Shown: positions 1-64,000 of the stretch, piece by piece | How positions within the stretch are numbered: the stretch's first letter is position 1 | Layout of the letters: every line of letters begins with the position of its first letter | Assembly (NCBI GenBank): GCA_017405465.1 | Contig: JAFRAJ010000016.1 | Coordinates: 62,001-126,000, forward strand | Direction of reading: 5' to 3' | Origin: Oscillospiraceae bacterium | GTDB taxonomy: Bacteria; Bacillota; Clostridia; Oscillospirales; Ruminococcaceae | Length of the DNA stretch: 64,000 nt | The notes under the pieces: generated by a model | The model's input: only the letters and a program-made list of their open reading frames with translations | What the model was told of the DNA's origin: nothing | Database searches by the model: none | Position numbers and translations under genes: made by a program

Positions 1-2
1 TG

Positions 3-932
3 AACGCGCTCCCGATCATCGACGAAGAAGATAGGCTGCGTTATCTAGTTTTCCGCAAAGACTACGACGCACACAAATCCAATCCCCTTGAGTTGCTGGA
101 TGATCAGAAGAGATACATGGTTGGAGCAGGGATAAACACAAGAGACTATGCGGAGCGTGTGCCTGCTCTCGTCGAAGCAGGAGCAGACGTTCTTTGCATA
201 GACTCATCGGAAGGATACTCTGAATGGCAGAAACTCACGCTTGATTTCATAAGAGAGAAATACGGAAACACCGTCAAGGTCGGAGCCGGAAATGTTGTGG
301 ACAGGGACGGGTTCCTGTTCCTGGCTGAAGCCGGAGCGGACTTCGTCAAAGTCGGAATAGGCGGAGGTTCTATCTGCATCACAAGAGAGCAGAAAGGTAT
401 CGGAAGAGGACAGGCTACAGCAGTCATAGAAGTCTGCAAGGCAAGAGACGAGTACTATGAACGCACTGGCATCTATGTTCCTGTATGCTCCGACGGAGGA
501 ATCGTCCAGGACTATCATATGACGCTGGCGTTGGCTATGGGAGCGGACTTCATCATGCTGGGACGCTATTTTGCCAGATTTGACGAGAGCCCGACTGAGC
601 GTGTAAGTATCGGCGGAAGATATTACAAAGAATACTGGGGAGAGGGCTCTAACAGGGCAAGGAACTGGCAGCGTTATGACATGGGAGGAAAGAGAGACCT
701 TTCTTTTGAGGAGGGGGTCGACAGCTATGTTCCTTATGCGGGACCGCTGCATGACAACGTCGTTTCCTCGCTTGGAAAAGTCAGATCGACAATGTGCAAC
801 TGCGGCGCTTTGGACATCAAGGAACTGCAGCGTACCGCCAAGATCACGCTCGTCTCAGCGACGAGTATCGTAGAGGGCGGAGCGCACGACGTCATCAAAA
901 AAGACCAGCTCTCGTCCATAATGGGAACCTGA
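3..932 (+). CDS. guaB: IMP dehydrogenase, C-terminal part (5' truncated by window)
   Basis: Inosine-5'-monophosphate dehydrogenase oxidises IMP to XMP, the committed step of GMP synthesis, in the cytosol. The frame is open from base 3, so the gene starts before the window; 309 residues are visible. The catalytic loop [11 protein letters not shown] carries the active-site Cys (codon 375-377) and is followed by EQKGIGRGQ. The phosphate-binding segment SDGGIVQDY and the flap region with [12 protein letters not shown] are also present. The loop is slightly unlike the textbook GxGSICTTR form and resembles a divergent clostridial branch (inference). The gene ends at a strong bidirectional hairpin. 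Function is secure; only the N-terminus and CBS domains cannot be judged. Confidence 0.93.
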
Positions 933-948
933 TATATAAGAAAAAGAG

Positions 949-984
949 AACTCCGGAGCACAGAATGATACGCTCCGGAGTTTT
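949..984. terminator. Bidirectional Rho-independent terminator between guaB and the HAD gene
   Basis: An 11-bp stem (AACTCCGGAGC paired with GCTCCGGAGTT) encloses a short loop. It is followed by TTTT on the plus strand and by a T-rich run on the minus strand. It can end both guaB and the convergent HAD gene. Confidence 0.85.
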
Positions 985-995
985 AAAATGCTTTT

Positions 996-1655
996 TTAGT
1001 CGCGGTTTTTCTCAAGCCAATCGATCACTTCATTCATGTCAGCGCAAACCGCGCTGCAGAGCCCCTCGACTTCTGCAGAAGGCCTTTTGAGATCGGGAAT
1101 GCAGATAGGTATCATTCCTGCGGCGTGAGCAGCACGCAGGCCGTTTTCGGAATCCTCAAGGACGACGCACTCTCCAGGTTCACAACCGAGAAGTTCTGCC
1201 GCTTTCAGGAAGAGATCGGGAGCAGGTTTTCCGTGCTGCACTAGCTTGCTGTGCGATACTGCATCCATCCGGTGAAAGATCCCGTTAGCTCCAAGAAGCG
1301 TTTCTATCCAGTAGAGACTGTTGGATGATGCGACTGCTTTTCTTATGCCTTTCTCATCGCAGTAGTCCAGTAGCTCCACTGCTCCTCTTTTAAGAGGAAC
1401 ACCTCCGGCAGGAGCGATCTCTTCATACTGGGCGTCCCATTCTTCAAAGACATCCTTGTACGGATCGAGACCGGGAAATCTCTCATAAATGAACTCAGCT
1501 GTATTTTTCTCGGTCATTCCGATAAGCTGACAGTAAGTGTCCATTGTCAGGTCGTAGCCGTGGCGTTGGAAGATATCCTGCCAGATCTCGAAAGTGACCC
1601 TTTCTGAATCCACAAGAAGTCCGTCGTTATCAAAAAGTATAGCGGTGATCTTCAT
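996..1655 (-). CDS. HAD-superfamily hydrolase, beta-phosphoglucomutase-like
   Basis: A 219-residue haloacid-dehalogenase phosphatase of the PgmB/YcjU-like subfamily I. Motif I is LFDNDGLLVDSE near residues 7-18, with the nucleophile Asp and the acid/base Asp. Motif II is around ASSNS (near residue 113). Motif III/IV is the Lys of HGKPAPD followed by VVLEDSENG. The cap lies between motifs I and II. Substrate cannot be read from the sequence; family members act on sugar phosphates or other small phosphoesters. It is the last gene of a leftward group behind coaX and an ECF S-component, 46 bases after the latter, so co-transcription is likely. The upstream ribosome-binding site is weak. Confidence 0.85.
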   Translation of the reverse strand: MKITAILFDNDGLLVDSERVTFEIWQDIFQRHGYDLTMDTYCQLIGMTEKNTAEFIYERFPGLDPYKDVFEEWDAQYEEIAPAGGVPLKRGAVELLDYCDEKGIRKAVASSNSLYWIETLLGANGIFHRMDAVSHSKLVQHGKPAPDLFLKAAELLGCEPGECVVLEDSENGLRAAHAAGMIPICIPDLKRPSAEVEGLCSAVCADMNEVIDWLEKNRD

Positions 1656-1701
1656 TTTTCAGGTGACTGTTATTGGGTAAAAAGGGACTGATCTAGAAGG
1701 A

Positions 1702-2283
1702 TCAGTCCTCGTCTTTTTTGGCGATGCGGATAAGGCGCACGATCACTGGGCTGAGAACTATGTTGAAAAGCACCTCAAAGATGAAGTTGCCTCCGACGAG
1801 TCCGAAGATCATATATCTTCCGACACTGTCAAACCCAAGTGCTTCGCCCCATGCGGCGATGGTATCCATAAAGAAAAGCTTGCAGCCCAGAAGGAACACA
1901 CCGGTGTTCACAACAGGGCAGATAAGAGCTGCGCATATAGCTGCGACCCATACGTTGCTGTTCTTTAGCATTGAGTAGACGACGCCCGCAATGAAACCGG
2001 CAAGGGCTCCTTTGAGAAGAACTGTGAAGACAGTGCCTGCTACTGACACAGCCAGGAACGGTGCAGCGTCACCGGAAACGAGAACAACGACTCCGAATAC
2101 GAAACCGAGCCAGGCACCGGCTGCGGGACCATAGAGAGCGGCTCCGACTACGATCGGTATGAGGGTGAGTGAGACCGAGAACGGTCCGAATTTGATGAAG
2201 CTGCCCAGCAGCTGAAGTACGATGACCAAAGCTGTAAAGATAGCAACTCCAGTCAGCTTGCGTGTTTTTTCTCTGTTATTCAT
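1702..2283 (-). CDS. ECF transporter S component, probably for pantothenate
   Basis: A 193-residue, very hydrophobic protein with about six membrane segments, the size and layout of substrate-capture (S) subunits of energy-coupling-factor vitamin importers. The N-terminal stretch RKLTGVAIFTALVIVLQLLG and the later GPAAGAWLGFVFG are typical of this family. Such proteins need the shared EcfA/A'/T module, which is not in the window. Substrate is inferred from position: the upstream gene on the same strand is coaX, which phosphorylates pantothenate, and PanT-like S components are often found there. The start at 2283 has the ribosome-binding sequence AGGAGA. Other vitamins cannot be excluded. Confidence 0.8.
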   Translation of the reverse strand: MNNREKTRKLTGVAIFTALVIVLQLLGSFIKFGPFSVSLTLIPIVVGAALYGPAAGAWLGFVFGVVVLVSGDAAPFLAVSVAGTVFTVLLKGALAGFIAGVVYSMLKNSNVWVAAICAALICPVVNTGVFLLGCKLFFMDTIAAWGEALGFDSVGRYMIFGLVGGNFIFEVLFNIVLSPVIVRLIRIAKKDED

Positions 2284-2363
2284 TTTTTATTCTCCTGCTG
2301 TCGCCCTCTCAAAATTTGATCTGTAAAGATCCAGAGGTGCGGCGCGACTGGAATTATAACACC

Positions 2364-3128
2364 TTATCTGTTTTTTGCATAGATTAGACGAAGACCTTCT
2401 GTCACGAGATCATCTCTCTTCTGCATCGGGGTGGAACATGAAGGAAGAATAAGGTCTATAAGACCGCCTGTAGCGACGACAGTAGCACTTTCTCCCAGTT
2501 CGTCCATGAATCTTTTGCACATGCCGTCGATCATGGAAGCGAAGCCCAGAACGTATCCGCTTCTGAGACACTCTGGGGTATTGCGTCCGATTGCGCGGGC
2601 CGGAGCTGACAGTTCAAAATCAGTAAGAAGAGACGCGTTGCTTACGAGTGCGTTCATGGATGTCATCAGACCGGGCAGGATGGATCCTCCGAGGAAGTCT
2701 CCGTTCCTGTCAACGGCGGTCACTTTACTGGCGGTTCCGAGGTCAACGACCAGCAGCGGAAGAGGGTAGTGGTTTTTTGCAGCGACCGCAGAAGCAACGA
2801 GATCAGCGCCGCATTCAGCGGGATTGTCCAGCCTGATGTTAAGACCTGTCTTGAGCCCTGCACCGAGAATGAGAGGATCAGATCCGAGGACTATCTTACA
2901 GGCGGATCTGAGAAGCGTGGTAAGCACCGGAACTACAGAGCCTATGATAGAACCTTCTATATCAGAAATACTGAAGCCGTAAAGATCCAGAATATCCCTG
3001 AGTGTCGCAGCATACTGATCGCTGGTCCATGTTGTGTCTGTTCTGACCCTGGACATGAATTTCAGTTCAGTATCTTCATAACCTGCGAATACGATATTGG
3101 TATTTCCTACATCTATACAGAGAACCAT
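2364..3128 (-). CDS. coaX: Type III pantothenate kinase
   Basis: CoaX phosphorylates pantothenate, the first step of coenzyme A synthesis. The 254-residue product has the usual family length. It starts with CIDVGNTNIVFAG, the phosphate-binding loop of the ASKHA fold, with the key early Asp. It also has the DLGTASK motif near residue 129, the GGSILPGL segment near 148, and VVATGGL near 217. The type III enzyme does not resemble the E. coli CoaA type and is usually not feedback-inhibited by CoA. It is the first gene of a leftward group with an ECF S component and a HAD hydrolase, which suggests uptake and activation of pantothenate together. Confidence 0.93.
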   Translation of the reverse strand: MVLCIDVGNTNIVFAGYEDTELKFMSRVRTDTTWTSDQYAATLRDILDLYGFSISDIEGSIIGSVVPVLTTLLRSACKIVLGSDPLILGAGLKTGLNIRLDNPAECGADLVASAVAAKNHYPLPLLVVDLGTASKVTAVDRNGDFLGGSILPGLMTSMNALVSNASLLTDFELSAPARAIGRNTPECLRSGYVLGFASMIDGMCKRFMDELGESATVVATGGLIDLILPSCSTPMQKRDDLVTEGLRLIYAKNR

Positions 3129-3253
3129 TTAGTTTTCCTCCGTCATGGTATTTATCAAAATGCATGATATGTTAATCAGAATGAAAAAGCAAGGAGTACG
3201 GAAAGACCATAACAAAACAGTTAACGTACAGGAAACAATTGTTACAATACATT

Positions 3254-3263
3254 GTGGTATACT
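3254..3263 (+). promoter_or_regulatory. Extended -10 promoter for rsmA
   Basis: TGGTATACT is a good extended -10 element (TG-n-TATACT, hexamer 3258-3263), about 50 bases before the rsmA start. No good -35 hexamer is seen at the right distance, as expected for extended -10 promoters. Confidence 0.5.
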
Positions 3264-3314
3264 GCGTTGTATGTTTTAGGAACAAGACCGAATCTGCTGC
3301 AGGGAGGTGAGGAG

Positions 3315-4145
3315 ATGAGCGAATATGCTCCTGAAAAAAATGTTCACAGGGCTAAGAAGTCCATGGGACAGAATTTTATAGCAGATCCCACTGTGTGCCC
3401 TCGGATAGCAGAGATGGCAGATATAGACGGTGCATGTGTACTGGAGATAGGACCGGGATTCGGTGCACTTACGGTCGAGGCGGCTAAACGCGCAGAAAAG
3501 GTAGTAGCAGTTGAATTGGACAGTGACGTCATTGACGGACTGAAAGAGAATCTGAAAGAGCTTGATAATGTGACAGTCATTCAGGGTGATGCCCTGGAGT
3601 CTGATCTGAAGCAACTTATAAAAGACAATTTCGGAGACCGGCGAGTCTCTGCGATCGGGAATATTCCGTACAATATCACCTCACCGCTCATCATGAAACT
3701 GATAGAGCCTGACCTTGGTCTGGATTCTGTGACAGTGATGATACAAAAGGAGCCTGCAGACAGATTCTGCGCGAGACCTGGAACTGACGGCTGTGGAGCA
3801 GTATCGGTGCCTATATGGTATTACGGTATACCGAAAAAACTGTTTGAAGTAGGCCCGGGGGCTTTCAGACCAAGGCCTAAAGTCAGATCTTCTGTAATCA
3901 GGATAGACTTGAGAGAAGAACCTGCCGTCAAAGTGCTCAATGATGAGCATTTTTTCCGACTGGTTAGAGCAGCATTCGGACAGAGGCGTAAGACCGCCAT
4001 AAACTCAGTGTCCTCACTGATGGGCTATAAGAAGGAAGAGATAGCAGCTGCGATGGAGAAGTGCGGCATCGATCAAGGCATAAGGGCAGAGCGGATGACG
4101 ATGGAGCAGTTTGCGGCACTTTCAGATGAACTTGCTGCATTATGA
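3315..4145 (+). CDS. rsmA: 16S rRNA dimethyladenosine transferase RsmA (KsgA)
   Basis: RsmA dimethylates the two adjacent adenosines in the 3'-terminal helix of 16S rRNA during late 30S assembly, using S-adenosylmethionine. I chose the ATG at 3315 because AGGGAGGTGAGG stands just before it; the open frame begins earlier at 3252 without a ribosome-binding site. The 276-residue product has KKSMGQNFI near its start, the SAM-binding loop VLEIGPGFGALT, the acidic VVAVELDSD strand and the catalytic NIPYNITSPL motif (family NxPY). The C-terminal all-helical domain contains AFGQRRKTA. It is complete and of normal length. Confidence 0.95.
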   Translation: MSEYAPEKNVHRAKKSMGQNFIADPTVCPRIAEMADIDGACVLEIGPGFGALTVEAAKRAEKVVAVELDSDVIDGLKENLKELDNVTVIQGDALESDLKQLIKDNFGDRRVSAIGNIPYNITSPLIMKLIEPDLGLDSVTVMIQKEPADRFCARPGTDGCGAVSVPIWYYGIPKKLFEVGPGAFRPRPKVRSSVIRIDLREEPAVKVLNDEHFFRLVRAAFGQRRKTAINSVSSLMGYKKEEIAAAMEKCGIDQGIRAERMTMEQFAALSDELAAL

Positions 4146-4240
4146 AACAGAAGCTCTACATATAGCGCATATTTGTTACAAGCGTGTGACTGCTTCCGTT
4201 ATTATGCACATGGAAATCATGTAAAATTTGTGCAAGAATA

Positions 4241-4269
4241 TTGAACCCTCGTCGAATACCTTGTATATT
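4241..4269 (+). promoter_or_regulatory. Sigma-70/SigA-type promoter
   Basis: TTGAAC (4241-4246), a 17-base spacer and TATATT (4264-4269) lie 60 bases before the regulator gene at 4329. Hexamers and spacing fit a housekeeping promoter driving the regulator and probably the ftsEX group behind it. Confidence 0.7.
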
Positions 4270-4328
4270 GATAGTTAACATTATTTGTTTTTGTTGATTT
4301 TACCGAAACAAGGCGGAGAGTGAGAGAA

Positions 4329-5411
4329 ATGGCCAGCAAACATTATCTATCAGTAGTACAGCATTTGGGAGAAGCGGTAGGGAGAGTCATCGGCGTTCTG
4401 GATGAGAACTCCTCTGTGGTCGCGTGCAGCGATATTTCCATGATGAACTCCACCAGGGTAGGCATACCTATGGACATGGCTGTGGATGATGTACTCAGAC
4501 ACGGTGGATATACCTACAGATATGTGGACCCGACCAGAAGAGGCGCGATAGTTTTTGTGGAAGGAGAAGATCCGGAAGCAGTGCGCTGCTGCGGTGCTAC
4601 CGCTGTCGTCATTGAAGACATGATGAGAGGCGGAGATGACAGAGATGACATCACTACTTTCATCAAGAACGTTGTCACCAACAATATCCTTCCCAGTGAT
4701 ACTTTCGTAAAGGCAAGGGATCTGGACTTTGCGACAGACGTAAGGACTGCATCTCTTGTCATCAGATATGAAGATGCCTCCAACTCAGTCTCGGTACTCG
4801 ATATAGTTTCCCAGCTCTTCCCGATGGATAACAAGGATTTCGTTTTCAACGTAAATGAGAACGAGACTGTCCTTGTCAAAGATGTGGAAGACAATATAGA
4901 TATGGACGATCTGTGCAGACTCGGTGAGTCTATCGCCGATGTACTTGAAAATGAGCACAGGATCCATGTGAACATAGGAATCGGAAGCATAGTCAACGGC
5001 GTCAAGGAGATGTCAACTTCCTTCAAAGAAGCCCGTACTGCGCTCGAAGTAGGTAAAGTATTTGATACAGAGCATACCGTGATCTCCTACGAGAACCTGG
5101 GTATCGCCCGACTCATTTATCAGCTTCCGACTACTATCTGTCAGCAGTTCCTGCAGGAAGTGTTCAAGATCGGGTCAATTGATTCGCTGGATCAGGAGAC
5201 GCTCTTCACGATTCAGAGATTCTTCGATAACAATCTTAATGTCTCCGAGACTTCGAGAGGACTGTTCGTACACAGAAACACTCTCGTTTACCGTCTTGAG
5301 AAGATTAAGAAGATTACAGGTCTGGATCTTCGCGAGTTCGATCAGGCTATCATTTTCAAGGTTGCTCTGATGGTCCGCAAGTATCTCGACAGTACAAAAA
5401 ACGGGTTTTAA
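4329..5411 (+). CDS. CdaR/PucR-family transcriptional regulator
   Basis: A 360-residue protein whose last 60 residues form the PucR-type helix-turn-helix (LNVSETSRGLFVHRNTLVYR followed by LEKIKKITGLDLR), the DNA-binding end of CdaR-like regulators. The middle third (SFKEARTALEVGK region) matches the GGDEF-like linker seen in this family. The N-terminus may bind a small ligand, but none is evident. The ATG at 4329 is preferred over an in-frame GTG at 4320 because AGGCGGAG sits at proper spacing only for the former. It lies 12 bases before ftsE, so it could be co-transcribed with, and perhaps regulate, the cell-division and wall-hydrolase genes (inference). Confidence 0.8.
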   Translation: MASKHYLSVVQHLGEAVGRVIGVLDENSSVVACSDISMMNSTRVGIPMDMAVDDVLRHGGYTYRYVDPTRRGAIVFVEGEDPEAVRCCGATAVVIEDMMRGGDDRDDITTFIKNVVTNNILPSDTFVKARDLDFATDVRTASLVIRYEDASNSVSVLDIVSQLFPMDNKDFVFNVNENETVLVKDVEDNIDMDDLCRLGESIADVLENEHRIHVNIGIGSIVNGVKEMSTSFKEARTALEVGKVFDTEHTVISYENLGIARLIYQLPTTICQQFLQEVFKIGSIDSLDQETLFTIQRFFDNNLNVSETSRGLFVHRNTLVYRLEKIKKITGLDLREFDQAIIFKVALMVRKYLDSTKNGF

Positions 5412-5423
5412 TACGAGGTCGAA

Positions 5424-6107
5424 ATGATAGAATTCCGTAATGTTACCAAGGAGTATCCCGGCGGAGTATTGGCTCTCGACGAGGTCGATTTCACTATCGA
5501 TAAAGGTGAGTTCGTCTTCATTCTGGGACATTCCGGGGCAGGAAAGAGCACGCTTCTTAAGCTGATGCTCAAGGAAGAGGATCCCACAGACGGTGTGATC
5601 ACTATCGCAGATTATAATCTCAACAAGATTAGGAGAAGGAAGATACCGTATCTGAGGCGTGAACTTGGAGTGGTTTTCCAGGATTTCCGCCTCATACCGA
5701 CAATGACTGCTTACGAGAATGTGGCGTTCGCGATGCGTGTAACGAATGTTGCCGCCAGAGAGATACGCCGCAGAGTTCCGTATATCCTTAAGATAGTCGG
5801 TCTGGAAGATAAGAGCATGGCGTATCCGGAGCAGCTTTCCGGAGGTGAGCAGCAGCGTGTAGCGCTGGCGAGAGCTCTTGTTCACAATCCTAAGATAATT
5901 CTTGCTGACGAGCCTACGGGAAACATAGACCCGAAGCTCTCTATAGAGATCGTTGAGCTCCTTAAGGAGATTAACAGACTAGGAACTACCGTCGTCATCG
6001 TCACACACGATATCGGTCTTGCAAACAGATTCAAAGCCAGGACCATCATCCTTAAGGACGGCAGAGTGGTCAGGGACACCAAAGCTAAAGGAGGCAGTGC
6101 TACATGA
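5424..6107 (+). CDS. ftsE: Cell division ATP-binding protein FtsE
   Basis: FtsE is the cytoplasmic ATPase of the FtsEX complex. This complex uses ATP binding to activate a peptidoglycan hydrolase across the membrane during division. The 227-residue product has Walker A GHSGAGKST (residues 36-44), the Q-loop VVFQDFRLI, the ABC signature LSGGEQQR, Walker B IILADEPTG and the switch His in VIVTHD. Length is normal. It overlaps ftsX by four bases (ATGA), which indicates translational coupling. The hydrolase partner is very probably the coiled-coil M23 protein encoded two genes downstream. Confidence 0.95.
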   Translation: MIEFRNVTKEYPGGVLALDEVDFTIDKGEFVFILGHSGAGKSTLLKLMLKEEDPTDGVITIADYNLNKIRRRKIPYLRRELGVVFQDFRLIPTMTAYENVAFAMRVTNVAAREIRRRVPYILKIVGLEDKSMAYPEQLSGGEQQRVALARALVHNPKIILADEPTGNIDPKLSIEIVELLKEINRLGTTVVIVTHDIGLANRFKARTIILKDGRVVRDTKAKGGSAT

Positions 6108-7009
6108 GAGGCTCCAGCTTCGGTTATCTCGTAAAACAGGGTATCATCAACGTATGGATAAACAGGATGATGTCCATGGCGTCCATCGGTATACTCACCG
6201 CGTGCATGATCATAGTCGGAGGCTCCGGGCTTCTTGCGGTCAATGTACGTGATATCTTCAGGGAAATAGAAAATAAAAACGAACTCGTCGTTTTTGTCAA
6301 AGAGGAAACAGACGAGATCGTTCTTAACGAGATGTACAGCAAGATAGATGGGATGGAGCATGTTAGTTCCTACCATTATGTTTCCAAAGCTGACGCCCTT
6401 GAAGAGCAGAAGTCTTTTATGGGAGATAAGGGATATCTGCTTGAGGGGCTGGAGGACGACAACCCGTTGCCTGCTTCTTTCCGCGTCAAGGTCGACTCTC
6501 TGGAGAATCTTGAATCCGTAGTGCTTGAATTGAATCAGATGAACGGCGTTGACAGTATCTCTGCGCCAACGGATCTTGCCAAGACTCTTACCGGGGTTGA
6601 GAAGGCGTTCCTGATACTGGGCTCCATTATCATAGGCATTCTTATAGTTGCCTCAGCAGTCGTTATCTCTAATACTATAAGACTTACTCTTTATGCGAGA
6701 AGAAGAGAAATACGCATCATGAAATATGTCGGTGCTACCGACTCATTTATCAGGCTTCCGTTCGTGGTCGAAGGTATAACCATCGGGGCGGTTTCGGCAG
6801 GTCTGGCTTTTGGTGTGCTCAGTCTAATCTATGAGAGTCTGGGCGTAATGTTCAGCAAATCAGGTATCACTTGGCTTACAGGCGTGTCGACATCTCTGAT
6901 ACCGTTTGCGAATCTGTGGCAGTATGTCTTGCTTGCATTCCTCGGCTTCGGAGTATTTATCGGAGCCTTCGGAAGCGGATCATCTATAAGAAGGTATCTT
7001 AGGGCATGA
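6104..7009 (+). CDS. ftsX: Cell division permease-like protein FtsX
   Basis: FtsX is the membrane half of FtsEX. The 301-residue protein has the expected layout: a short cytoplasmic N-terminus, a membrane segment at about 22-45, an extracellular loop of about 120 residues that would contact the hydrolase, then three membrane helices with a cytoplasmic loop containing RREIRIMKYVGAT, the coupling motif that touches FtsE. It overlaps ftsE at its start and the M23 gene at its end by four bases each. The tight coupling supports one operon for FtsE, FtsX and their hydrolase. Confidence 0.93.
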   Translation: MRGSSFGYLVKQGIINVWINRMMSMASIGILTACMIIVGGSGLLAVNVRDIFREIENKNELVVFVKEETDEIVLNEMYSKIDGMEHVSSYHYVSKADALEEQKSFMGDKGYLLEGLEDDNPLPASFRVKVDSLENLESVVLELNQMNGVDSISAPTDLAKTLTGVEKAFLILGSIIIGILIVASAVVISNTIRLTLYARRREIRIMKYVGATDSFIRLPFVVEGITIGAVSAGLAFGVLSLIYESLGVMFSKSGITWLTGVSTSLIPFANLWQYVLLAFLGFGVFIGAFGSGSSIRRYLRA

Positions 7010-8181
7010 TTACTGGTATGAAGCTTTCAAAGAAGATTACTGCGTTCATTCTGGTGTTCGCTGTATGCTTCAGCATGTTTTCCTTTTATGGAGTGCAGGA
7101 AGTAGAGGCTGCGACCAGAGAAGAGCTCAAGAAAGAAATGGAAGAAGCTCAGGCGCGTCTTGTTGAGATCAACAAGGAGATCGCCAAGGCAAAGGATGAG
7201 ATCGCAGCTGCAAAACAGAGAGCTGCTACCTATGCAGAACGCATGGAACTTACAAAAAAGCAGATCGACCTGATGCAGCGGAGCATAGATATCAAGAGAG
7301 AGGAACTCAGAGTCAAACAGCAGGAACTGGATGATAAAGAACGCGAGCATGACGAAACATACGCCCTCTTCAAGAGAAGACTGCGTGCGATGTACATGAA
7401 TAATAATGTCACGACTCTCGCTCTTATCCTGGGATCCAAGACCTTCTCAGAGTTTCTCGTTGCAGCTGAGATGCAATCAAAGATATCCAAACACGATACT
7501 GAGCTCGTTCAGAAACTTCAGGATGAAGCAGATGCTATCGAACTGCAGAGGCAGGAAGTAGCGATGGAGCTAGAATCTCTGGAAGGCGATATGGATACCT
7601 TGGAAGACAAATACAATGAGCTTGCTTCACTGTACAGGGAAGCGAATGAAGATCTCTCCAACGCAGAAGCGTACAAAAAAGCTACAGAAGAGGATTATGA
7701 GAAAGTCCTCGAGGAACTGAAAAAGACCCAGGAAGAATGGAATGCATTGATGGGCACAGGTATGCCTACTTATGTAGGAGGCTACTTCGCTTGGCCGGTC
7801 CCGGGATACAGCTGGATCTCATCTCCTTTCGGCTGGAGAACTCTTTACGGAAAACCTGATTTCCACACCGGAATCGATATAGCAGGAAGAAATATTTACG
7901 GGAAGCCCATAATAGCATCCAATACCGGGCAGGTCGTCAAAGTGGCATATTACACTACCGGATACGGATATCATGTCATGATAGACCACGGCGACAATAA
8001 CTGGACAGTATATGCTCATATGAGTTCCATAGCCGTCAAACAGGGCGAATGGGTTGCACAGGGACAGGTCATAGGATATGTAGGGTCTACAGGTAACTCA
8101 ACAGGACCTCATCTCCACTTTGAAGTCAGGATAAACGGCGAAAGAAAGAATCCGCTGGATTATGTATCGTATTCCGGCTGA
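7006..8181 (+). CDS. Murein hydrolase activator / M23 peptidase with coiled coil (EnvC/PcsB-like)
   Basis: An exported 391-residue protein with a signal peptide (about residues 1-36, after MKLSKKITAFILVFAVCFSM), a long coiled coil (about 40-245, rich in K/E/A/L heptads) and a LytM/M23 domain (about 265-390). The zinc ligands are visible: His of FHTGIDIA, His of YAHMSS and HLHFEV near the end. This is the layout of FtsX-activated hydrolases, where the coiled coil docks to FtsX and opens the enzyme. Start may be 7006 (ATGA overlap with ftsX) or the ATG at 7018. The retained ligands suggest an active endopeptidase rather than an EnvC-like activator without activity. Confidence 0.9.
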   Translation: MITGMKLSKKITAFILVFAVCFSMFSFYGVQEVEAATREELKKEMEEAQARLVEINKEIAKAKDEIAAAKQRAATYAERMELTKKQIDLMQRSIDIKREELRVKQQELDDKEREHDETYALFKRRLRAMYMNNNVTTLALILGSKTFSEFLVAAEMQSKISKHDTELVQKLQDEADAIELQRQEVAMELESLEGDMDTLEDKYNELASLYREANEDLSNAEAYKKATEEDYEKVLEELKKTQEEWNALMGTGMPTYVGGYFAWPVPGYSWISSPFGWRTLYGKPDFHTGIDIAGRNIYGKPIIASNTGQVVKVAYYTTGYGYHVMIDHGDNNWTVYAHMSSIAVKQGEWVAQGQVIGYVGSTGNSTGPHLHFEVRINGERKNPLDYVSYSG

Positions 8182-8195
8182 TCACAGGGAATTAA

Positions 8196-9404
8196 ATGAA
8201 TAAAAAGGTAACCATAGGAATCACACTGGCATTCATATTCATCGCAGTTGCGATCACATTCACTGCCACGATGATCTATTCCATGAATCTGTTCGATCAG
8301 AAGATTGTCAGTATTCAGGAGAGAGAGTCCATGTACGAGAAGATCTCGGAAGTGGACGCCACCGTTAGGCAGAACTATTACCGTGAGATCGATGACGAAG
8401 AGATAATGAATGCTCTTGCCAAAGGGTATATAGCGGGCACTGGTGATGACAGTATCAAGTATTATTCCGCTTCTGACATAGCTCGTATAGAAGATACCAA
8501 GACCGGAAAAGTCAGCGGTATCGGAGTAGAGACTGAAGTCAACGCGAACGGATATGTTCAGATCAAGGAAGTTTACAGCGGCACTTCAGCCGAGAAGGTC
8601 GGAATACATGCCGGAGATACCATCGTAAAGGTGGAAGGAAACGACGCTCTGAGTCTTGGAGCGGATCAGGTCATATCGAGTCTGTTCGGACCCAACGGAG
8701 AGGAAGTAACTCTTACATATTCCCGTGAAGGCGTGGATTATACATTTGCATTCGTATATGGAGTATATGAGACCAGATCTATCCAGGCATATGATGTAGA
8801 AGGGTATACCTACTTCAGGATCATGCAGTTCAATGACCTCACGATGGAACAGTTTGAGGATCTTCTTTCAGCTAAGATGGCTGAAGGCACCACAAAAGGA
8901 TTCATATATGATATCAGGGATACTGACGGCGGATATGATATCAACATCATTGCCAACATGCTCGATAAGATCGTCGGTCAGTGCACTCTGATCTCAGGTA
9001 CATACAGAGATGGGATGACGAAGGTGCTGTTCACATCCGGACCTGACGAGATAGCACTTCCTACTGCGGTACTTGTCAATGGCAATACCGTTGGATACAG
9101 TGAACTGTTTGCTGCGGTTTTAGGCGAGCGTGACAACGTACGTGTAATCGGCGAGACCACCGCCGGTGTCGGTACACACAGAGTACTGTCCAGATTCCCT
9201 GACGGAACAGGACTGTATATGCCAGTCTGTGAACTTCTTGCTTGCGGATCGACTAGTTACAATGAAACCGGAGTAACACCTGACTTTGTTACTTCTTCCT
9301 ATGAAGGGTTTGTAATCTCCGACGAGGAACCGAGCATCATAGATGACCTCCAGCTCAGAAAAGCCGTTGAGGTACTGGATTCGGAGTTTTCCTCCGGTGA
9401 ATGA
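8196..9404 (+). CDS. S41-like protein with PDZ domain, catalytic residues lost
   Basis: A 402-residue protein with an N-terminal membrane anchor (residues about 5-28), a PDZ domain (about 110-190) and a C-terminal S41 (CtpA/Tsp-like) fold. Aligned without gaps to the E. coli Tsp active-site stretch, the catalytic Ser position is Gly (NTVGYSELF), the catalytic Lys is Val (TTAGVGTHR) and the supporting Gln is Arg. The fold core (IGETTAG, YDIRDTDGG) is preserved, so this looks like a pseudo-protease that may bind peptides or act as scaffold. It follows the ftsEX hydrolase by 14 bases and probably belongs to the same operon. Confidence 0.85.
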   Translation: MNKKVTIGITLAFIFIAVAITFTATMIYSMNLFDQKIVSIQERESMYEKISEVDATVRQNYYREIDDEEIMNALAKGYIAGTGDDSIKYYSASDIARIEDTKTGKVSGIGVETEVNANGYVQIKEVYSGTSAEKVGIHAGDTIVKVEGNDALSLGADQVISSLFGPNGEEVTLTYSREGVDYTFAFVYGVYETRSIQAYDVEGYTYFRIMQFNDLTMEQFEDLLSAKMAEGTTKGFIYDIRDTDGGYDINIIANMLDKIVGQCTLISGTYRDGMTKVLFTSGPDEIALPTAVLVNGNTVGYSELFAAVLGERDNVRVIGETTAGVGTHRVLSRFPDGTGLYMPVCELLACGSTSYNETGVTPDFVTSSYEGFVISDEEPSIIDDLQLRKAVEVLDSEFSSGE

Positions 9405-9457
9405 ACGGTAGTGAAAATACAGTGATACATATGGAATTTGCCAGCTATCGGATATCC

Positions 9458-9486
9458 TTGACTTTCAAATATCATGTGTTTATAAT
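9458..9486 (+). promoter_or_regulatory. Strong sigma-70/SigA-type promoter for greA
   Basis: TTGACT (9458-9463), a 17-base spacer and a perfect TATAAT (9481-9486) lie about 40 bases before the greA start. This is one of the best housekeeping promoters in the window. Confidence 0.8.
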
Positions 9487-9523
9487 CCCATAGCATAGTG
9501 GTTTTTCTAGAAAGGTATTTGAA

Positions 9524-10006
9524 ATGGCACAGGAATATTTGATCAGCAAGACTAAACTTGATGAACTTGAAAAAGAACTAGATTATCTGAAGTCTGTTAA
9601 ACGCCAGGAGATGGCTGCAGTAATAAAAGAGGCCCTTTCGCACGGAGATCTCTCTGAAAACAGCGAGTACGACGAAGCAAAGAACGCTCAGGCAATAATG
9701 GAAGCTCATATCACAGAGCTTGAGAAGATGCTTCAGAATGCACGTGTCATCGACGAGGATTCTATCTCAACTGAATATGTATCCATCGGATGCAGAGTTA
9801 AGATCCTGTTCGTCGAAGATAACGAGGAAGACGAGTATGATATCGTCAGTTCCGGCGAAGCAAATGCAATGAAGAACAAGATCTCCGATGAGTCACCGCT
9901 CGGTGCTGCGCTTGTCGGGCATAAAGCAGGGGAGACTGTCATCGCGGAGACTCCCGGCGGGGAGATGAAGATCAGGATCCTCGAGATATCTAAGAGAGCT
10001 CTCTGA
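9524..10006 (+). CDS. greA: Transcription elongation factor GreA
   Basis: GreA rescues backtracked RNA polymerase by stimulating cleavage of the transcript 3' end through the secondary channel. The 160-residue product has normal length. The N-terminal coiled coil (about 1-75) ends in the tip signature LSHGDLSENSEYDEAK, whose acidic residues reach the active site. The C-terminal globular domain (about 80-160) includes SPLGAALVGHKAGE. It has its own promoter and is followed by a clear terminator, so it is a single-gene unit in front of lysS. Confidence 0.95.
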   Translation: MAQEYLISKTKLDELEKELDYLKSVKRQEMAAVIKEALSHGDLSENSEYDEAKNAQAIMEAHITELEKMLQNARVIDEDSISTEYVSIGCRVKILFVEDNEEDEYDIVSSGEANAMKNKISDESPLGAALVGHKAGETVIAETPGGEMKIRILEISKRAL

Positions 10007-10032
10007 TCCGAATAGTCTGAAAATGCTTTTTT

Positions 10033-10063
10033 GGCCTCCGTTTCCGACGGAGGCCAGTTTTTT
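10033..10063 (+). terminator. Rho-independent terminator after greA
   Basis: A 9-bp stem GGCCTCCGT / ACGGAGGCC with a five-base loop is followed within two bases by TTTTTT. Confidence 0.88.
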
Positions 10064-10129
10064 GAAAATTCTGTATAATATATCTCCTCATGGAGATCGA
10101 AATGATCAGCAGAGAAAGGAATAGTATTT

Positions 10130-12103
10130 ATGGCTGAGAACAGGGTCAACGGCGCTGCTCCGCAGGAACTCGATGAGAATGAGCAGATCGCCATAAGGAA
10201 GGAAAAACTCGCTGCCATGAGACAGGAAGGGAATGATCCTTTCCTAATCACTACGTATGATGCGAAAGACTGTGCCAAAGATATCCTGGCTAATTTCAGT
10301 GACGATGCACCGCAGACGGAGGTTTCCGTGGCGGGACGCGTGATGACCAGAAGAATCATGGGCAAAGCGTCATTCTTCAACCTGCAGGACAGCAGCGGAA
10401 CGATCCAGGTATATGCGAGAAGAGACGATGTCGGTGAAGATACATACGCCAGATTCAAAAAGTGGGATATCGGCGATATCCTCGGTGTCAAAGGATATGT
10501 ATTCAGGACTCAGACAGGAGAAGTCACTATACATGCTTCCGAACTGGTACTTCTCAGCAAGTCACTCCGTCCGCTCCCTGAGAAATTCCACGGTCTAACT
10601 GACTCTGATACCATTTACAGAAAGAGATACCTTGACCTCATCACCAACCCTGAATCCAAGGAAGTGTTCCGCAAAAGGTCTGCGATCATTTCAGCGATCA
10701 GAAGCTTTCTTGATGCGGAGGGATTCATGGAGGTCGAGACACCTATGCTCGTCTCCAATGCAGGAGGGGCTGCCGCCCGTCCGTTCCTTACTCATTTCAA
10801 CGCATTGAATGAGGATCTGAAGTTAAGGATCTCTCTCGAACTATACCTTAAGAGACTCATCGTCGGTGGATTCGACAGAGTATATGAGATCGGACGTGTG
10901 TTCCGTAATGAGGGAATTGACACACGTCATAATCCTGAGTTCACCCTTATGGAGCTGTATCAGGCCTATACCGATTATCACGGCATGATGGATCTGACAG
11001 AGCGGATGTATCGGACTGTTGCAGAGAAGGTACTTGGCACTTTAGTGATCACATATAACGGAAGAGAACTGGATCTCTCCAAACCCTTTGAACGGATCAC
11101 GATGGTTGATGCTGTTAATAAGTATGCAGGAGTCGATTGGAGAGAGATACATACGCTGGAAGAAGCCAGGGCGAAGGCAAGAGAGCTTAAAGTGGAGTAC
11201 GAATCGTTCCACAGTAAAGGTGATATCCTCTGTTCGATTTTTGATGCTTATGCGGAAGAACATCTTGTACAGCCTACATTCCTGATGGATCACCCTGTAG
11301 AAGTTTCTCCTTTGACCAAGAGAAAACCTGATGATCCTGATTATGTCGAGAGATTCGAGTTCTACATGAATGGCTGGGAGATGGCTAATGCTTATTCAGA
11401 GCTGAATGACCCGATAGATCAGAGAGAAAGGTTTGCAGCGCAGGAAGAGAAACTGGCTCACGGAGACGAAGAGGCAAACCATACAGACGAAGACTTCCTT
11501 GAAGCCATGGAGACCGGTATGCCGCCTCTTGGAGGTATAGGATACGGTATCGACCGAATGATAATGCTGTTTACCGGAGCTGAATCGATCAGAGATGTTC
11601 TGCTGTTCCCGACACTGCGCTCCATCAAGACCGGAAGCGAGAATGCTGAGGCAGAGAAGACTGCTGAAAATGCAGCTCCAGAACAGCCTGTTTCGATGCC
11701 GTTCGAGACCGCTGTGACAGAGCCTATAGACTTCTCCAACGTCCAGGTAGAGCCTCTGTTTGAGGAGTATGTGGACTTTGAGACCTTCTCAAAGTCAGAC
11801 TTCAGAGTGGTGAAGGTACTTGCCTGTGAAGCTGTCCCGAAGAGCAAAAAACTGCTGAAATTCACGCTAAATGACGGTACAAACCGGCATAGGACTATAC
11901 TGAGTGGTATTCACGAATACTACGAGCCGGAAGAACTTGTTGGAAAAACATGCGTTGCGATCACCAATCTTCCGACAAGAAAGATGATGGGAATCGATTC
12001 GGAAGGAATGCTGATCTCGGCGACACACAGTGTCGACGGCAGGGAAGGATTGAACCTCCTGATGCTTGATCCGCGCATTCCGGCAGGCGCTAAACTATAC
12101 TGA
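10130..12103 (+). CDS. lysS: Lysine--tRNA ligase (class II) with C-terminal tRNA-binding domain
   Basis: LysRS charges tRNA-Lys. The 657-residue product has the N-terminal OB-fold anticodon-binding domain (about 40-150) and the class II core (about 175-500), with motif 2 around FRNEGIDTRHNPEFT and motif 3 GIGYGIDRMIMLFT. Beyond the usual 500-residue length, a spacer rich in Ala/Glu leads to an extra domain at about 550-657 (SKSDFRVVKVLACEAVP onward). This resembles the MetRS-beta/Arc1p-type tRNA-binding domain. Such a fusion is known in some Clostridia and probably raises tRNA affinity. The ATG has AGAAAGGA upstream; a TATAAT-like -10 is at 10074-10079. Confidence 0.95.
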   Translation: MAENRVNGAAPQELDENEQIAIRKEKLAAMRQEGNDPFLITTYDAKDCAKDILANFSDDAPQTEVSVAGRVMTRRIMGKASFFNLQDSSGTIQVYARRDDVGEDTYARFKKWDIGDILGVKGYVFRTQTGEVTIHASELVLLSKSLRPLPEKFHGLTDSDTIYRKRYLDLITNPESKEVFRKRSAIISAIRSFLDAEGFMEVETPMLVSNAGGAAARPFLTHFNALNEDLKLRISLELYLKRLIVGGFDRVYEIGRVFRNEGIDTRHNPEFTLMELYQAYTDYHGMMDLTERMYRTVAEKVLGTLVITYNGRELDLSKPFERITMVDAVNKYAGVDWREIHTLEEARAKARELKVEYESFHSKGDILCSIFDAYAEEHLVQPTFLMDHPVEVSPLTKRKPDDPDYVERFEFYMNGWEMANAYSELNDPIDQRERFAAQEEKLAHGDEEANHTDEDFLEAMETGMPPLGGIGYGIDRMIMLFTGAESIRDVLLFPTLRSIKTGSENAEAEKTAENAAPEQPVSMPFETAVTEPIDFSNVQVEPLFEEYVDFETFSKSDFRVVKVLACEAVPKSKKLLKFTLNDGTNRHRTILSGIHEYYEPEELVGKTCVAITNLPTRKMMGIDSEGMLISATHSVDGREGLNLLMLDPRIPAGAKLY

Positions 12104-12125
12104 TTTTTCGCTTTGTGGAAGAAGA

Positions 12126-12292
12126 TACACCAAAATGGTGTACCAATTCACCCCGGGAGAACTCCTGAAGCGCTTCAGATAACATGCAAATTCGCATGTT
12201 TCTATGAACGGCTATAAGGGCCGATGATCGCACATTTTTATACGTACGACAGGGAACCTGAAGACTTAAACGTTTTTGGGTTCCCTTTTTTT
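12126..12292 (+). ncRNA. Run of hairpins ending in a terminator (leader or small RNA candidate)
   Basis: Five inverted repeats follow one another after lysS: TACACCA/TGGTGTA (12126-12142), CTGAAG/CTTCAG (12165-12178), AACATGC/GCATGTT (12181-12200), CGGC/GCCG (12209-12223), and a terminator GGGAACC/GGTTCCC (12252-12285) followed by seven Ts. The last may simply end lysS. The compact series just before a recombinase gene could also be a structured 5' leader or a small RNA. No known family is recognised and no promoter is obvious, so the ncRNA call is tentative; the terminator part is firm. Confidence 0.4.
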
Positions 12293-12338
12293 GCTTATTT
12301 TTAGTTATGACACAAACTGAGAGGAAGGAATTGAAAAA

Positions 12339-12950
12339 ATGAATCAGTATGCGTACGTGCGCGTTTCCACAAAATCACAGAATGTAGACAGACAGATCAT
12401 TGCTTTGAAAGGTTTCGATCTCCCGAAGAAGAACATCTTCTGCGACTATCAGTCTGGAAAGGATTTCGACAGACCGGCTTACAAGAGGTTACTACGAAAG
12501 CTGAAGGAAGGAGATCTATTGATCATCAAGAGTATTGACAGGCTTGGGAGGAATTACAGTGACATCTTAGTGCAGTGGCAGCATATTACCAAAGAGATAA
12601 AGGCTGATATCGTAGTGCTCGATATGGAACTGCTTGATACCAGAAAATCTCCGGATAATCTTACCGGGACACTGATCGCAGATCTGGTGTTGCAGATATT
12701 TGCTTACGTAGCTCAGACAGAGCGAGAATTCATCCATCAGAGACAGGCAGAAGGGATAGCTGCTGCGAAAGAGAAAGGAATCATTTTTGGTAGACCGAGA
12801 ACTATGATGCCCGATGACATTGATTCAGTATGTGTGCAATGTGAGAGGGGTGAACTATCCATAAGAAAAGCAGCTGATACACTTGGAATCAGCCACTCGA
12901 CATTCTACAGATATTACGTTACGAGACAGAAAGAAGGTTTCGATATATAG
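12339..12950 (+). CDS. Small serine recombinase (resolvase/invertase family)
   Basis: A 203-residue serine recombinase of the Tn3-resolvase/invertase type. The N-terminal catalytic domain begins YAYVRVSTKSQNVDRQ with the nucleophile Ser in RVSTKSQ, followed by DRLGRNYSDI and the E-helix region AQTERE-FIHQRQAEGI. The C-terminus has a helix-turn-helix (SIRKAADTLGISHSTFYRY). It is far too short for a large serine integrase, so it more likely resolves or inverts DNA than integrates the element. It is the first gene after lysS and marks the start of accessory DNA. GAGGAAGG gives a ribosome-binding site. Confidence 0.9.
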   Translation: MNQYAYVRVSTKSQNVDRQIIALKGFDLPKKNIFCDYQSGKDFDRPAYKRLLRKLKEGDLLIIKSIDRLGRNYSDILVQWQHITKEIKADIVVLDMELLDTRKSPDNLTGTLIADLVLQIFAYVAQTEREFIHQRQAEGIAAAKEKGIIFGRPRTMMPDDIDSVCVQCERGELSIRKAADTLGISHSTFYRYYVTRQKEGFDI

Positions 12951-12985
12951 ACTATTTAAAACAAATAAAAAACTGACTGTAATCT

Positions 12986-13016
12986 GGTACTGAACTTATG
13001 TTTAAGTACCTTTTTT
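12986..13016 (+). terminator. Terminator after the serine recombinase
   Basis: GGTACTGAAC pairs with GTTTAAGTACC (one bulged base) around a TTAT loop and is followed by TTTTTT. Confidence 0.75.
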
Positions 13017-13079
13017 ATTATAGGATACGTGTTTCATTATGTCTAAGTATTGAAACAAGTATTGGAGGTTATATTGTTC

Positions 13080-13313
13080 ATGAATTGGGGAGTAATTCTT
13101 TTCTTTGTCGTGTTTGGAGGGCTTGGATTTTTAAAAGGTATAGCGGAAAGCAAAATGTCTCCCAGTGAAAGAAGTGCTTACCGCGCTGGAAGTGCACAGT
13201 GTAGAAGTTGTGCAAACAACGAATTCCGGGAAAATAGTTTTCAGTTTAAATGTCCACTTAGCGTTAGCAGTCAAAACGATGGAAAATGCCCAAACTGGAG
13301 ACCTAAAAGATAA
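13080..13313 (+). CDS. Small membrane protein with Cys cluster and CPNWRP end
   Basis: About 77 residues. An N-terminal membrane helix (VILFFVVFGGLGFL) is followed by a soluble tail carrying SPSERSAYR, AQCRSCAN, a third Cys and the terminal GKCPNWRPKR. Four cysteines in this spacing could bind zinc or iron. The same end signature occurs in the protein at 15703-16023, so the two are paralogous. The ATG at 13080 is preferred; TTGGAGG lies 11 bases upstream, and a TTG at 13074 is an alternative. Function unknown. The gene is separated from its relative by the IS3-type insertion. Confidence 0.65.
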   Translation: MNWGVILFFVVFGGLGFLKGIAESKMSPSERSAYRAGSAQCRSCANNEFRENSFQFKCPLSVSSQNDGKCPNWRPKR

Positions 13314-13503
13314 TCAAATGTGTTCCATTACTGCTCACCTTGCTTAAATGTGCTTTAGTAGTAAGAGGCAATGTGTTTTATAGTAGACTTTTTCAAAAAG
13401 TCTGACTGATAATACGGAATAATATAAAAAAAATATTTAACAATAAATACTGGAGTATTATTTAATATGTACCCATAATCCTGGACAAAAGATTAAATAG
13501 AAT

Positions 13504-14295
13504 CTAGTTCTTTATGGACATCTCCCTGTAAATAGTTGGAGGTGTCCATTCTGTTTTCTTTTGGATCCGTTCGTTGTTGTAGTAATCGATATATTCACGG
13601 ACAGCTTTATCAAACACCTCAAAGGATGAATACTCCTTTTGCTGCCCGTAGAACATTTCAGTTTTCATCCTGCCAAAGAAGGTCTCAATAATGCAGTTGT
13701 CGTAGCAATTGCCTTTTCTGGACATTGATTGGATGATCCCATGCTCTTTCAAAGTGTTTACATACGCCGGATGCTGATACTGCCAGCCCATATCGGAATG
13801 TAGGATCAGACCGTCTGTTTCAGGGAACTTCTCAAATGCTCTGTCCAGCATATCTGTGACCTGCTGGAACGTAGGGCTTCTGGACAGATCATAAGAGATG
13901 ATCTCATTTGTAGCCATGTCCAGTATCGGTGAGAGATAGCATTTGCCCCAGGGAAGAGAGAACTGTGATACGTCGGTGGACCATTTTTTTAGCGGCTCGT
14001 CTGCATGGAAGTCACGTGCAATGATGTTTTCTGCAACTTTTCCTGTTTCACCTTTGTAAGAGTGGTATTTCTCTTTCGGGCGTTTTCCCAGAAGGCCCAT
14101 AGCATGCATGAGTCGCTGTACCTTCTTGTGGTTCACAAGTGTTCCGGTGTTCCTCAAAGTCATGGTTATGCGCCTGACACCGTATCTTCCGCGGTTCTTT
14201 TTAAATGTCTCCCGTATCTTTTCTTTCAGCTCCAGATCCCTGTTTTCGAGATCTGTCATCCGCTTTAGCTCAAAGTAGTATGTAGATCTAGCCAT
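13504..14295 (-). CDS. IS3-family transposase OrfB (DDE integrase core)
   Basis: A 263-residue catalytic half of an IS3-type transposase. It has the HTH_21 region (RYGVRRITMTLRN), then the rve/DDE core: first Asp in WSTDVSQF, second Asp in LILHSDMGWQYQ and the Glu in NCYDNCIIETFFGRMKTE. All three catalytic residues are present. The open frame overlaps the end of orfA in the -1 frame at two AAAAAG stretches, so a fused OrfAB made by -1 frameshifting is expected, as in IS150-like elements. It appears functional. Confidence 0.92.
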   Translation of the reverse strand: MARSTYYFELKRMTDLENRDLELKEKIRETFKKNRGRYGVRRITMTLRNTGTLVNHKKVQRLMHAMGLLGKRPKEKYHSYKGETGKVAENIIARDFHADEPLKKWSTDVSQFSLPWGKCYLSPILDMATNEIISYDLSRSPTFQQVTDMLDRAFEKFPETDGLILHSDMGWQYQHPAYVNTLKEHGIIQSMSRKGNCYDNCIIETFFGRMKTEMFYGQQKEYSSFEVFDKAVREYIDYYNNERIQKKTEWTPPTIYREMSIKN

Positions 14296-14318
14296 TCCAA
14301 GCGCTTTCAGCAGATCTT

Positions 14319-14888
14319 CTAGTCTGTATCCTTTTTCTCGGAGCTCCCGGATCGCTGCTGCTTTTTCGCCTTGAGTCGCGCAGCTTCCTTTTCTCGCCTC
14401 AAGGCCATTGATTTTTTTATTGCTGCAGTCTCCGCTTTCAGATATTCGACTTCAGCTCGCAGCCGGATCAGTTCTTCTCTTTCGGATTCTGTCAGTTCCT
14501 TTGGCTCGACTTTTTTCTTTGGCATCAATGGAGGCTCCTTCGGCGGTCTGCCTTTCTTCTTGGGTATCAGTCCTTCGTACCCCTCCATTTTATATTTGCG
14601 TACCCACTGATACAACAAACTGTCCTGCATCCCTACCTCTTCTGCTACTGACAGACACGATCTTCCTGCCAGTACTTTTGAGACTAGTTCCAACTTTTCT
14701 TCCGGTTCCCATTCTTTGGTATGGTTTTTATGCATTACTGAATCTATTCCGGCTCGTTCACTTGACCTTGCCCATTTTCTTATCGTTGCATGAAATTTCT
14801 CTGTTCGTATTCCTTCTGGCGTTTTGGGATACTTCCCTTGATAGTACATCTCGATGCACTGTAGTTTGAATTCGTTGCTGTATTTCAT
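14319..14888 (-). CDS. IS3-family transposase OrfA (helix-turn-helix)
   Basis: About 189 residues from the ATG at 14888 (MKYSNEFKLQCIEMYYQG). The product has two helix-turn-helix units that bind the inverted repeats: one in residues about 10-50, the other around GRSCLSVAEEVGMQDSLLYQ. A C-terminal leucine-zipper-like coiled coil follows (ELTESEREELIRLRAEVEYL) and is used for multimerisation. It contains ribosomal slip candidates near its end (GAAAAAG) for making the OrfAB fusion. Confidence 0.9.
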   Translation of the reverse strand: MKYSNEFKLQCIEMYYQGKYPKTPEGIRTEKFHATIRKWARSSERAGIDSVMHKNHTKEWEPEEKLELVSKVLAGRSCLSVAEEVGMQDSLLYQWVRKYKMEGYEGLIPKKKGRPPKEPPLMPKKKVEPKELTESEREELIRLRAEVEYLKAETAAIKKSMALRREKEAARLKAKKQQRSGSSEKKDTD

Positions 14889-14939
14889 ATGAATACCCCC
14901 ATTCTTGGTTTTGTCCAAGAATGGGGGTACATATCAATT

Positions 14940-15650
14940 ATGGCGCTCTTTAGAAAACTGTTTAGTTCAGGACCTGCTAATTGGGATAATTATGAATACG
15001 TTAGAAAAGCAGATATTAAACCAACTTATGAAGGAAACAACGAAAGTATACGTAGCGTTATTGATTTAATGATAGATCGCACGGAAAATCGTCCATCTAA
15101 CATGAATCTTAGCGAGGATGATTTCTCATTGTTCAAGAGTTGGCTAATTGCCATAACAAGTAACGATATACCCGAGCTGGTAATGCCTCAAGATTCAAAA
15201 AAACAATCATATCTAGAGTCTGCAGATTTTGCGCTTTCATTGTTTTCTGCGTGGAAAATAGTGAAATCACTCGATAGAGAATCAGGGTTTGGGGCTGTTC
15301 TTAACGGTAATCGTTTGAGAGGATTATTAAAATTAACCTCAGATATATTTGGAACACAAGGCCCGGGCTTTTGCACTTCAATTATGCAATATGTTTATAA
15401 TTGCTGGATGGATGACAATGAGTATCCGATAAACGAAGATGCAGTGATATACAATCTTAAATTCTATAGGATGAATAGAGATCAAAAAGCTGAATTGGTT
15501 AATTATGACAAGACCTTATTGTCCCTGTTTGGTTCTTCAGAAGTGAGGCGGGATATTCTTTATGCCGGAAATGGCGTTTTACGTTCTTTTGAAGATATTG
15601 CAGCGGACATGGAAGGTATCGCCGGGGAATCCGAACGGATTACGTTCTAA
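14940..15650 (+). CDS. Hypothetical protein directly behind the IS element
   Basis: A 236-residue soluble protein starting MALFRKLFSSGPANWDNYEY; no family recognised. It is mixed alpha/beta by eye with no signal peptide or membrane segment and no clear catalytic motif. The N-terminus resembles cytosolic accessory proteins that start with a short amphipathic stretch. The insertion element ends 8 bases upstream, so the native ribosome-binding site and promoter are gone; the GGGGGT at the element's end may replace the former. The reading frame is intact. The gene is followed at 52 bases by the small membrane Cys-protein gene and then a HEPN-like gene, with which it probably formed one cargo operon. 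Confidence 0.6.
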   Translation: MALFRKLFSSGPANWDNYEYVRKADIKPTYEGNNESIRSVIDLMIDRTENRPSNMNLSEDDFSLFKSWLIAITSNDIPELVMPQDSKKQSYLESADFALSLFSAWKIVKSLDRESGFGAVLNGNRLRGLLKLTSDIFGTQGPGFCTSIMQYVYNCWMDDNEYPINEDAVIYNLKFYRMNRDQKAELVNYDKTLLSLFGSSEVRRDILYAGNGVLRSFEDIAADMEGIAGESERITF

Positions 15651-15702
15651 CAAGAATAATAGAACAAATCAAATTAGAATATAAAAATAAAGGAGATTAG
15701 TT

Positions 15703-16023
15703 ATGGCATATGCTTTTTCTGTTGGTCTTTTGGTGTTTATAGGAATTTGTATTCTATGTGGAGTGGTATTGATTATTATTTCAAAAATACAAGATGCTAA
15801 AAGATTTGTTAATGATATTAAAATGTCAAAGACGATGACTCCGGAAGAACGTAACGCATTCTGGGCTGAGAAAAATGCAGAATATCAACGAAGACGGGAA
15901 GAAGAGGCACCGAGAGAAGCAGGCACAGCTCAATGCGGTAATTGTGCTAACTTTAGAAAATGTCACTATAAAGTGCGGGAGCAAAATATAGGCATGTGTC
16001 CCAACTGGAGACCGTTTTCATGA
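15703..16023 (+). CDS. Small membrane protein with Cys cluster and CPNWRP end (paralog)
   Basis: A 106-residue protein with one long N-terminal membrane helix (VGLLVFIGICILCGVVLIII), a charged linker (TPEERNAFWAEKNAEY) and a Cys cluster AQCGNCANFRKC ending in GMCPNWRPFS. It shares the (S/T)PxERxA, AQCxxCAN and CPNWRP motifs with the protein at 13080-13313. The Cys spacing suggests a small metal-binding module on the cytosolic side. AAGGAG lies upstream of the ATG. Its stop overlaps the start of the HEPN-like gene (ATGA), so the two are translationally coupled and may act together. Function unknown. Confidence 0.7.
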   Translation: MAYAFSVGLLVFIGICILCGVVLIIISKIQDAKRFVNDIKMSKTMTPEERNAFWAEKNAEYQRRREEEAPREAGTAQCGNCANFRKCHYKVREQNIGMCPNWRPFS

Positions 16024-16580
16024 ACAGTGTTTCAAAAACAAGAGAAGAGAAAAAAGAAGTTCTCCACAGAAATTACAAGAAAAATATGGATAGGTTCAAG
16101 AGAGCTCTTGGAGATAACTATCAGATCGAAGCCCTTTTGATCATCTTCGCTGTTTTTGAACAAACGACCAATAACCTGATCGTCCGCATATCTTCTTTAA
16201 GCGAAAAGAACCACCTTGATATACTGGATGCCGTTCAGAATAATGAACTGAACAACATCTCAAAGAAGATCCGTTGGATTCAGCACTATATAAGAGATAA
16301 TATTGAAGAGATACTTTCCATCCTAAAAGAAAGCGGGAAGGTCGAGGAGTTAAAATCGTCACTGAAAGACCTGAACAAATATCGTACTTGCAGAAACGTT
16401 ATCGTCCACGATCTAATGCTGAGTGACGTGTCATATGAGGGACTCAAGGATATCAACATTAAATGTCTTGATATATTCAGGGTGCTCGACAAAACAAACA
16501 AAGCAATCAAGCGGTTTATTAATGCCAACGGTATTGATCTGGACGTCAGCGATGTTTCATTAGCTCTAGACAAAAAGTAA
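16020..16580 (+). CDS. HEPN-like helical protein
   Basis: A 186-residue, almost entirely helical protein. The stretch YRTCRNVIVHD contains R-N-x3-H, the RNase signature of HEPN-domain proteins (Rx4-6H), and the earlier EALLIIFAVFEQTTNNLI resembles the first HEPN helix pair. HEPN proteins are often toxins or effector RNases in anti-phage and toxin-antitoxin systems. The start overlaps the stop of the membrane Cys-protein gene by four bases, so the membrane protein could be its partner or restraint (inference). A terminator follows directly. The HEPN assignment comes from motif reading only. Confidence 0.55.
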   Translation: MNSVSKTREEKKEVLHRNYKKNMDRFKRALGDNYQIEALLIIFAVFEQTTNNLIVRISSLSEKNHLDILDAVQNNELNNISKKIRWIQHYIRDNIEEILSILKESGKVEELKSSLKDLNKYRTCRNVIVHDLMLSDVSYEGLKDINIKCLDIFRVLDKTNKAIKRFINANGIDLDVSDVSLALDKK

Positions 16581-16598
16581 GTAAATATTATCTTTGTG

Positions 16599-16624
16599 GC
16601 CTGGTGAGTTCCACCAGGCTTTTT
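16599..16624 (+). terminator. Terminator after the HEPN-like gene
   Basis: A perfect 8-bp stem GCCTGGTG / CACCAGGC with a 5-base loop is followed by TTTTT. Confidence 0.88.
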
Positions 16625-16724
16625 CATGTGCTCATTTTCGGGTCAAATCTTACAAAACGATGACTCGGCATGGAGCGCAGTGTCAATTTGCCGCAAAATT
16701 TCTGTACGGAAGAAAGGAGTTCTG

Positions 16725-16883
16725 TTGTTCAAAATGGAGAATCTAAAAAATCTTGCAAAAAAAGTGCAAAAATCGACCTCAAAATTCAGCAAAGACATAT
16801 TAGAGGGACTTTTTCCCGAGCACTTTGACAACAGAATAGTTCATCCGTCAGATACGTTCCCAGAGTTGAGGGTGAAACCTTGA
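16725..16883 (+). CDS. Small hypothetical protein before the par leader
   Basis: A 52-residue basic peptide from a TTG start at 16725; an in-frame ATG is at 16734. AAAGGAG at 16713-16719 has better spacing to the TTG. The sequence starts MFKMENLKNLAKKVQKSTSK and ends PELRVKP; it is probably helical at the N-terminus. No family is recognised. It sits just in front of the GC-richer structured region that leads into parA, so it may be part of the ICE front end. Confidence 0.4.
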   Translation: MFKMENLKNLAKKVQKSTSKFSKDILEGLFPEHFDNRIVHPSDTFPELRVKP

Positions 16884-17150
16884 GCCGTGACTGTAGGCGC
16901 GCCGTGACCTCGAAAGAGCGAGCGATAAAGCTTATACAGCGAAAGCCGGTCTGCTACCGGTGGCGGCGATGACAGACTTTGGGGCTAATGATACTTCCGT
17001 AATTCGCGGCCCGGCCATGAAGAAGGCGGGGAGGTGAGATTCCTATGGACCTGACTCGCAATCAGGCGTCTGGCGTGATCCTGCCGTGCGGGCGTCGAGG
17101 ACAAACAGCACGGGAAAGCAAAGACAAATGTAAAACAACTATATCTATAT
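16884..17150 (+). ncRNA. Structured non-coding region upstream of parA, RNA candidate
   Basis: About 270 bases without an open frame, clearly richer in G and C than the flanking AT-rich DNA. It contains several short hairpins: CTCG/CGAG near 16909-16922, CCGGT/ACCGG near 16946-16960, GGCC..GGC near 17013-17027, CCTGA/TCAGG with a 7-base loop near 17050-17066, and CCGTGC/GCACGG near 17083-17113. Purine-rich single-stranded stretches such as GGGGAGGTGAGATTCC lie between. The dense pairing and sharp composition change suggest a structured RNA or a replication/partition site. I do not recognise a known RNA family. Confidence 0.4.
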
Positions 17151-17275
17151 ATGCGTACAGGAAAAAATTATTGGGATGAAATTCCTATTGTCCAGAATAA
17201 GGGACAGGCATCCCGATACAATGGAATTATAGGGATAAATGCCTTCCCGGGACGAACCTGTACGCATTTTTCTTT
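17151..17275 (+). promoter_or_regulatory. Attenuator-like leader of parA with perfect 11-bp inverted repeat
   Basis: ATGCGTACAGG (17151-17161) is perfectly complementary to CCTGTACGCAT (17257-17267), and the latter is followed at once by TTTTTCTTT. The enclosed 95 bases hold an inner stem GGGATG/CATCCC with TGTCC/GGACA inside it. A competing pairing AATTCC/GGAATT cannot form at the same time as a simple nested fold. The whole lies just before the ribosome-binding site of parA. It looks like a long terminator-type structure with an alternative fold, i.e. a possible attenuator. Confidence 0.45.
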
Positions 17276-17304
17276 GGAAAAACCAGAGAAAGGAGGTACA
17301 CGGT

Positions 17305-18132
17305 TTGGAGAATTGCAAGGTCATAGCAATAGCAAACCAGAAAGGTGGAGTAGGGAAGACTACCACAGCAGTGAATCTCGGGGTCGGTCTCGCACGGCAG
17401 GGCAAGAGAGTCCTACTTATAGATGCAGACCCTCAGGGAAGCCTGACGATCTGTCTCGGATACAGAAATCCGGATGAACTGGAAGCGACTCTCGCGAATG
17501 TCATGAGAGCCGTAATAGATGAGAAGGATATTCCAGACGGCTATGGGATCATACATCACGCAGAGGGAGTTGATCTTCTCCCTGCAAACATTGAGCTTTC
17601 AGGAATAGAGACAGGCCTGGTCAACACGATGAGCAGAGAGCATGTCCTCAAGGAGTATATAAGTACTATTAGAAAGGATTATGACTATATCCTTATAGAC
17701 TGCATGCCATCTCTCGGAATGCTGACCATCAATGCCCTTGTAGCATCAGACAGTCTCATCATTCCGTCACAGCCGAACTTCTTATCGGCAAAGGGACTGA
17801 ATCTTCTGCTGAATTCAGTCTCAAGAGTACGGAGGACGATAAATCCGAGATTACGGATAGACGGCATCCTGCTCACTATGGTAGACAGCAGAACGAACAA
17901 TGCGAGGGATATCATAGCCTCGCTCAGAAACACGATAGGCCAGAACATCCGTGTATTCGATACGGAGATCCCGCATTCTGTACGTGCCGCAGAGTGCTCG
18001 CTTACGGGACAGAGCATCTATGCATACGACAGGAACGGGAAAGTGGCACAGGCATACGAGGAGTTTACAAAGGAGGTAGCGGAGATTGAAAAAGGTGCAG
18101 CCAATAGATCTCGGAATGACAGGATACGATGA
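17305..18132 (+). CDS. parA: ParA-family partition ATPase
   Basis: A 275-residue ParA/Soj-type ATPase, which positions or stabilises DNA with ParB. The deviant Walker A KGGVGKTTTAVNLG is at the N-terminus, followed by VLLIDADPQGSLT and the Walker B-like ILIDCMPSLGMLT. I chose the TTG at 17305 because AAAGGAGGT stands 8 bases upstream; a longer open frame starting at 17239 runs through the leader hairpin and has no ribosome-binding site. It overlaps parB by 47 bases. In ICEs of this type such pairs help to keep the excised circle during cell division. Confidence 0.9.
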   Translation: MENCKVIAIANQKGGVGKTTTAVNLGVGLARQGKRVLLIDADPQGSLTICLGYRNPDELEATLANVMRAVIDEKDIPDGYGIIHHAEGVDLLPANIELSGIETGLVNTMSREHVLKEYISTIRKDYDYILIDCMPSLGMLTINALVASDSLIIPSQPNFLSAKGLNLLLNSVSRVRRTINPRLRIDGILLTMVDSRTNNARDIIASLRNTIGQNIRVFDTEIPHSVRAAECSLTGQSIYAYDRNGKVAQAYEEFTKEVAEIEKGAANRSRNDRIR

Positions 18133-19039
18133 GCTTTTCATGGACGACGAAGAGCGCAAGGTAAACGCTCTGCCGCGCATCTTCGAGATACCGTTAGAAC
18201 TTATAGACGATTTTCCGGATCATCCCTTTCAGGTCCGCATGGACGAGGATATGCAGCAGCTTGTCGAGAGCGTCAAGGAACGGGGCCTTATCACACCGGT
18301 CATACTCCGTAAGAAGGATGATGACAGGTACGAGATCGTATCTGGACACCGCAGGAAGAAAGCCTGTGAGATGGCCGGCATGACGATGATCAAGGCAGAG
18401 GTCAGGGATATGACGAGAGATGAAGCAATCATAATGATGGTAGACAGTAATTTGCAAAGGTCTCAGATATTGCCAAGTGAAAAAGCCTTTGCATACAAAA
18501 TGAAACTTGATGCAATGAAGAGGCAAGGTGCAAGAACGGACTTAACTTCTGTGCCAGTGGCACAGAAGTCGAAAACATCAAGAGAAATACTTGGTGAACA
18601 GGTAGGCGAGAGTCAAGATCAGGTTAGACGTTTTGTGCGTCTCACAGAACTTGAGCCCGAGATCCTGGAGAAGGTCGACGAAGGCAAGATCGGTCTGCGC
18701 CCGGCAGTAGAACTGTCATACCTGACGCCCAGCGAACAGAGAATGCTGGTCGATGCGATGGAACTCACGGAGAGCACTCCGTCGCATGCACAGGCAATAA
18801 GGCTCAGAGCATTTTCCAAGGACGGTGTTCTCGGACCTCATATCATAGAGAACGTCATGCTTGAGGAAAAACCGAATCAGAAGGAAAAGATCAGCATCAG
18901 CTATCAGGATGCAAGACAGTATATTCCAAAGGACGTTCCGTATCACGAGACCAAGAATTATATCTTTAAAGCACTGGAGTTTTACCGCGAGCATTATCAG
19001 GAGCGGCACCGCTCAGGGGCTGATCGCGGAGAAAGATAA
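18086..19039 (+). CDS. parB: ParB-family partition protein
   Basis: A 317-residue ParB/Spo0J-like protein starting at a TTG with AAGGAGGT 8 bases upstream. The N-terminal nuclease/CTPase-like domain holds PFQVRMDEDMQQLVESVKER, then GLITPVILRK and the family motif IVSGHRRKKACEMAG. A central helix-turn-helix lies around SREILGEQVGESQDQVRRFV. The C-terminus (about 225-317) is less typical. A parS-like site was not identified. It starts inside parA, so the two are translated together. Confidence 0.88.
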   Translation: MKKVQPIDLGMTGYDELFMDDEERKVNALPRIFEIPLELIDDFPDHPFQVRMDEDMQQLVESVKERGLITPVILRKKDDDRYEIVSGHRRKKACEMAGMTMIKAEVRDMTRDEAIIMMVDSNLQRSQILPSEKAFAYKMKLDAMKRQGARTDLTSVPVAQKSKTSREILGEQVGESQDQVRRFVRLTELEPEILEKVDEGKIGLRPAVELSYLTPSEQRMLVDAMELTESTPSHAQAIRLRAFSKDGVLGPHIIENVMLEEKPNQKEKISISYQDARQYIPKDVPYHETKNYIFKALEFYREHYQERHRSGADRGER

Positions 19040-19228
19040 GGGAGCCCAAGGGAGGAGTCTGCCCGGAAACGGCATCAGTCATAATTGGCTTCTCCCCTCA
19101 TACTCCCCTTATAAACTTCCTGTACTTACTGAGAGACAAAAGAGAGGTAGAGATCTATGGTGCAGATTCGCACAATTGCTTTTAAAGCGAAAGTGTGAAA
19201 TGCTTCTGGAAAAAGGGAGGTGCGTTCT

Positions 19229-20083
19229 ATGAAAAGATGGAAACAGTTCCTGACTCTGCTGCTGATCTTTGGACTGGCGCTGGGCTTCAGGAGTTTTGAA
19301 CATAACAGAATAGATATCAGCGTCATTCCTCTTTCAGCCGGTAAAGAAGGGATGAGTTCTTCTGAGGAAGCAGATGCAGAGATCGCAGAGAAAACTCTGT
19401 TGGAGGAAGTTGACAGTCTTAAAGACTTCGATATATCGACAATAGTCCTCACGGAAGAAAAAGAACCTGCTTCAGAAGAGAAGCAGGGAAGGAAAGCGGA
19501 AGCATCTTTGACTTCTTCAGGAGACCATTCCTTCTCAGCCGGTAATGAGAAGAAAGCATCGCAAGAGCCTGTCAGTACCGTACAGAGCAGTCAGAAACAG
19601 GAAGAGCCTGCAGCCGCGCCGGTGAACGGAACAGAGCCGGATAAGGGGCAGGATCCTGCAGAAGCCAAAACAGAAAGAGAAGCGGAAAACAAAACAGAAA
19701 AAACTGCGGAACACGTGCATGAATGGATCGAAGTGACCGTCTACCACGAAGCGGTGACACACATCGAGCACCATGATGCCGTGACAAAAGAGAGATGGGT
19801 GAGCGTTCCTGTAAATATCAATCACTACTATTGCGACAAATGCCGTCAGGAATTCTCATCTCAGGACGAGGCATATGCCCACGAAGATGCTTCATACGAA
19901 GCGGCGATCGAGGCTAATGACATGAGCCTGATCCATTCAGGGCATTCAGTTGTCCCTGAAACGATAGACCAGGGATACTACGAGACTGTAACAGTCAGAG
20001 AAGCGTATGACGAAACAGTCACAGACAGTCCCGCATGGGAGGAGCACGGCCTGCGCTGTGCCGGATGCGGGATGACAAAATAA
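19229..20083 (+). CDS. Exported acidic protein with Cys/His-rich C-terminus
   Basis: A 284-residue protein from the ATG at 19229, which has GGGAGG upstream. An N-terminal hydrophobic segment (FLTLLLIFGLALGF) serves as signal or anchor. A long low-complexity region rich in Glu, Ala and Lys (about 40-165) follows. The C-terminal part has many histidines (HVHEWIEVTVYHEAVTHIEHH), a C-x2-C zinc-finger-like stretch (YYCDKCRQEFSSQDEAYAH) and a last CAGCG. It probably sits outside the membrane with a metal-binding head. It precedes the large surface adhesin and is separated from it by a terminator. Function unknown; similar ORFs are common in clostridial ICEs (general recollection). Confidence 0.6.
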   Translation: MKRWKQFLTLLLIFGLALGFRSFEHNRIDISVIPLSAGKEGMSSSEEADAEIAEKTLLEEVDSLKDFDISTIVLTEEKEPASEEKQGRKAEASLTSSGDHSFSAGNEKKASQEPVSTVQSSQKQEEPAAAPVNGTEPDKGQDPAEAKTEREAENKTEKTAEHVHEWIEVTVYHEAVTHIEHHDAVTKERWVSVPVNINHYYCDKCRQEFSSQDEAYAHEDASYEAAIEANDMSLIHSGHSVVPETIDQGYYETVTVREAYDETVTDSPAWEEHGLRCAGCGMTK

Positions 20084-20102
20084 CACAGCAATATCAGCTT
20101 AC

Positions 20103-20130
20103 GGCCCGGACGGATAGTTCGGGCCTTTTT
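20103..20130 (+). terminator. Terminator between the exported protein and the adhesin
   Basis: GGCCCG pairs with CGGGCC around a 9-11-base loop and is followed by TTTTT. Read-through could still link the two genes. Confidence 0.75.
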
Positions 20131-20158
20131 ATTGCAGCGAAAAGGAAAGGAAGATTTA

Positions 20159-23100
20159 ATGACGAAGATTAGAAAAACGATCGCATTTATCATGATCCTG
20201 CTCATTGCTGTTTCATGCGTTCCGATGGGAGCGTTTGCAGAAGGAACAGAAGGGCAGGATATCGTAACAGAAGATACAGTGCCGGAGACAAATGTGGAAA
20301 CTGAGATCGAAGTACCGCCGGAAGAGGAAACAGCGCTTCCAGCGGAAGATGGTGTTCCGGCAGAATCGGAGGACATCCCAGAAGAAACTGCTGTGGATCC
20401 GGTAGATGACCCTCAGGAAGAGGAAGATCCTGGTATCACAGAAGAACCGGATCCGGTCATGGTAGAAGAAGAACCAGTCATAAAGATCACAGAAGAAGAT
20501 ATGACCGCTATTGATCCGGTCCCGGAAGCTGTCAGTGATGAACCTGCAGATGACGGGATTGTCTCTGAGGAAGAGATCATAGTTGATGATCCGGCTCTGG
20601 AAGCTGAAGCAGTGATTCCAGAAACAGAAGAAACTTCAGAAACTGAAGCTGAGGATGAAACGGAACTGACAGTCAGAGGCAATTTGCTGCTGGCTGCAGA
20701 ACCTACACGCGGATCCGCATATCTGCAGATGATCGATATGGATCAGTACTCCTACAGCTTCGGGAGCAACTATCCGGAACCCTTCAAGAACGAGAGCAGG
20801 AAAAGATCCTGCCAGTTTTGGTTCAACGGAGTACCTGCCTACTGCCTGCAGTTCGGTGTGGATTCATCATCGGGAATGTCATACTCCAGTCAGGATACTT
20901 GGGACGGGATCTCGGAGTCTGACAAAAGACTGCTCAGCTGGGTACTGAGATTCGGGTATATCGGCTGGACCAGATACGGTGCATCTACTGCGCAGGAATA
21001 TATGGCTACTCAGGTCCTCATATGGCAGATACTCTCACATACTGTAAACACAAGCTGGGAGCAGTCCATCTGCAACGAGATGATGGGGTCAGGTTCCTAT
21101 GCTCAGGATGTCTACTGGCAGATCAGAGCTCATGTATTTGCTGCAGAGACCATACCGAGTTTCTGCTCAAGCACAGACAACAGCAGCATTCCCATATATG
21201 ACCTGGAGAAACAGTCGGAAGGCGGATACTCAGTCAAGCTGACGGATACCAACGGAGTTCTCAGCAGATTCGATTTCTCACAGGACGGAGTCAGCGCAGT
21301 CAGAGACGGTAATACTCTGACGATCACACTGGACAGCCCTGTAGAAGAACTCACTCTTTCAGCAAACAAGAACTTCTCGGACTGGACTTCAGGAAATGTA
21401 TATTTCTGGAAGCCTGCCTCCAGCGGATATCAGTACATGGCCTCTTTTGACACAGGCAAGACGCCAGAGCAGGTGAAAGCTGTATTCAAGGTAACAGCTC
21501 CTATGGGGTATCTGGATGTTACGAAGGTTTCAGCCAACACAGCATGCACTGACGGAAATGACATGTATTCACTGGAAGGAACGACCTTTGAGGTAAAAGA
21601 TTCAGATGGGAACATCGTCGGAACACTTGTCGTCGATGAGAACGGAAAGGTCGAGACTCTGGAGCTTCCTGCCGGAACATATACTGTGACAGAAACAGCA
21701 GTCGGAAAAGGCTATATCAGGAACACTGAAGTCAAGACGGTTACGATCGTTCCCGGTGAAACCGCCACAGTGACTTTTATGAATAAACCGGTAGCAGACC
21801 CTGTCAGCATCTATCTCAGAAAGTGGGATAAGGAAGCAGACAGAGCTGTACCGCAGGGAGCAGGATCTTTTGCCGGAGCACAGTACCGTGTCGAGTATTA
21901 CGACAATACTGACTGGTCAGGCGAGCCGGAAGCAGTCTGGGTTTTTCAGACAGATGCTAACGGAATCCTGAGATACAAGCCTTCATACAAAGTGAGCGGA
22001 CCTGATCTGTATACGCTGAATGGCGATTATGTCATTCCTCTTGGCAGTGTAAAGATCTATGAGATCAAGGCGCCGGAAGGATATCTGGTATCACTTGACG
22101 AACTGTACCTCACGATCACTCAGAACAGTGATCAAACAGACGTACAGTGGACTACGGAGACACAGGGACTCATAAAAGAAATATCTGATGGTTATGGCGT
22201 GCCTGAGACCGTTATTCACGGAGGAGTCCGTTTCAAAAAGACAGATATTGAAACAGGCACACCTGTAGGCGGAGCAGAGATATCCATTTACAGTGATTCC
22301 GATGAAACTGTCCTGGTGAACGGTACAGAATACTCCAAGGGTGATCTGGTCGTGACGCTTACCACAGACGGGAACGGTATCTGTGAGACAGAAAGCGACT
22401 TCCTGCCATACGGTTCATACTATGCAATGGAGACAAAGCCTTCTGATATGTACCTGCTGAACGAGAAGTGGAAAGCTGAGTTCAGTATTACCGAGAATCT
22501 CAAAGTCGTGGATCTGACCTCTGACGCAGACCAACTCAAGGAGCAGATTATACGCGGAGACCTGTCTATGCTCAAACTGGACATCGACGGAAACTATAAG
22601 GCAAACATTCCCTTCATTATCGTCAGGATCAATGATGACGGTACAGAAGGCGAGAGCCATATCATCGTCACAGATGATAACGGCATGATCGATACTTCAG
22701 CAGCTTCCAGAAAGCATACCAACAATACCAACAGCATGGATCAGTATGTCGACGGAGGAACGTTCACTGATGTGACCAGACTGGATGCTTTTGCGGGAGT
22801 ATGGTTCGGAGATTCTGAGCCTGATGACAGTCTGGGAGCGCTGCCTTACGGAAGGTACAAGGTATATGAACTGCAGACAGAACAACTGGCTTCCGAACAG
22901 ATCAATATGCTGGAGTCCAGGATCATCGAGATCACTCAGCCTGACAGGACTGTAACACTTGCACCAATGGTCAATCTTAACATCGAGCTTGCGTCGGAAG
23001 CAGCATCTGCGGAAGGCAACGACTTTATCGCCGCCGCCACCGTGGGGGTGGTCGACACTGTTCATTACACCAACCTGACGTCACACCGCAGATACACTAT

Positions 23101-25375
23101 GGAAACTCAGTTCGTGCTCAAGAGCACATCTGAAGTACTGGGAACAGTATCGAAGGATTTCTATCCTCCTGACGGTCCCAACGGAACGGGTACCGCCGGC
23201 GGCAGCGTGACGCTGGAAGCGGGGATCGATACCTCAGGTCACGACGGGGACTTTGTAGTAGCCTGCGACTATCTTTATGAATATGTCATGGGAACAAAGA
23301 TCCTTATAGCTTCTCACGCAGACATGGAAGACGCAGCGCAGACTCTCATGATCCCGTCCATCAGGACGAATGCACGAGATTCAAGGACGAACGACAATGT
23401 CGGCGCAGTCTGTGAGAGCACTGAGATCATCGATTCAGTTTCATATACCAACCTCAAAAAGGGCGAAGTCTTTAAACTTGTTTCAAAACTTGGAGATATT
23501 GAAACAGGCGAATACATCAAAGGTAAAGACGGTGAGGATCTGATCGTGGAACAGGGCTTTGTCTGCTGGACTGAGAACGGTTCCGTAGAGATGCCCGCCT
23601 TCCTGATCGATTCCCGGGAATATGTCGGAAAGTCTGTCGTAGTAGTCGAGGAACTCTACTGGGTAGACGAAGAAAATGATACGGAAGTGCTTATGACTTC
23701 TCACATCAGCTTCGACGATAAGGATCAGACGATAACCTATCCGGAGATCCATACTACAGCCGCAGATGAGAATACTGCGGGACATGTCGGTGTCGTATCG
23801 GAAGAGACAGTTATCACTGATATCGTGAAGCTCAGCGGCTTGATCCCGGGCAGTGAGTATACGGTGAGCGGTACGCTGGTATATAAGGAAAAGTTCACAG
23901 ACAAAGACGGCGTAACACACAAGGAAGGCGACAGCGTGCCGGTCATGGATGATTCCATAACAGAAGTGACGTTCACGGCAGATGCTGCGGATATGGAGAT
24001 CGTTCTTAGCTACGTAATAGATTCCGCTGTGCTGGAAGGACATACAGCAGTCGTATTTGAGGATCTGATCCACAACGGAGTAACGGTCGCGTCCCATGCT
24101 GACCTGGAGGACAAAGAACAGTCTGTGTACTTCCCGGGACTCAGAACTCAGGCCATCGATAAAGAAAGCGGCAGCTGTTTCGTGACAAAGGGAGAAGAAG
24201 TGATCCTGGAGGATACAGTCAGCTACAGCAACCTGATTCCCGGAGAGACATACATCGTAAAAGGTGTACTGATGGACAAGAACACCGGAACATCTACCGG
24301 AATCATCAGCGAGAGCGCTGTTTTTGAGCCGAATAGCGCGGAAGGCACTGTGACAGTACAGTTTGCAGTCGATACGGAAGCGAACACTTCGTGCATCTTT
24401 GTCGTCTTTGAAGACCTTTACCTCATAAAGGAGGACGGCTCTGAGATCCTGATCGTAAAGCATGAAGATCTTGATGACGAAGTTCAGACTCTGTACAGTC
24501 CGGAAATCGGGACTACTGCTACAGATGCTGTGTCCGGTACTCATGAAGCCCAGGGAACGGAAAGCACAGCCGTTATAGACCGCGTGGAGTACAGAAACCT
24601 CAAGGCCGGAGAAAAATATACCGTTACAGGAACGCTCATGGACAAGTCCACAGGTGAGCCGGTTGTAATAGACGGCGAAGCTGTTACGGCAGAAGCAGAG
24701 TTTACTGCTGATGATAAGGACGGAACCGTAGAGCTCACATTCGTGTTCGACGGGACTGAACTGGTCGGAAAGACTGTAGTGGCCTTTGAGAGCCTTATGT
24801 ATGAGGACCTGGAGATCGCGGTGCACGCCGATATCGATGACGAAGATCAGAGCGTGAACATCATAAATATCCGTACCTTAGCGAGGGACGGTCAGAACGG
24901 AACACGGACTGCAGAATGGAACCATGAAGCTGTAATAGTGGATACAGTCTCCTATAAAGGACTTACTCCCGGAAAACAGTACACTCTTTACGGAGTCATC
25001 GTGCTGAGACCCACAGGAGAATATCTTGTACAGGAGAACGGCATCATTGAGGCTGTCATGGAGTTTGTCCCGGAAGAGCCGGACGGTACTGTCGAGATGG
25101 AATTCACTGTGGACACGGAAGCGCTGCAGGGACAGGATCTGGTGGTCTTCGAGAGACTGTACGAAGGATCCGTATCCATCGATGATGTCGGTACTGTCAT
25201 TCCGGTCGCAAGACACGAAGACCTGAACGATAAGGATCAGACTGTCAGTGTGCCGGTAAAGCCTGTGCCTGTTCCTCAGACAGGTGATGATTTCAACTTC
25301 AGCCTGTGGGGAGCGCTGTGCATCATGTCACTGGTGCTGCTGCTCCAGCTGAACGGTAAGAGAAAAAGAAGATAA
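20159..25375 (+). CDS. Sortase-anchored surface adhesin with thioester domain and VaFE repeats
   Basis: A 1738-residue cell-wall protein. Order: signal peptide (to about residue 27, ending AFA), an acidic Pro/Glu-rich stalk (about 30-175), a thioester domain with Cys229 in PAYCLQFG and Gln285 in ATQVLIWQ (an internal Cys-Gln thioester that can bind host surfaces covalently), about three SpaA/Cna-B-type domains (about 445-830), then about six VaFE-type repeats of 120-130 residues with boundaries like DKDQTITYP. The end is a sortase signal VPQTGDD, a hydrophobic helix and KRKRR. VaFE domains are expected to form intramolecular ester or isopeptide cross-links. The sortase at 44122 is the likely anchoring enzyme. 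Confidence 0.92.
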   Translation: MTKIRKTIAFIMILLIAVSCVPMGAFAEGTEGQDIVTEDTVPETNVETEIEVPPEEETALPAEDGVPAESEDIPEETAVDPVDDPQEEEDPGITEEPDPVMVEEEPVIKITEEDMTAIDPVPEAVSDEPADDGIVSEEEIIVDDPALEAEAVIPETEETSETEAEDETELTVRGNLLLAAEPTRGSAYLQMIDMDQYSYSFGSNYPEPFKNESRKRSCQFWFNGVPAYCLQFGVDSSSGMSYSSQDTWDGISESDKRLLSWVLRFGYIGWTRYGASTAQEYMATQVLIWQILSHTVNTSWEQSICNEMMGSGSYAQDVYWQIRAHVFAAETIPSFCSSTDNSSIPIYDLEKQSEGGYSVKLTDTNGVLSRFDFSQDGVSAVRDGNTLTITLDSPVEELTLSANKNFSDWTSGNVYFWKPASSGYQYMASFDTGKTPEQVKAVFKVTAPMGYLDVTKVSANTACTDGNDMYSLEGTTFEVKDSDGNIVGTLVVDENGKVETLELPAGTYTVTETAVGKGYIRNTEVKTVTIVPGETATVTFMNKPVADPVSIYLRKWDKEADRAVPQGAGSFAGAQYRVEYYDNTDWSGEPEAVWVFQTDANGILRYKPSYKVSGPDLYTLNGDYVIPLGSVKIYEIKAPEGYLVSLDELYLTITQNSDQTDVQWTTETQGLIKEISDGYGVPETVIHGGVRFKKTDIETGTPVGGAEISIYSDSDETVLVNGTEYSKGDLVVTLTTDGNGICETESDFLPYGSYYAMETKPSDMYLLNEKWKAEFSITENLKVVDLTSDADQLKEQIIRGDLSMLKLDIDGNYKANIPFIIVRINDDGTEGESHIIVTDDNGMIDTSAASRKHTNNTNSMDQYVDGGTFTDVTRLDAFAGVWFGDSEPDDSLGALPYGRYKVYELQTEQLASEQINMLESRIIEITQPDRTVTLAPMVNLNIELASEAASAEGNDFIAAATVGVVDTVHYTNLTSHRRYTMETQFVLKSTSEVLGTVSKDFYPPDGPNGTGTAGGSVTLEAGIDTSGHDGDFVVACDYLYEYVMGTKILIASHADMEDAAQTLMIPSIRTNARDSRTNDNVGAVCESTEIIDSVSYTNLKKGEVFKLVSKLGDIETGEYIKGKDGEDLIVEQGFVCWTENGSVEMPAFLIDSREYVGKSVVVVEELYWVDEENDTEVLMTSHISFDDKDQTITYPEIHTTAADENTAGHVGVVSEETVITDIVKLSGLIPGSEYTVSGTLVYKEKFTDKDGVTHKEGDSVPVMDDSITEVTFTADAADMEIVLSYVIDSAVLEGHTAVVFEDLIHNGVTVASHADLEDKEQSVYFPGLRTQAIDKESGSCFVTKGEEVILEDTVSYSNLIPGETYIVKGVLMDKNTGTSTGIISESAVFEPNSAEGTVTVQFAVDTEANTSCIFVVFEDLYLIKEDGSEILIVKHEDLDDEVQTLYSPEIGTTATDAVSGTHEAQGTESTAVIDRVEYRNLKAGEKYTVTGTLMDKSTGEPVVIDGEAVTAEAEFTADDKDGTVELTFVFDGTELVGKTVVAFESLMYEDLEIAVHADIDDEDQSVNIINIRTLARDGQNGTRTAEWNHEAVIVDTVSYKGLTPGKQYTLYGVIVLRPTGEYLVQENGIIEAVMEFVPEEPDGTVEMEFTVDTEALQGQDLVVFERLYEGSVSIDDVGTVIPVARHEDLNDKDQTVSVPVKPVPVPQTGDDFNFSLWGALCIMSLVLLLQLNGKRKRR

Positions 25376-25388
25376 GCAGATAAACGCG

Positions 25389-25420
25389 GGAGAGAAGCAT
25401 TACAGTTTCTCTCCATTTTC
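25389..25420 (+). terminator. Possible terminator after the adhesin gene
   Basis: GGAGAGAA pairs with TTCTCTCC around a 10-base loop, followed by ATTTTCTT. The T run is imperfect, so termination may be partial. Confidence 0.5.
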
Positions 25421-25442
25421 TTATGGAGATAGGAGGAAAAAC

Positions 25443-26054
25443 ATGCCTAATCATATCTACAACGTAGTGCATTTTGACTGCAACGAGGAAAAGCTGCAGG
25501 AGATACTGGAAGCGATACAGCATGACCATTTCGGACCGGGATCCATTGATTTCAATAAACTGATCCCGATGCCGGATGATGTGTATCAGGGCAATCTCGG
25601 ATCCAGGGAGATGAATCTGTATCCTGGAACAAAGAACTGGTACGGGTGGTCGGTCGAGAACTGGGGAACGAAGTGGCCCGCTTACGGCTTTGAGGATCTT
25701 CCTCAGGTCAAGGATGGAATAGTGTTCAATACAGCCTGGAGCTCTGTGCCGAGAATCGTGGAAAAGATATCCGAGAAGTTCCCGGATGTCAGAATGGAAT
25801 ACTGCTGGGCTGACGAGGATTTCGGAAGCAACACGGGACTGCTGGAATTCAAGGGAGGCGCTGTTCAGAGAGTATATATACCGGAAGACAGGACCAATGA
25901 AGCATTCCGCTTTGCAGCGGCGGTCCAGGGTGCTGATATCAGAGAATTCGGATACAGAGAAAATCCCGAGACAGGTGATGTCGAATTTGACGAGAGCCTG
26001 TTTATGGACAGGATGCCAGCCGTGAAGCCCAGGGATCAGGTGCGTGAGAGGTGA
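25443..26054 (+). CDS. YubB-like (api92/DUF1281-type) ICE protein
   Basis: A 203-residue protein starting MPNHIYNVVHFDCNEEKLQE, with conserved WYGWSVENWGTKWPAYGF in the middle. This fits the plasmid/phage YubB ferredoxin-like family (DUF1281, api92). Members are widespread on conjugative plasmids and ICEs, but their role is not known. The stop overlaps the front of the ArdC-like gene, and the run of overlapping genes to 28565 indicates one transcript. AGGAGG is present 7 bases before the ATG. Confidence 0.75.
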   Translation: MPNHIYNVVHFDCNEEKLQEILEAIQHDHFGPGSIDFNKLIPMPDDVYQGNLGSREMNLYPGTKNWYGWSVENWGTKWPAYGFEDLPQVKDGIVFNTAWSSVPRIVEKISEKFPDVRMEYCWADEDFGSNTGLLEFKGGAVQRVYIPEDRTNEAFRFAAAVQGADIREFGYRENPETGDVEFDESLFMDRMPAVKPRDQVRER

Positions 26055-26059
26055 GCGCC

Positions 26060-27208
26060 ATGGAAAAAGTGTTTTCCGGAGATGTGGATGAGATCCTGAA
26101 GTCGCTGGAGGACGGCCTCAGAGATTATATGGATTCCGATTCATACAAGGCATACCTCAGGGCAGTCAGCAGATTCCATGATTACAGCACGAACAATGTT
26201 CTGCTGATAACCATGCAGAAGCCTGACGCGACGCTCGTGGCGGGATATTCCACATGGAAGAATGCGTTCCACAGATATGTAAAGAAAGGCGAGAAAGCGA
26301 TCAAGATAATCGCTCCGATGCCGGCTGTAGTGGAGAAGGAACAGGAACGTACCGATGAATACGGAAACGTGAGCATTGAGAAGGTCATGGTCACGGTACC
26401 GAGATTCAGGGCAGTGAATGTATTTGATATCTCGCAGACGGACGGAGAACCATTGCCGAGCATAGATCCCAGGGAGCTCAGCGCTGATGTCGGCGATTAC
26501 AGCTGTTTTCTGCATGCGCTGGAGAGAAGCTCGCGGGTGCCGGTACGGTATATCGACATAGACGGCGGAGCAAAGGGATATTACCATGCGATACAGGACA
26601 GGATATTCGTACAAAAGGGAATGAGCCAGGCTCAGACAGTGAAAACACTGGTGCATGAGATGGCTCATTCCTATCTTCACGGGAGAGACGGCGGCGGGGC
26701 ACTGACTCCTCAGAAGACCAAGGAGGTCGAGGCTGAGAGCATAGCCTTCTCGGTATGTACTCATTTCGGTATCGATACTTCAGAGTATACGTTTCCTTAT
26801 GTCAGTGCCTGGTCCAATGAATCTGATCTCAAAACGCTCAAGAGTTCCATGAACACGATCCGTGACACAGCTTCCATGCTGATACACAGGATCGAGGAAA
26901 ACTATCAGATCATGACCAGGGAAAACGGAGCTGAAAAGCTGGCGGAAGATCTTATCGCTTTCATGAAGAATTATGATTTTTATCAGCTCAACAGCTGCGC
27001 GGATGATCCTCATCAGACAACGGAGCAGATCAAGGAGCAACTGATAGCCGGAGATACCAGGGCGATACAGAACAATGTCAGAGAGTACATGAGGGACGAG
27101 ACCGATCCCGACGCAAGGAATGTTATGGCTGATCTTATCGACAGGGTAAAGGAATTTGAACCGGAGGCATTGCCTCCCGAGAAGAAAGAGAGGGGACAGG
27201 AAAGATGA
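26060..27208 (+). CDS. ArdC-like ssDNA-binding protein with zinc metallopeptidase domain
   Basis: A 382-residue protein with an ArdC/DUF1738-type N-terminal domain (about 5-125: RFHDYSTNNVLLITMQ, TWKNAFHRYVKKGEKAIKI, VFDISQT). It then has a zincin domain with HEMAHSYLH (near residue 200) and a downstream Glu in EVEAESIAFSV as likely third ligand. ArdC proteins protect incoming single-stranded DNA from restriction during conjugation, and the peptidase domain is of the ImmA/IrrE kind. The ATG at 26060 fits GAGAGGTGA better than the GTG at 26051. It sits in the ICE's early-entry operon, as expected for an anti-restriction function. Confidence 0.82.
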   Translation: MEKVFSGDVDEILKSLEDGLRDYMDSDSYKAYLRAVSRFHDYSTNNVLLITMQKPDATLVAGYSTWKNAFHRYVKKGEKAIKIIAPMPAVVEKEQERTDEYGNVSIEKVMVTVPRFRAVNVFDISQTDGEPLPSIDPRELSADVGDYSCFLHALERSSRVPVRYIDIDGGAKGYYHAIQDRIFVQKGMSQAQTVKTLVHEMAHSYLHGRDGGGALTPQKTKEVEAESIAFSVCTHFGIDTSEYTFPYVSAWSNESDLKTLKSSMNTIRDTASMLIHRIEENYQIMTRENGAEKLAEDLIAFMKNYDFYQLNSCADDPHQTTEQIKEQLIAGDTRAIQNNVREYMRDETDPDARNVMADLIDRVKEFEPEALPPEKKERGQER

Positions 27209-27435
27209 TCTATTTCAATCATGATGAAAAGTGCATCCTGGATATCTATAAAGGAAGGTCCAGAATGCATACGATGGCAAATATAAGCAAGGCGCTGCCA
27301 CATGTCGAGGATTTCGCCATGAAGGAACTGGTGAAGGGCGTTCTCGAGAAGCTGGCAAAGGCGGACGACAGACAGTACAGAGCGCTTCTCAGAGGAGAAG
27401 AGTACCAGAGATACATGGAGGAGGATCTTGCATGA
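27205..27435 (+). CDS. Transposon-transfer assisting (TTRAP-like) protein
   Basis: A 76-residue acidic/helical protein (FNHDEKCILDIYKG, MANISKALPHVEDF, KELVKGVLEKLAKADDRQY). The pattern resembles the small TTRAP proteins of Tn1549-like elements. Its role in transfer is named from genetic context in that family and is not understood. It overlaps both neighbours by four bases. Confidence 0.65.
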   Translation: MIYFNHDEKCILDIYKGRSRMHTMANISKALPHVEDFAMKELVKGVLEKLAKADDRQYRALLRGEEYQRYMEEDLA

Positions 27436-27728
27436 GCGTATATACAAAGAACATCCAGGAATATGTTCTGCATCTGAGCAACGGAGACAACATCACCGTT
27501 GAGGACGATAACTACGGCGCAAACCGGTACTATCTTCCGGAGAGCATCGCAAAGGCGAAGGATCAGGATTCCTTATGGTTCGGTGACGCGGAGAAGGGAT
27601 TCACTGTAGTGCCAAAGAGAAGCATCGTCTATATAACTATGGGAGAGAGCAGGACAGTGCCTGTAAACAGTGTCCCGGACTTCCCGGTGCCTGAGTTCAG
27701 ACAGGAGGCTGTCAGGGCAAATGCGTAA
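27432..27728 (+). CDS. Small ICE protein of unknown function
   Basis: A 98-residue protein (MSVYTKNIQEYVLHLSNGDN start), probably beta-rich, with no membrane segment. No family is recognised. It is four-base coupled to the TTRAP-like gene upstream and overlaps the XRE regulator start, so it belongs to the same operon. Confidence 0.55.
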   Translation: MSVYTKNIQEYVLHLSNGDNITVEDDNYGANRYYLPESIAKAKDQDSLWFGDAEKGFTVVPKRSIVYITMGESRTVPVNSVPDFPVPEFRQEAVRANA

Positions 27729-28194
27729 CGAGACAGGAAGGAGAATAAAGTATTTCCGTAATAAATACGGAATGACGCAGAAAGGACTGGGCAAGGCACT
27801 GGGCTTCAGCGAAGGATCGGGCGATATCCGTATCAGCCAGTACGAGCAGGGAGCGAGGAATCCCGGACAAAGGAAGCTGGAGAAGATCGCAGAGGTATTT
27901 GAGATATCGCCTGAGGTGCTGACTCCGGCGGATGTATATTCCGGACCGGGTCTTATGAGCATCCTGCTTGCCATAGAAGACAACTACAAACTGGAGGTCT
28001 CGCTGGACGATGAGGATGTGGTGATCAGATTCGTGGCAGGAGACTATGACGAGTGGAGTCCAAAGAGCCTGGCATTGTTTGAGTGGGGACTCAAGAATAC
28101 TGCCAGAAATCAGGGACTGATCTCGGAAGATGATTACGATGACTGGAGATACGGGATCGTATCGAAACTTGAGAAGGAGGAACGCCGTAACTGA
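27721..28194 (+). CDS. XRE-family transcriptional regulator
   Basis: A 157-residue protein with an N-terminal Cro/CI helix-turn-helix (about 8-65: FRNKYGMTQKGLGKALGF, RISQYEQGARNPGQRKL, LEKIAEVFEISPEVL). The C-terminal half (about 70-157) is acidic, contains EWSPKSLALFEWG and may bind a ligand or partner. The ATG at 27721 has ACAGGAGGC upstream; a longer frame begins at 27670 without support. It is placed in the middle of an ICE operon and may control it. Confidence 0.8.
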   Translation: MRNETGRRIKYFRNKYGMTQKGLGKALGFSEGSGDIRISQYEQGARNPGQRKLEKIAEVFEISPEVLTPADVYSGPGLMSILLAIEDNYKLEVSLDDEDVVIRFVAGDYDEWSPKSLALFEWGLKNTARNQGLISEDDYDDWRYGIVSKLEKEERRN

Positions 28195-28565
28195 TGCAGA
28201 ATAAGAAAGAGATACATGATCATCTCAAGGAGGATCATGTCGGAAGAGAGAACGCTGTTTCCAGCAGAGAACTAGAGCAGCGTTTTTCTATGAATGGGAG
28301 AGCAATACGCAGGGTCATACACAGTCTGAGGCAGGACGGATGTCCCATCTGCAGCGAGAAGCGGGGATACTACTATGCTTCCAGTCAGAGCGAGATCAAC
28401 GGCACTGTTTCACGTCTTACCGACTTCATGAACGGGATTTCGGATACCAGTACAGCTCTGCTGAATTCAAAGATCCCGTCTGAGCAGATGAAGGTCACCT
28501 TTACAGTGACGATGGATGCGGCAACAGCAGAAAAACTGGGATTTTGCACATTTCACAGAGTCTGA
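28194..28565 (+). CDS. Winged-helix DNA-binding protein
   Basis: A 123-residue protein. The stretch AVSSRELEQRFSMNGRAIRR with VIHSLRQDGCPICSEKRGYYYA is a winged-helix fold, seen in phage and ICE replication-associated or regulatory proteins. The C-terminal part (MKVTFTVTMDAATAEKLGF) looks like a short beta-alpha unit. The ATG overlaps the upstream stop as TGATG. Confidence 0.65.
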   Translation: MQNKKEIHDHLKEDHVGRENAVSSRELEQRFSMNGRAIRRVIHSLRQDGCPICSEKRGYYYASSQSEINGTVSRLTDFMNGISDTSTALLNSKIPSEQMKVTFTVTMDAATAEKLGFCTFHRV

Positions 28566-28602
28566 AATAAAGCGTAGACTTTAGGCAGAAAGGGTTAAGA
28601 AG

Positions 28603-30021
28603 ATGGGATCCAGTTTTGCTGAAAAGCGTCCTGAACTGCTGACGGAATGGTCTGACAGAAACAGTGTATCTCCGGAAGATATCTCATATGGCAGTAACAC
28701 AGTATTCTGGTGGAAAGGTGCCTGCGGCCATGAATGGCAGACCAGCGTCAAATCGAGATCTGCGGGGGAAGGATGTCCGGTATGTGCAAACAAGCGGGTC
28801 ATTCCCGGAATCAATGATCTGGCATCACAGTATCCGGATCTGATGAGGGAGTGGTCGGAAGAGAATGAACTGGATCCCGCAGCCGTTTCGCCTGCGTCGC
28901 ACAAGAAAGCGAAATGGATCGGGAAATGCGGACACAGATGGGAGACGGAGATAAGATACCGCACACTGCACGGCACAGGATGTCCGTACTGCTCCGGAAA
29001 CAGGCTGCTGCGTGGTTTTAATGACCTGCAGACAAAGTTTCCGGGAATAGCATCCGAGTGGTCGAATAAGAACAAGGATCTAACTCCGGATATGGTCTTG
29101 GCATTTTCAAGCAGATATGTATGGTGGAAATGCAAGAAATGCGGCCATGAATGGAGATCACGGATCGCAGACCGTACAAAGGGACACGGATGTCCCTGCT
29201 GCAGCGGTGCGACGGTTTCCACAGGAATAAGCGATCTCAGGACTTTGTATCCTGAGATCGCAGAAGACTGGTCTGAGAAGAACGGGGATATGACTCCTGA
29301 CAGGGTCAGCCCGAAGAGCCGCAGAAACGTCTGGTGGAAATGCAGCAAGTGCGGATACGAATGGAAGGGCGTCATATATGCGCGAGTAAACGGCCAGGGA
29401 TGTCCTGCCTGTGATAACAGGGCAGTGATGCCGGGACACAATGATCTGGCCACGACCGATCCTGAACTCCTGAGAGAATGGGATTATGATTCCAATACAG
29501 TTGATCCGCATACCGTATCACGGCTTTCCCAGAAGGTGGTGAAATGGAAGTGCGGGAGCTGTCATCAGTACCGCATGAAGATCTCAGACAGGACACTGGA
29601 CAAAAAGGAATGTCCATACTGCAGACAGGAGTTTCTTGCATCGCTTCCGGGACTGGCGGTCCTGTATTATACCAGGATGGTGGATCTGTCCTGTGCGATA
29701 AGATCTGATGAGGTTATAGGACTGCCGTTGGAAGCTTATGTGCCGGTCATCAATATTGCCTTTGAGGTCGTGCCGGGAAAAACGAAAGGAACTGACCGGT
29801 CACTACAGCTAAAGAGGTATCTCTGTAATAAGAAGGGAATAAAGCTTATTGAGTTGCATGTCGGGGAGAACCCGGAACCGGTCTGTATACTGAGAACGGT
29901 AAAGAAAGAATTCAAAAAAGCAAATGTGTTTCTGACTTCAGATGAGAACAAGGATCTCATAAAGATCAGAAACACATATAACAGACTGAAGGAAAACGCG
30001 AGGTATGGTAAAGATGCGTAG
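28603..30021 (+). CDS. Protein with five zinc-ribbon repeats and a nuclease-like C-terminal domain
   Basis: A 472-residue protein with five tandem treble-clef/zinc-ribbon units (residues about 1-335). Each has a W-K-x(2-3)-C-G-H-E-W type first Cys pair and a GCPxC second pair, spaced by a conserved NDLxxxxPxLxxEWS stretch; this is the DUF4379-type repeat. The C-terminal 135 residues (LPLEAYVPVINIAFEVVPGK, then KRYLCNKKGIKLIELHVGE) follow the pattern of Vsr-like endonuclease domains often fused to these ribbons, but the acidic residues look partly lost. It may bind DNA and cut it weakly or not at all. The last bases overlap the next small gene. Confidence 0.7.
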   Translation: MGSSFAEKRPELLTEWSDRNSVSPEDISYGSNTVFWWKGACGHEWQTSVKSRSAGEGCPVCANKRVIPGINDLASQYPDLMREWSEENELDPAAVSPASHKKAKWIGKCGHRWETEIRYRTLHGTGCPYCSGNRLLRGFNDLQTKFPGIASEWSNKNKDLTPDMVLAFSSRYVWWKCKKCGHEWRSRIADRTKGHGCPCCSGATVSTGISDLRTLYPEIAEDWSEKNGDMTPDRVSPKSRRNVWWKCSKCGYEWKGVIYARVNGQGCPACDNRAVMPGHNDLATTDPELLREWDYDSNTVDPHTVSRLSQKVVKWKCGSCHQYRMKISDRTLDKKECPYCRQEFLASLPGLAVLYYTRMVDLSCAIRSDEVIGLPLEAYVPVINIAFEVVPGKTKGTDRSLQLKRYLCNKKGIKLIELHVGENPEPVCILRTVKKEFKKANVFLTSDENKDLIKIRNTYNRLKENARYGKDA

Positions 30022-30160
30022 AGAAGATAAGGTTGCGCTGACACTGACGACTGATGAGAGAAGGATCCTCAGGAAGATCATGTTGTATTTCCGCAACAAG
30101 GTCGCCAGAGAAGGAAAGCCCACTGAAGATATAGATGAACTGCTGATGAAGCTCTGGTAG
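30014..30160 (+). CDS. Small basic ICE protein
   Basis: A 48-residue peptide starting MRREDKVALTLTTDERRILR, then KIMLYFRNKVAREGKPTEDI and ending LLMKLW. It starts inside the last codons of the zinc-ribbon gene (translational coupling). Basic, helical, ribbon-helix-like size. Similar tiny ORFs occur in this position of clostridial ICEs (general recollection); no function is known. A terminator follows. Confidence 0.5.
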   Translation: MRREDKVALTLTTDERRILRKIMLYFRNKVAREGKPTEDIDELLMKLW

Positions 30161-30181
30161 AGATTGTGAGAATAATAGCGG

Positions 30182-30213
30182 CAGGCCATTCTATCTTGAA
30201 TGGCCTGTTTTGT
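30182..30213 (+). terminator. Terminator at the end of the first ICE accessory operon
   Basis: A perfect 9-bp stem CAGGCCATT / AATGGCCTG with an 8-base loop and TTTTGTT behind it. Confidence 0.88.
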
Positions 30214-30268
30214 TATAATTAGAGGCAGAAATCAGAAAGACAAATCGGTGGTTTGCAGAGGTGAGGTC

Positions 30269-30721
30269 ATGAGCAAGAATCAAGCCAAAGAGTTTTATGA
30301 ACAAGCAGATGAATACTGCCGTTTTATTGCTGAAAATGTAATTGCAGCCGATACAGTTCCATCTTTAATGGAACTGCTGATGACACTCTATATATCTGCC
30401 ATGAATCTTCCTGAAACAGAACCGGAAACAATAGCAGCATCATCATCGGATATTTCAGAATGTGTTACCATCAGATTTACTGAACAGATTCTTACGACGT
30501 ACTGGGAGATATTTGATCCGTATGCTGACGAAGATCCTGTATGTGGAGATCTGATCGATGATCTTTCCGATATCGCTGCAGATTTGAGAGACGGGATGAA
30601 GGAATATGAAGCTGGCAGATTCGGAAATGCTATATTTGAGTGGAAGTTTGGGCTGAACAACCATTGGGGTCAGCATATCGTGGATGCTCTGAGAGCATTA
30701 CATGCTGCAAGATCCCGATAA
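30269..30721 (+). CDS. DUF5063-domain protein
   Basis: A 150-residue helical protein. The C-terminal half (YWEIFDPYADEDPVCGDLID, then DIAADLRDGMKEYEAGR, EWKFGLNNHWGQHIVDALRA) matches the DUF5063 pattern. Function unknown. The ATG at 30269 with GAGGTGAGG upstream is chosen over an earlier in-frame codon at 30200. It is AT-richer than the ICE core and stands alone between a terminator and the DUF3991 gene, so it may be cargo. Confidence 0.7.
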   Translation: MSKNQAKEFYEQADEYCRFIAENVIAADTVPSLMELLMTLYISAMNLPETEPETIAASSSDISECVTIRFTEQILTTYWEIFDPYADEDPVCGDLIDDLSDIAADLRDGMKEYEAGRFGNAIFEWKFGLNNHWGQHIVDALRALHAARSR

Positions 30722-30796
30722 CTTCCTGTTTGTCTGGATAAAACACATATCATTTACGAGACAGCTTCGGCTGTCTTTTTTCTTGGAGGTGAGAGA

Positions 30797-31744
30797 TTGA
30801 GCTATGTAACAACAGATGAGATCATACAGGCAAGGCAGATGGACCTGCTGACGTACCTGCAGAACTATGAACCGGAAAATCTGATAAAGGTTTCAAGAGA
30901 TACATACTGCACTAAAGAACATGATTCACTTAAGATCAATAACGGTATGTGGCACTGGTTCTCGCGGGGATTTGGAGGAGCGACAGCACTTGATTATCTT
31001 ATCAAGGTAAAGGAAATGACTTTTCCTCAGGCGGTAATGACGATCCTTGGAAAGACAGCTGTTTCAAAACCTGTATTTATGAAACAGGAAGCAGACAAAG
31101 AAAGAAGACTGCTGCTTCCGGAAAGAAGCAGCAGTACAGATCACGTAGTTCGGTATCTGAGAGGAAGAGGCATACATCCTTCAGTGATCAATTACTGCCT
31201 GAAGAATGACCTGCTGTATGAATCAGCAGACAAACACAGAAACGCCGTATTCCTGTGCCGTGACATAAACGGAAAGGTCAGGAGCGCAGCGGTACGGAGT
31301 ACGACAACAGCATATAAGGGTGATGTGACGGGCAGTGATAAGCACTGCTCTTTTTCATTTCCGGGAGATCCTGGCAGAAACGATCTGCACATTTTTGAAT
31401 CGGCAATAGATCTTCTCAGCTATGCATCTATTCTCCAGATGAAGGGATATGACTGGCAGGAAGTACCGATGCTGTCGCTGGCGGGAGTCTACATACAGAG
31501 CAGGAAGGACGTAGTGCCTGTAGCGCTTGCCCAGTACCTCAAGGATCATCCGGTGATAACCGATGTGCACATGCACCTGGACAACGATGAGGTAGGACGT
31601 GGCGCTTCAGATGGTATCAAGGCAGGATTGCAAAATAGAGGCTATACAGTATTCGATGAGCCTCCTGCATGCGGCAAAGATGTTAATGACCAGCTTATGG
31701 CAAATGTCGGATTGAAACGTAACAGGGAGGTGTATCAGAGATGA
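30797..31744 (+). CDS. DUF3991/TOPRIM-domain protein, primase-like
   Basis: A 315-residue protein starting at TTG with GGAGGTGAG upstream. The N-terminal part has a CHC2-like region without a full zinc motif (WHWFSRGFGGATALDYLI), followed by the DUF3991 region (HVVRYLRGRGIHPSVI). The C-terminal TOPRIM fold has its Glu in HIFESAIDLLSYAS and its DxD-like acidic stretch in VHMHLDNDEVGRGA. Such proteins are standard in Tn1549-like ICEs and are thought to act in DNA processing during transfer. It overlaps the DUF3846 gene by four bases. Confidence 0.8.
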   Translation: MSYVTTDEIIQARQMDLLTYLQNYEPENLIKVSRDTYCTKEHDSLKINNGMWHWFSRGFGGATALDYLIKVKEMTFPQAVMTILGKTAVSKPVFMKQEADKERRLLLPERSSSTDHVVRYLRGRGIHPSVINYCLKNDLLYESADKHRNAVFLCRDINGKVRSAAVRSTTTAYKGDVTGSDKHCSFSFPGDPGRNDLHIFESAIDLLSYASILQMKGYDWQEVPMLSLAGVYIQSRKDVVPVALAQYLKDHPVITDVHMHLDNDEVGRGASDGIKAGLQNRGYTVFDEPPACGKDVNDQLMANVGLKRNREVYQR

Positions 31745-32145
31745 CAGAAGGCAAGATCAGAGTGATATATGTTGAGCCTGGTATGTATGCCAGGGATACA
31801 GAGATCGATACAGATCTAAGGGATCTGCAGAATGCAGTAATGGGTCAGATAGAAGTGTTCTATCCGTTTGATGAACCGGTTTGCATTGTCTGTAACGAGG
31901 AAGGCAAGATCAACGGGATGCCGTTGAACCGTGCTGTCTTCGGAGATGACGGTAAGATCACGGATGTGATCGCCGGACCGTTCTTCATATGCGGAGCAGG
32001 TGAGGAAGACTTCATCAGCCTCACTGATGAACAGGCAGATAAGTATCTGGAGATGTTCAGACGACCGGAGCGGATACAGTTTTTCGGAGGAAACACGGTC
32101 GTGACCTTATATGATCCGGTTCGAGAGCAGAGTTATGAAAGATAG
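31741..32145 (+). CDS. DUF3846-domain protein
   Basis: A 134-residue protein with the DUF3846 pattern: an early VIYVEPGM, then LQNAVMGQIEVFYPF, VCIVCNEEGKINGMPLNRAV, and a middle VIAGPFFICG. It is common next to DUF3991 proteins in clostridial ICEs. Function unknown. It is translated from an ATGA overlap with the upstream gene and closes that small operon. Confidence 0.8.
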   Translation: MTEGKIRVIYVEPGMYARDTEIDTDLRDLQNAVMGQIEVFYPFDEPVCIVCNEEGKINGMPLNRAVFGDDGKITDVIAGPFFICGAGEEDFISLTDEQADKYLEMFRRPERIQFFGGNTVVTLYDPVREQSYER

Positions 32146-32398
32146 AACTTGCCAGGTCAGGGGACGTGGCATTGTCGTAGCAAGCAACGTCTCTGTACGT
32201 ACAGAGACAGCTCGTTAGGGACTTTTCAGTCCCTAAGACCCTGCACCAACACACCAAGTATGGTAATCAGTAAACTACAGCAGTTGTCATTTTGCTGGTG
32301 GTTAGTGTAAAAACGGATTAGATTATAGTAACATTAGATTTAGACTAGATTGCTCTTGAAACGCTGTTATAGATTACGAATTTTGGAGGCTTGAAGTA
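32146..32398 (+). other. Intergenic region with two strong palindromes
   Basis: This 253-base stretch contains a perfect 20-base palindrome (32189-32208, half-site GTCTCTGTAC) and, six bases later, a 9-bp hairpin TTAGGGACT/AGTCCCTAA (32215-32236). Neither is followed by a T run, so they are poor terminators and could be protein-binding sites. The second half is AT-rich and leads into the paralog genes; no firm promoter was found. Confidence 0.55.
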
Positions 32399-32956
32399 AT
32401 GGCTGAATATAATTACTCTTTGAAAGTTGTTGATTATGTCGATTATTATGAAGCTCCTATAGAGGAGGACAATTATGAACGCTTAACAGAAAGTTTAGAG
32501 TACTATGGAAAAGTATTAATAGCAGAACAAAGGGAAGACTGCACTTTTTTTAGTGGAGTCCTTAGTTCTTTGGAGTCCCTAGATGCAATAAGGAGAAATC
32601 TTGTATGCGATGAGGGAACTTATCCATATGAATGGACTTTCTCAAATTGGCCTATAAAAACTGAAGCCGATGACAAAGAACATAACCGAGAAGTAGAGGT
32701 AGGATGCGGTTATCGTTTGAAACTCTGTAATTCTGTTGAGTCTCCTGATGGAGGTGAGATTTATTATCCTATACATGAAGAAAGTTTTAAAATCGTAAAT
32801 ATGTTATTAGGGTCAGGAGAAGTGCAGATAGCAGAACAAAGAGATAATTATACCTATTTTGAAGGAACAGTTCCTGCTTTGATCTACTTACGGGTATTAG
32901 ATTATATATTAGAACAGTATAAGTATGATCTGACTATAAGTAATTATCGTTATTAA
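32399..32956 (+). CDS. Hypothetical protein, first of a tandem paralog pair
   Basis: A 185-residue acidic, AT-rich-coded protein of unknown function. It contains two internal copies of a motif (VLIAEQREDCTFFSG near residue 40, VQIAEQRDNYTYFEG near 144), each probably a beta-hairpin unit, and ends in NYRY. The next gene encodes a close relative with the same two motifs and the same end. Both genes carry the same leader TTGGAGGCTTGAAGTAATGG, so the duplication included the ribosome-binding site. The AT-rich composition differs from the surrounding ICE genes and suggests later acquisition as cargo. Confidence 0.65.
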   Translation: MAEYNYSLKVVDYVDYYEAPIEEDNYERLTESLEYYGKVLIAEQREDCTFFSGVLSSLESLDAIRRNLVCDEGTYPYEWTFSNWPIKTEADDKEHNREVEVGCGYRLKLCNSVESPDGGEIYYPIHEESFKIVNMLLGSGEVQIAEQRDNYTYFEGTVPALIYLRVLDYILEQYKYDLTISNYRY

Positions 32957-32999
32957 TGATTTCACTGTTATTGATTAAGAATATTGGAGGCTTGAAGTA

Positions 33000-33563
33000 A
33001 TGGCTAAATATAATTACTCCTTGGAACTTCATGATATTGTCGATTATTCCGATGCTCCTATAGCTGATGGAAATTATGAAGGCATAAAAGAAGAGCTGGA
33101 ATTTTTTGGAGAAGTACTCGTGGCAGAACAAAGAGAAGACGGCACTTATTTTAATGGGACCCTTAATGAAGTGGGATTCATAGGGGTAGTACGGGAGTAT
33201 TTTGAAGATGGGGTAAAAGGGGATTATTTATATGATTGGACTATCTCAAATTGGCCCATGAATAATGAAGCCGATGACGAAGAACGGAACCGAATGGTAT
33301 GGGAGGGAGTTGGTTACCATTTGAAACTCTGTAATGCTATAGAGTCTTCTATTGGTAGCGAGTCCTATCATCCTTTACATAAGGAGAGCAGTGGTATCGT
33401 AAAAAGGATGCTGGAGAGTATGGGAGAAGTACAGATAGCAGAACAAAGAGAAGAATACACATATTTTGAAGGAATATTTGATGATTTGATGTCCATGGAG
33501 ATATTAGATGTTGTATTTGATCTATATAAGGTTGATCTGACTATAACAAATTATCGCTATTAA
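33000..33563 (+). CDS. Hypothetical protein, second of a tandem paralog pair
   Basis: A 187-residue paralog of the upstream gene. The start (MAKYNYSLELHDIVDYSDAP against MAEYNYSLKVVDYVDYYEAP), the WTISNWPMNNEADDEE middle, the two AEQRE motifs and the NYRY end all correspond. Divergence is spread evenly, which suggests an old duplication kept by selection. No domain is recognised; all-beta or mixed structure seems likely from the alternating pattern. It stands in front of a possible oriT and mobC. Confidence 0.65.
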   Translation: MAKYNYSLELHDIVDYSDAPIADGNYEGIKEELEFFGEVLVAEQREDGTYFNGTLNEVGFIGVVREYFEDGVKGDYLYDWTISNWPMNNEADDEERNRMVWEGVGYHLKLCNAIESSIGSESYHPLHKESSGIVKRMLESMGEVQIAEQREEYTYFEGIFDDLMSMEILDVVFDLYKVDLTITNYRY

Positions 33564-33576
33564 TGCTTTGGAGCGA

Positions 33577-33658
33577 CTTGTTAACTGATAAGAACAAGCA
33601 GAACTGATACAATTATTAAAATAGTTATCGCGCTTAATGGTAAGTGTTACCTGCGCTC
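33577..33658 (+). other. Candidate origin of transfer (oriT)
   Basis: The region directly before mobC holds the inverted repeats CTTGTT/AACAAG (33577-33598) and GGTAA-GTG-TTACC (33639-33651), then TGCGCTC. The core GGTAAGTG matches the start of the nick region known from IncQ/pIP501-type oriT sites (GGTAAGTGCGCCCT), although the following bases differ. Position next to the relaxosome genes agrees. This is an inference from short matches. Confidence 0.35.
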
Positions 33659-33691
33659 AAGAATATAAACGTAATACTGTTATTTTCTGAC

Positions 33692-33726
33692 AGCACCATC
33701 TGATGATAAGATGGTGCTTTTTCTTT
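33692..33726 (+). terminator. Terminator before mobC
   Basis: A perfect 9-bp stem AGCACCATC / GATGGTGCT with a 9-base loop, followed by TTTTTCTTTT. Confidence 0.85.
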
Positions 33727-33753
33727 TGCAGCAAAATGAAGGGAGGGGATTAT

Positions 33754-34077
33754 ATGCCAAAAAGGAACTGCAGATTCGAGGTGAGGCTCAGCAAGGATGA
33801 ATTCTACAATCTCTCAAAGAAAGCCAGGAAAGCAGGAATGTCCTGCGGAGAGTTTGTCAGAAAGGCAATAGAAGGTCAGACCGTCATGGAAGCGCCATCG
33901 GTTGATGTGCCTGTCCTGATCAGGGAGGTGCGTCGCGTCGGATACAGCCTCAACGAGATCCTCAAAGTCGCTTATTCCAGACAGCTGCTAGATGTACCTC
34001 AGCTGAGGAAAGCACTTGATGATAACAGGACTGTCGAGAAAATGATTGCAGAAGCATACGGGCAGACATGGCAGTAA
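33754..34077 (+). CDS. mobC: Relaxosome accessory protein MobC
   Basis: A 107-residue ribbon-helix-helix protein. The N-terminal FEVRLSKDEFYNLSKKARKA and AGMSCGEFVRKAI form the RHH fold, and IREVRRVGYSLNEILKVAY is the MobC family signature. MobC binds oriT and helps the relaxase to open DNA. The ATG at 33754 has GGGAGGGG upstream. It overlaps the relaxase start by ten bases, and the order mobC-relaxase is standard for this ICE class. Confidence 0.88.
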   Translation: MPKRNCRFEVRLSKDEFYNLSKKARKAGMSCGEFVRKAIEGQTVMEAPSVDVPVLIREVRRVGYSLNEILKVAYSRQLLDVPQLRKALDDNRTVEKMIAEAYGQTWQ

Positions 34078-35516
34078 CATCCATCTGGCCGATCAACGGC
34101 AGAGTCGATCAGGTCATAGACTATGCTCGTAACCCGGAGAAAACGACAGAAGCGGTTTCAGAAAACCAGGCACAGCTTCATACCATCGATGGAGTCGTGG
34201 AATACGCAGCGGATGACATGAAAACAGAAGAGCGCTGCTATGTTACCGGCATCAACTGCAGAGAGGATATTGCCGCAAAGCAATTCATGGAGACTAAGGA
34301 TTTCTGGACACGTATTACAGGAAAGGATAAGTTTGCAGGCAGAGTCTGCTTTCACGGATATCAGTCTTTCGCTGCAGGCGAGGTCGATGCAGAAACAGCT
34401 CACGAAATCGGTGTAAAGCTTGCCTCAAAGCTATGGGGAGACCGCTATGAAATCATAGTTGCGACTCATTGCAACACAGGCCATTATCACAATCATTTCG
34501 TCATTAATTCGGTGTCATGGAGCGATGGCTATAAATTCGACAACAGGCTCTCCGACTATCAGGCCATGAAGAATGAATCCGACAGACTGTGCCTGCAGTA
34601 CAAACTGTCTGTTATAGAAGATGCTGTCGGCAGGGGCAGGAATTACCGGGAATACCTGGCAGAACGGAACGGCAAGCCTACCAACAGAAGCCTTATCCGG
34701 CAGGATATCGACAGGGCGGTAGCGGCATCTATGACGGAAAGAGAATTCTTCTCACGTCTTCAGGAGATGGGATATGAGATCAAGATCAGCGGGGAGCGAG
34801 GCAAGCCGCTGAAGTATCCCGCACTTAAGCCGCCGGGAGCAAACGGTTTCTTCCGGTTCCATAAGCTTGGAGAAGGATATTCACTGGATGAGATCAACGG
34901 GAAGATCCTCAAAAATGTTCACAGGACGTTGCCTTTCCCGGAAAATGAGATCGAATCCGTCAAGGAATACCGCAGGAAGACAGAGCCTGTGATAAAGGCA
35001 TCGGGACTGCACGCGCTGTATATCCGGTACTGTTATGAACTTCATATTCTCACGATATTTCCGGCATCCGTTAAGCGGGTGTCTTTTTTTATGCGTGAGG
35101 ATCTGACGAAGATGGATAAGTTCGACAGGCAGACGCAGTTGCTGGCGGAGCACAGGATCGAAACGCTGGAGGATCTGAGCGCTTACAGATCAAAGGCAGA
35201 GAATGATCTTGCATCTCTGGAGGGTAGGAGGGCAGTTCTCAGGAATGAACTCAAGAAAGCGAACAGAACCGGCGATGAAGACGATATCGCCCGTATCAAG
35301 GGCAAGATCACCGATACCACTTCCGAGATGAAGAAACTACGGGAAGACATAAAGCTCTGTGATGCCATAGAAAAGAGATCAGGACCGATGGAGGAGGAAT
35401 TACAGAAACTGAAAGAAGAACAGGAGAAAACTACAGGAAAGGAGAGAGAACAGGATGAGCAATTATTCGGGAGACGCAGCCGAACAGGTCGTGAGAATGA
35501 CGCTGGAAGGCACTGA
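34068..35516 (+). CDS. Relaxase / mobilization nuclease (VirD2-like, MobP type)
   Basis: A 482-residue relaxase that nicks oriT and leads the transferred strand into the recipient. The N-terminal catalytic domain (about 1-250) has a VTGINC strand, the metal-binding histidine motif HCNTGHYHNHFVINSVSW, and further LCLQYKLSVIEDA. The catalytic Tyr is likely in an early strand (candidate YARN near residue 24), which I cannot prove. The C-terminal half is a coiled coil rich in Glu/Lys, probably the coupling-protein contact. It overlaps the PcfB gene. Confidence 0.9.
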   Translation: MAVTSIWPINGRVDQVIDYARNPEKTTEAVSENQAQLHTIDGVVEYAADDMKTEERCYVTGINCREDIAAKQFMETKDFWTRITGKDKFAGRVCFHGYQSFAAGEVDAETAHEIGVKLASKLWGDRYEIIVATHCNTGHYHNHFVINSVSWSDGYKFDNRLSDYQAMKNESDRLCLQYKLSVIEDAVGRGRNYREYLAERNGKPTNRSLIRQDIDRAVAASMTEREFFSRLQEMGYEIKISGERGKPLKYPALKPPGANGFFRFHKLGEGYSLDEINGKILKNVHRTLPFPENEIESVKEYRRKTEPVIKASGLHALYIRYCYELHILTIFPASVKRVSFFMREDLTKMDKFDRQTQLLAEHRIETLEDLSAYRSKAENDLASLEGRRAVLRNELKKANRTGDEDDIARIKGKITDTTSEMKKLREDIKLCDAIEKRSGPMEEELQKLKEEQEKTTGKEREQDEQLFGRRSRTGRENDAGRH

Positions 35517-36228
35517 GGTCGCAGTCAAACTTGCCGGTACAGGTGCCAAGCAGCTTGCGATTCTGCTGTATGCGGTGCTCAAGGATCAGAAGAAGACCAG
35601 AGGCAAGGTCAGGCTTACCAATATGCTACGCAGCGGAAAGGAACTCAAGGTGTTTGCGGTCCTAGACCAGGATCTGCAGAAGTTCTGTACGGAAGCAAAG
35701 AAATACGGTGTTTTGTATGCGGTCCTCAAGGATAACGAAGCAAAGGACGGCCTTACCGATATCATGGTCCGTGCAGAGGACGCCAGCAAGATCAACCGCA
35801 TCTTTGAGCGCTTCAAGCTGACTACAGTGGATATGGGCTCCGTCAAGGCTCAGATCGAGAAACAGAGGGAGGAGAGCGCTCCGGCAAAGGAAAAGAAAAC
35901 GGAAGAGCCCATGACTCAGAAGGAAAAGATAGAAGCTTTTCTCGATGAGCTCCTGAGATCCGATGAGGAGGAGAAGGAACAGCCACACCCCGAAGAAGGC
36001 CGAACTGCGAAGTCCCGTCAGTCCGAGCCTTCCTCAGGGAGGAGATCGAATACCGCAAGGGACGACCATGATCGCGTACCGGAACAATCCAGACCTTCCG
36101 TGAAGAAGGAACTGGAACAGATCAGACGCGAGCAGAAGGAAACGGCGGGATCCTCCAAAAACAGGAACAAGCAGAAGAACCAGCAGCATAAGGCGCCCAA
36201 GAAGAAAAAGAAGAACAAGGGTAGATAA
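35455..36228 (+). CDS. PcfB-like (DUF3801) conjugation protein
   Basis: A 257-residue protein with the DUF3801/PcfB domain in the first 130 residues (VVRMTLEGTEVAVKLAGTGA, then FCTEAKKYGVLYAVLKD). A disordered, highly charged tail follows and ends in a run of lysines. In pCF10, PcfB is an accessory factor that works with the relaxase and the coupling protein PcfC. Here it stands between relaxase and VirD4 genes, in agreement. It overlaps the relaxase gene by 62 bases in another frame. Confidence 0.85.
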   Translation: MSNYSGDAAEQVVRMTLEGTEVAVKLAGTGAKQLAILLYAVLKDQKKTRGKVRLTNMLRSGKELKVFAVLDQDLQKFCTEAKKYGVLYAVLKDNEAKDGLTDIMVRAEDASKINRIFERFKLTTVDMGSVKAQIEKQREESAPAKEKKTEEPMTQKEKIEAFLDELLRSDEEEKEQPHPEEGRTAKSRQSEPSSGRRSNTARDDHDRVPEQSRPSVKKELEQIRREQKETAGSSKNRNKQKNQQHKAPKKKKKNKGR

Positions 36229-36240
36229 GGAGAGAACGGT

Positions 36241-37113
36241 ATGAATTCATATGAGAACAGAGATATGAACAGTCAGGAATTCGACAGGGACGCCTGGCTG
36301 AAACAGAAACAGGAGGACAGGGATGCTGCCTTCGGGATCGTGGCAGATACCGTACAAGGCATAAAGAAGGACGGGAAGCAGCTGCAGCAGTATCTGGATG
36401 TACAGAGCAAATTCTCAAAATACTCTGTGAGCAACGTGATGCTCATATCCGCGCAGATGCCGCAGGCGACCCGTCTGGGCGATTTCAATTACTGGAAGGA
36501 GGCAGGGAAATATATCAAGAAAGGAGAAGTCGGGATCCTGATCCTTGAGCCCGGAAAGGAATACAAGCGCAAAGACGGCAGCACCGGAGTCAATTACAAC
36601 ACCAAGAAGGTGTTCGATATATCGCAGACTAATGCACAGCAGCAGGAAAGTCCTGAGATAAGCCGTGACAGCCGTCTTCTCATGAAGGCACTCGTCTCGA
36701 ACGCTCCGTGCGAGATCAAGGCGCAGGCTGACCTGGCGGATACGGAAAACACTCTTGCGTACTACGATGCATCCGATAAGACTCTGTATGTAGCAAAGGG
36801 ACATTCCTATGAAGAACTGTTCCCGTCGGTAGCCAGGGAGATTGCTCATGCGTATATGGACAAGGACGGATATGACCGCACTGCTGGTGAGAATATCGCG
36901 TACTGCGCTGCCTATATCATCTGCAAAAGAAGCGGCATCGATGCGGCAGGATTCAGGTTTGATAAAGTGACGGAAGCCTTTTCGTCAATGGATGACAAGA
37001 GCATAAAGGCAGAACTCGGCAGGATCAGGGACGCTGCAAACAGTATCTGTGCCGACATGGACCGGATGTTCGAGAAACAGGAGAAGGACAGGGTTAGAGA
37101 TGATGCGAGGTAG
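36241..37113 (+). CDS. ArdC-like protein with degenerate metallopeptidase motif
   Basis: A 290-residue relative of the protein at 26060. The ArdC-type N-terminal domain is clear (FSKYSVSNVMLISAQMPQAT, FNYWKEAGKYIKKGEVGILI, KVFDISQTNAQ). In the C-terminal domain the zinc motif reads REIAHAYMD where HExxH would be expected, so the first His and the Glu are lost. It is therefore likely a non-catalytic ssDNA-binding or structural version. It sits between PcfB and VirD4 genes. A role in protecting or packing transferred ssDNA is inferred. Confidence 0.75.
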   Translation: MNSYENRDMNSQEFDRDAWLKQKQEDRDAAFGIVADTVQGIKKDGKQLQQYLDVQSKFSKYSVSNVMLISAQMPQATRLGDFNYWKEAGKYIKKGEVGILILEPGKEYKRKDGSTGVNYNTKKVFDISQTNAQQQESPEISRDSRLLMKALVSNAPCEIKAQADLADTENTLAYYDASDKTLYVAKGHSYEELFPSVAREIAHAYMDKDGYDRTAGENIAYCAAYIICKRSGIDAAGFRFDKVTEAFSSMDDKSIKAELGRIRDAANSICADMDRMFEKQEKDRVRDDAR

Positions 37114-37121
37114 GTGGTCAT

Positions 37122-37307
37122 ATGTACGGTGAAGTAGTCCTGAAGCTGAGCGGCTTCGAGCAGCGTCTTATGGTAAACGGTCTGGTCGAGTTCAAGAACG
37201 ACCTGACCAGGAACGACAAGCCGACAGAGGATGTGGATGATCTCATCCTCAAGGTGATAGACGCGCCTCCCGTAAAACAGAGGAGGCGCGTCCGTGAGGA
37301 GAGATAA
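37122..37307 (+). CDS. Small ICE protein of unknown function
   Basis: A 61-residue peptide (MYGEVVLKLSGFEQRLMVNG start, basic end KQRRRVREER). No family is recognised beyond the general occurrence of small ORFs in front of VirD4 genes in these elements. It overlaps the VirD4 start by 14 bases, so translation is coupled. Confidence 0.55.
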   Translation: MYGEVVLKLSGFEQRLMVNGLVEFKNDLTRNDKPTEDVDDLILKVIDAPPVKQRRRVREER

Positions 37308-39123
37308 GTTTTCTGCGGATCTTACAGTCCTGTATGTGCTTGGAGCATTGTGCACTGTATGGCTGGGCCTGCTCACGGCTCCGGCACTGTCAGGAGGGCT
37401 TCCCAAGTTCATCAGAGAATTCGGAGAGATCATGAATCATCCGTTCCGTATCACGTTATGTGAGGACAGCCTCAGGACTGTCCTCATATTCCTTCTCTGC
37501 TACGGACTCGGGATCGGGATATGGATGTCTTCTGACAGAAACTACAGGAGAAGGGAGGAGCACGGATCCGCGAGATGGGGAAACGTCAGGCAGATCAACA
37601 GCAAATATGCTGACAGTGATGTAGCAAAAAACAAGATTCTGACACAGAACGTTTCGATAGGTCTGGACGGCAGGAAGCACAGGAGAAATCTCAATGTTCT
37701 GGTGTGCGGCGGATCGGGGGCTGGAAAGACCCGGTACTATGCGACTCCGAATCTGCTCAATGCCAACTGCAGCTATATAGTCCTGGACCCGAAAGGCGAG
37801 CTGCTGCGCAATACCGGAAACCTGCTAAAGGCAAAAGGTTATGAGATAAAGGTAATAGACCTGATAAACATGGAGCGCAGCCACTGCTACAATCCGTTCA
37901 TGTATCTCAGGAACGATAACGATATCCAGAGACTGGTCACGAACCTGTTCAAGAACACGACTCCAAAGAATTCCTCCAGTACGGACCCTTTCTGGGATCA
38001 GGCAGCGCAGATGCTGCTTTTGGCACTGATCTGCTACCTGCATTATGAGGCTCCGGTGGAGGAGCAGAACTTTTCCATGGTACTGGAGATGATCCGGGCG
38101 GGGGATGTAATGGAGGACAACGACCAATATCAGTCGCCGCTGGACGTGCTCTTCGCGAGACTGGAAATGAGAAATCCCGAGCACCTGGCGCTCAAATACT
38201 ACAGAAGCTACAGGTCGGGCTCGGGAAAGACACTGAAATCCATTCAGATAACACTGATGTCGAGGCTGGAGAAGTTCAATCTGGAATCGCTTGCGGGAAT
38301 CACACAGTACGACGAGCTGGAACTGGACAAGGTCGGAGAGAGGAAAACTGCGATATTCGCGGTGATACCGGATAATGACAGTTCGTTCAACTTCCTGATC
38401 GGCGCACTGTATACGCAGCTGTTCCAGCAGCTGTATTATCAGGCCGACAATGTTTACGGCGGCAGGTTGCCGGTACATGTTCATTTCGTGATGGACGAGT
38501 TCGCGAACGTCGCGCTGCCGGATGAGTTTGACAAGATCCTGTCTACGATGAGATCCAGAGAGATCTCTGTATCCATCATCATCCAAAACATGGCTCAGCT
38601 CAAAGCATTGTTCGAGAAGCAGTGGGAATCCATTGTCGGCAATGCTGATGAATTTCTGTATCTTGGAGGAAACGAGCAGTCGACACACGATTATGTCTCG
38701 AGGCTTATGGGAAAGGAGACGATAGACACAAACACATACGGCCAGTCAAAGGGAAGGAACGGTAGTTATTCTACGAACTGGCAGATCACAGGACGGGATC
38801 TTATGACTTCAGACGAGGTGCGGATGCTGGATAACAGATTCGCGCTTCTTTTTATAAGAGGAGAGAGACCTGTAAAGGATCTCAAATACGACATCATGCG
38901 GCACCCCAACATTTCGTACACGACAGACGGAGGTGCACAGCCTTATCAGCACGGTGAGGACATGATCAGTATCGCGTCCATTTCGTTTGAGCCGGGACTC
39001 ATTACGGAAGCGGAGATCATGGAAAGCGAGAACCGTGATTACCTGATATTCACGGAAGAAGAACTGGAAGAAATGCTTAAGAAGAAAAGGGAGGGAACTG
39101 AAAATGAGAAAAAGAAACAGTAA
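37294..39123 (+). CDS. Type IV coupling protein (VirD4/TraG family)
   Basis: A 609-residue membrane ATPase that links the relaxase-DNA complex to the conjugation channel. Two N-terminal membrane helices (about 8-30 and 60-80) precede the ATPase domain with Walker A GGSGAGKT (about 139-146), YIVLDPKGELL and Walker B VHFVMDEFANVA (about 395-405). STMRSREISVSIIIQNMAQL and the NEQSTHDYVSRLMG region are typical. The start is GTG at 37294, inside the small upstream ORF. Complete and normal length. Confidence 0.92.
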   Translation: MRRDKFSADLTVLYVLGALCTVWLGLLTAPALSGGLPKFIREFGEIMNHPFRITLCEDSLRTVLIFLLCYGLGIGIWMSSDRNYRRREEHGSARWGNVRQINSKYADSDVAKNKILTQNVSIGLDGRKHRRNLNVLVCGGSGAGKTRYYATPNLLNANCSYIVLDPKGELLRNTGNLLKAKGYEIKVIDLINMERSHCYNPFMYLRNDNDIQRLVTNLFKNTTPKNSSSTDPFWDQAAQMLLLALICYLHYEAPVEEQNFSMVLEMIRAGDVMEDNDQYQSPLDVLFARLEMRNPEHLALKYYRSYRSGSGKTLKSIQITLMSRLEKFNLESLAGITQYDELELDKVGERKTAIFAVIPDNDSSFNFLIGALYTQLFQQLYYQADNVYGGRLPVHVHFVMDEFANVALPDEFDKILSTMRSREISVSIIIQNMAQLKALFEKQWESIVGNADEFLYLGGNEQSTHDYVSRLMGKETIDTNTYGQSKGRNGSYSTNWQITGRDLMTSDEVRMLDNRFALLFIRGERPVKDLKYDIMRHPNISYTTDGGAQPYQHGEDMISIASISFEPGLITEAEIMESENRDYLIFTEEELEEMLKKKREGTENEKKKQ

Positions 39124-39412
39124 GAGACTTATCTGCACTGTTATAGCGGTCGCTATTGCAGTCATGACTGTAGCGGCGCCTGTATTTGCGGCGACTAATG
39201 ATCCGATCGAGGTGGTGGAGAATCTCAGCGATTTCATCTTCGGGCTGATCAGAGCGGTAGGCCTGATACTGCTCGGATGGGGCATCGTGCAGGTGGGACT
39301 GTCCGTGCAGAGTCATGACCCGTCCCAGAGATCCAACGGATTCCTGACTCTGGCGGGAGGTGTTATCGTGACTTTTGCCAAAGAAATCCTGAACCTTATT
39401 GTCGCAGGATGA
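39104..39412 (+). CDS. Maff2/VirB2-like small membrane protein
   Basis: A 102-residue exported protein with a signal-like N-terminus (LICTVIAVAIAVMTVAAPVFA) and two further membrane helices (FIFGLIRAVGLILLGWGIVQ; LTLAGGVIVTFAKEILNLIV). This is the Maff2 type found after VirD4 in Tn1549-like ICEs and is comparable in layout to VirB2/TrbC pilins. A VirB2-like role is inferred. It starts within VirD4 and is followed by a terminator, so it is the last gene of that transcript. Confidence 0.8.
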   Translation: MRKRNSKRLICTVIAVAIAVMTVAAPVFAATNDPIEVVENLSDFIFGLIRAVGLILLGWGIVQVGLSVQSHDPSQRSNGFLTLAGGVIVTFAKEILNLIVAG

Positions 39413-39538
39413 TGGTTTTCAGTGCAGCAGCAGTCCGCTGCAGCGACACTTTCTGAGCCTCCCGCCCACCCCAAAAGTATCGCAGGGGTGATCTTTAATC
39501 GCAAAGGGAGGAAGTGGTGCAGATCGATATATAATTTC

Positions 39539-39560
39539 GGAGCCTTCGGGCTCCTTTTTT
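39539..39560 (+). terminator. Terminator behind the Maff2-like gene
   Basis: GGAGCC pairs with GGCTCC around a short TTCG-type loop and is followed by TTTTTT. The 120 bases before it contain the palindrome CGCTGCAGCG but no gene. Confidence 0.85.
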
Positions 39561-39583
39561 GTTAGGAGGAAGGAGGTGTTTGG

Positions 39584-40420
39584 ATGTCAGATAACTGGAT
39601 AGTTCAGAACATAACCAGGGCTCTGAACATCTGGAATGAGAAACTGGCGGAGATATGGCTGCTGATATCGCAGTCGCCGCAGACCTTTAAGGACGGGGCG
39701 ATATGGACGGTAGTACAGAGCATTTACGGGAGCCTGCAGGCGATAGGATACGCGCTGCTGGTTCTTTTCTTTGTAGTGGGAGCAGTCAAGACTACTGCAT
39801 CGCTGGCGGAGATCAAAAGACCGGAGCAGGCGCTCAGACTGTTCCTGAGATTTGCCATAGCAAAAGGCATAGTCACGTACGGCATGGATATCATGCTGTC
39901 GTTCCTGAGCATCATTCAGGGAGTGATAAATACGATCATGGAATCGGCAGGATTCGGCACAGCGACGGAAACGGTGATCCCGGAGGAAATGGTGACTGCC
40001 ATAGAAGGCTGCAGCTTTTTCGACTCGATACCGCTGTGGGCGATAACGCTTATCGGAGGACTGCTGGTGTGGGTGCTGTCATTCTCCATGATCCTGAACG
40101 TGTACGGTAGATTCTTCCGTCTTTTCATGTTCACGGCGATAGCGCCGATACCGCTTTCCGCTTTTGCCGGAGAGCCTACGCAGAATATCGGGAAGAGCTT
40201 TCTCAGAAGCTATGCGGCTGTGTGTCTGGAAGGTGCAGTGGTGGTGCTTGCATGCATCATCTTTTCCGTGTTTGCGGGATCGCCGCCGGTAGTGGATGTT
40301 GATGCAGCGCCTGCGACTATGGTCTGGACGTATTTCGGGGAACTGATCTTTAACATGCTGATCCTGGTCGGATCGGTAAAGATGGCTGACAGGATAGTCA
40401 GGGAAATGATGAGTTTATAA
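39584..40420 (+). CDS. VirB6/TrbL-like channel protein
   Basis: A 278-residue polytopic membrane protein with about six helices. The stretch MILNVYGRFFRLFMFTAIAP with IPLSAFAGE and the final FNMLILVGSVKMADRIVREM match the VirB6-like proteins of Tn1549-type elements. VirB6 forms the inner-membrane part of the DNA channel. Strong AAGGAGGTG lies before the ATG. Confidence 0.85.
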   Translation: MSDNWIVQNITRALNIWNEKLAEIWLLISQSPQTFKDGAIWTVVQSIYGSLQAIGYALLVLFFVVGAVKTTASLAEIKRPEQALRLFLRFAIAKGIVTYGMDIMLSFLSIIQGVINTIMESAGFGTATETVIPEEMVTAIEGCSFFDSIPLWAITLIGGLLVWVLSFSMILNVYGRFFRLFMFTAIAPIPLSAFAGEPTQNIGKSFLRSYAAVCLEGAVVVLACIIFSVFAGSPPVVDVDAAPATMVWTYFGELIFNMLILVGSVKMADRIVREMMSL

Positions 40421-40433
40421 GTGACGGAGGTAA

Positions 40434-41393
40434 ATGAAAATGGATGAATATGATTTCTACAGTCAGGTAATGGACAGCATACTGGATTATCTTCCGGATG
40501 AGTATTCCGGATATACGGTATCCATGGAACAGGTCACTAAGAATAACGACCAGGTCATGCACGGCCTGGTCATAAGAGGAGAAGACGCAACTATGGCGCC
40601 GATCATATATATGGACGGTTATTACAGGGATATCAACAGCGGAAGCGATATGGCAGATGTTCTCAAGGATATCGCCGGGCAGTATCTCAGGGTCATGGAC
40701 GGAAAGGATCTGTTCTCCGTGCCGGATCTGGATTTCGACAGCGTTAAGGATACCCTCAGGGTCAGGCTCGTGAATACTGTTTCCAATCAGGAACTTCTCA
40801 GAAATGTGATCAGCAAGCCTGTGGATTGCGGATTCTCGCTGGTACCGTTCATAGATATCCCAATGGGGAACGATACGGGAGGAATGATACAGATCACCAG
40901 GAAGATGGCGGATACCTTCGGGTACGACGAGAAGGAGATCATGAAGGCTGCTATAGCGGGATCTATCCTGAACTCGGAACCGGGACTATACAGGATAGAG
41001 GATGTTCTTTTCGGAGGAGATGATAAAGAGAATCTTCTGCAGACTGTAAAGAGAGATGATTCTCTGGACGGGATTCTGGTCCTGACTTACAGGGATTCGG
41101 AATTCGGAGCGGCGTCGCTGTTCTTCCCGGGAATGCAGATGAGGATATCGGAAGTGATCGGTGACAGAGACTATTATGTTCTTCCCAGTTCGGTACATGA
41201 ACTGCTGGTGCTTCCGGAAGCGGAAGTGCACAGCGCGGAGGAGCTTGCAAAGATGGTGCAGAGCGTGAACGCCGGCATGGTCGCTCCGGATGAGAGGCTC
41301 GGAGACAAGGTGCTGCATTACAGAGCAGACCTTGACCGGCTGAGCGTGGCAGTAAACCTGGAGAAGGACAGAGACAGGGAGCGCGAGAGGTGA
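40434..41393 (+). CDS. DUF5688-family ICE protein
   Basis: A 319-residue soluble protein of the DUF5688 family (YDFYSQVMDSILDYLPDEYS, GLVIRGEDATMAPIIYMDG, RKMADTFGYDEKEIM, YYVLPSSVHELLVLP). The fold and function are not known; it occurs widely in clostridial conjugative elements, usually as single accessory gene. Here it is embedded between VirB6-like and PrgI genes, one base before PrgI, so it is transcribed with the channel genes. Confidence 0.75.
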   Translation: MKMDEYDFYSQVMDSILDYLPDEYSGYTVSMEQVTKNNDQVMHGLVIRGEDATMAPIIYMDGYYRDINSGSDMADVLKDIAGQYLRVMDGKDLFSVPDLDFDSVKDTLRVRLVNTVSNQELLRNVISKPVDCGFSLVPFIDIPMGNDTGGMIQITRKMADTFGYDEKEIMKAAIAGSILNSEPGLYRIEDVLFGGDDKENLLQTVKRDDSLDGILVLTYRDSEFGAASLFFPGMQMRISEVIGDRDYYVLPSSVHELLVLPEAEVHSAEELAKMVQSVNAGMVAPDERLGDKVLHYRADLDRLSVAVNLEKDRDRERER

Positions 41394-41394
41394 C

Positions 41395-41790
41395 ATGGAA
41401 GTAAAGATAAACAGGGAGATCCGTCAGTATACGGAATCGATGTTTTTCGGACTGTCGCTCAGGCAGTTCTTTTTTTCTGTCATCGCGGTGGCTGTAGCGG
41501 TAACGCTGTATTTCATACTGCGTCCGCATTTCGGGACGGAGACTGTTTCATGGATGTGCATCCTTGGAGCGGCTCCGTTTGCCGCTCTCGGCTTCATCAC
41601 ATATCACGGGATGACTGCGGAGCAGTTCCTGTGGGCTTGGCTTAGGTCTGAGGTGCTGGAACCGGAAAGACTGCGCTGCGAGGTGTCAGATCTCTATTAC
41701 GAAGCAGTCAGGGACAGAATCAGGGAATACGAGAAGGAGAATTACAGAAGGCATGATGAGATCCATAAAGAATACGGTAAAGACCGATAA
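41395..41790 (+). CDS. PrgI-family (VirB3-like) conjugation protein
   Basis: A 131-residue protein with PrgI layout: EVKINREIRQYTESMFFGLS, two membrane helices (FFFSVIAVAVAVTLYFIL and WMCILGAAPFAALGFITYH), and a helical cytosolic tail. PrgI proteins are the Gram-positive counterpart of VirB3 and always precede the VirB4 ATPase, as here. Its end overlaps VirB4 by 38 bases. Confidence 0.88.
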   Translation: MEVKINREIRQYTESMFFGLSLRQFFFSVIAVAVAVTLYFILRPHFGTETVSWMCILGAAPFAALGFITYHGMTAEQFLWAWLRSEVLEPERLRCEVSDLYYEAVRDRIREYEKENYRRHDEIHKEYGKDR

Positions 41791-44092
41791 GGAGAAATAC
41801 AGAGTTCCCCGCAGAGCACAGGATGTCATACCCATAAACAGGATATGGGCAGACGGCATATTTCTGCTGGGGAACAAATACGCAAAGACGTGGCAGTTTA
41901 CGGATATCAATTATCTTGTAGCAAGCAGGGAGGATCAAGAGAGCATGTTCCTTACATATTCGGAACTGCTGAACGGACTGGATGCCGGAGCCACTACAAA
42001 GATCACCATCAATAACAGGCACATGAAGAGATCTGATTTCGAGGAATCTATCCTGATGCAGGAAAAGGGAGACGGCCTTGATGTGTACCGCAAAGAATAT
42101 AACGAAATGCTGCTTTCCAAAACGCTGGATGCGAACGGGATACTGCAGGAGAAATACATAACCGTTACTGTGCTCAAGAGGAACATCGAGGAAGCCCGTG
42201 CGTACTTTGCCAGGATAGAGGCAGATCTCACAGCCAGACTGTCGGCGCTGGGATCCAGATGCGTGCCGCTGAATGCTGTGCAGAAGCTGAGAGTGCTTCA
42301 TGACGCGTACAGACCGGGAGAAGAGAATTCGTATTTCTTTGACCTGAACGATTCCGCCAGAAAAGGACACAGCTTCCGGGATTACATATGCCCGGACAGT
42401 ATCGAGAAGCATTCCGATCACCTGAAACTGGGAGATAAGTATGTCCGTGTGCTCTACCTCAAAGACTATGCCAGCTACATTAAGGACAGTATGGTGGCGG
42501 AGTTGACGGAGCTCAGTCCGAATATGATGCTTTCCGTAGATATCCTGCCGGTACCCACAGACGAGGCAGTCAGGGAAGTAGAAAGCAGACTTCTCGGTGT
42601 TGAGACGAATATAGCGCAGTGGCAGAGACGCCAGAACAAAAACAACAACTTCAGCGCTGTCGTTCCCTATGACATGGAACTGCAGCGAAAGGAGGCAAAG
42701 GAGTTTCTGAATGATCTGACGACACGAGATCAGAAAATGATGATGTGTATCCTGACAGTGCAGGTAACTGCCGACACGAAGCAGGAACTGGATCAGATCA
42801 CGGATTCCGTACGCAATACCGGGGGAAAGCATACATGTCAGTTCTCCGTTCTGAAGTATCAGCAGTTCGACGGGCTCAATACGGTGCTTCCCATAGGAAC
42901 CAGAAGGATAGATGCGTTCCGCACGCTGACTACAGAGAGCCTTGCTGTGCTGATGCCGTTCAAGGTGCAGGAGATCATGGATAAAGGCGGCATATATTTC
43001 GGAGAGAATGCCATATCCCATAACCTGATCATCTGCAACAAGGAGAATCTGCTGAACCAGTCGGCGTTCCTACTGGGAGTTCCGGGATCCGGAAAGTCAT
43101 TTGCAGCAAAGGAACTGATCACAACTCTGATCCTCAACACCGATGACGACATCCTCATCTGTGATCCGGAAGCCGAGTACGCGCCGCTGGTGCAGGCGAT
43201 GGGAGATGTGGGAACGGTAGTGCGTATATCTGCGGACGGACATGACAGGCTGAATGCCATGTACATGGTGAACGGATACGGCGACAACAATCCTGTCGTA
43301 GTGAAATCTGAGTTCATCATGTCTCTGATAGAACGCATCGATGAGAAGGGTGTGGGACCGAAGCATAAGTCCATAATCGACAGATGCCTCAGGAAACTGT
43401 ACAGAGACGCAGACAGGAAAGGATATGTGCCGACGCTGACGTTACTCAGGCAGAGACTGATGGATCAGAACGAGCCGGAGGCGAAGGAACTGGCGCTGTC
43501 GCTGGAACTGTATACTACAGGTTCGCTGAACATTTTTGGGAGAGAGAGCAATGTGGATCTGGACAGGAGAGTGGTGGTCTTCGACATAAGGGATCTCGGT
43601 GAGAATCTGAAGCCGACAGGACTGCTGGTCATAACAGATACGATTCTCAACAGAGTCTCGCTCAACTGGAAGCATGGGAAGAGGACGCATGTTTTTATAG
43701 ATGAATTCCATGTTGTGTTCGAGAATGAGTATTCTGCACAGTTTTTCAACTCGGCATGGAGGCAGTTCAGGAAGCGCAACGCTTTCCCGACGGCTATAAC
43801 CCAGAACGTGGAGTATCTTCTGGATTCGGTACAGGCAAGGACCATGCTCTCGAACTCGGAATTCATAATCATGCTGAACCAGGCAGCATCCGACAGGGAA
43901 CAGCTAGCGAAGCTGCTGAACATCTCTAACGAGCAGCTTAGCTATATTACGAACGCTGAACCCGGGTGCGGACTGATCAAATACGGAGGATCGCTGGTGC
44001 CGTTCGTGAACAGGTTCCCGAAAGACACGAAACTGTATCAGCTGATGGATACCACTCCCGGTTCGGGAGCATTTGCGGGGCAGGCTGAATAA
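41753..44092 (+). CDS. VirB4-family conjugation ATPase
   Basis: A 779-residue VirB4/TraE-type ATPase that powers assembly of the conjugation channel. The N-terminal domain (to about 420) includes VIPINRIWADGIFLLGNKYA. The ATPase domain has Walker A GVPGSGKSFAAKE (about 442-454), DILICDPEAEYAPLV, Walker B HVFIDEFHVVFENE (about 644-657), then ITQNVEYLLDSVQARTMLSN and QEQL-type tail. It is complete and followed by the sortase gene. The region before it gives no separate promoter. Confidence 0.92.
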   Translation: MMRSIKNTVKTDKEKYRVPRRAQDVIPINRIWADGIFLLGNKYAKTWQFTDINYLVASREDQESMFLTYSELLNGLDAGATTKITINNRHMKRSDFEESILMQEKGDGLDVYRKEYNEMLLSKTLDANGILQEKYITVTVLKRNIEEARAYFARIEADLTARLSALGSRCVPLNAVQKLRVLHDAYRPGEENSYFFDLNDSARKGHSFRDYICPDSIEKHSDHLKLGDKYVRVLYLKDYASYIKDSMVAELTELSPNMMLSVDILPVPTDEAVREVESRLLGVETNIAQWQRRQNKNNNFSAVVPYDMELQRKEAKEFLNDLTTRDQKMMMCILTVQVTADTKQELDQITDSVRNTGGKHTCQFSVLKYQQFDGLNTVLPIGTRRIDAFRTLTTESLAVLMPFKVQEIMDKGGIYFGENAISHNLIICNKENLLNQSAFLLGVPGSGKSFAAKELITTLILNTDDDILICDPEAEYAPLVQAMGDVGTVVRISADGHDRLNAMYMVNGYGDNNPVVVKSEFIMSLIERIDEKGVGPKHKSIIDRCLRKLYRDADRKGYVPTLTLLRQRLMDQNEPEAKELALSLELYTTGSLNIFGRESNVDLDRRVVVFDIRDLGENLKPTGLLVITDTILNRVSLNWKHGKRTHVFIDEFHVVFENEYSAQFFNSAWRQFRKRNAFPTAITQNVEYLLDSVQARTMLSNSEFIIMLNQAASDREQLAKLLNISNEQLSYITNAEPGCGLIKYGGSLVPFVNRFPKDTKLYQLMDTTPGSGAFAGQAE

Positions 44093-44121
44093 GCCTGCCT
44101 TTTGTGGCGGAGGTGATGACA

Positions 44122-44868
44122 ATGAAGAAATATATAAAGATCATAGCGACACTAGTGCTTGCCGTGCTGCTGATGATATCGCTGTATGTGCTGGCATCAG
44201 AGATATGGGGCATGCGGCAGAACAAAAAGGCAATTGAAAAAATATATAAAACGATGGAAAGTGCTGACGATATGGAAGACATGACGGAAGCAGCAGACGT
44301 CTGGGCTGAGAGATACAGAGCGCTTGCAGAAGAGAACGGAGATTTCTTTGGGTGGATCCATATTGACGGTACGGATATCGATCTTCCGGTAATGTATTCT
44401 CCGGATGATCCTTCCTACTATCTCAAGCACAGCTTCTGGAAGAAATGGAGCGATTACGGAACGCCGTTTCTTGACGGAAACTGCGAGCCCGGAGTTAGTA
44501 ACAATTATGTGATCTACGGCCACAACATGAAGAACGGCACCATGTTCGCACAGCTGCATGAGTATGAATCGGAGGAGTTCTGGAAAGAACATCCGTATAT
44601 ACAGTTCGATACACTAACGGAACAGGGAACATATGAGATCTTTGCGGTATTTCATTTCGATATCGATAACGAGGACTACTTCTTTAATGCACATGTGAAT
44701 ATGAGCGAAATGGAAGTCCGGGAGTTTGTTGATGAAGCGTCAGCCAGGCAGCTTTACGATACCGGTATCGAGCCGGAGTTCGGAGATCAGTTTCTGACTC
44801 TGTGCACCTGTGATAAAACGTACAGAAACGGGCGGTTCTTCGTGATAGCGAGGAAGGTCGCATCATGA
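44122..44868 (+). CDS. Class B sortase
   Basis: A 248-residue membrane-anchored transpeptidase, starting at the ATG at 44122 with GGCGGAGG upstream. One N-terminal membrane helix (IATLVLAVLLMISLYVL) precedes the sortase beta-barrel. The catalytic His is in YGHNMKNGTMF, the Cys in TLCTCD and the Arg in RNGRFFV, in the class B pattern. Sortases cleave LPxTG-like signals and attach proteins to the wall. The only obvious substrate in the window is the VPQTG-ended adhesin at 20159. Its place inside the conjugation operon suggests it is made during transfer. Confidence 0.9.
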   Translation: MKKYIKIIATLVLAVLLMISLYVLASEIWGMRQNKKAIEKIYKTMESADDMEDMTEAADVWAERYRALAEENGDFFGWIHIDGTDIDLPVMYSPDDPSYYLKHSFWKKWSDYGTPFLDGNCEPGVSNNYVIYGHNMKNGTMFAQLHEYESEEFWKEHPYIQFDTLTEQGTYEIFAVFHFDIDNEDYFFNAHVNMSEMEVREFVDEASARQLYDTGIEPEFGDQFLTLCTCDKTYRNGRFFVIARKVAS

Positions 44869-46496
44869 AGGAGATAAAGACCAAAGAGACGGTCAGGGAC
44901 ATTCGTGTCCTTGACCGTCAGTCGCTCCTGAAGGGCAGTATCAGAGAAGGTTATGTCAGATCGAAAGAATATATGCGGAAGGCTTCTGAAAACGATAATG
45001 AGTCCGACAGGGAACAGCCGGATGAAACTGTGCGTTCTTATGGAGAAGAAGCGAGGGCTGCGGCTGGAAAGCTGCAGAGAAGAAGGAGAACGGTTGTTAC
45101 AGAAGAATACGCAGAAGAAAACAGCACGGAAGCTGCCGGTGAGGAAGCTGCAGCAGACAGCAGGATCAAAACACGCGGAAGACTCAGTAAAGGAAAAACA
45201 TATACTTCCCGGGGCGATTATAAAGAAAAAACTGCATCCAGAACCGCTGAAGGCAGGGGGATAAAGACAGTTGCTTCTGAAATTGAAAACACAGCTGAAA
45301 AGGCTGTTGCTGATCAGGTCTCAGCCCGGAGATCCACGTTAATGGTGAGAAATGCCGTAGAGTCCCTCAAAGAGACGGCGGAAACAGCCGGAGATACTAT
45401 CCTGAAAGGCGTCAGGTGGGTGATAAAGGAGGCGGAGGACTTGTATGCTGCGGTCATGGCCGGAGGCTGGGTCTCTGTGTCGGTCATAGCTGTTATCTGC
45501 ATCATCGGTCTGCTTGCGGCATCGCCGTTCGGGATATTCCTTGCAGGAGATGATACAGGCTCGGGAAAGACGTTGCAGACTGTGATACGCGAGATCAATG
45601 AAGAATTTCTGAACGAGATCAACAGCATAAAAGCCGGTATTGCGTACGATGATCTGAAGATCTCGGGAGGCATGTCGCCATGGTCTGATGTGCTTGCAAT
45701 ATATGCCGTGAAGACTGCGGCGGATACTGACGGCTCCATGGAAGTCGTCACGGTAACAGATGAGAAGGCACAGATTCTTGCGGATATCTTCCGGGATATG
45801 AACAGTATCTCGTATACTACCGAGACCTATGAAGAAGAGATCGTGATTGAACCGGAAGAGGAAGGCGGAGAAGAAAAAACTGAGACAGTGATTAGAACAA
45901 GATTACTTATCTCAGTAAGTCACAGATCAGCTGATGATATCAGCAGGGAATACGGTTTTTCTCAGGAACAGAATACATATCTTTACGAACTGCAGTTAGA
46001 ACGCTTCAGGTCACTGTGGAGCGGTCTCATCGGAGGATACTCTGCAGGGATGGGCATCATCCCTTCTGAAGCGACGTGGATAGGTCTGAACGGATTTGTC
46101 TGGCCGCTGCCGGTAAACGGAACCATTACATCAGGATACGGATACAGGAGGGATCCGTTCACGGGGGAGGAGAAATTCCATGGCGGGACCGATATTGCGG
46201 CTGCAGAGGGAACGCCTATCATTGCTGCAGACAGAGGGATCGTTACTATCGCGAATGGCTCCGATATATGGGGCGGCGGATATGGTTATTACGTAAAGAT
46301 CGATCATCTGAACGGATACGAGACGTTGTACGGGCACTGCTCTTATATCTGCGTCACAGAAGGACAGTCAGTCAGAAAAGGGGAAGTGATCGCGTATGTC
46401 GGATCGACCGGGAACAGCACCGGGAATCACCTGCACTTTGAGGTGTACCGATACGGAAGCAGGCAGGATCCTATGGGTATGTTCATGGCCGGATAG
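44865..46496 (+). CDS. ICE-encoded M23 peptidoglycan hydrolase (VirB1-like role)
   Basis: A 543-residue protein. A charged, disordered cytosolic region (about 1-195) leads to one membrane helix (about 202-226, VSVIAVICIIGLLAASPFGI), an extracellular spacer, and a C-terminal M23 domain (about 415-540). The zinc ligands are visible: His of FHGGTDIA, the YGHCSYI stretch and HLHFEVYR. Such enzymes open the wall for the conjugation channel. It overlaps the sortase by four bases and ends the conjugation operon. Confidence 0.88.
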   Translation: MKEIKTKETVRDIRVLDRQSLLKGSIREGYVRSKEYMRKASENDNESDREQPDETVRSYGEEARAAAGKLQRRRRTVVTEEYAEENSTEAAGEEAAADSRIKTRGRLSKGKTYTSRGDYKEKTASRTAEGRGIKTVASEIENTAEKAVADQVSARRSTLMVRNAVESLKETAETAGDTILKGVRWVIKEAEDLYAAVMAGGWVSVSVIAVICIIGLLAASPFGIFLAGDDTGSGKTLQTVIREINEEFLNEINSIKAGIAYDDLKISGGMSPWSDVLAIYAVKTAADTDGSMEVVTVTDEKAQILADIFRDMNSISYTTETYEEEIVIEPEEEGGEEKTETVIRTRLLISVSHRSADDISREYGFSQEQNTYLYELQLERFRSLWSGLIGGYSAGMGIIPSEATWIGLNGFVWPLPVNGTITSGYGYRRDPFTGEEKFHGGTDIAAAEGTPIIAADRGIVTIANGSDIWGGGYGYYVKIDHLNGYETLYGHCSYICVTEGQSVRKGEVIAYVGSTGNSTGNHLHFEVYRYGSRQDPMGMFMAG

Positions 46497-46661
46497 ATAC
46501 ATAAAGTGCCTTCTGATTGCACGAATAACGCTTTTCACTGCGCGAACGACATGATTTGCGACGTGAACGACAAAGACATAGCATTTTTAGTGTTCTATAA
46601 TTTAATTGGGAAAGTATACGCAACCAATATCCATATTATCTCTAGAAGAAAGGGGACAGAG
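46497..46661 (+). promoter_or_regulatory. Upstream region of the NYN gene with three short repeats
   Basis: Three similar sequences occur every 20 bases: TTGCACGAATAACG (46517-46530), CTGCGCGAACGAC (46538-46550) and TTGCGACGTGAACGAC (46556-46571). The second and third share GAACGAC. A TATAAT hexamer lies near 46601 but without a good -35. The repeats may be operator sites for a regulator. The frame through them is open but lacks a ribosome-binding site, so I do not count it as coding. Confidence 0.35.
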
Positions 46662-48056
46662 ATGGAAATACATGACATCTCAGACAGACCGGCATATGCA
46701 GATGCGGATCAGCTTTTACGGGTCAAGGAAGATACTTATTCGATCGTAGGCACTGTGGCATACATCATAGGCGTTCAGAGATACAGCATCGAGAACAGGG
46801 GAAACACGACGGAACTGGATGCATATGATCTTGCAGACAAGGACAAGAACGGGAGAATAATCCATTATCTGTGTCTGGCGCGTACTAGACTTGAGAGAAA
46901 TTTCCGAAACATCAAAATGGCTTTAAGAGGGACTGCAAGCATATACTCTGCAGACCCTGTGATCAAAGAATGTATAGACTCACTTCATAAAGACGGAATC
47001 GAAATATTTAGAAAAAACACAAAAGATGTAAATGAGTATTTGATTGAAGCGAACAAGCTTATATCTGATAGATTAAACAACTGCAAAAATCATTTGCCGG
47101 AATGGCTGAACTGGGATTATTTCCGCGACTTCGTTATAATGCCCAACGGTCTTACTGACCCTGTGGAAGAGGGAACACGCTTTCAGCAGAACATCAAGCT
47201 GTATCCGTATTCGACATACTGCAACTGGCCGGTATCGAGTCAGGGCAATATTCTCAGCAGTGACCGGAAGTTTATAAATCTTCTCTACTACTGGCACGAA
47301 GACAAGTTTGAGGACCAGAGTAAAGTCGCTGATGTCAGCGAACACACAAAAGACAGAATATATAAGTTCATAGGCAAAGCCATAAGCGTATGTGTCGTCG
47401 TAGACGCAGAGAATTCGGATCCTTACAGACTGTGCGCTACACTGCAGCAGCTGAATGATGAATATACCGGCAGGATCACGAAAGTCATCATTATAGATGA
47501 CGAACGCACTACCATAGCATGGAACATCTTTGAGAAGTATGTAGGTATTCCTGTGGAGCACAGAGTCATCTCAAGGGTGCTTGAACAGAAGAGCCTGGTG
47601 GATATGTCGGTTGCTATGGCGATAACGAAAGAGTTCTATGCAAACAATACGGACTCCTTCATGCTGGTGGCATCTGACTCTGATTATTGGGCAATGCTGG
47701 ATCAGCTCCCGGAAGCCAACTTCCTTATGATGGTAGAGCGCGAGAAGTGCAGTCCTGCCATGAAAGAGAATCTCGTCAATGCAGGCGTCTTCTACTGTTA
47801 TATTGACGACTTCTATAGCGGTGACAGCGAAGAACTGGAAAGGACGGTCGTCACTTCTGAGCTTCTCAAGACTATAGATGGGCTGAATATAGGCAATCTG
47901 GAGATAATTCTTGAAGGAGCGTGTGCCAGGAGCAGGGCACATATTACTGAGAACGAAAAGAAACGAATGTATCAGAGATTGAAGCAGAGCGTGAAGCTTG
48001 TAATCGAAGACGACGGAAGGATGAAGATACAGGCGTCATTCAGGGGAAATCTGTAA
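46662..48056 (+). CDS. NYN-domain (PIN-like) ribonuclease candidate
   Basis: A 464-residue protein. The N-terminal 240 residues are not recognised (RTRLERNFRNIKMALRG). From about residue 243 a NYN domain is visible: VVVDAENSDPYRL (Asp248, Asn251), KVIIIDDERTTIAW, KSLVDMSVAMAITKEF (Asp) and SFMLVASDSDYWAML (Asp339/Asp341), then CYIDDFYSG. NYN proteins are PIN-fold RNases. The start at 46662 has AGAAAGGGG upstream; the frame is open further upstream without a signal. It lies between ICE core and restriction genes, and an RNA-cutting defence role is possible but not shown. Confidence 0.75.
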   Translation: MEIHDISDRPAYADADQLLRVKEDTYSIVGTVAYIIGVQRYSIENRGNTTELDAYDLADKDKNGRIIHYLCLARTRLERNFRNIKMALRGTASIYSADPVIKECIDSLHKDGIEIFRKNTKDVNEYLIEANKLISDRLNNCKNHLPEWLNWDYFRDFVIMPNGLTDPVEEGTRFQQNIKLYPYSTYCNWPVSSQGNILSSDRKFINLLYYWHEDKFEDQSKVADVSEHTKDRIYKFIGKAISVCVVVDAENSDPYRLCATLQQLNDEYTGRITKVIIIDDERTTIAWNIFEKYVGIPVEHRVISRVLEQKSLVDMSVAMAITKEFYANNTDSFMLVASDSDYWAMLDQLPEANFLMMVEREKCSPAMKENLVNAGVFYCYIDDFYSGDSEELERTVVTSELLKTIDGLNIGNLEIILEGACARSRAHITENEKKRMYQRLKQSVKLVIEDDGRMKIQASFRGNL

Positions 48057-48083
48057 GAGGGTAAAACCTGTAGATGCTAAATG

Positions 48084-48124
48084 AAGGCAACACTGAGGCT
48101 GGTTAAGCGTATGTGTTGCCTTTC
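48084..48124 (+). terminator. Terminator between the NYN gene and the restriction operon
   Basis: AAGGCAACA pairs perfectly with TGTTGCCTT (9 bp) around a 21-base loop; only TTTC follows, so efficiency is uncertain. Confidence 0.5.
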
Positions 48125-48189
48125 TGAATGTTGTTGGTGTTAAGGTGTTGTATGGTAATGCACCTGTGTATCATACTTGCCACGATTTC

Positions 48190-48218
48190 TTGTGATTGAT
48201 TAATAACAAAGGTACAAT
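48190..48218 (+). promoter_or_regulatory. Promoter of the type I restriction operon
   Basis: TTGTGA (48190-48195), a 17-base spacer and TACAAT (48213-48218) lie 34 bases before hsdM. Confidence 0.65.
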
Positions 48219-48251
48219 TAATATGAATAAATATATGTTGTGAGGTTGGTT

Positions 48252-49820
48252 ATGGCTGATCTTAAGAAGGAACAAGAAAGAGACGAGCTGCATCGAGCAA
48301 TATGGGCTATCGCTGATGACCTCCGTGGTTCAGTAGACGGATGGGACTTTAAGAGCTATGTGCTTGGAACAATGTTCTATCGATATATATCAGAAAACCT
48401 TGCCGGTTATATCAATCAAGGTGAATGGGATGCCGGAAATGCTGGTTTTGCCTATGAGCGGATGTCCGATACAGAAGCTGAGGAAGCAAGAGAAGGTCTG
48501 ATTGAAGAAAAAGGTTTTTTTATTCTGCCTTCAGAGCTTTTCTGTAACGTTAGGAAAAGAGCTCTACAGGATGAGAATTTGAATATGACCTTGGAGACGG
48601 TCTTCAATCATATTGAAGACTCCGCGAAAGGCAGTGTTTCAGAAAACAGTTTTGCTGGTCTGTTTGATGACTTTGATGTAAACAGCAATAAGCTAGGAGC
48701 GACTGTTTCAAAACGTAACGAGAAACTGGTCAAGCTACTTAACGGTGTAGGTGACATGAACCTTGGTGATGTAAAGGGACATGATATCGACGCATTCGGC
48801 GATGCTTATGAGTATCTGATGACCATGTATGCCTCCAATGCCGGAAAGTCCGGAGGCGAGTTCTTTACGCCTGCTGATGTTTCTGAACTCCTGACCAGAC
48901 TGGGGACAGTAGGCAAAACGGAAGTCAATAAGGTCTATGATCCTGCCTGTGGTTCTGGTTCTCTTCTTCTGAAGGCTGAAAAAGTCCTTGGCCGAGATGG
49001 AGTTCGTAACGGTTTCTTCGGGCAGGAAATCAATATCACGACATACAACCTTTGCCGCATCAATATGTTCCTGCATGATGTCGGCTTCGATCATTTTGAT
49101 ATCGCCTGCGAGGACACTTTGACAAGCCCGCAGCACTGGGATGACGAGCCTTTTGAACTGATCGTCTCAAATCCGCCTTACAGCATCAAGTGGGCCGGTG
49201 ATGAAAATCCGTTGCTGATCAACGACCCTCGTTTTTCGCCTGCCGGAGTGCTGGCTCCGAAGAGCAAGGCTGATCTGGCGTTCATCATGCACAGTCTCTC
49301 ATGGCTGGCTCCGAACGGGACAGCTGCAATCGTCTGCTTCCCTGGTATCATGTATCGTGGTGGCGCTGAACAGAAGATTCGTAAATATCTCGTTGATAAT
49401 AACTTTATCGACTGTGTGATCCAGCTTCCGAGCAACCTTTTCTTCGGAACGTCTATTGCTACCTGCATTATGGTGCTGAAGAAAGGTAAAGCCGACAGCA
49501 AGGTGCTGTTTATCGACGCTACGAACGAGTGCATCAAGGTCACGAACAACAATAAGCTGACACAGGCCAATATGGATCGTATCGTAGATACCTATGCAGG
49601 TCGCCTGGAAGAACCGCATTTCTCTCATCTGGCAAGCTATGATGAGATCACAGAGAGTGACTATAATCTCTCAGTGTCAACTTATGTAGAAGCAGCTGAT
49701 ACCAGAGAAATAATTGACATCAAAAAACTTAATGCTGAAATCGAAGAGATAGTCGCACGCGAGGATACATTAAGAAAAGAAATTGCCGCTATCATCGAAG
49801 AAATTGAGGTGGCAGAATGA
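48252..49820 (+). CDS. hsdM: Type I restriction-modification methyltransferase subunit HsdM
   Basis: A 522-residue N6-adenine methyltransferase that, with HsdS, protects host DNA and forms part of the restriction complex. The N-terminal helical domain (LHRAIWAIADDLRGSVDGWD, FKSYVLGTMFYRYISE) precedes the SAM site GEFFTPADVSELL with VYDPACGSGSLL (about residue 230) and the catalytic SNPPYSIKW motif (about 306). The C-terminus has a coiled coil that packs on HsdS. The ATG at 48252 is chosen (GTGAGG upstream) over a GTG at 48240. It overlaps hsdS by four bases. The family type looks like IC (EcoR124-like). Confidence 0.94.
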   Translation: MADLKKEQERDELHRAIWAIADDLRGSVDGWDFKSYVLGTMFYRYISENLAGYINQGEWDAGNAGFAYERMSDTEAEEAREGLIEEKGFFILPSELFCNVRKRALQDENLNMTLETVFNHIEDSAKGSVSENSFAGLFDDFDVNSNKLGATVSKRNEKLVKLLNGVGDMNLGDVKGHDIDAFGDAYEYLMTMYASNAGKSGGEFFTPADVSELLTRLGTVGKTEVNKVYDPACGSGSLLLKAEKVLGRDGVRNGFFGQEINITTYNLCRINMFLHDVGFDHFDIACEDTLTSPQHWDDEPFELIVSNPPYSIKWAGDENPLLINDPRFSPAGVLAPKSKADLAFIMHSLSWLAPNGTAAIVCFPGIMYRGGAEQKIRKYLVDNNFIDCVIQLPSNLFFGTSIATCIMVLKKGKADSKVLFIDATNECIKVTNNNKLTQANMDRIVDTYAGRLEEPHFSHLASYDEITESDYNLSVSTYVEAADTREIIDIKKLNAEIEEIVAREDTLRKEIAAIIEEIEVAE

Positions 49821-51652
49821 GCAGATTGGATGAGTTAATTGCCGAACTATGTCCCAATGGAGTTGAATATAAGACAATTGGCGAAATTGCAACTGATATC
49901 TTCAGAGGGTCTGGGATAAAACGAGATCAAATAACAGAGACAGGAACACCCTGTGTAAGGTACGGGGAAATATACACTACATATGGGGTGTGGTTTGAAA
50001 CTTGTGTTTCTCACACAGATGAATCAATAATCCAATCGCCTAAATATTTTGAGCATGGTGATATCCTTTTTGCTATTACAGGAGAAAGTGTAGAGGATAT
50101 TGCAAAGTCATGTGCTTATGGAGGATATGAACGATGCTTGGCGGGAGGCGATATCGTAGTCCTTAAACATAATCAAGATCCTAAATATCTCGCATATGCT
50201 CTAACAACAACTAACGCTCGGCTTCAAAAGTCTAAAGGGAAAGTAAAGAGTAAGGTGGTCCATTCTAGCGTTCCTGCGATTGAGGCTATTAAGATTCCTG
50301 TGCCTCCTATGGAGGTACAGTGTGAAATTGTCCGCATTTTGGACAATCTCACGGATCTTACAGCGGATCTTACAGCGGATCTTACAGCGGAGCTTACAGC
50401 TAGAAAAAAACAATATGAATATTACCGAAACGAATTACTGACATTTAACCATAACACTAAGGTTGTACCGCTTGAGAGCATAGCTGAAATCAGCACGGGA
50501 AGCAGTAATACAAATGAAGGATTGGAAGAAGGTTTATATCCTTTTTTTGTCCGTTCACAGGAACCACTTCGAAAAAACGAATACGAATATGATGAAACAG
50601 CTATCATTACCGCTGGTGATGGAGTTGGTGTTGGCAAGGTTTTCCATTATGTTGAGGGCAAATATGCACTTCATCAAAGAGCATACCGAATTCATATCAA
50701 TAGCCTGGACGTTTTGCCACGATACTATTTTCATTATATGAAATCCGCATTTTTACCTTACATACAAAAGACTATGTTTCAAGGATCAGTCGCTTCAATA
50801 CGGCGGCCTATGCTGAATGAATTTCCTGTTCCAGTTCCATCCATACAGGTCCAGGAACGATTAATCAATGTGTTAGATAATTTTGAAACTATCTGTTCTG
50901 ATCTGAATATCGGCCTTCCAGCAGAGATAGATGCTCGCCAAAAACAATATGAGTATTATAGAGATTTGCTATTGACGTTCGCAGAGACTGGATCGACAAT
51001 CTCTGACAGACAGACAGACAGACAGACTGAAATAGCGCTCCTTCAGTATGTGTTTGGTTATGCTCCTGTAAAAATTGGTGAGATAGCAACAATCGTTCGT
51101 GGTGGCAACTTTCAAAAGAAGGACTTTGTGGAGGCAGGTAAACCATGCATCCATTATGGTCAGATGTATACCCACTATGGCGTGTATGCAAGCAAGACAA
51201 TCACTTTTGTGTCCGATGAGGTGTTCAATTGTTCCAAGCAGGCACACACCGGAGACATTGTGATGGCAGTTACAAGTGAAAACGTTGATGATGTTTGCAA
51301 ATGCACAGCCTGGCTTGGTGAGGAGGACATCGCTGTTAGCGGCCATACAGCGATTGTTCGCCACACACAAAACGCCAAATACTTATCTTACTTTTTCCAT
51401 TCAGCTGCATTTTACGAGCAGAAGGTAAAACTGGCTCACGGGACAAAAGTTATTGAGATTACACCGAGCAAGTTAGCTGATGCTATGATCATGCTCCCAC
51501 CTTTGCAAGAACAGGAGAAGATTGTAAAAATACTGGATCGCTTCAATTCGCTTTGTAATGACATCTCAGAAGGGCTCCCTGTTGAGATAGAAGCACGTAG
51601 GCAGCAGTACGAGTACTATAGGGATAAATTGCTTTCTTTCAAGGAGGAGTAA
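49817..51652 (+). CDS. hsdS: Type I specificity subunit HsdS with three target-recognition modules
   Basis: HsdS chooses the DNA sequence that the enzyme recognises. It is normally 400-450 residues with two target-recognition domains (TRDs); this one has 611 residues and three: about 1-178, 205-370 and 415-575. Each is followed by a matching helix with QYEYYR (near 202, 381 and 597). TRD1 and TRD3 are similar in pattern (GTPCVRYGEIYTTYG, KPCIHYGQMYTHYG). The first linker consists of LTAD/LTAE units from 12-bp DNA repeats as in EcoR124. Between modules 2 and 3 lies a GACA tract (51005) at which one-unit changes would stop the protein at about 404 residues. It is intact in this sequence. Confidence 0.92.
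   Translation: MSRLDELIAELCPNGVEYKTIGEIATDIFRGSGIKRDQITETGTPCVRYGEIYTTYGVWFETCVSHTDESIIQSPKYFEHGDILFAITGESVEDIAKSCAYGGYERCLAGGDIVVLKHNQDPKYLAYALTTTNARLQKSKGKVKSKVVHSSVPAIEAIKIPVPPMEVQCEIVRILDNLTDLTADLTADLTAELTARKKQYEYYRNELLTFNHNTKVVPLESIAEISTGSSNTNEGLEEGLYPFFVRSQEPLRKNEYEYDETAIITAGDGVGVGKVFHYVEGKYALHQRAYRIHINSLDVLPRYYFHYMKSAFLPYIQKTMFQGSVASIRRPMLNEFPVPVPSIQVQERLINVLDNFETICSDLNIGLPAEIDARQKQYEYYRDLLLTFAETGSTISDRQTDRQTEIALLQYVFGYAPVKIGEIATIVRGGNFQKKDFVEAGKPCIHYGQMYTHYGVYASKTITFVSDEVFNCSKQAHTGDIVMAVTSENVDDVCKCTAWLGEEDIAVSGHTAIVRHTQNAKYLSYFFHSAAFYEQKVKLAHGTKVIEITPSKLADAMIMLPPLQEQEKIVKILDRFNSLCNDISEGLPVEIEARRQQYEYYRDKLLSFKEE
50353..50400 (+). repeat. Four 12-bp direct repeats in the hsdS linker
   Basis: GGATCTTACAGC occurs three times in a row, then once as GGAGCTTACAGC. 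Each unit encodes four residues (D/E-L-T-A). In EcoR124I/II, differing counts of comparable TAEL repeats change the spacer length of the target site. Changes here stay in frame. Confidence 0.9.
51005..51027 (+). repeat. GACA tetranucleotide tract in hsdS
   Basis: Five GACA units plus GAC (23 bases) encode DRQTDRQ and part of the following Thr. With four units the frame reads CTG AAA TAG; with six it reads GAC TGA. Both stop directly after the tract and remove the third recognition module. Confidence 0.95.
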
Positions 51653-51664
51653 TTGAGCAATAGC

Positions 51665-51674
51665 AAAAAAAAAA
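51665..51674 (+). repeat. A10 homopolymer at the start of the membrane-protein gene
   Basis: Ten As follow TTG-AGC-AAT-AGC, a start directly behind hsdS with AAGGAGG 6 bases upstream. With ten As the frame ends at TAA (51698-51700); with eleven it joins the frame of the gene at 51742. Confidence 0.9.
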
Positions 51675-51741
51675 GAAAAACAAACAGTCAAAGAAGATAA
51701 ACAAGACAGCTTCATCTTCTATAGATTCTGTTAAGGAAGGA

Positions 51742-52290
51742 ATGTCACCAGATTCTTTGCGAGAGGTGATTGTAGATTCACTTCTTTTATATGACCAAAG
51801 GAAGGTTGATCTAGCCAAACAAGCGGAAGAAATAGAAGCCCAGAAAAGGCAAAAACTAATAGGATATAAGGATTACTCGAATCGCAAATTAATTCCTCGA
51901 GCGTTTCTGACTTTTCTCAATCGAACATGGGTGTTGTTAAAAATCTTATTTATGCGTAAAGATAAGATCAGCGGAGAATATGTGACTACCAGTCTTATGT
52001 CAACAGCCGTGTCATCATTGTTTGGCTTAATTAAATGGATTCTGTGGATCATAGCAGCTGTACTGTTATTGAAGTATCCCTTGTCGTTTGTAATACCGAG
52101 CATACCCGCTATAAAGATGTCTCTTTATCTGGTCTATATCGGTATAGCTATACTTGCATTTGAATTTGCGCAGGTTTTCCGTATTGCAAGCATAGAGATA
52201 GAAAAGACGCAAGATCGCAACTACATTGTGGACATCTTTGCTGCCGTAACAGCGATAGTTTCCATTATTATTTCTCTTGTAATTAGATAA
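51742..52290 (+). CDS. Membrane protein inserted in the type I operon (possibly phase-variable start)
   Basis: A 182-residue protein with a charged N-terminal helix, then three or four membrane segments (SLFGLIKWILWIIAAVLLL, MSLYLVYIGIAILAFEFAQV, FAAVTAIVSIIISLVI). No family is recognised. The open frame continues upstream to 51664 without a start. The best start is a TTG at 51653 with AAGGAGG just before it, but it is joined only if the A10 tract gains one base (or loses two), giving MSNSKKKKKNKQSKKINK as N-terminus. As it stands, translation may begin weakly at 51742. Polymerase or ribosome slippage, phase variation or a sequencing error are alternatives. Confidence 0.7.
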   Translation: MSPDSLREVIVDSLLLYDQRKVDLAKQAEEIEAQKRQKLIGYKDYSNRKLIPRAFLTFLNRTWVLLKILFMRKDKISGEYVTTSLMSTAVSSLFGLIKWILWIIAAVLLLKYPLSFVIPSIPAIKMSLYLVYIGIAILAFEFAQVFRIASIEIEKTQDRNYIVDIFAAVTAIVSIIISLVIR

Positions 52291-52304
52291 GGAGCTGTTT
52301 CGTA

Positions 52305-55300
52305 ATGCCGTATTTCAATATCGTTGCGCAGACAAGTGAAAATACAGTTGTCACGGAATATGAACCAGTAAAGACTCGTTCAGACAGTTATCAAAGCGAG
52401 GCTGATCTGGAGAAGGAATTCATACGCATGCTTTCTGAGCAAGGGTATGAATACCTTTCTATCCATACAGAGAATGATCTGTTAGTGAACCTCCGTAAAC
52501 AGATCGAGAAGCTTAACAGCTATCAGTTTTCAGACAATGAGTGGAGTTCGTTTCTCTCGAACAGCATTGCTAACCCTAATGAACATATTGTTGAAAAGAC
52601 CAGGAAGATCCAGGAAGACTATGTTCAAGTCCTCAAGCGTGACGATGGTACCAGCAAGAACATCTCATTGATAGACAAAAAGAACATCCATAACAATTAT
52701 CTTCAGGTCATCAACCAATATGCCATTAGTCAGGGACAGGGAGCTAAGCATGACAACCGTTACGACGTGACAATCCTAGTCAATGGATTGCCATTGGTTC
52801 ATGTGGAACTCAAGAGACGTGGCGTAGCAATTCGCGAGGCGTTCAATCAGATAAGCAGGTATCAGCGAGACTCATTCTGGGCAGGATGCGGTCTATATGA
52901 GTATGTTCAGATATTTGTTATCAGCAACGGAACCAACACAAAATACTATTCCAACAGTACGAGGTTCAACGCGATCAAAGATCATCAGTCCGGAACCAGC
53001 AAGAAGGAAAAGACATCCAATAGTTTTGAGTTCACTTCATATTGGGCTGACAGCAACAACAAGGTCATACCGGATCTGGTTGACTTCACTCGTACGTTCT
53101 TTGCAAGACATACAATCCTGAACATTCTGACTAAGTATTGCATCTTCACATCAGAGAACATGCTGATGGTCATGAGACCGTATCAGATCACAGCGACGGA
53201 GCGTATTCTAAACCGTATCGACATAGCAAACAACTACAAGAAGTACGGATCGGTAGCTGGAGGCGGATATATCTGGCATACGACCGGATCAGGAAAGACG
53301 CTGACTTCCTTTAAGACTGCAAGACAGGCTTCTCAGCTTCCATATATCGATAAAGTTCTGTTCGTCGTGGACCGCAAAGACCTGGACTACCAGACTATGA
53401 AGGAGTACGATCGCTTTGAGAAAGGCGCAGCAAACAGCAACACGAATACAGCCATTCTTAAACGACAGCTGGAGGATCCTAACTCTCATATCATCATCAC
53501 GACAATACAGAAGCTCTCGACTTTTATAAAGAGGAATCCTGAACACGACGTATATGACAAGCATGTGGTCATCATCTTTGATGAGTGCCACCGCAGCCAG
53601 TTTGGTGACATGCATACTGCTATAGTCAGACATTTCAATAAGTATCACTTGTTTGGGTTTACCGGCACACCTATCTTTGCAGCGAATGCCGGCCACGTAA
53701 AGAATCCGCAACTGTTTACGACAGAACAGACGTTCGGAGATCAGTTGCATTCATATACCATCGTTGACGCGATCAACGATAAGAACGTACTCCCATTTAA
53801 GGTAGATTATATAAAGACCATGGATACCGATCCGGATATCGATGACAAGCAGGTCTATGATATCGACAGGGAAAGAGCGTTCATGGCCCCTAAGAGAATA
53901 GAACTTGTAACGAAGTATATTCTCGATCACTTCGATCAGAAGACATATCGAGGAGATAAGGCCTACGTTTTCAATTCATTGATGAACATATCTGCGGTGG
54001 CTTCTTCTGAACGTGGTACTGTTGAAGAAGTTAAGCAGAAACAGCGCATTAGCGGATTCAACGCGATATTCTGCGTTGCTTCTGTGCCTATGGCTAAACT
54101 GTATTATCAGGAATTTCAAAAACAAATGGCTGCTGATCCTTCAAAGAAGCTGAGGATAGCAACCATCTACAGCTATAGCGCTAATGAGGAAGATCCAGAC
54201 GGAGATCTCCCAGGAGAAGAGAACAGCGAGGATACTAGCGGACTTGATAAGACGAGCCGCGACTTCCTGGAGTCTGCTATCCAGGATTACAACAAGATGT
54301 TTAATACGAACTACTCCACAGACGGAGACAGGTTCCAAAACTACTACAAAGACGTATCCCTCAGGATGAAGAACAAAGAACTTGATTTGTTGATCGTAGT
54401 GAATATGTTCCTCACGGGATTTGACGCAACGACGCTGAATACTCTATGGGTGGATAAGAACCTCAGAATGCATGGATTGATCCAGGCATTCAGTAGAACC
54501 AACCGTATCCTCAACAGCATCAAGACGTTCGGAAACATAGTGTGCTTCCGTAACCTGCAGAAGCGTGTTGATGACGCTATCTCGCTGTTTGGTGACAAGG
54601 ACGCCGGAGGTATAGTGCTTCTGCAAAAATTCGATGCATATTATTACGGATATATCGATGATGATGGGAAACAGCATCGAGGCTTCGTGGATATGATCAG
54701 TGAGCTTACGGAGAAGTTCCCATTGTCAGAGCCGCAGATCATCGGAGAGCAGAACCAGAAAGACTTCATAGTGCTGTTTGGAGCTGTCCTCAGAATGAGA
54801 AATCTGCTTTCATCGTTTGATGAATTTGCCGGGAAAGAGATTCTGACTGACAGAGAACTGCAGGATTACCTTAGCAGGTATCAGGATCTTCGCGATGAAT
54901 GGCGAAACAAAAAAGACGGTGGGGCAAAGGAAGATATCGTTGATGACCTTGTCTTTGAAGTCGAACTGGTCAAACAGATAGAGATCAATATTGACTATAT
55001 TTTGCTTTTGGTTCAGAAGTATCACGACACGAACTGCACTGACAAGGAAGTGTTGGTTGATATCCAAAAGGCGATAGGGTCTAGCCCAGAACTGCGTAGT
55101 AAGAAGACGCTGATTGAGACTTTTATAGAAGGACTCAACGATGTCGGCGATGTCATGGAAGGGTGGACACGTTTCGTAGAAAGGGAACGTGAAAGACAGC
55201 TAAAAGAGATTATTCAGGAAGAGAATCTCAAGGAAGCGGAAACAAGAAAGTTTATAGAAAACTCTTTCCACGACGGAGAGATACGTACTATCGGAACAGA

Positions 55301-55565
55301 TATTGATAAACTGTTGCCGCCTGTATCACGCTTCGGAAGTAGTGCACGAGCTGACAAGAAACAGCGTGTCATCGATAAACTGCTAGAGTTCTTTGAAAGG
55401 TTCTTCGGATTGGGCGGAAGCATGATGTCAGATTATAACGAAGAAGTCGAGAAAGAAGAAAAATCAGCGGAATCGATATATGTCGAACCAGCTAGTTACT
55501 TTCCGGAAGAAGTCCGGAAGAAATATGGTCTGGGAGAGTATTACAAAGAGGAAAGTGACACTTAA
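52305..55565 (+). CDS. hsdR: Type I restriction endonuclease subunit HsdR
   Basis: A 1086-residue motor-nuclease that translocates and cuts unmodified DNA. The N-terminal PD-(D/E)xK nuclease has Asp in NRYDVTILVNG (about 153) and E-x-K in VHVELKRRG (about 168-170). The SF2 helicase part has Walker A WHTTGSGKTLTS (about 325), the DECH box IIFDECHRSQFG (about 425), FTGTPIFA and the later FLTGFDATTLNTLWVDKN with QAFSRTNRI. The C-terminal helical domain binds HsdM. All key residues are present, so the system should be active. It starts 14 bases after the membrane-protein gene. Confidence 0.94.
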   Translation: MPYFNIVAQTSENTVVTEYEPVKTRSDSYQSEADLEKEFIRMLSEQGYEYLSIHTENDLLVNLRKQIEKLNSYQFSDNEWSSFLSNSIANPNEHIVEKTRKIQEDYVQVLKRDDGTSKNISLIDKKNIHNNYLQVINQYAISQGQGAKHDNRYDVTILVNGLPLVHVELKRRGVAIREAFNQISRYQRDSFWAGCGLYEYVQIFVISNGTNTKYYSNSTRFNAIKDHQSGTSKKEKTSNSFEFTSYWADSNNKVIPDLVDFTRTFFARHTILNILTKYCIFTSENMLMVMRPYQITATERILNRIDIANNYKKYGSVAGGGYIWHTTGSGKTLTSFKTARQASQLPYIDKVLFVVDRKDLDYQTMKEYDRFEKGAANSNTNTAILKRQLEDPNSHIIITTIQKLSTFIKRNPEHDVYDKHVVIIFDECHRSQFGDMHTAIVRHFNKYHLFGFTGTPIFAANAGHVKNPQLFTTEQTFGDQLHSYTIVDAINDKNVLPFKVDYIKTMDTDPDIDDKQVYDIDRERAFMAPKRIELVTKYILDHFDQKTYRGDKAYVFNSLMNISAVASSERGTVEEVKQKQRISGFNAIFCVASVPMAKLYYQEFQKQMAADPSKKLRIATIYSYSANEEDPDGDLPGEENSEDTSGLDKTSRDFLESAIQDYNKMFNTNYSTDGDRFQNYYKDVSLRMKNKELDLLIVVNMFLTGFDATTLNTLWVDKNLRMHGLIQAFSRTNRILNSIKTFGNIVCFRNLQKRVDDAISLFGDKDAGGIVLLQKFDAYYYGYIDDDGKQHRGFVDMISELTEKFPLSEPQIIGEQNQKDFIVLFGAVLRMRNLLSSFDEFAGKEILTDRELQDYLSRYQDLRDEWRNKKDGGAKEDIVDDLVFEVELVKQIEINIDYILLLVQKYHDTNCTDKEVLVDIQKAIGSSPELRSKKTLIETFIEGLNDVGDVMEGWTRFVERERERQLKEIIQEENLKEAETRKFIENSFHDGEIRTIGTDIDKLLPPVSRFGSSARADKKQRVIDKLLEFFERFFGLGGSMMSDYNEEVEKEEKSAESIYVEPASYFPEEVRKKYGLGEYYKEESDT

Positions 55566-55585
55566 CGATCAAACAGGTAGACAAA

Positions 55586-56539
55586 ATGTTAAATGAAAGA
55601 GTCCTTTTGACGCTTAAATATCTTTGGGAAGAATCTACTGCAGATAATTATGTTACCTGCGTGGATATCATGCGATATCTGGAAGAACATGGCTTAAAGG
55701 CGCCTTCACGCACTACTGTCTATAAGGATATAAAGCAGCTGCAGATTCTGGGAATCGATATCGAACAGAAAAAAAGCACGCAGAATCATTACTGGATCGG
55801 AGACAGAGTGTTCTCAACAGCTGAGTTACAGTTGCTTATTGATGCCGTTCAAGCTGCACGGTTCATTTCCAGAAGCAATAGTAATGCGATTATAGATAAG
55901 CTGTCCGTCTTTGCTGAGCCTGGCAATCAGGAACTCCTTAACAGAAGACTTCTTGTCGAGACGCGTCCTAAGTCAACAAATGATAGAGTTTTCCTAAATG
56001 TTAATGAACTGCAGTATGCAATAGCGCACAAAAAGAAAGTCCAATTTTATTATGTCGATTATTCTTCAGCAAAGAAGAAGGTGTATCGTCACCAAGGACA
56101 GAGGTATTCTGTTTCTCCGTTTTCCATTCTTTGGAACGGAGATAACTACTATATGATCGGATGGTCAGATAATCGTGACATAGTCGCATGCTTTAGAGTC
56201 GACAGAATGGACAAGGTGTCGGCTGTGGACGAGAAGGCGCATTCAAAGCCGCGAGGCTATAAGGAATCAGATTACTATAGCCAGATCTTTTCCATGTATG
56301 ATGGCCCGGATTGCGAAGTTGTGCTTTTGTGCCAGAACGATATGATGAACACAATAATCGATCGTTTCGGGACTGGTGTTAACACAGAGATAGTGGACAG
56401 AAACACTTTCAAGGCTACTGTTACAGTGCATCTGAGCAATAATTTCTTCGGGTGGCTTTGCGCGTTGGCAGGCAAGATAAAGCTTATATCTCCACAGCCA
56501 GCGGTGGACCAGCTTCATGAATTAGTAGCGAAACTATAA
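55586..56539 (+). CDS. WYL-domain transcriptional regulator
   Basis: A 317-residue protein with an N-terminal helix-turn-helix (CVDIMRYLEEHGLKAPSRTT, VYKDIKQLQILGIDIE) and a central WYL domain: QFYYVDYSSAKKKVYRHQGQ, then YSVSPFSILWNGDNYYMIGW and FRVDRMDKV. WYL regulators sense ligands or nucleic-acid products and commonly control defence genes. The C-terminal WCX extension is present (to about 315). It follows hsdR by 20 bases and precedes the MrcB-like gene by 39, so it probably regulates this island. Confidence 0.88.
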   Translation: MLNERVLLTLKYLWEESTADNYVTCVDIMRYLEEHGLKAPSRTTVYKDIKQLQILGIDIEQKKSTQNHYWIGDRVFSTAELQLLIDAVQAARFISRSNSNAIIDKLSVFAEPGNQELLNRRLLVETRPKSTNDRVFLNVNELQYAIAHKKKVQFYYVDYSSAKKKVYRHQGQRYSVSPFSILWNGDNYYMIGWSDNRDIVACFRVDRMDKVSAVDEKAHSKPRGYKESDYYSQIFSMYDGPDCEVVLLCQNDMMNTIIDRFGTGVNTEIVDRNTFKATVTVHLSNNFFGWLCALAGKIKLISPQPAVDQLHELVAKL

Positions 56540-56578
56540 GAATAGACATCCAGCTAGTTTTTATAGAAGGAGACAGCT

Positions 56579-57787
56579 ATGAAAGAGTCTTTTCAGTATA
56601 TTCTCGATACATATCAGAGTTTGCCAGGACGGGTTGATTCAGGTACCAGAACATACAGAGAACTTGTGCACAATTTACCGGCAGAAATAAAAGCGTTGTT
56701 TCCGGATCGCGAAGATCTGATTGTTAAGGGATCTATGGGAAATGGCAACAGGGCAGAATATCCATGGATTTCGATACTTAACAGAAACGTAACTGTCACG
56801 ACCCAGAAAGGCCTGTATGTTGTGTTTCTGTTTAAGAAAGATATGTCGGGCTTCTATCTGACGCTGAACCAGGGGATCACTAATTTCGAGAACCTATATG
56901 GAAGAGAGAAGTACGCTAACGCTCAGAAAGTGTCAGATTACTTCCGGTCCGAAATAACGGATACCACTATTTCTAAGGATCCGATCTATCTGGGTACAAA
57001 GCGTGGTGATCTTGGCTATGGGTATGAGACTACAACAGTGCTTCAGACTTTCTATCCATCACACGGCTTTACGGATACAGTTTTAAGAAATGATCTTCTT
57101 GAGATGATGGATATCTATGATTCCATCGTGAAGCATTTTGATTCTGGCAGCTATGATACAGTGATCCAGAGAGTGCTGGCGCAGGAGATGGAGCAGATCA
57201 TCCCGGCGGAAGAAGCGGTTGAGATGATCAGAGAGATCGTTGATCCGGATAATGATCTCCCGTTTGGATTTAACCGACAACTTCAGCAGGTCGAACCTTA
57301 TGTGGATAGAGACAATAAGTATACAAGGATCACTAACCCCCAGGCAGGAAAGATAGATTACATAAAGAAAGCGATGAGAGATGCGCGTACGGGACTGCTC
57401 GGTGAGCAGATGGTAATACAGTACGAGCAGGAAAGACTATCTAGTCTTGGCTTGGAAGAGTATGCAGAAAAGGTCAGGTGGGTATCCAGCGAATCAGACA
57501 GCTATGGATATGACATACTTTCGTATACTGTACTTCCGGATGGTTCCGTAAAAGAACTGTACATTGAAGTTAAAGCAACCACATCTAAGGTTGACACAGT
57601 GTTTTATGTGAGCCGAAATGAAGTGGAAAAGTCCAATATTTATGCGGACAGATACTGTGTTTACAGAATTTATGACGCCAACTCGATGTCTCCGAAGTTC
57701 TATAAAGCTTTTGGAAGGATCGAAGACAACTTTATTTTGGATCCGATAACATATATGGCCAGATATAAGGGGCTAGATGCGGCATAG
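56579..57787 (+). CDS. MrcB-type (DUF3578) N-terminal and DUF3883 C-terminal domain protein
   Basis: A 402-residue protein. The first 180 residues (IKGSMGNGNRAEYPWISILN-like stretch, YVVFLFKKDMSGFYLTLNQG) match the DNA-binding MrcB/DUF3578 domain found in McrBC-type and other modification-dependent systems. The last 110 (LLGEQMVIQYEQERLSSLGL, YGYDILSYTV, KELYIEVKATTS) match DUF3883, a PD-(D/E)xK-related nuclease-like domain with candidate D, E-V-K residues. The combination suggests a small restriction-like endonuclease that may read modified DNA (inference). It is encoded with a type I system, WYL regulator and giant helicase. A terminator follows. Confidence 0.8.
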   Translation: MKESFQYILDTYQSLPGRVDSGTRTYRELVHNLPAEIKALFPDREDLIVKGSMGNGNRAEYPWISILNRNVTVTTQKGLYVVFLFKKDMSGFYLTLNQGITNFENLYGREKYANAQKVSDYFRSEITDTTISKDPIYLGTKRGDLGYGYETTTVLQTFYPSHGFTDTVLRNDLLEMMDIYDSIVKHFDSGSYDTVIQRVLAQEMEQIIPAEEAVEMIREIVDPDNDLPFGFNRQLQQVEPYVDRDNKYTRITNPQAGKIDYIKKAMRDARTGLLGEQMVIQYEQERLSSLGLEEYAEKVRWVSSESDSYGYDILSYTVLPDGSVKELYIEVKATTSKVDTVFYVSRNEVEKSNIYADRYCVYRIYDANSMSPKFYKAFGRIEDNFILDPITYMARYKGLDAA

Positions 57788-57869
57788 AACAGGTGATTAT
57801 CGTTACTGCTTCTGATGTGAGCCACATGGGGAGAAGAGGTTTTAAGGATAAGGCGTAATAAAGAGAATC

Positions 57870-57921
57870 AATCGCAGGAATGGTTCGTGCTAAGATCGTT
57901 CCTGCGATTCTTTAGTTTTTT
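57870..57921 (+). terminator. Terminator after the MrcB/DUF3883 gene
   Basis: An 11-bp stem AATCGCAGGAA / TTCCTGCGATT with an 18-base loop, followed by CTTTAGTTTTTT. The giant helicase is thus a separate transcript. Confidence 0.75.
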
Positions 57922-57948
57922 GCTGATTGTATTTGATTTGTATATAAT
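57920..57948 (+). promoter_or_regulatory. Promoter of the giant helicase gene
   Basis: TTGCTG (57920-57925), 17 bases and TATAAT (57943-57948) lie 60 bases before the ATG at 58008. Confidence 0.6.
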
Positions 57949-58007
57949 ATATTGATACATATGGAAGTGTTTTTTATTCATAGTAATGAAAGTATAGGAA
58001 GCATAAA

Positions 58008-61000
58008 ATGGCAGACCAAATGGTTCTTCTTAGCAGCAGTACTGGATCCAGAGTAGTAACCGTACTGTGCCCCGAGTGTGGCAGGATAAGTCGTCAAATA
58101 CTGAAGGAATCATATACTGGTAATAACTTGGCCTCTCTGTCAAGGGCTTTGACATGTCCTGTTTGTGGCAAGAGATATAAGGACTGCAGTTCTGCTGATG
58201 CATACAAATGGAGAACGGCATTATCAAGTTACAATACAGATAATGAAAAGTACAATGATAATGCAAAAAGAGATTATAAGAACAGCATAGACAAGACTGT
58301 AAACAACACCGTTTCATCATTGCCACAACTTAAGAATGATAAGTGGAAGGGAATGTTTACGTCGGTTATTCTTGAGCGAGGAAGAGAGTACTATCAGGAA
58401 AACAAAGTTGAAATCTTATCCGACAGTAATGGAGATTCGATCAAAGCACTGGTAAAAGGAACAAAAGATTACACGGTAAGTATCAGTGTGTTTAATGGAC
58501 TTCCTTATGGTCTGAAGTGCACATGTCCATATGCCGCAAAAGAACAACATTGTAAACACCAAGCTGCTGTTCTGTTTGCAATCAGCGGTGAACCCCAAAC
58601 GTCTACAGATAGTTCTGCCACCATAAGCAAAACCACAAAACAAATCACTGCTAAAGATGATAGTAATGCACCTGTCAAGAGTTCAGGAAATGTAAGCTCA
58701 AGCCAAACAGTTCAGAAGCCATCGCCTACGAAGACACAGACTGTTACTAACGAGAAAAGTATAAACAGTCTGAGCCCTGCGCCAGTTGCCGCCAGCACTG
58801 AAAACACAATTAATAAATATACTTCTTTTGAAGGCTTGGATAACAAGATAGATCTTTGGAAGCGAGAACTTCTTGATACGGGAAAAAGAAACAAAATGAT
58901 CAATTACCGCGAGACAAAGCGGTCGTCATTGCGTATTCTCGAACCGGAAGCAACGGAACTGTTTAACAAGCTTGCTTTTTCCGATAAAGCATTAACGTTC
59001 CAGAGACCGATAAGCAAGGATTCCGATCTGCGTACATATTCTATAATCGCGCTTATGGAGACGCTGTCGTATAACCTGAATGTTCAAAGAGGAGATATAA
59101 AAACAGCTGGAACGATTATAGAAAGAGAAAAAACTCTTAAGAATCTCCGGCAAAAAGCAAAGCTAGCACAGGAAGAACAGGGAACCAATATTCTGTATCT
59201 ATGCTTCGGCTTTATTTACTGGCGTGAACAGAACAGAGACAGTTCTCCCTGGCTTAAAGCCCCTTTGCTTATGATGCCGGTTACTATCGGCCTTAAATCT
59301 CTGAATTCTCCGTTCACTCTGAGCAGATATGATGATGAGATTGAAGTTAATCCGACACTGTCGTATTTGTTCCGTACAGAATACAATATCGATCTCCCGG
59401 AGTTTGATCTGGAGAACAGATCTTCATTCGACGAATATCTTGCACTAATAGAAGAAATTGTTGATAAACGAGGCTGGAAGGTAATGCCTGAAGTCAGTCT
59501 CGGCCTTTTGTCGTTCCTGAAAATCAGCATGTATCACGATCTGGACGTCAATAAGGAGCGTATCGTTTCCAATCCGGTCCTTAGAGCAATGGCCGGAGAC
59601 AGATCGGCTGAAATAGATGTGCCCCGCGAAGCAGAAAACTATGATTTCGATGCAGTAAGACCAGAAGAATGGCATGAAGTAATAGATTCCGACTCCAGCC
59701 AGGAAGAAGCTATACTGCTTTCAAAATTAGGTACGAGTTTTGTAATGCAGGGGCCTCCCGGCACTGGAAAAAGCCAGACTATAACCAACATAATTGCTGA
59801 GGCACTGGCGGATGGAAAGAAAGTGTTGTTTGTTTCCGAGAAGGCGGCTGCTCTTCAGGTGGTTTTAAAGCGGCTTGCTGAAGTTGGGCTGGATGACTTT
59901 TGTCTTTCATTGCACAACTACAAAGCAAACAAGAAAGAGATCATTGATAGTATAGGTGCAAATTTAAGTCTCAAAGAAGAGTATGTTGACAGTTCTGAAT
60001 TGAGAGAGTTGACGGAGTTGTTCCGTGACAGAGAATTTTTAAACAAATATGCCAGTGAGCTCCACGAGCCTATTGCGCCGCTTGATGAGAGCATATACTC
60101 AGCATTCGGAAAGATAACAAAGTTAAAGCAAGCTACACCATTAGAGTTTCGTATAGAACACCCGGAAGATGTGACTAAGGATCAGTATGCTTCTTTTTTG
60201 TACAGTGTCATCGCTTTTGAAAAGGCACTGAAGGGCATAGGAACAAAGTTGAGTGAAAATCCATGGTTTAATACAAAAGCAACTTCCTCCGGTACAACAT
60301 TTAAAGATCAGCTGATTAACCAGACAGATGGATTGTCGGATAAGCTGCGTTCAGTAAAGGAAAAAGCTGCAAAGATCGAACAGAAGCTGAACACCGGAAA
60401 GAATGACAGCCTCGCTGATGTTGAGACCCTTATCTCAACTGCAGATGTACTCATAAATAAGCCTTCTTCAATTAACAGAAACTGGTTCGACACACAGATA
60501 TTGTTTTCATGTGAGCAAAGTGTCCTGGAAGGCAGAATGCATAGTGAACGCTTGAGTGAGTATCAGGATCGAGTATCAGGAAATTGGAATGATTCTATAT
60601 TTGACTATGACATTGCACCAATAAAAGAATACTTTAACGATGAGTATTCCTGGATCTACAGCACAAATGACACAAACACAGAACTGGAACAACAGATTGA
60701 AGATAACAGAGACATAGCGTCTGAATTGTTCGAAGAGATGGAAGTAGTCCTTGAGGCATTCAGGGAAGGATCAGAGCTACTTTCGTATAGATGTACAGAA
60801 TCGTTTGAATCGCTAGAGATGGTTTCAAAGGTGCTTGGATTGGCTGCCGAAGCTCCTTATCTGGAACCGTCATGGTTTGACGCACGAAAAAACGAAGAAA
60901 TCGTCCCGATTATCCGGGAGGCACAAATCCATAGCGGCAATATAGCGTCTTATACAGAAGACATCATGAATAATTGGGAAGCATCTGTTTTCTCAATTGA

Positions 61001-64000
61001 TGCAGACAGCATGCTGGCAAGGTTTAAGACGGAATATGTCGGACTGTTCCACACCATGAAGCCCAGTTATAAAGAGGACATAAAAACGCTTAGACTCCAT
61101 GCGAAAAGTATAGGCGGAAAAATAGATGAATCTGAAGCCGTTGACCTTCTTCAGAAGATAAAATCATTGAACGATGAAAAAGCATGGTTTGATTCTCATA
61201 ACGATGTGTTCGTGGATGCAATTGGCGGTCAGTACCATGGTGCGGAGACAGATTGGACACGTATTCTTGACGGCATGCAGAAGGCTCTCGATATTGTTGC
61301 GGTTTTCCCTTACGCCAATATACCTGAGGAGACGGTGAATGCACTTGTTGGGATAACTAATAGTATCCAGTTGTCCGGCAATGCCCGTCGTATAGCTGAA
61401 GTTATCTCTTCAAAAGAAATAGATGAGCTGAAGGGAAAGATTGCAACAGCCAGGTTCCTGTCAGTTGAGTTAAACGAATGTATTATTCCCAAAGAGGTAC
61501 TTCCTCAGATCAGTCGGTTTATCGATAGCTGCAATGCGCAGAGCCATTACTATACTTCACTTGTTGAAAATAAGAGGGAGCCCGTTCTTACAAAAAAGGA
61601 AGTTGATGACCTTGTTTCCGATATTGATGTGATAACTCAGGAAAAGAAGTGGTTCAGTGACAATGGCAGTACATTAAGAGGTCTGTTTGAAGGCTCATAT
61701 AACGGTTCTGCAACCGACTGGATCAGTATAGAAAACGGTCTGAAAGCGGTCAGAAGATTAACTGAACTGTTTGCCGGCAATGTGCCGGAAAATGTTCTTT
61801 CATTAGCGTGCAGCAATGTAACAGATGTTGTTGATAAAGAAGAATTATTGTCTGATCTAATTCCTTCGTTTAATGAGGCGGAGGAAAAGGTGAATGCTTT
61901 TACTTCATACTTTAATGATGCCGATTTTATAAATGCAGATCTTATAACGGTTGCAGATAAATATGACAGATGTATTGACGGCTTTGATGAATTAAATAAG
62001 TGGTTGGACTATGCGGAGACACGGGAAGAATGCGATAAACTCGGCTTATCCGGCTTTACTTCAAGTGTAAGTGAATTAGACAATACGGTCCCAGATGTGA
62101 CGGAAGCTTTTGAAAAGGCATTCTATATACAGTGGATCAATGTTCAATTGAATAAAGTCAAGTCAGTACAGACTTTCCGAAAGAGAGTTCATGAGCAGAA
62201 ACTGGAACAGTTTGTCGATCTTGATTCCAAACAATATGAGATATCAAGAAAGAGAATCAGGGAAAAGATAATCAGTTCTTTCCCCAGCGTAAATACGGTT
62301 GCCCGCGCAGGCTCTCAGCTTGGAATACTAAGACATCAGATGGAGCTTAAACGAAGAGTTATGCCACTGAGAAGACTGTTCCAAAGCATTCCGGATTTAT
62401 TATTGACCCTGAAACCGTGCCTGATGATGTCTCCGTTGTCAGTTGCCTACTTCCTTGATGCTGATGCTTACAAATTTGATATCGTTATCTTCGACGAAGC
62501 TTCTCAGATATTCCCGCAGGATGCGATCGGCGCAATATTCAGAGCTAATCAGGTGATAATCGCAGGCGATACACGACAGCTTCCGCCTACAAACTTCTTC
62601 GCCGCAAACACAAACAACGGAAGCGAAGGCTATGATGACGATGAAGGATACGATGACGAATCGTATGACTCAATACTTGAGGAAACTGCAAGTATCCTTC
62701 CGAGCCGGACTCTGCTTTGGCATTACAGGAGCAGGCAGGAACACTTAATTGCATTTTCCAACCAGGAGATATACAAAAACGAACTGATTACATTCCCGAG
62801 CAGCAATGAAAGCGAGCCGGACACGGGAGTGGAGTTTGTGTATGTTGAAGATGGATATTATGAGCCATCACCTAAGAACTACAATATTCTTGAGGCTAAG
62901 CGAATCGTTGAACTTGTTAAGGAACACATAGAAAAGCATCCCAATCGTTCTTTGGGCATAATTGCATTCAGTGAAAAACAACAGCAGGCAATATCTCTTG
63001 AGATCCAGCGTTTCCGCGAAAAGAATCCCCGATATGAGACATTCTTTACTGAGGGAAAAGAAGAAGAATTCTTTGTTAAAAACCTGGAAAATGTACAGGG
63101 CGACGAGAGAGATACTATCTTCTTCAGTATCGGATACGCGAAGACAAAGGAGCAGAAAGCAAACGGCAGGCAGATGTCGCTGCGGTTCGGACCTCTTGGA
63201 ATTGCGGGAGGAGAACGTCGACTTAATGTTGCGATAACAAGAGCAAAGACAAACATCAAACTGGTCAGTTCAATACTGCCGTCAGACATTGATATATCAA
63301 GAACGGAATCAGAAGGAATCCGTATGCTGCGCTCATATATTGAGTTTGCAATGAACGGAGAGTCATCTTTGTCAGTTTCTCACAAGAGTGTCAGAACAGA
63401 CGATTTCGTCGATTCGATAGCTCAGTTTATTCGGGACAACGGATATAGTGTCGAACAATACATTGGCTGTTCTGGATACAAGATAGATATAGCAGTAAAA
63501 CATCCGTCAGAGGATGTCGAAGAATTTGTCGCAGCAATAGAGTGCGACGGGTATTCTTATGTCTCTGCCAAAACAGCAAGAGACCGAGATCGCCTGAGAG
63601 GTTCTGTGCTTAAGTCGATGGGATGGAACCTGTATCGTGTATGGTCTGCAGAATGGTATAAAAACCCTGAAGTAGAAGGAAAAAGACTTTTGCAGTTTAT
63701 TGCAAACTCGATTAAAGAATGTGACAGAAAGAGGCAGTTGTCAGAAGAACTGCAAAGAGAAGAAAACCTGAAAAAGCAGGCGTTAGAGGAAGAAAGAGCC
63801 CGCAAAGAAGCTGAAACTAAAAAGCTTCAGGAAGAGCAGGCGCGAAAAGATGCAGAGTTAAAGAGACAGCAGGAAGAACAGGCTCGTCGAGAAGCTGCAA
63901 AGATTCTGGCAAAGAAAGATCAAAATAGTCAGAAATCAGAAGAGATCAGGAGATTAAACACAAATAAAAAAGATCAAGACATTAAAAAAGAAGTTCTTGA
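58008..64000 (+). CDS. SWIM zinc finger / DUF4011 / SF1 helicase / REase fusion protein (3' end outside window)
   Basis: The frame is open from the ATG at 58008 to the window end (1997 codons). Order: a Cys4 zinc ribbon (CPEC near 22, CPVC near 50), a SWIM zinc finger (CTCPYAAKEQHCKH near 171-184), a Ser/Thr-rich linker, a DUF4011 region (from about 278, LWKRELLDTGKRNKMI), an SF1 helicase with Walker A MQGPPGTGKSQT (about 581), Walker B VIFDEASQIFPQD (about 1494), HYRSRQEHL and LNVAITRAK (about 1740). A Vsr/MTES_1575-like nuclease follows (about 1800-1900; YKIDIAVKHP, AIECDGYSY), then an Ala/Glu/Lys coiled coil. Proteins with DUF4011, helicase and this nuclease are anti-phage candidates; the SWIM front is less usual. 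Confidence 0.85.
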   Translation, partial: MADQMVLLSSSTGSRVVTVLCPECGRISRQILKESYTGNNLASLSRALTCPVCGKRYKDCSSADAYKWRTALSSYNTDNEKYNDNAKRDYKNSIDKTVNNTVSSLPQLKNDKWKGMFTSVILERGREYYQENKVEILSDSNGDSIKALVKGTKDYTVSISVFNGLPYGLKCTCPYAAKEQHCKHQAAVLFAISGEPQTSTDSSATISKTTKQITAKDDSNAPVKSSGNVSSSQTVQKPSPTKTQTVTNEKSINSLSPAPVAASTENTINKYTSFEGLDNKIDLWKRELLDTGKRNKMINYRETKRSSLRILEPEATELFNKLAFSDKALTFQRPISKDSDLRTYSIIALMETLSYNLNVQRGDIKTAGTIIEREKTLKNLRQKAKLAQEEQGTNILYLCFGFIYWREQNRDSSPWLKAPLLMMPVTIGLKSLNSPFTLSRYDDEIEVNPTLSYLFRTEYNIDLPEFDLENRSSFDEYLALIEEIVDKRGWKVMPEVSLGLLSFLKISMYHDLDVNKERIVSNPVLRAMAGDRSAEIDVPREAENYDFDAVRPEEWHEVIDSDSSQEEAILLSKLGTSFVMQGPPGTGKSQTITNIIAEALADGKKVLFVSEKAAALQVVLKRLAEVGLDDFCLSLHNYKANKKEIIDSIGANLSLKEEYVDSSELRELTELFRDREFLNKYASELHEPIAPLDESIYSAFGKITKLKQATPLEFRIEHPEDVTKDQYASFLYSVIAFEKALKGIGTKLSENPWFNTKATSSGTTFKDQLINQTDGLSDKLRSVKEKAAKIEQKLNTGKNDSLADVETLISTADVLINKPSSINRNWFDTQILFSCEQSVLEGRMHSERLSEYQDRVSGNWNDSIFDYDIAPIKEYFNDEYSWIYSTNDTNTELEQQIEDNRDIASELFEEMEVVLEAFREGSELLSYRCTESFESLEMVSKVLGLAAEAPYLEPSWFDARKNEEIVPIIREAQIHSGNIASYTEDIMNNWEASVFSIDADSMLARFKTEYVGLFHTMKPSYKEDIKTLRLHAKSIGGKIDESEAVDLLQKIKSLNDEKAWFDSHNDVFVDAIGGQYHGAETDWTRILDGMQKALDIVAVFPYANIPEETVNALVGITNSIQLSGNARRIAEVISSKEIDELKGKIATARFLSVELNECIIPKEVLPQISRFIDSCNAQSHYYTSLVENKREPVLTKKEVDDLVSDIDVITQEKKWFSDNGSTLRGLFEGSYNGSATDWISIENGLKAVRRLTELFAGNVPENVLSLACSNVTDVVDKEELLSDLIPSFNEAEEKVNAFTSYFNDADFINADLITVADKYDRCIDGFDELNKWLDYAETREECDKLGLSGFTSSVSELDNTVPDVTEAFEKAFYIQWINVQLNKVKSVQTFRKRVHEQKLEQFVDLDSKQYEISRKRIREKIISSFPSVNTVARAGSQLGILRHQMELKRRVMPLRRLFQSIPDLLLTLKPCLMMSPLSVAYFLDADAYKFDIVIFDEASQIFPQDAIGAIFRANQVIIAGDTRQLPPTNFFAANTNNGSEGYDDDEGYDDESYDSILEETASILPSRTLLWHYRSRQEHLIAFSNQEIYKNELITFPSSNESEPDTGVEFVYVEDGYYEPSPKNYNILEAKRIVELVKEHIEKHPNRSLGIIAFSEKQQQAISLEIQRFREKNPRYETFFTEGKEEEFFVKNLENVQGDERDTIFFSIGYAKTKEQKANGRQMSLRFGPLGIAGGERRLNVAITRAKTNIKLVSSILPSDIDISRTESEGIRMLRSYIEFAMNGESSLSVSHKSVRTDDFVDSIAQFIRDNGYSVEQYIGCSGYKIDIAVKHPSEDVEEFVAAIECDGYSYVSAKTARDRDRLRGSVLKSMGWNLYRVWSAEWYKNPEVEGKRLLQFIANSIKECDRKRQLSEELQREENLKKQALEEERARKEAETKKLQEEQARKDAELKRQQEEQARREAAKILAKKDQNSQKSEEIRRLNTNKKDQDIKKEVL

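Follow-up and report, generated by a model that had tools for sequence, protein, structure and literature searches.

A pemK-family RNA homologous to the Tn916 canT region heads an ICE conjugation operon and is very probably a processive antiterminator

Organization of the locus

The window, a 64,000-nucleotide stretch of an Oscillospiraceae bacterium contig (JAFRAJ010000016.1, positions 62,001 to 126,000), carries an ICE conjugation operon of ~30 kb lying on a single strand, and at the head of this operon a conserved RNA element of ~294 bases (16820-17113, + strand) is located before parA (Table 1). Downstream of the element the gene order is parA, parB, and then genes for an ArdC-type anti-restriction protein, a relaxase, VirD4 and a VirB4-like protein, with all of these on the + strand, which is followed to ~48 kb. 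The ICE operon contains terminator-like hairpins, six of which are intergenic and co-oriented with the genes; across 16.5-34 kb, terminator-like hairpins number 27 when both strands are counted, as compared with 11.4 +/- 3.5 in shuffled sequences. No promoter was recognised directly upstream of the element.

Two other features adjoin the RNA. An 85-codon reading frame at 16626-16883 overlaps the boxA-like motif and the 5' strand of helix P1 and has no NCBIfam match; it probably does not represent a gene, or else it terminates within the RNA leader. The segment 17151-17268, which lies between the element and parA, displays a perfect 11-bp inverted repeat (ATGCGTACAGG/CCTGTACGCAT) that closes a strong fold (z = -6.4) and is followed by a T-run; it may serve as a terminator or as a binding site for a protein. 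Save for a 24-base match, no copy of the 17150-17268 fold was found elsewhere in the same genome or in 20 relatives, and for this reason it was left out of the element.

Family assignment, borders and structure of the element

A covariance scan of the window against Rfam identified pemK RNA (RF02913) at 16985-17048 with 71.6 bits (E 6e-11), the match covering model positions 1-61 of 61. As the gathering score of RF02913 is 34.8 bits, the window core qualifies as a clear member of the family, and the sequence-only reading, which could not assign the stretch to any known family, is superseded on this point. Its suggestion of an RNA of the ICE, on the other hand, gains support from both the Rfam match and the homology to the Tn916 antiterminator described below. 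At E<=1, the scan of the window reported besides pemK RNA only dinG RNA (RF03082), which scored more weakly (25.1 bits, below its gathering score of 46.9), and a chance miRNA match. The RF02913 model of 61 positions corresponds to about a fifth of the element, and the boxA, the 5' domain and the pseudoknot fall outside it. In the literature searched, no function has been assigned to pemK RNA.

The GC content is ~0.38 upstream of the element, 0.51-0.61 across 16800-17099, and again 0.38 at 17100-17249, a profile that bears out the earlier description of a non-coding stretch with a sharp change of composition. The description of the stretch as hairpin-rich also holds, with several hairpins present, including one with a 5-bp stem and a 7-base loop (P7). 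This hairpin had been likened to an anticodon arm; the hairpin itself stands, but a search of the window with ARAGORN detected no tRNA, and a tRNA-like arm was ruled out. The borders drawn at first, 16884-17150, marked a real feature but misplaced its limits: on the 5' side they miss the first 64 bases, including the boxA and one strand of a long-range helix, and on the 3' side they run ~37 bases past the conserved end.

Aligned copies of the element present, from 5' to 3', the boxA-like motif; P1; a 5' domain with the motifs GAGCC, CGCCRUGACC and GAGCGA and hairpins P2 and P3; the core with P4-P6; P7; and, in a subset of copies, a 3' pseudoknot. For the 5' domain, a covariance model designated R1 was built from 23 sequences with both the window and Tn916 left out. 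This model finds the 5' domain of the window at 16820-16997 (103.9 bits, E 4e-18), and at 52 of 55 further loci an R1 match lies beside the core on the same strand.

Table 1. Features of the RNA element and of the operon that it heads (positions in the window)
Feature	Position	Strand	Basis or remark
Whole canT/pemK-type RNA element	16820..17113	+	R1 match, RF02913 match and covarying 3' pseudoknot to 17113
boxA-like motif GCACTTTGACAACAGAATA	16820..16838	+	13/16 vs consensus CCTTGAAAACTGAATA
P1 long-range helix, 5' strand UCCCAGAGUU	16858..16867	+	pairs with 16975-16984, 10 pairs including G-U
P2 hairpin CCUC-GAAA-GAGC, within conserved CGCCRUGACC...GAGCGA	16908..16919	+	alignments A2/A3, R1 consensus structure
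P3 hairpin CCGG-UCUGCUA-CCGG, then conserved GGCGAUGACA	16946..16960	+	alignment A3, R1 consensus structure
P1 long-range helix, 3' strand GACUUUGGGG	16975..16984	+	covariation test
pemK RNA core (AUAAUGAUACUUCC, P4, P5, P6)	16985..17048	+	RF02913
P7 hairpin, 5-bp stem and 7-nt loop, CCTGA-CTCGCAA-TCAGG	17050..17066	+	alignment A1
3' H-type pseudoknot	17079..17113	+	S1 17079-17081/17090-17092; S2 CCGUGC 17084-17089 with GCACGG 17108-17113
parA, first gene downstream	17305..18132	+	Pfam AAA_31 3e-60 and CbiA
Six intergenic co-oriented terminator-like hairpins	20103..39554	+	at 20103, 25389, 30180, 30758, 33692, 39539
Conjugation genes	34068..44092	+	relaxase 34068, VirD4/TraG 37294, VirB4-like ATPase 41753

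Because loop lengths shift the register of the helices between copies, counts of pairs in fixed columns of MAFFT alignments were replaced by a comparison of complementarity within and between sequences. P1 is formed by 49 distinct helices in 67 copies, with a mean of 7.24 as compared with 5.07 +/- 0.13 in between-sequence controls, and the pseudoknot helix S2 by 25 distinct helices in 30 copies, with a mean of 6.37 bp as compared with 3.98 +/- 0.21 when partners were swapped between sequences, controls that treat the sequences as exchangeable and correct only partly for relatedness. Covarying stems among relatives, which had been proposed as a check on the element, are therefore found for P1 and S2, and the pairing of P7 also exceeds its between-sequence control. 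Helices S1 and S2 of the pseudoknot are joined by a conserved GCGUCGAGGACAAACA, and the pseudoknot, which sits around GUGUCGAGGACAAAU in the subset of copies that carry it, was recognised in only 30 copies. The folding energy of 16870-17160 did not exceed that of shuffled sequences (z = +0.5; 142/200 shuffles fold as well or better), nor did that of 16866-17055 to any marked degree (z = -0.9), and thermodynamic stability was accordingly dropped as a proof of structure. The evidence for the predicted structure, as drawn from sequence comparisons, is covariation among relatives together with the covariance-model matches, not folding energy. A conserved structure is supplied here; the canT study could not obtain one by folding a single sequence.

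Homology to Tn916 canT and the boxA motif

In 2024, canT of Tn916 was demonstrated to be a cis-acting, orientation-specific, processive antiterminator that also works on distant and heterologous terminators (PMC11658703). Tn916 carries the same element just upstream of xis, composed of a boxA (TGTTCTTTGAAAACTGAATA), the 5' domain, P1 (CGAUAAGAA/UUCUUAUCG) and the core; RF02913 matches it with 55 bits (L125:3823-3923) and R1 finds its 5' domain with 72.1 bits (E 5e-12). The window element is homologous in sequence and structure to this canT region, through the RF02913 core and the R1 5' domain. The two have in common the boxA, the 5' domain (GAGCC..CGCCATGACC..GAGCGA), P1, the AUAAUGAUACU core and the RF02913 match, and both precede element genes on the same strand, although canT lies before xis-int and the window copy before parA. 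They differ further in that the core hairpin of canT has a long insert, and in the 3' pseudoknot, which is present in the window element but was not recognised in Tn916.

The core is also the site of a mutation that abolishes antitermination. canT(S3), a 3-base change of an ATA located 283 nt after the orf8 stop, reduced the reporter to <5% of wild type (PMC11658703). As calculated from the published coordinates and the orf8 stop, this ATA lies at L125:3823-3825 and aligns with model positions 1-3 of RF02913. At this site the window reads CUAAUGAUAC (CUA) and Tn916 AUAAUGAUAC (AUA), such that bases 2-3 are kept and the first is C; the first base of the site is therefore not invariant. C is also found in a further locus (L101), and two others (L034/L036) differ as well.

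At the 5' end of the element, the boxA is conserved in relatives as G.[AT]CCTTGAMAAYTGAATA. A motif matching CCTTGAAAACTGAATA at 13 or more of 16 positions is present within 300 bases upstream of the core in 63/88 distinct copies. At the same threshold, the reverse complement and shuffles each gave 0/88 and the downstream sequence 3/84, the three downstream matches probably representing neighbouring copies of a tandem array. A G located five bases ahead of the 14-base boxA core is found in 61/61 copies, though it was not a criterion of selection. The same motif precedes the 16S and 23S genes of related genomes (CACCTTGAAAATTGAACAAC, GTTCTTTGAAAATTGAATAACG), in rrn leaders and spacers, and the window element carries a motif like the rrn-type boxA of those genomes. 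The motif is what the element has in common with the rrn boxA/Nus-factor antitermination complex, while rrn leaders give only weak R1 matches (E 0.008 or worse), confined to short stretches that start at the boxA. The name boxA rests on this motif match and on what is established about rrn leaders; neither boxA nor Rfam is mentioned in the canT paper (PMC11658703). From the published coordinates, the active 452-bp Tn916 canT fragment starts at L125:3666, inside the boxA and without GTTCT. A complete boxA is therefore not needed in that Tn916 reporter, and the position of the fragment start argues against a strict NusB-S10 dependence.

Distribution, function and alternative readings

The pemK core was found in 100/298 genomes of the same family, often in several copies per genome, and in 26/398 genomes sampled across the phylum. 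The doubt raised at the outset, that the stretch might lack conservation in related ICEs, falls away because the element is widely conserved, and the match to a known family that had also been envisaged was found, to pemK RNA and not to an intron fragment. Most distinct copies (69/83) precede, on the same strand and usually by 100-400 bases, a gene for PemK (29), a serine recombinase (17), ParA (12), a tyrosine integrase (5), a ParB-like protein (5) or TnpW (1), calls that were made from short sequence motifs and not by searches for full domains; upstream on the opposite strand, the control yielded 0/85. Searches of plasmid and phage DNA with the whole segment returned short, unannotated matches only. 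A second copy in the genome of the window (L002 1349-1644, contig C57) lies before a ParB-like frame that is cut short after ~47 codons. At another locus (L065 6092-7525, minus strand), four tandem copies of the RNA, ~430-500 bases apart, are arrayed upstream of a ParB-like gene; these keep the boxA and core, with most of the 5' domain missing.

We consider it very probable that the element is a cis-acting, canT-type RNA processive antiterminator heading the ICE conjugation operon. The observed basis consists of the canT homology, the conserved structure, the boxA identity, the position and the terminator-like hairpins; by analogy, we infer that the window copy itself would antiterminate. Copy control, an entry signal and a partition or replication site, the functions suggested from sequence alone, are unsupported, and for the Tn916 relative antitermination has been demonstrated experimentally (PMC11658703).

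The element might instead act as a local cis-regulatory leader, a riboswitch or attenuator affecting the next gene only. Rfam assigns pemK RNA the type 'Cis-reg', PemK is the commonest next gene (29/83), and in the window the strong hairpin at 17151-17268, with its T-run, precedes parA. However, the next genes (PemK, ParA, ParB-like, serine and tyrosine recombinases) are unrelated and have as their common trait a position at the head of a mobile-element module, and the Tn916 relative affects distant, heterologous terminators, which leaves a purely local action unlikely. ICEs also need single-strand origin, oriT or partition sites, and the location before parA/parB would suit a DNA site of this kind, functioning as a folded single strand or by binding a protein. 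Against such a site, which we judge highly improbable, an rrn-type boxA fixed at the 5' end is an RNA feature, the orientation toward downstream genes is strict, many copies adjoin pemK or recombinases and not parA, and Tn916 canT works as a transcribed, orientation-specific element. That some genomes are multi-copy and that dinG RNA is typed as an sRNA in Rfam could point to a trans-acting sRNA, e.g. one for copy-number control or an antitoxin RNA; the usual place 100-400 bases before same-strand genes and the function of Tn916 canT in cis give this reading very little credence. Finally, a relic of a mobile RNA, whether the intron fragment named earlier or an IscB/TnpB transposon guide RNA, would fit the abundance of the element in mobile elements but is scarcely credible, as there is no Rfam match to an intron, HEARO or related RNA at E<=1, the neighbouring genes do not code for the nucleases of such transposons or introns, and the canT homology disfavours it. 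HEARO/omega RNA, intron, T-box and riboswitch were each ruled out for lack of Rfam support.

A proposed mechanism of antitermination

Processive antitermination by the element might proceed as follows. The nascent RNA of 16820-17113 would fold into the P1-closed 5' domain, the AUAAUGAUACUUCC core and the 3' pseudoknot, and the folded RNA would modify the elongation complex, probably together with NusB and S10, which the boxA would bring in. RNA polymerase so modified could pass the intrinsic terminators over the ~30 kb that extends from parA to the genes for the relaxase, VirD4 and VirB4 inclusive, whereas transcripts begun elsewhere, and thus without the element, would end at those terminators. 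We infer the involvement of NusB-S10 and any use of the boxA, as well as a role for the pseudoknot, which belongs to a part that Tn916 canT is without.

Relation to other systems and significance

The pemK and dinG RNA families were reportedly described in a 2017 paper. The window element has the AAUGAUACUUCCG core in common with dinG RNA, and of five dinG RNA loci that were fetched, four (L147, L149, L150 and L151) match R1, two of them with a boxA of 15/16. By these matches, dinG RNA seems to belong with pemK RNA in a single class. It is enticing to extend this to a broader proposal, to which we give somewhat less than an even chance: pemK RNA, dinG RNA and canT may constitute a single large class of antiterminator RNAs from ICEs, which start with a copy of the boxA of the host rrn operons and recruit NusB-S10 to load a structured RNA, in a subset including the 3' pseudoknot, onto RNA polymerase. 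ICEs across the phylum would then exploit the rRNA antitermination machinery, so that their transfer operons are expressed from the proper promoter and from no other. In the literature searched, the scope of which excluded the 2017 family paper, no published link of pemK RNA, canT and boxA was found, and it may have been noted before; the joining of pemK RNA, dinG RNA and canT as one class opening with an rrn-type boxA appears to be absent from that literature.

A Gram-positive conjugation operon of >30 kb that is headed by a processive antitermination system is already known from plasmid pLS20, in the form of conAn (PMC8955417). The conAn system (the ConAn1 protein and conAn2 RNA) resembles the window element in its position at the head of a long conjugation operon but needs a protein; it was ruled out as a relative, as neither RF02913 nor R1 matched the stretches of pLS20 that were scanned, a comparison that did not include the conAn2 sequence directly. 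RNA-only processive antiterminators include the HK022 put RNA and the Bacillus EAR (reviewed in PMC11658703). No sequence relation of the element to either was found, the Rfam scan reporting only pemK RNA. If the reading of the element as an antiterminator is correct, two Rfam families (pemK and dinG) gain a testable function, and the canT mechanism is indicated far beyond Tn916, given a core in 100/298 family genomes and 26/398 across the phylum. A possible reason also emerges why a long ICE operon can contain many terminators and yet remain unexpressed until transcription starts at the right promoter.

Other features of the window

Several genes of the window drew attention apart from the RNA. 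Coded within the conjugation operon is a 1747-aa VaFE-repeat surface-anchored protein (20132-25375). Upstream of the element, two small predicted membrane proteins, encoded at 13050-13313 and 15703-16023 on either side of an IS3-like transposase pair (13504-14918), have in common a C-terminal cysteine motif that ends in CPNWRP. The adjacent frames at 32399-32956 and 33000-33563 look like paralogues (MAEYNYSLKVVDYVDYYEAP / MAKYNYSLELHDIVDYSDAP) that arose by tandem duplication.

Follow-up and report, generated by a model that had tools for sequence, protein, structure and literature searches.

A GACA repeat between the second and third recognition modules of a type IC-like hsdS gene as a putative switch between two-TRD and three-TRD specificity subunits

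The hsdS gene of a restriction-modification operon from an Oscillospiraceae bacterium encodes three recognition modules (TRD1 to TRD3), and a GACA repeat lies between the second and the third. The operon is very probably type IC-like, with slippage of the repeat setting whether translation would stop after a complete two-TRD HsdS or run on into a third TRD. For the gene family as a whole, sequence comparison strongly supports a switch between two-TRD and three-TRD HsdS rather than an on/off switch, as an earlier sequence-only reading of this DNA had proposed. The tract varies in length among relatives, the three reading frames are about equally represented, out-of-frame copies of TRD3 keep an open reading frame under purifying selection, and the joint is built from different repeat units in different loci. 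The arrangement recurs in 105 stretches of a collection in which each species has one genome, and there it should toggle specificity, not activity; it is a natural system in which to test the pairing of TRDs in a three-TRD HsdS.

The hsdM-hsdS-hsdR operon

The window (the whole stretch of DNA that was analysed, 64,000 nucleotides) carries hsdM, hsdS, an ORF of 182 aa and hsdR on a shared forward strand (Table 1). The three hsd genes match the families expected of them and stand together, which identifies a type I restriction-modification system. It was classed as IC-like because its nearest relatives are EcoR124 subunits, by sequence for HsdS (PDB 7bst) and by PF12008 for HsdR, the two subunits compared; the EcoR124II HsdS was the top PDB match by sequence, but ranked eighth by fold (Foldseek). 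A profile search of the window's contig returned no Methylase_S match on that contig beyond this hsdS. Inverting hsdS loci of the pneumococcal SpnIII type have silent hsdS copies, inverted repeats and a recombinase. The operon order is kept among the 105 related stretches described below: where the stretch leaves room, hsdM is upstream in 38 of 40 loci and hsdR downstream in 84 of 85. The 182-aa ORF is kept beside hsdS in just 1 of 85.

Table 1. Features of the hsd operon and of the hsdS gene, in window coordinates
Feature	Position	Strand	Basis
hsdM, methyltransferase subunit, 526 aa	48240..49820	+	PF02384 5.7e-114, PF12161 9e-19; TIGR00497 hsdM 729 bits, cut-off 243
hsdS, three-TRD specificity subunit, 611 aa in the state found	49817..51652	+	PF01420, three stretches, 3.1e-43; best PDB relative EcoR124II HsdS, 7.5e-31
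First recognition module, TRD1 and conserved region 1	49853..50398	+	PF01420 match G000:C38:111853-112398, shift 62000
12-bp in-frame repeat, 4.1 copies, coding LTADLTADLTAELTA, conserved region 1	50352..50400	+	repeat search; translation
Second recognition module, TRD2	50453..50929	+	PF01420 match G000:C38:112453-112929
Conserved region 2, C-terminal-type	on to ~50980, after TRD2	+	alignment
(GACA)5.75 slippage tract (putative), 23 nt, perfect period 4	51005..51027, between modules 2 and 3	+	repeat search
TGA ending the 405-aa two-TRD form (+1 unit)	51028..51030	+	frame computation
TAG ending the 404-aa two-TRD form (-1 unit)	51033..51035	+	frame computation
QYVFG linker motif, opens third module	51044..51058	+	pattern search; alignment
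Third recognition module, TRD3	51062..51595	+	PF01420 match G000:C38:113062-113595, best of three
Conserved region 3	to stop at 51652	+	alignment
ORF between hsdS and hsdR, 182 aa	at 51742	+	ORF list
hsdR, type IC-like (EcoR124_C domain), 1086 aa	52305..55565	+	PF12008, PF22679, PF18766, PF04313; TIGR00348 over cut-off

Several neighbouring features were recorded. A run of ten A at 51665-51674, just past the hsdS stop, is possibly a second slippage site: an eleventh A would place the TTG at 51653 in the frame of the 182-aa ORF. An NYN-domain protein (46506-48056; Pfam 7.1e-06) directly precedes hsdM. Further upstream, ORFs at 41753-46496 look from their translations, judged by eye, like a VirB4-like ATPase, a sortase and an M23-type peptidase, which suggests an integrative conjugative element. 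Past hsdR, at 55586-57787, lie a WYL-domain protein and an MrcB_N/NOV_C protein, perhaps a regulator and a second restriction-like gene; relatives of these two were absent from the 105 stretches, each of which spans at most 8 kb.

Architecture of the HsdS protein

PF01420 matched three times along the single HsdS chain. TRD2 and TRD3 of the window are unlike in sequence and have different best relatives. Fourteen fused proteins were aligned, namely the window's and 13 from the tract-plus-linker scan described below; QYVFG is invariant among them, the 13 having been found through this motif. A TAEL-type region follows TRD1 in most of the 14, while a region of the C-terminal type (GLPAEIEARQKQYEYYR or a near variant) follows TRD2 and also TRD3. 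In an AlphaFold model (mean pLDDT 76, pTM 0.59, residues 228-288 below 50, TRD2 poorly predicted), one long helix (165-208) follows TRD1, broken helices follow TRD2 (343-391) and TRD3 (563-605), and short helices precede TRD1 (3-11) and TRD3 (402-413). Judged by the types of the conserved regions and this helix pattern, the short, two-TRD form looks complete and is expected to be a normal HsdS, composed of an N-terminal segment, TRD1, a TAEL-type region, TRD2 and a C-terminal-type region. The third module, with its predicted N-terminal-like helix, TRD and C-terminal-type region, resembles a half-HsdS that has been appended. The ten best Foldseek matches of the model were S subunits at rmsd 10.8-33.0, a match too flexible to tell how the TRDs pair; ranks 11-13 were Esub1 chains of 184-196 residues, at rmsd 3.0-3.1.

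The 12-bp repeat in conserved region 1 presumably corresponds to the TAEL repeats of type IC HsdS proteins. In EcoR124 and EcoDXXI, the number of TAEL repeats sets the spacer length of the target site, and by analogy a change in copy number here should change the target-site spacer. The longest run of LTAE-like units, counted with a crude regular expression in 68 loci, was 0 in 28, 1 in 10, 2 in 20 and 3 in 10. A single hsdS gene may thus carry two tunable repeats, the 12-bp repeat and the GACA tract.

TRD types were found at all three positions. Pairs of segments from different positions with at least 60% identity over at least 130 aa numbered 48 (positions 1 and 2), 88 (1 and 3) and 109 (2 and 3), the segments including adjoining conserved regions and the pairs not being independent. 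Domain movement among HsdS TRDs is already published (extract of PMC3077401).

The GACA tract and its effect on the reading frame

The sequence-only reading had held that the GACA units keep the third module in frame, and this was borne out: with 5.75 units, the ORF at 49817-51652 encodes 611 aa and has three Methylase_S (PF01420) stretches in frame. It was also right that removal of one unit would bring in a TAG, and addition of one a TGA, soon after the tract. Frame computation gave 404 aa and 405 aa, respectively, and the PF01420 positions leave each product with the two recognition modules that had been foreseen. Removal or addition of three units restores the long frame (607 and 615 aa). 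As the tract reads DRQT in every frame, no stop arises within it. The gene therefore has what characterises phase-variable hsdS genes, a frame-changing repeat inside the ORF.

The possibility that GACA runs are general sequence noise was considered and rejected, since the runs are concentrated at the joint and the matches in the genome of origin fall only in the tract. Within the window, three or more GACA in a row occur at 51005-51024 and nowhere else, and none of 100 shuffled versions of the window contained the tract-plus-linker pattern. In the genome of origin (2.05 Mb, about 80% complete), GACAGACAGACAGAC matched three times, all overlapping within this tract, and the reversed control pattern matched twice, the count that the same periodic tract would give. 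Across the 105 related stretches (784,908 bases), 104 runs of at least three GACA were at the joint and 5 elsewhere; three of these 5 are in L084 and L100, where N separates them from the joint, and the other two (L063, L086) are no more than 4 nt away from the joint tract.

Recurrence in other genomes

A whole-protein search of 297 genomes of the same family found the same module order in other genera. In one genome the tract has 13.75 units and is in frame, with 631 open codons; in two others (30 and 17.5 units) it is out of frame, and in a fourth the joint is composed of 11 units of GAGCA, in frame (G244, G024, G287 and G171, in that order). QYVFG stood shortly past the repeat in 7 of the 7 third modules seen in this family search, the window's included. 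A related hsdS (in G126) has a polyC/G tract of 10 between two modules (L008:2047-2056), with 220 and 191 open codons in different frames, an arrangement reminiscent of NgoAV.

The tract followed by QYVFG codons was found in 105 stretches of the GTDB species collection, which holds one genome per species. Judged by eye from the names in the collection, the carriers are mostly Lachnospiraceae, Ruminococcaceae and other Clostridia, among them Blautia caecimuris, Gemmiger formicilis, Lacrimispora amygdalina and Peptostreptococcus anaerobius; going by names, many come from gut or rumen. A few are metagenome bins named as other phyla, the names being taken at face value.

The QYVFG codons alone were also searched for, in 294 genomes from the family (31 matches) and 394 from the order (39 matches, some of them shared with the first set). 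Eleven of these matches are recognisable HsdS third modules, each with a repeat at the joint; a broken third module could have escaped notice, because sequence was given only for matches with an HsdS motif downstream. The repeat was GACA in nine, GAGCA in one and (GA)10, out of frame, in one. Seven of these 11 loci were already among the 105, and four, the window's included, are independent of that set. The presence of frame-changing units of different kinds at one joint argues that switching itself is selected.

The same arrangement occurs in Fusobacterium vincentii (a 2.1 Mb record in the plasmid collection), with 35 units of an AGCA-type repeat, out of frame, a QYVYG linker and a third module that is, by eye, of the window's TRD3 type. 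F. vincentii was also the one record returned by a search of plasmid proteins with the linker peptide (E 0.02). With 48240-52290 as the query, a distant DNA search of plasmids returned 998 records with identities of 60-80%, none of which reached 80% coverage; the one plasmid record examined, AP027478, has a single hsdS of 1,227 bp. Window positions 50900-51700 had no match among phages in a distant DNA search. Six IMG/VR stretches carry the tract and linker pattern; L210 and L208 are identical to L041 and L136, respectively, over the aligned flanks.

Frame states and tract lengths

The frame could be scored in 63 of the 105 loci, those readable on both sides of the tract; 40 are cut at or just before it and two (L084, L100) have runs of N. 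TRD3 is fused in 17 of the 63 and out of frame in 46, with 22 and 24 in the two other frames (chi-square against thirds 1.24, 2 df). With L064, here scored as out of frame, counted as fused, the figure is 18 of 63 (two-sided p 0.50). The split is near the thirds that free tetranucleotide slippage predicts. The 40 cut loci (36 at true contig ends, 29 of them inside the tract, and 4 at edges of sequence stretches) could bias these frame counts. Several contigs of the L036-L140 set end in the GACA tract at about 54 nt, which looks like an assembler k-mer limit. Because breaks in the tract are frequent in assemblies, annotation is likely to miss or split the third module, and gene catalogues may often lack it.

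Unit number ranges from 2.75 to 35.5, and against the median of 13 over 64 loci, the window's included, the 5.75 units found here make a short tract. Cultured carriers of long tracts include Blautia caecimuris DSM 29492 (15.75 units) and Faecalibacterium sp. An121 (17.5 units). In 34 of 45 out-of-frame loci (L064 is left out of this count and of the start-site counts below), 360 or more open codons precede the tract, with short frames of 372-499 aa measured from the upstream stop. The two-TRD part is interrupted in three out-of-frame loci: in L041 and L088 just 93 and 87 codons, respectively, are open ahead of the tract, and L075 has TRD1 and TRD2 in different frames. L115 has N in this part. 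All four were retained in the frame counts.

Closely related alleles, drawn from different species or assemblies and not from one culture, differ in unit number. L083 (4.5 units, fused) and L101 (8.75, out of frame) are 92% identical upstream and 91% downstream; L104 (25.5, out of frame) and L119 (12.0, fused) are 93% identical downstream. In two pairs both members are out of frame: L055 and L111 (98.3% downstream; 14.5 and 35.5 units), and L046 and L110 (96% upstream, 99% over 572 bases downstream; 9.75 and 15.75 units). L209 and L085, 98-99% identical in two pieces, have 15.25 and 18.25 units. Between species or assemblies, the family therefore varies in unit number and has both frame states among related copies, as phase-variable genes do. 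The sequence-only reading had named an invariant tract across strains and cultures, with no change in methylation motif, as grounds for refuting it; in this comparison of species and assemblies, the tract varies.

Selection on the third module

From QYVFG onwards, TRD3 has 178-208 open codons in its own frame in every one of the 41 out-of-frame loci that show it in full; in 5 further ones the edge of the stretch cuts TRD3. In 16 pairs of more than 84% identity, the dN/dS of TRD3 was 0-0.23. The five pairs in which both members are out of frame, three of which share members, gave 0, 0.21, 0.22, 0.17 and 0.10, and in four of these five the differences at codon positions 1, 2 and 3 numbered 26, 9 and 75. 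A module that was never translated would not combine an open frame, low dN/dS and a third-position excess. These observations show, at the level of sequence, that TRD3 has often been translated over evolutionary time; dN/dS reflects the whole of the past, not the present state.

Alternative explanations

It is unlikely that the repeat is only a flexible linker and that the three-TRD form is effectively fixed in this strain. A tract of 5.75 units may slip rarely, and DRQT, encoded in all frames, is a plausible unstructured linker between the helices at 371-391 and 402-413. However, a linker leaves unexplained the 46 of 63 loci that are out of frame with stops just past the tract, and the repeat units of this joint, which measure 2, 4 or 5 bp and each change the frame. 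An out-of-frame TRD3 might instead be made separately as a half-HsdS by re-initiation, in which case the switch would be between fused and split forms. Short-form stops do lie 10-23 nt before QYVFG, GTG or TTG occurs in the scanned stretch of many loci, and half-HsdS subunits function in other systems (extracts of PMC9577141 and PMC6158711). The start codons themselves make re-initiation quite unlikely: one with a Shine-Dalgarno-like sequence occurred in the scanned stretch of 1 of 45 out-of-frame loci, that stretch lacked any ATG in 32 of the 45, and GTG is the V codon of QYVFG in just 43 of 106. A start site of its own for TRD3 was set aside, as the start-codon scan gave it little support.

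The repeat could also act on restriction and not on specificity, if an early stop left about 620 nt of hsdS untranslated upstream of hsdR and lowered HsdR by polarity. The downstream position of hsdR in 84 of 85 loci, and the distance of about 620 nt between short-form and long-form stops, would be in keeping with this. Polarity leaves the purifying selection on TRD3 unexplained, as well as the diversity of TRD3 and its sharing between positions, and it is very unlikely to be the role of the repeat. Finally, the idea that TRD3 is a decaying leftover of a duplicated hsdS beside an incidental repeat is scarcely credible, for although most scored copies are out of frame, none of the 41 fully visible ones has a shortened TRD3 and dN/dS is low.

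Proposed mechanism

In the two-TRD/three-TRD switch, strand slippage would alter the number of units, and one frame in three would give the long HsdS. In the short state, translation would stop after a complete two-TRD HsdS; in the long state, a half-HsdS would be attached through a disordered DRQT linker. This half-S could then compete for a partner, either TRD1 or TRD2 of its own chain (in cis) or the TRD3 of another chain (in trans), and the enzyme would gain or exchange a recognition sequence. A population would hold two methylomes and two restriction specificities. Both the three-TRD combinations of JHP1422 (below) and the half-HsdS proteins reported to work, an engineered half-S (extract of PMC6158711) and that of NgoAV (extract of PMC9577141), bear on what the long form would recognise. 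By analogy with them, the long form most likely adds specificity, through TRD3 dimers or TRD3 paired with TRD1 or TRD2, rather than losing activity.

It is about as likely as not that the locus stands for a distinct, widespread class of epigenetic switch, in which a complete HsdS and a half-HsdS meet at a slippage joint and alternative TRD pairing yields one or several recognition sequences. Such a class would be found mainly in Clostridia and would reach the Fusobacteriota, selection would re-create its joint from different units, and its TRD cassettes would move among the three positions. Phase-variable methylation is known mostly from pathogens.

Comparison with known systems

EcoR124I and EcoDXXI resemble the window's system in that the nearest PDB HsdS by sequence (7bst), the EcoR124_C domain of HsdR and the TAEL-like repeats of region 1 all point to them. 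Their HsdS proteins have two TRDs and are not known to contain a slippage tract.

Simple sequence repeats occur in 7.9% of the hsdS genes in REBASE (Atack et al. 2020, FASEB J 34:1038, as quoted in extracts of PMC7394358 and PMC9577141), and a 2025 paper cites the same survey for three-TRD HsdS (extract of PMC12429846). The sequence-only reading had called the arrangement an unfamiliar one. This holds for the combination, a slippage switch between two and three TRDs, which was not found in the literature searched; it does not hold for the parts, since a three-TRD HsdS with two specificities (JHP1422; extract of PMC3936762) and a slippage switch of HsdS specificity (NgoAV; extract of PMC9577141) are both published. 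The combination would be new unless the survey of Atack et al. already describes one, and there is real doubt about priority.

In NgoAV of Neisseria gonorrhoeae, a polyG tract at the 3' end of hsdS1 toggles between a truncated HsdS of 208 aa and a fused HsdS (extract of PMC9577141); the system is listed among those of type IC (extract of PMC10030836). As at the GACA joint, a repeat within hsdS slips, and the short and long NgoAV proteins are described as differing in specificity and not simply as on or off (extract of PMC9577141). In contrast to NgoAV, the repeat here follows a complete two-TRD HsdS and adds a third module; the tract lies past TRD2 and its conserved region, and the short form is thus not a one-TRD half-S.

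JHP1422/JHP1423 (Hpy99XV) of Helicobacter pylori shares with the window's gene the presence of three TRDs in a single HsdS chain. That protein works, methylating one palindromic and one non-palindromic site; its TRD3 works alone, presumably as a dimer; and its natural variants differ in composition and length (extract of PMC3936762). TRD2 and TRD3 are identical in JHP1422, whereas the three TRDs of the window's protein are all different and a repeat forms the joint; the extract of PMC3936762 mentions no slippage tract at the JHP1422 joint. In the type IIG enzymes JHP1272 and HP1353-HP1354 of H. pylori, a frameshift in a homopolymer appends a recognition domain at the C-terminus, and the sequence recognised is thereby altered (extract of PMC3936762). 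The GACA joint would follow the same logic, but in a type I HsdS.
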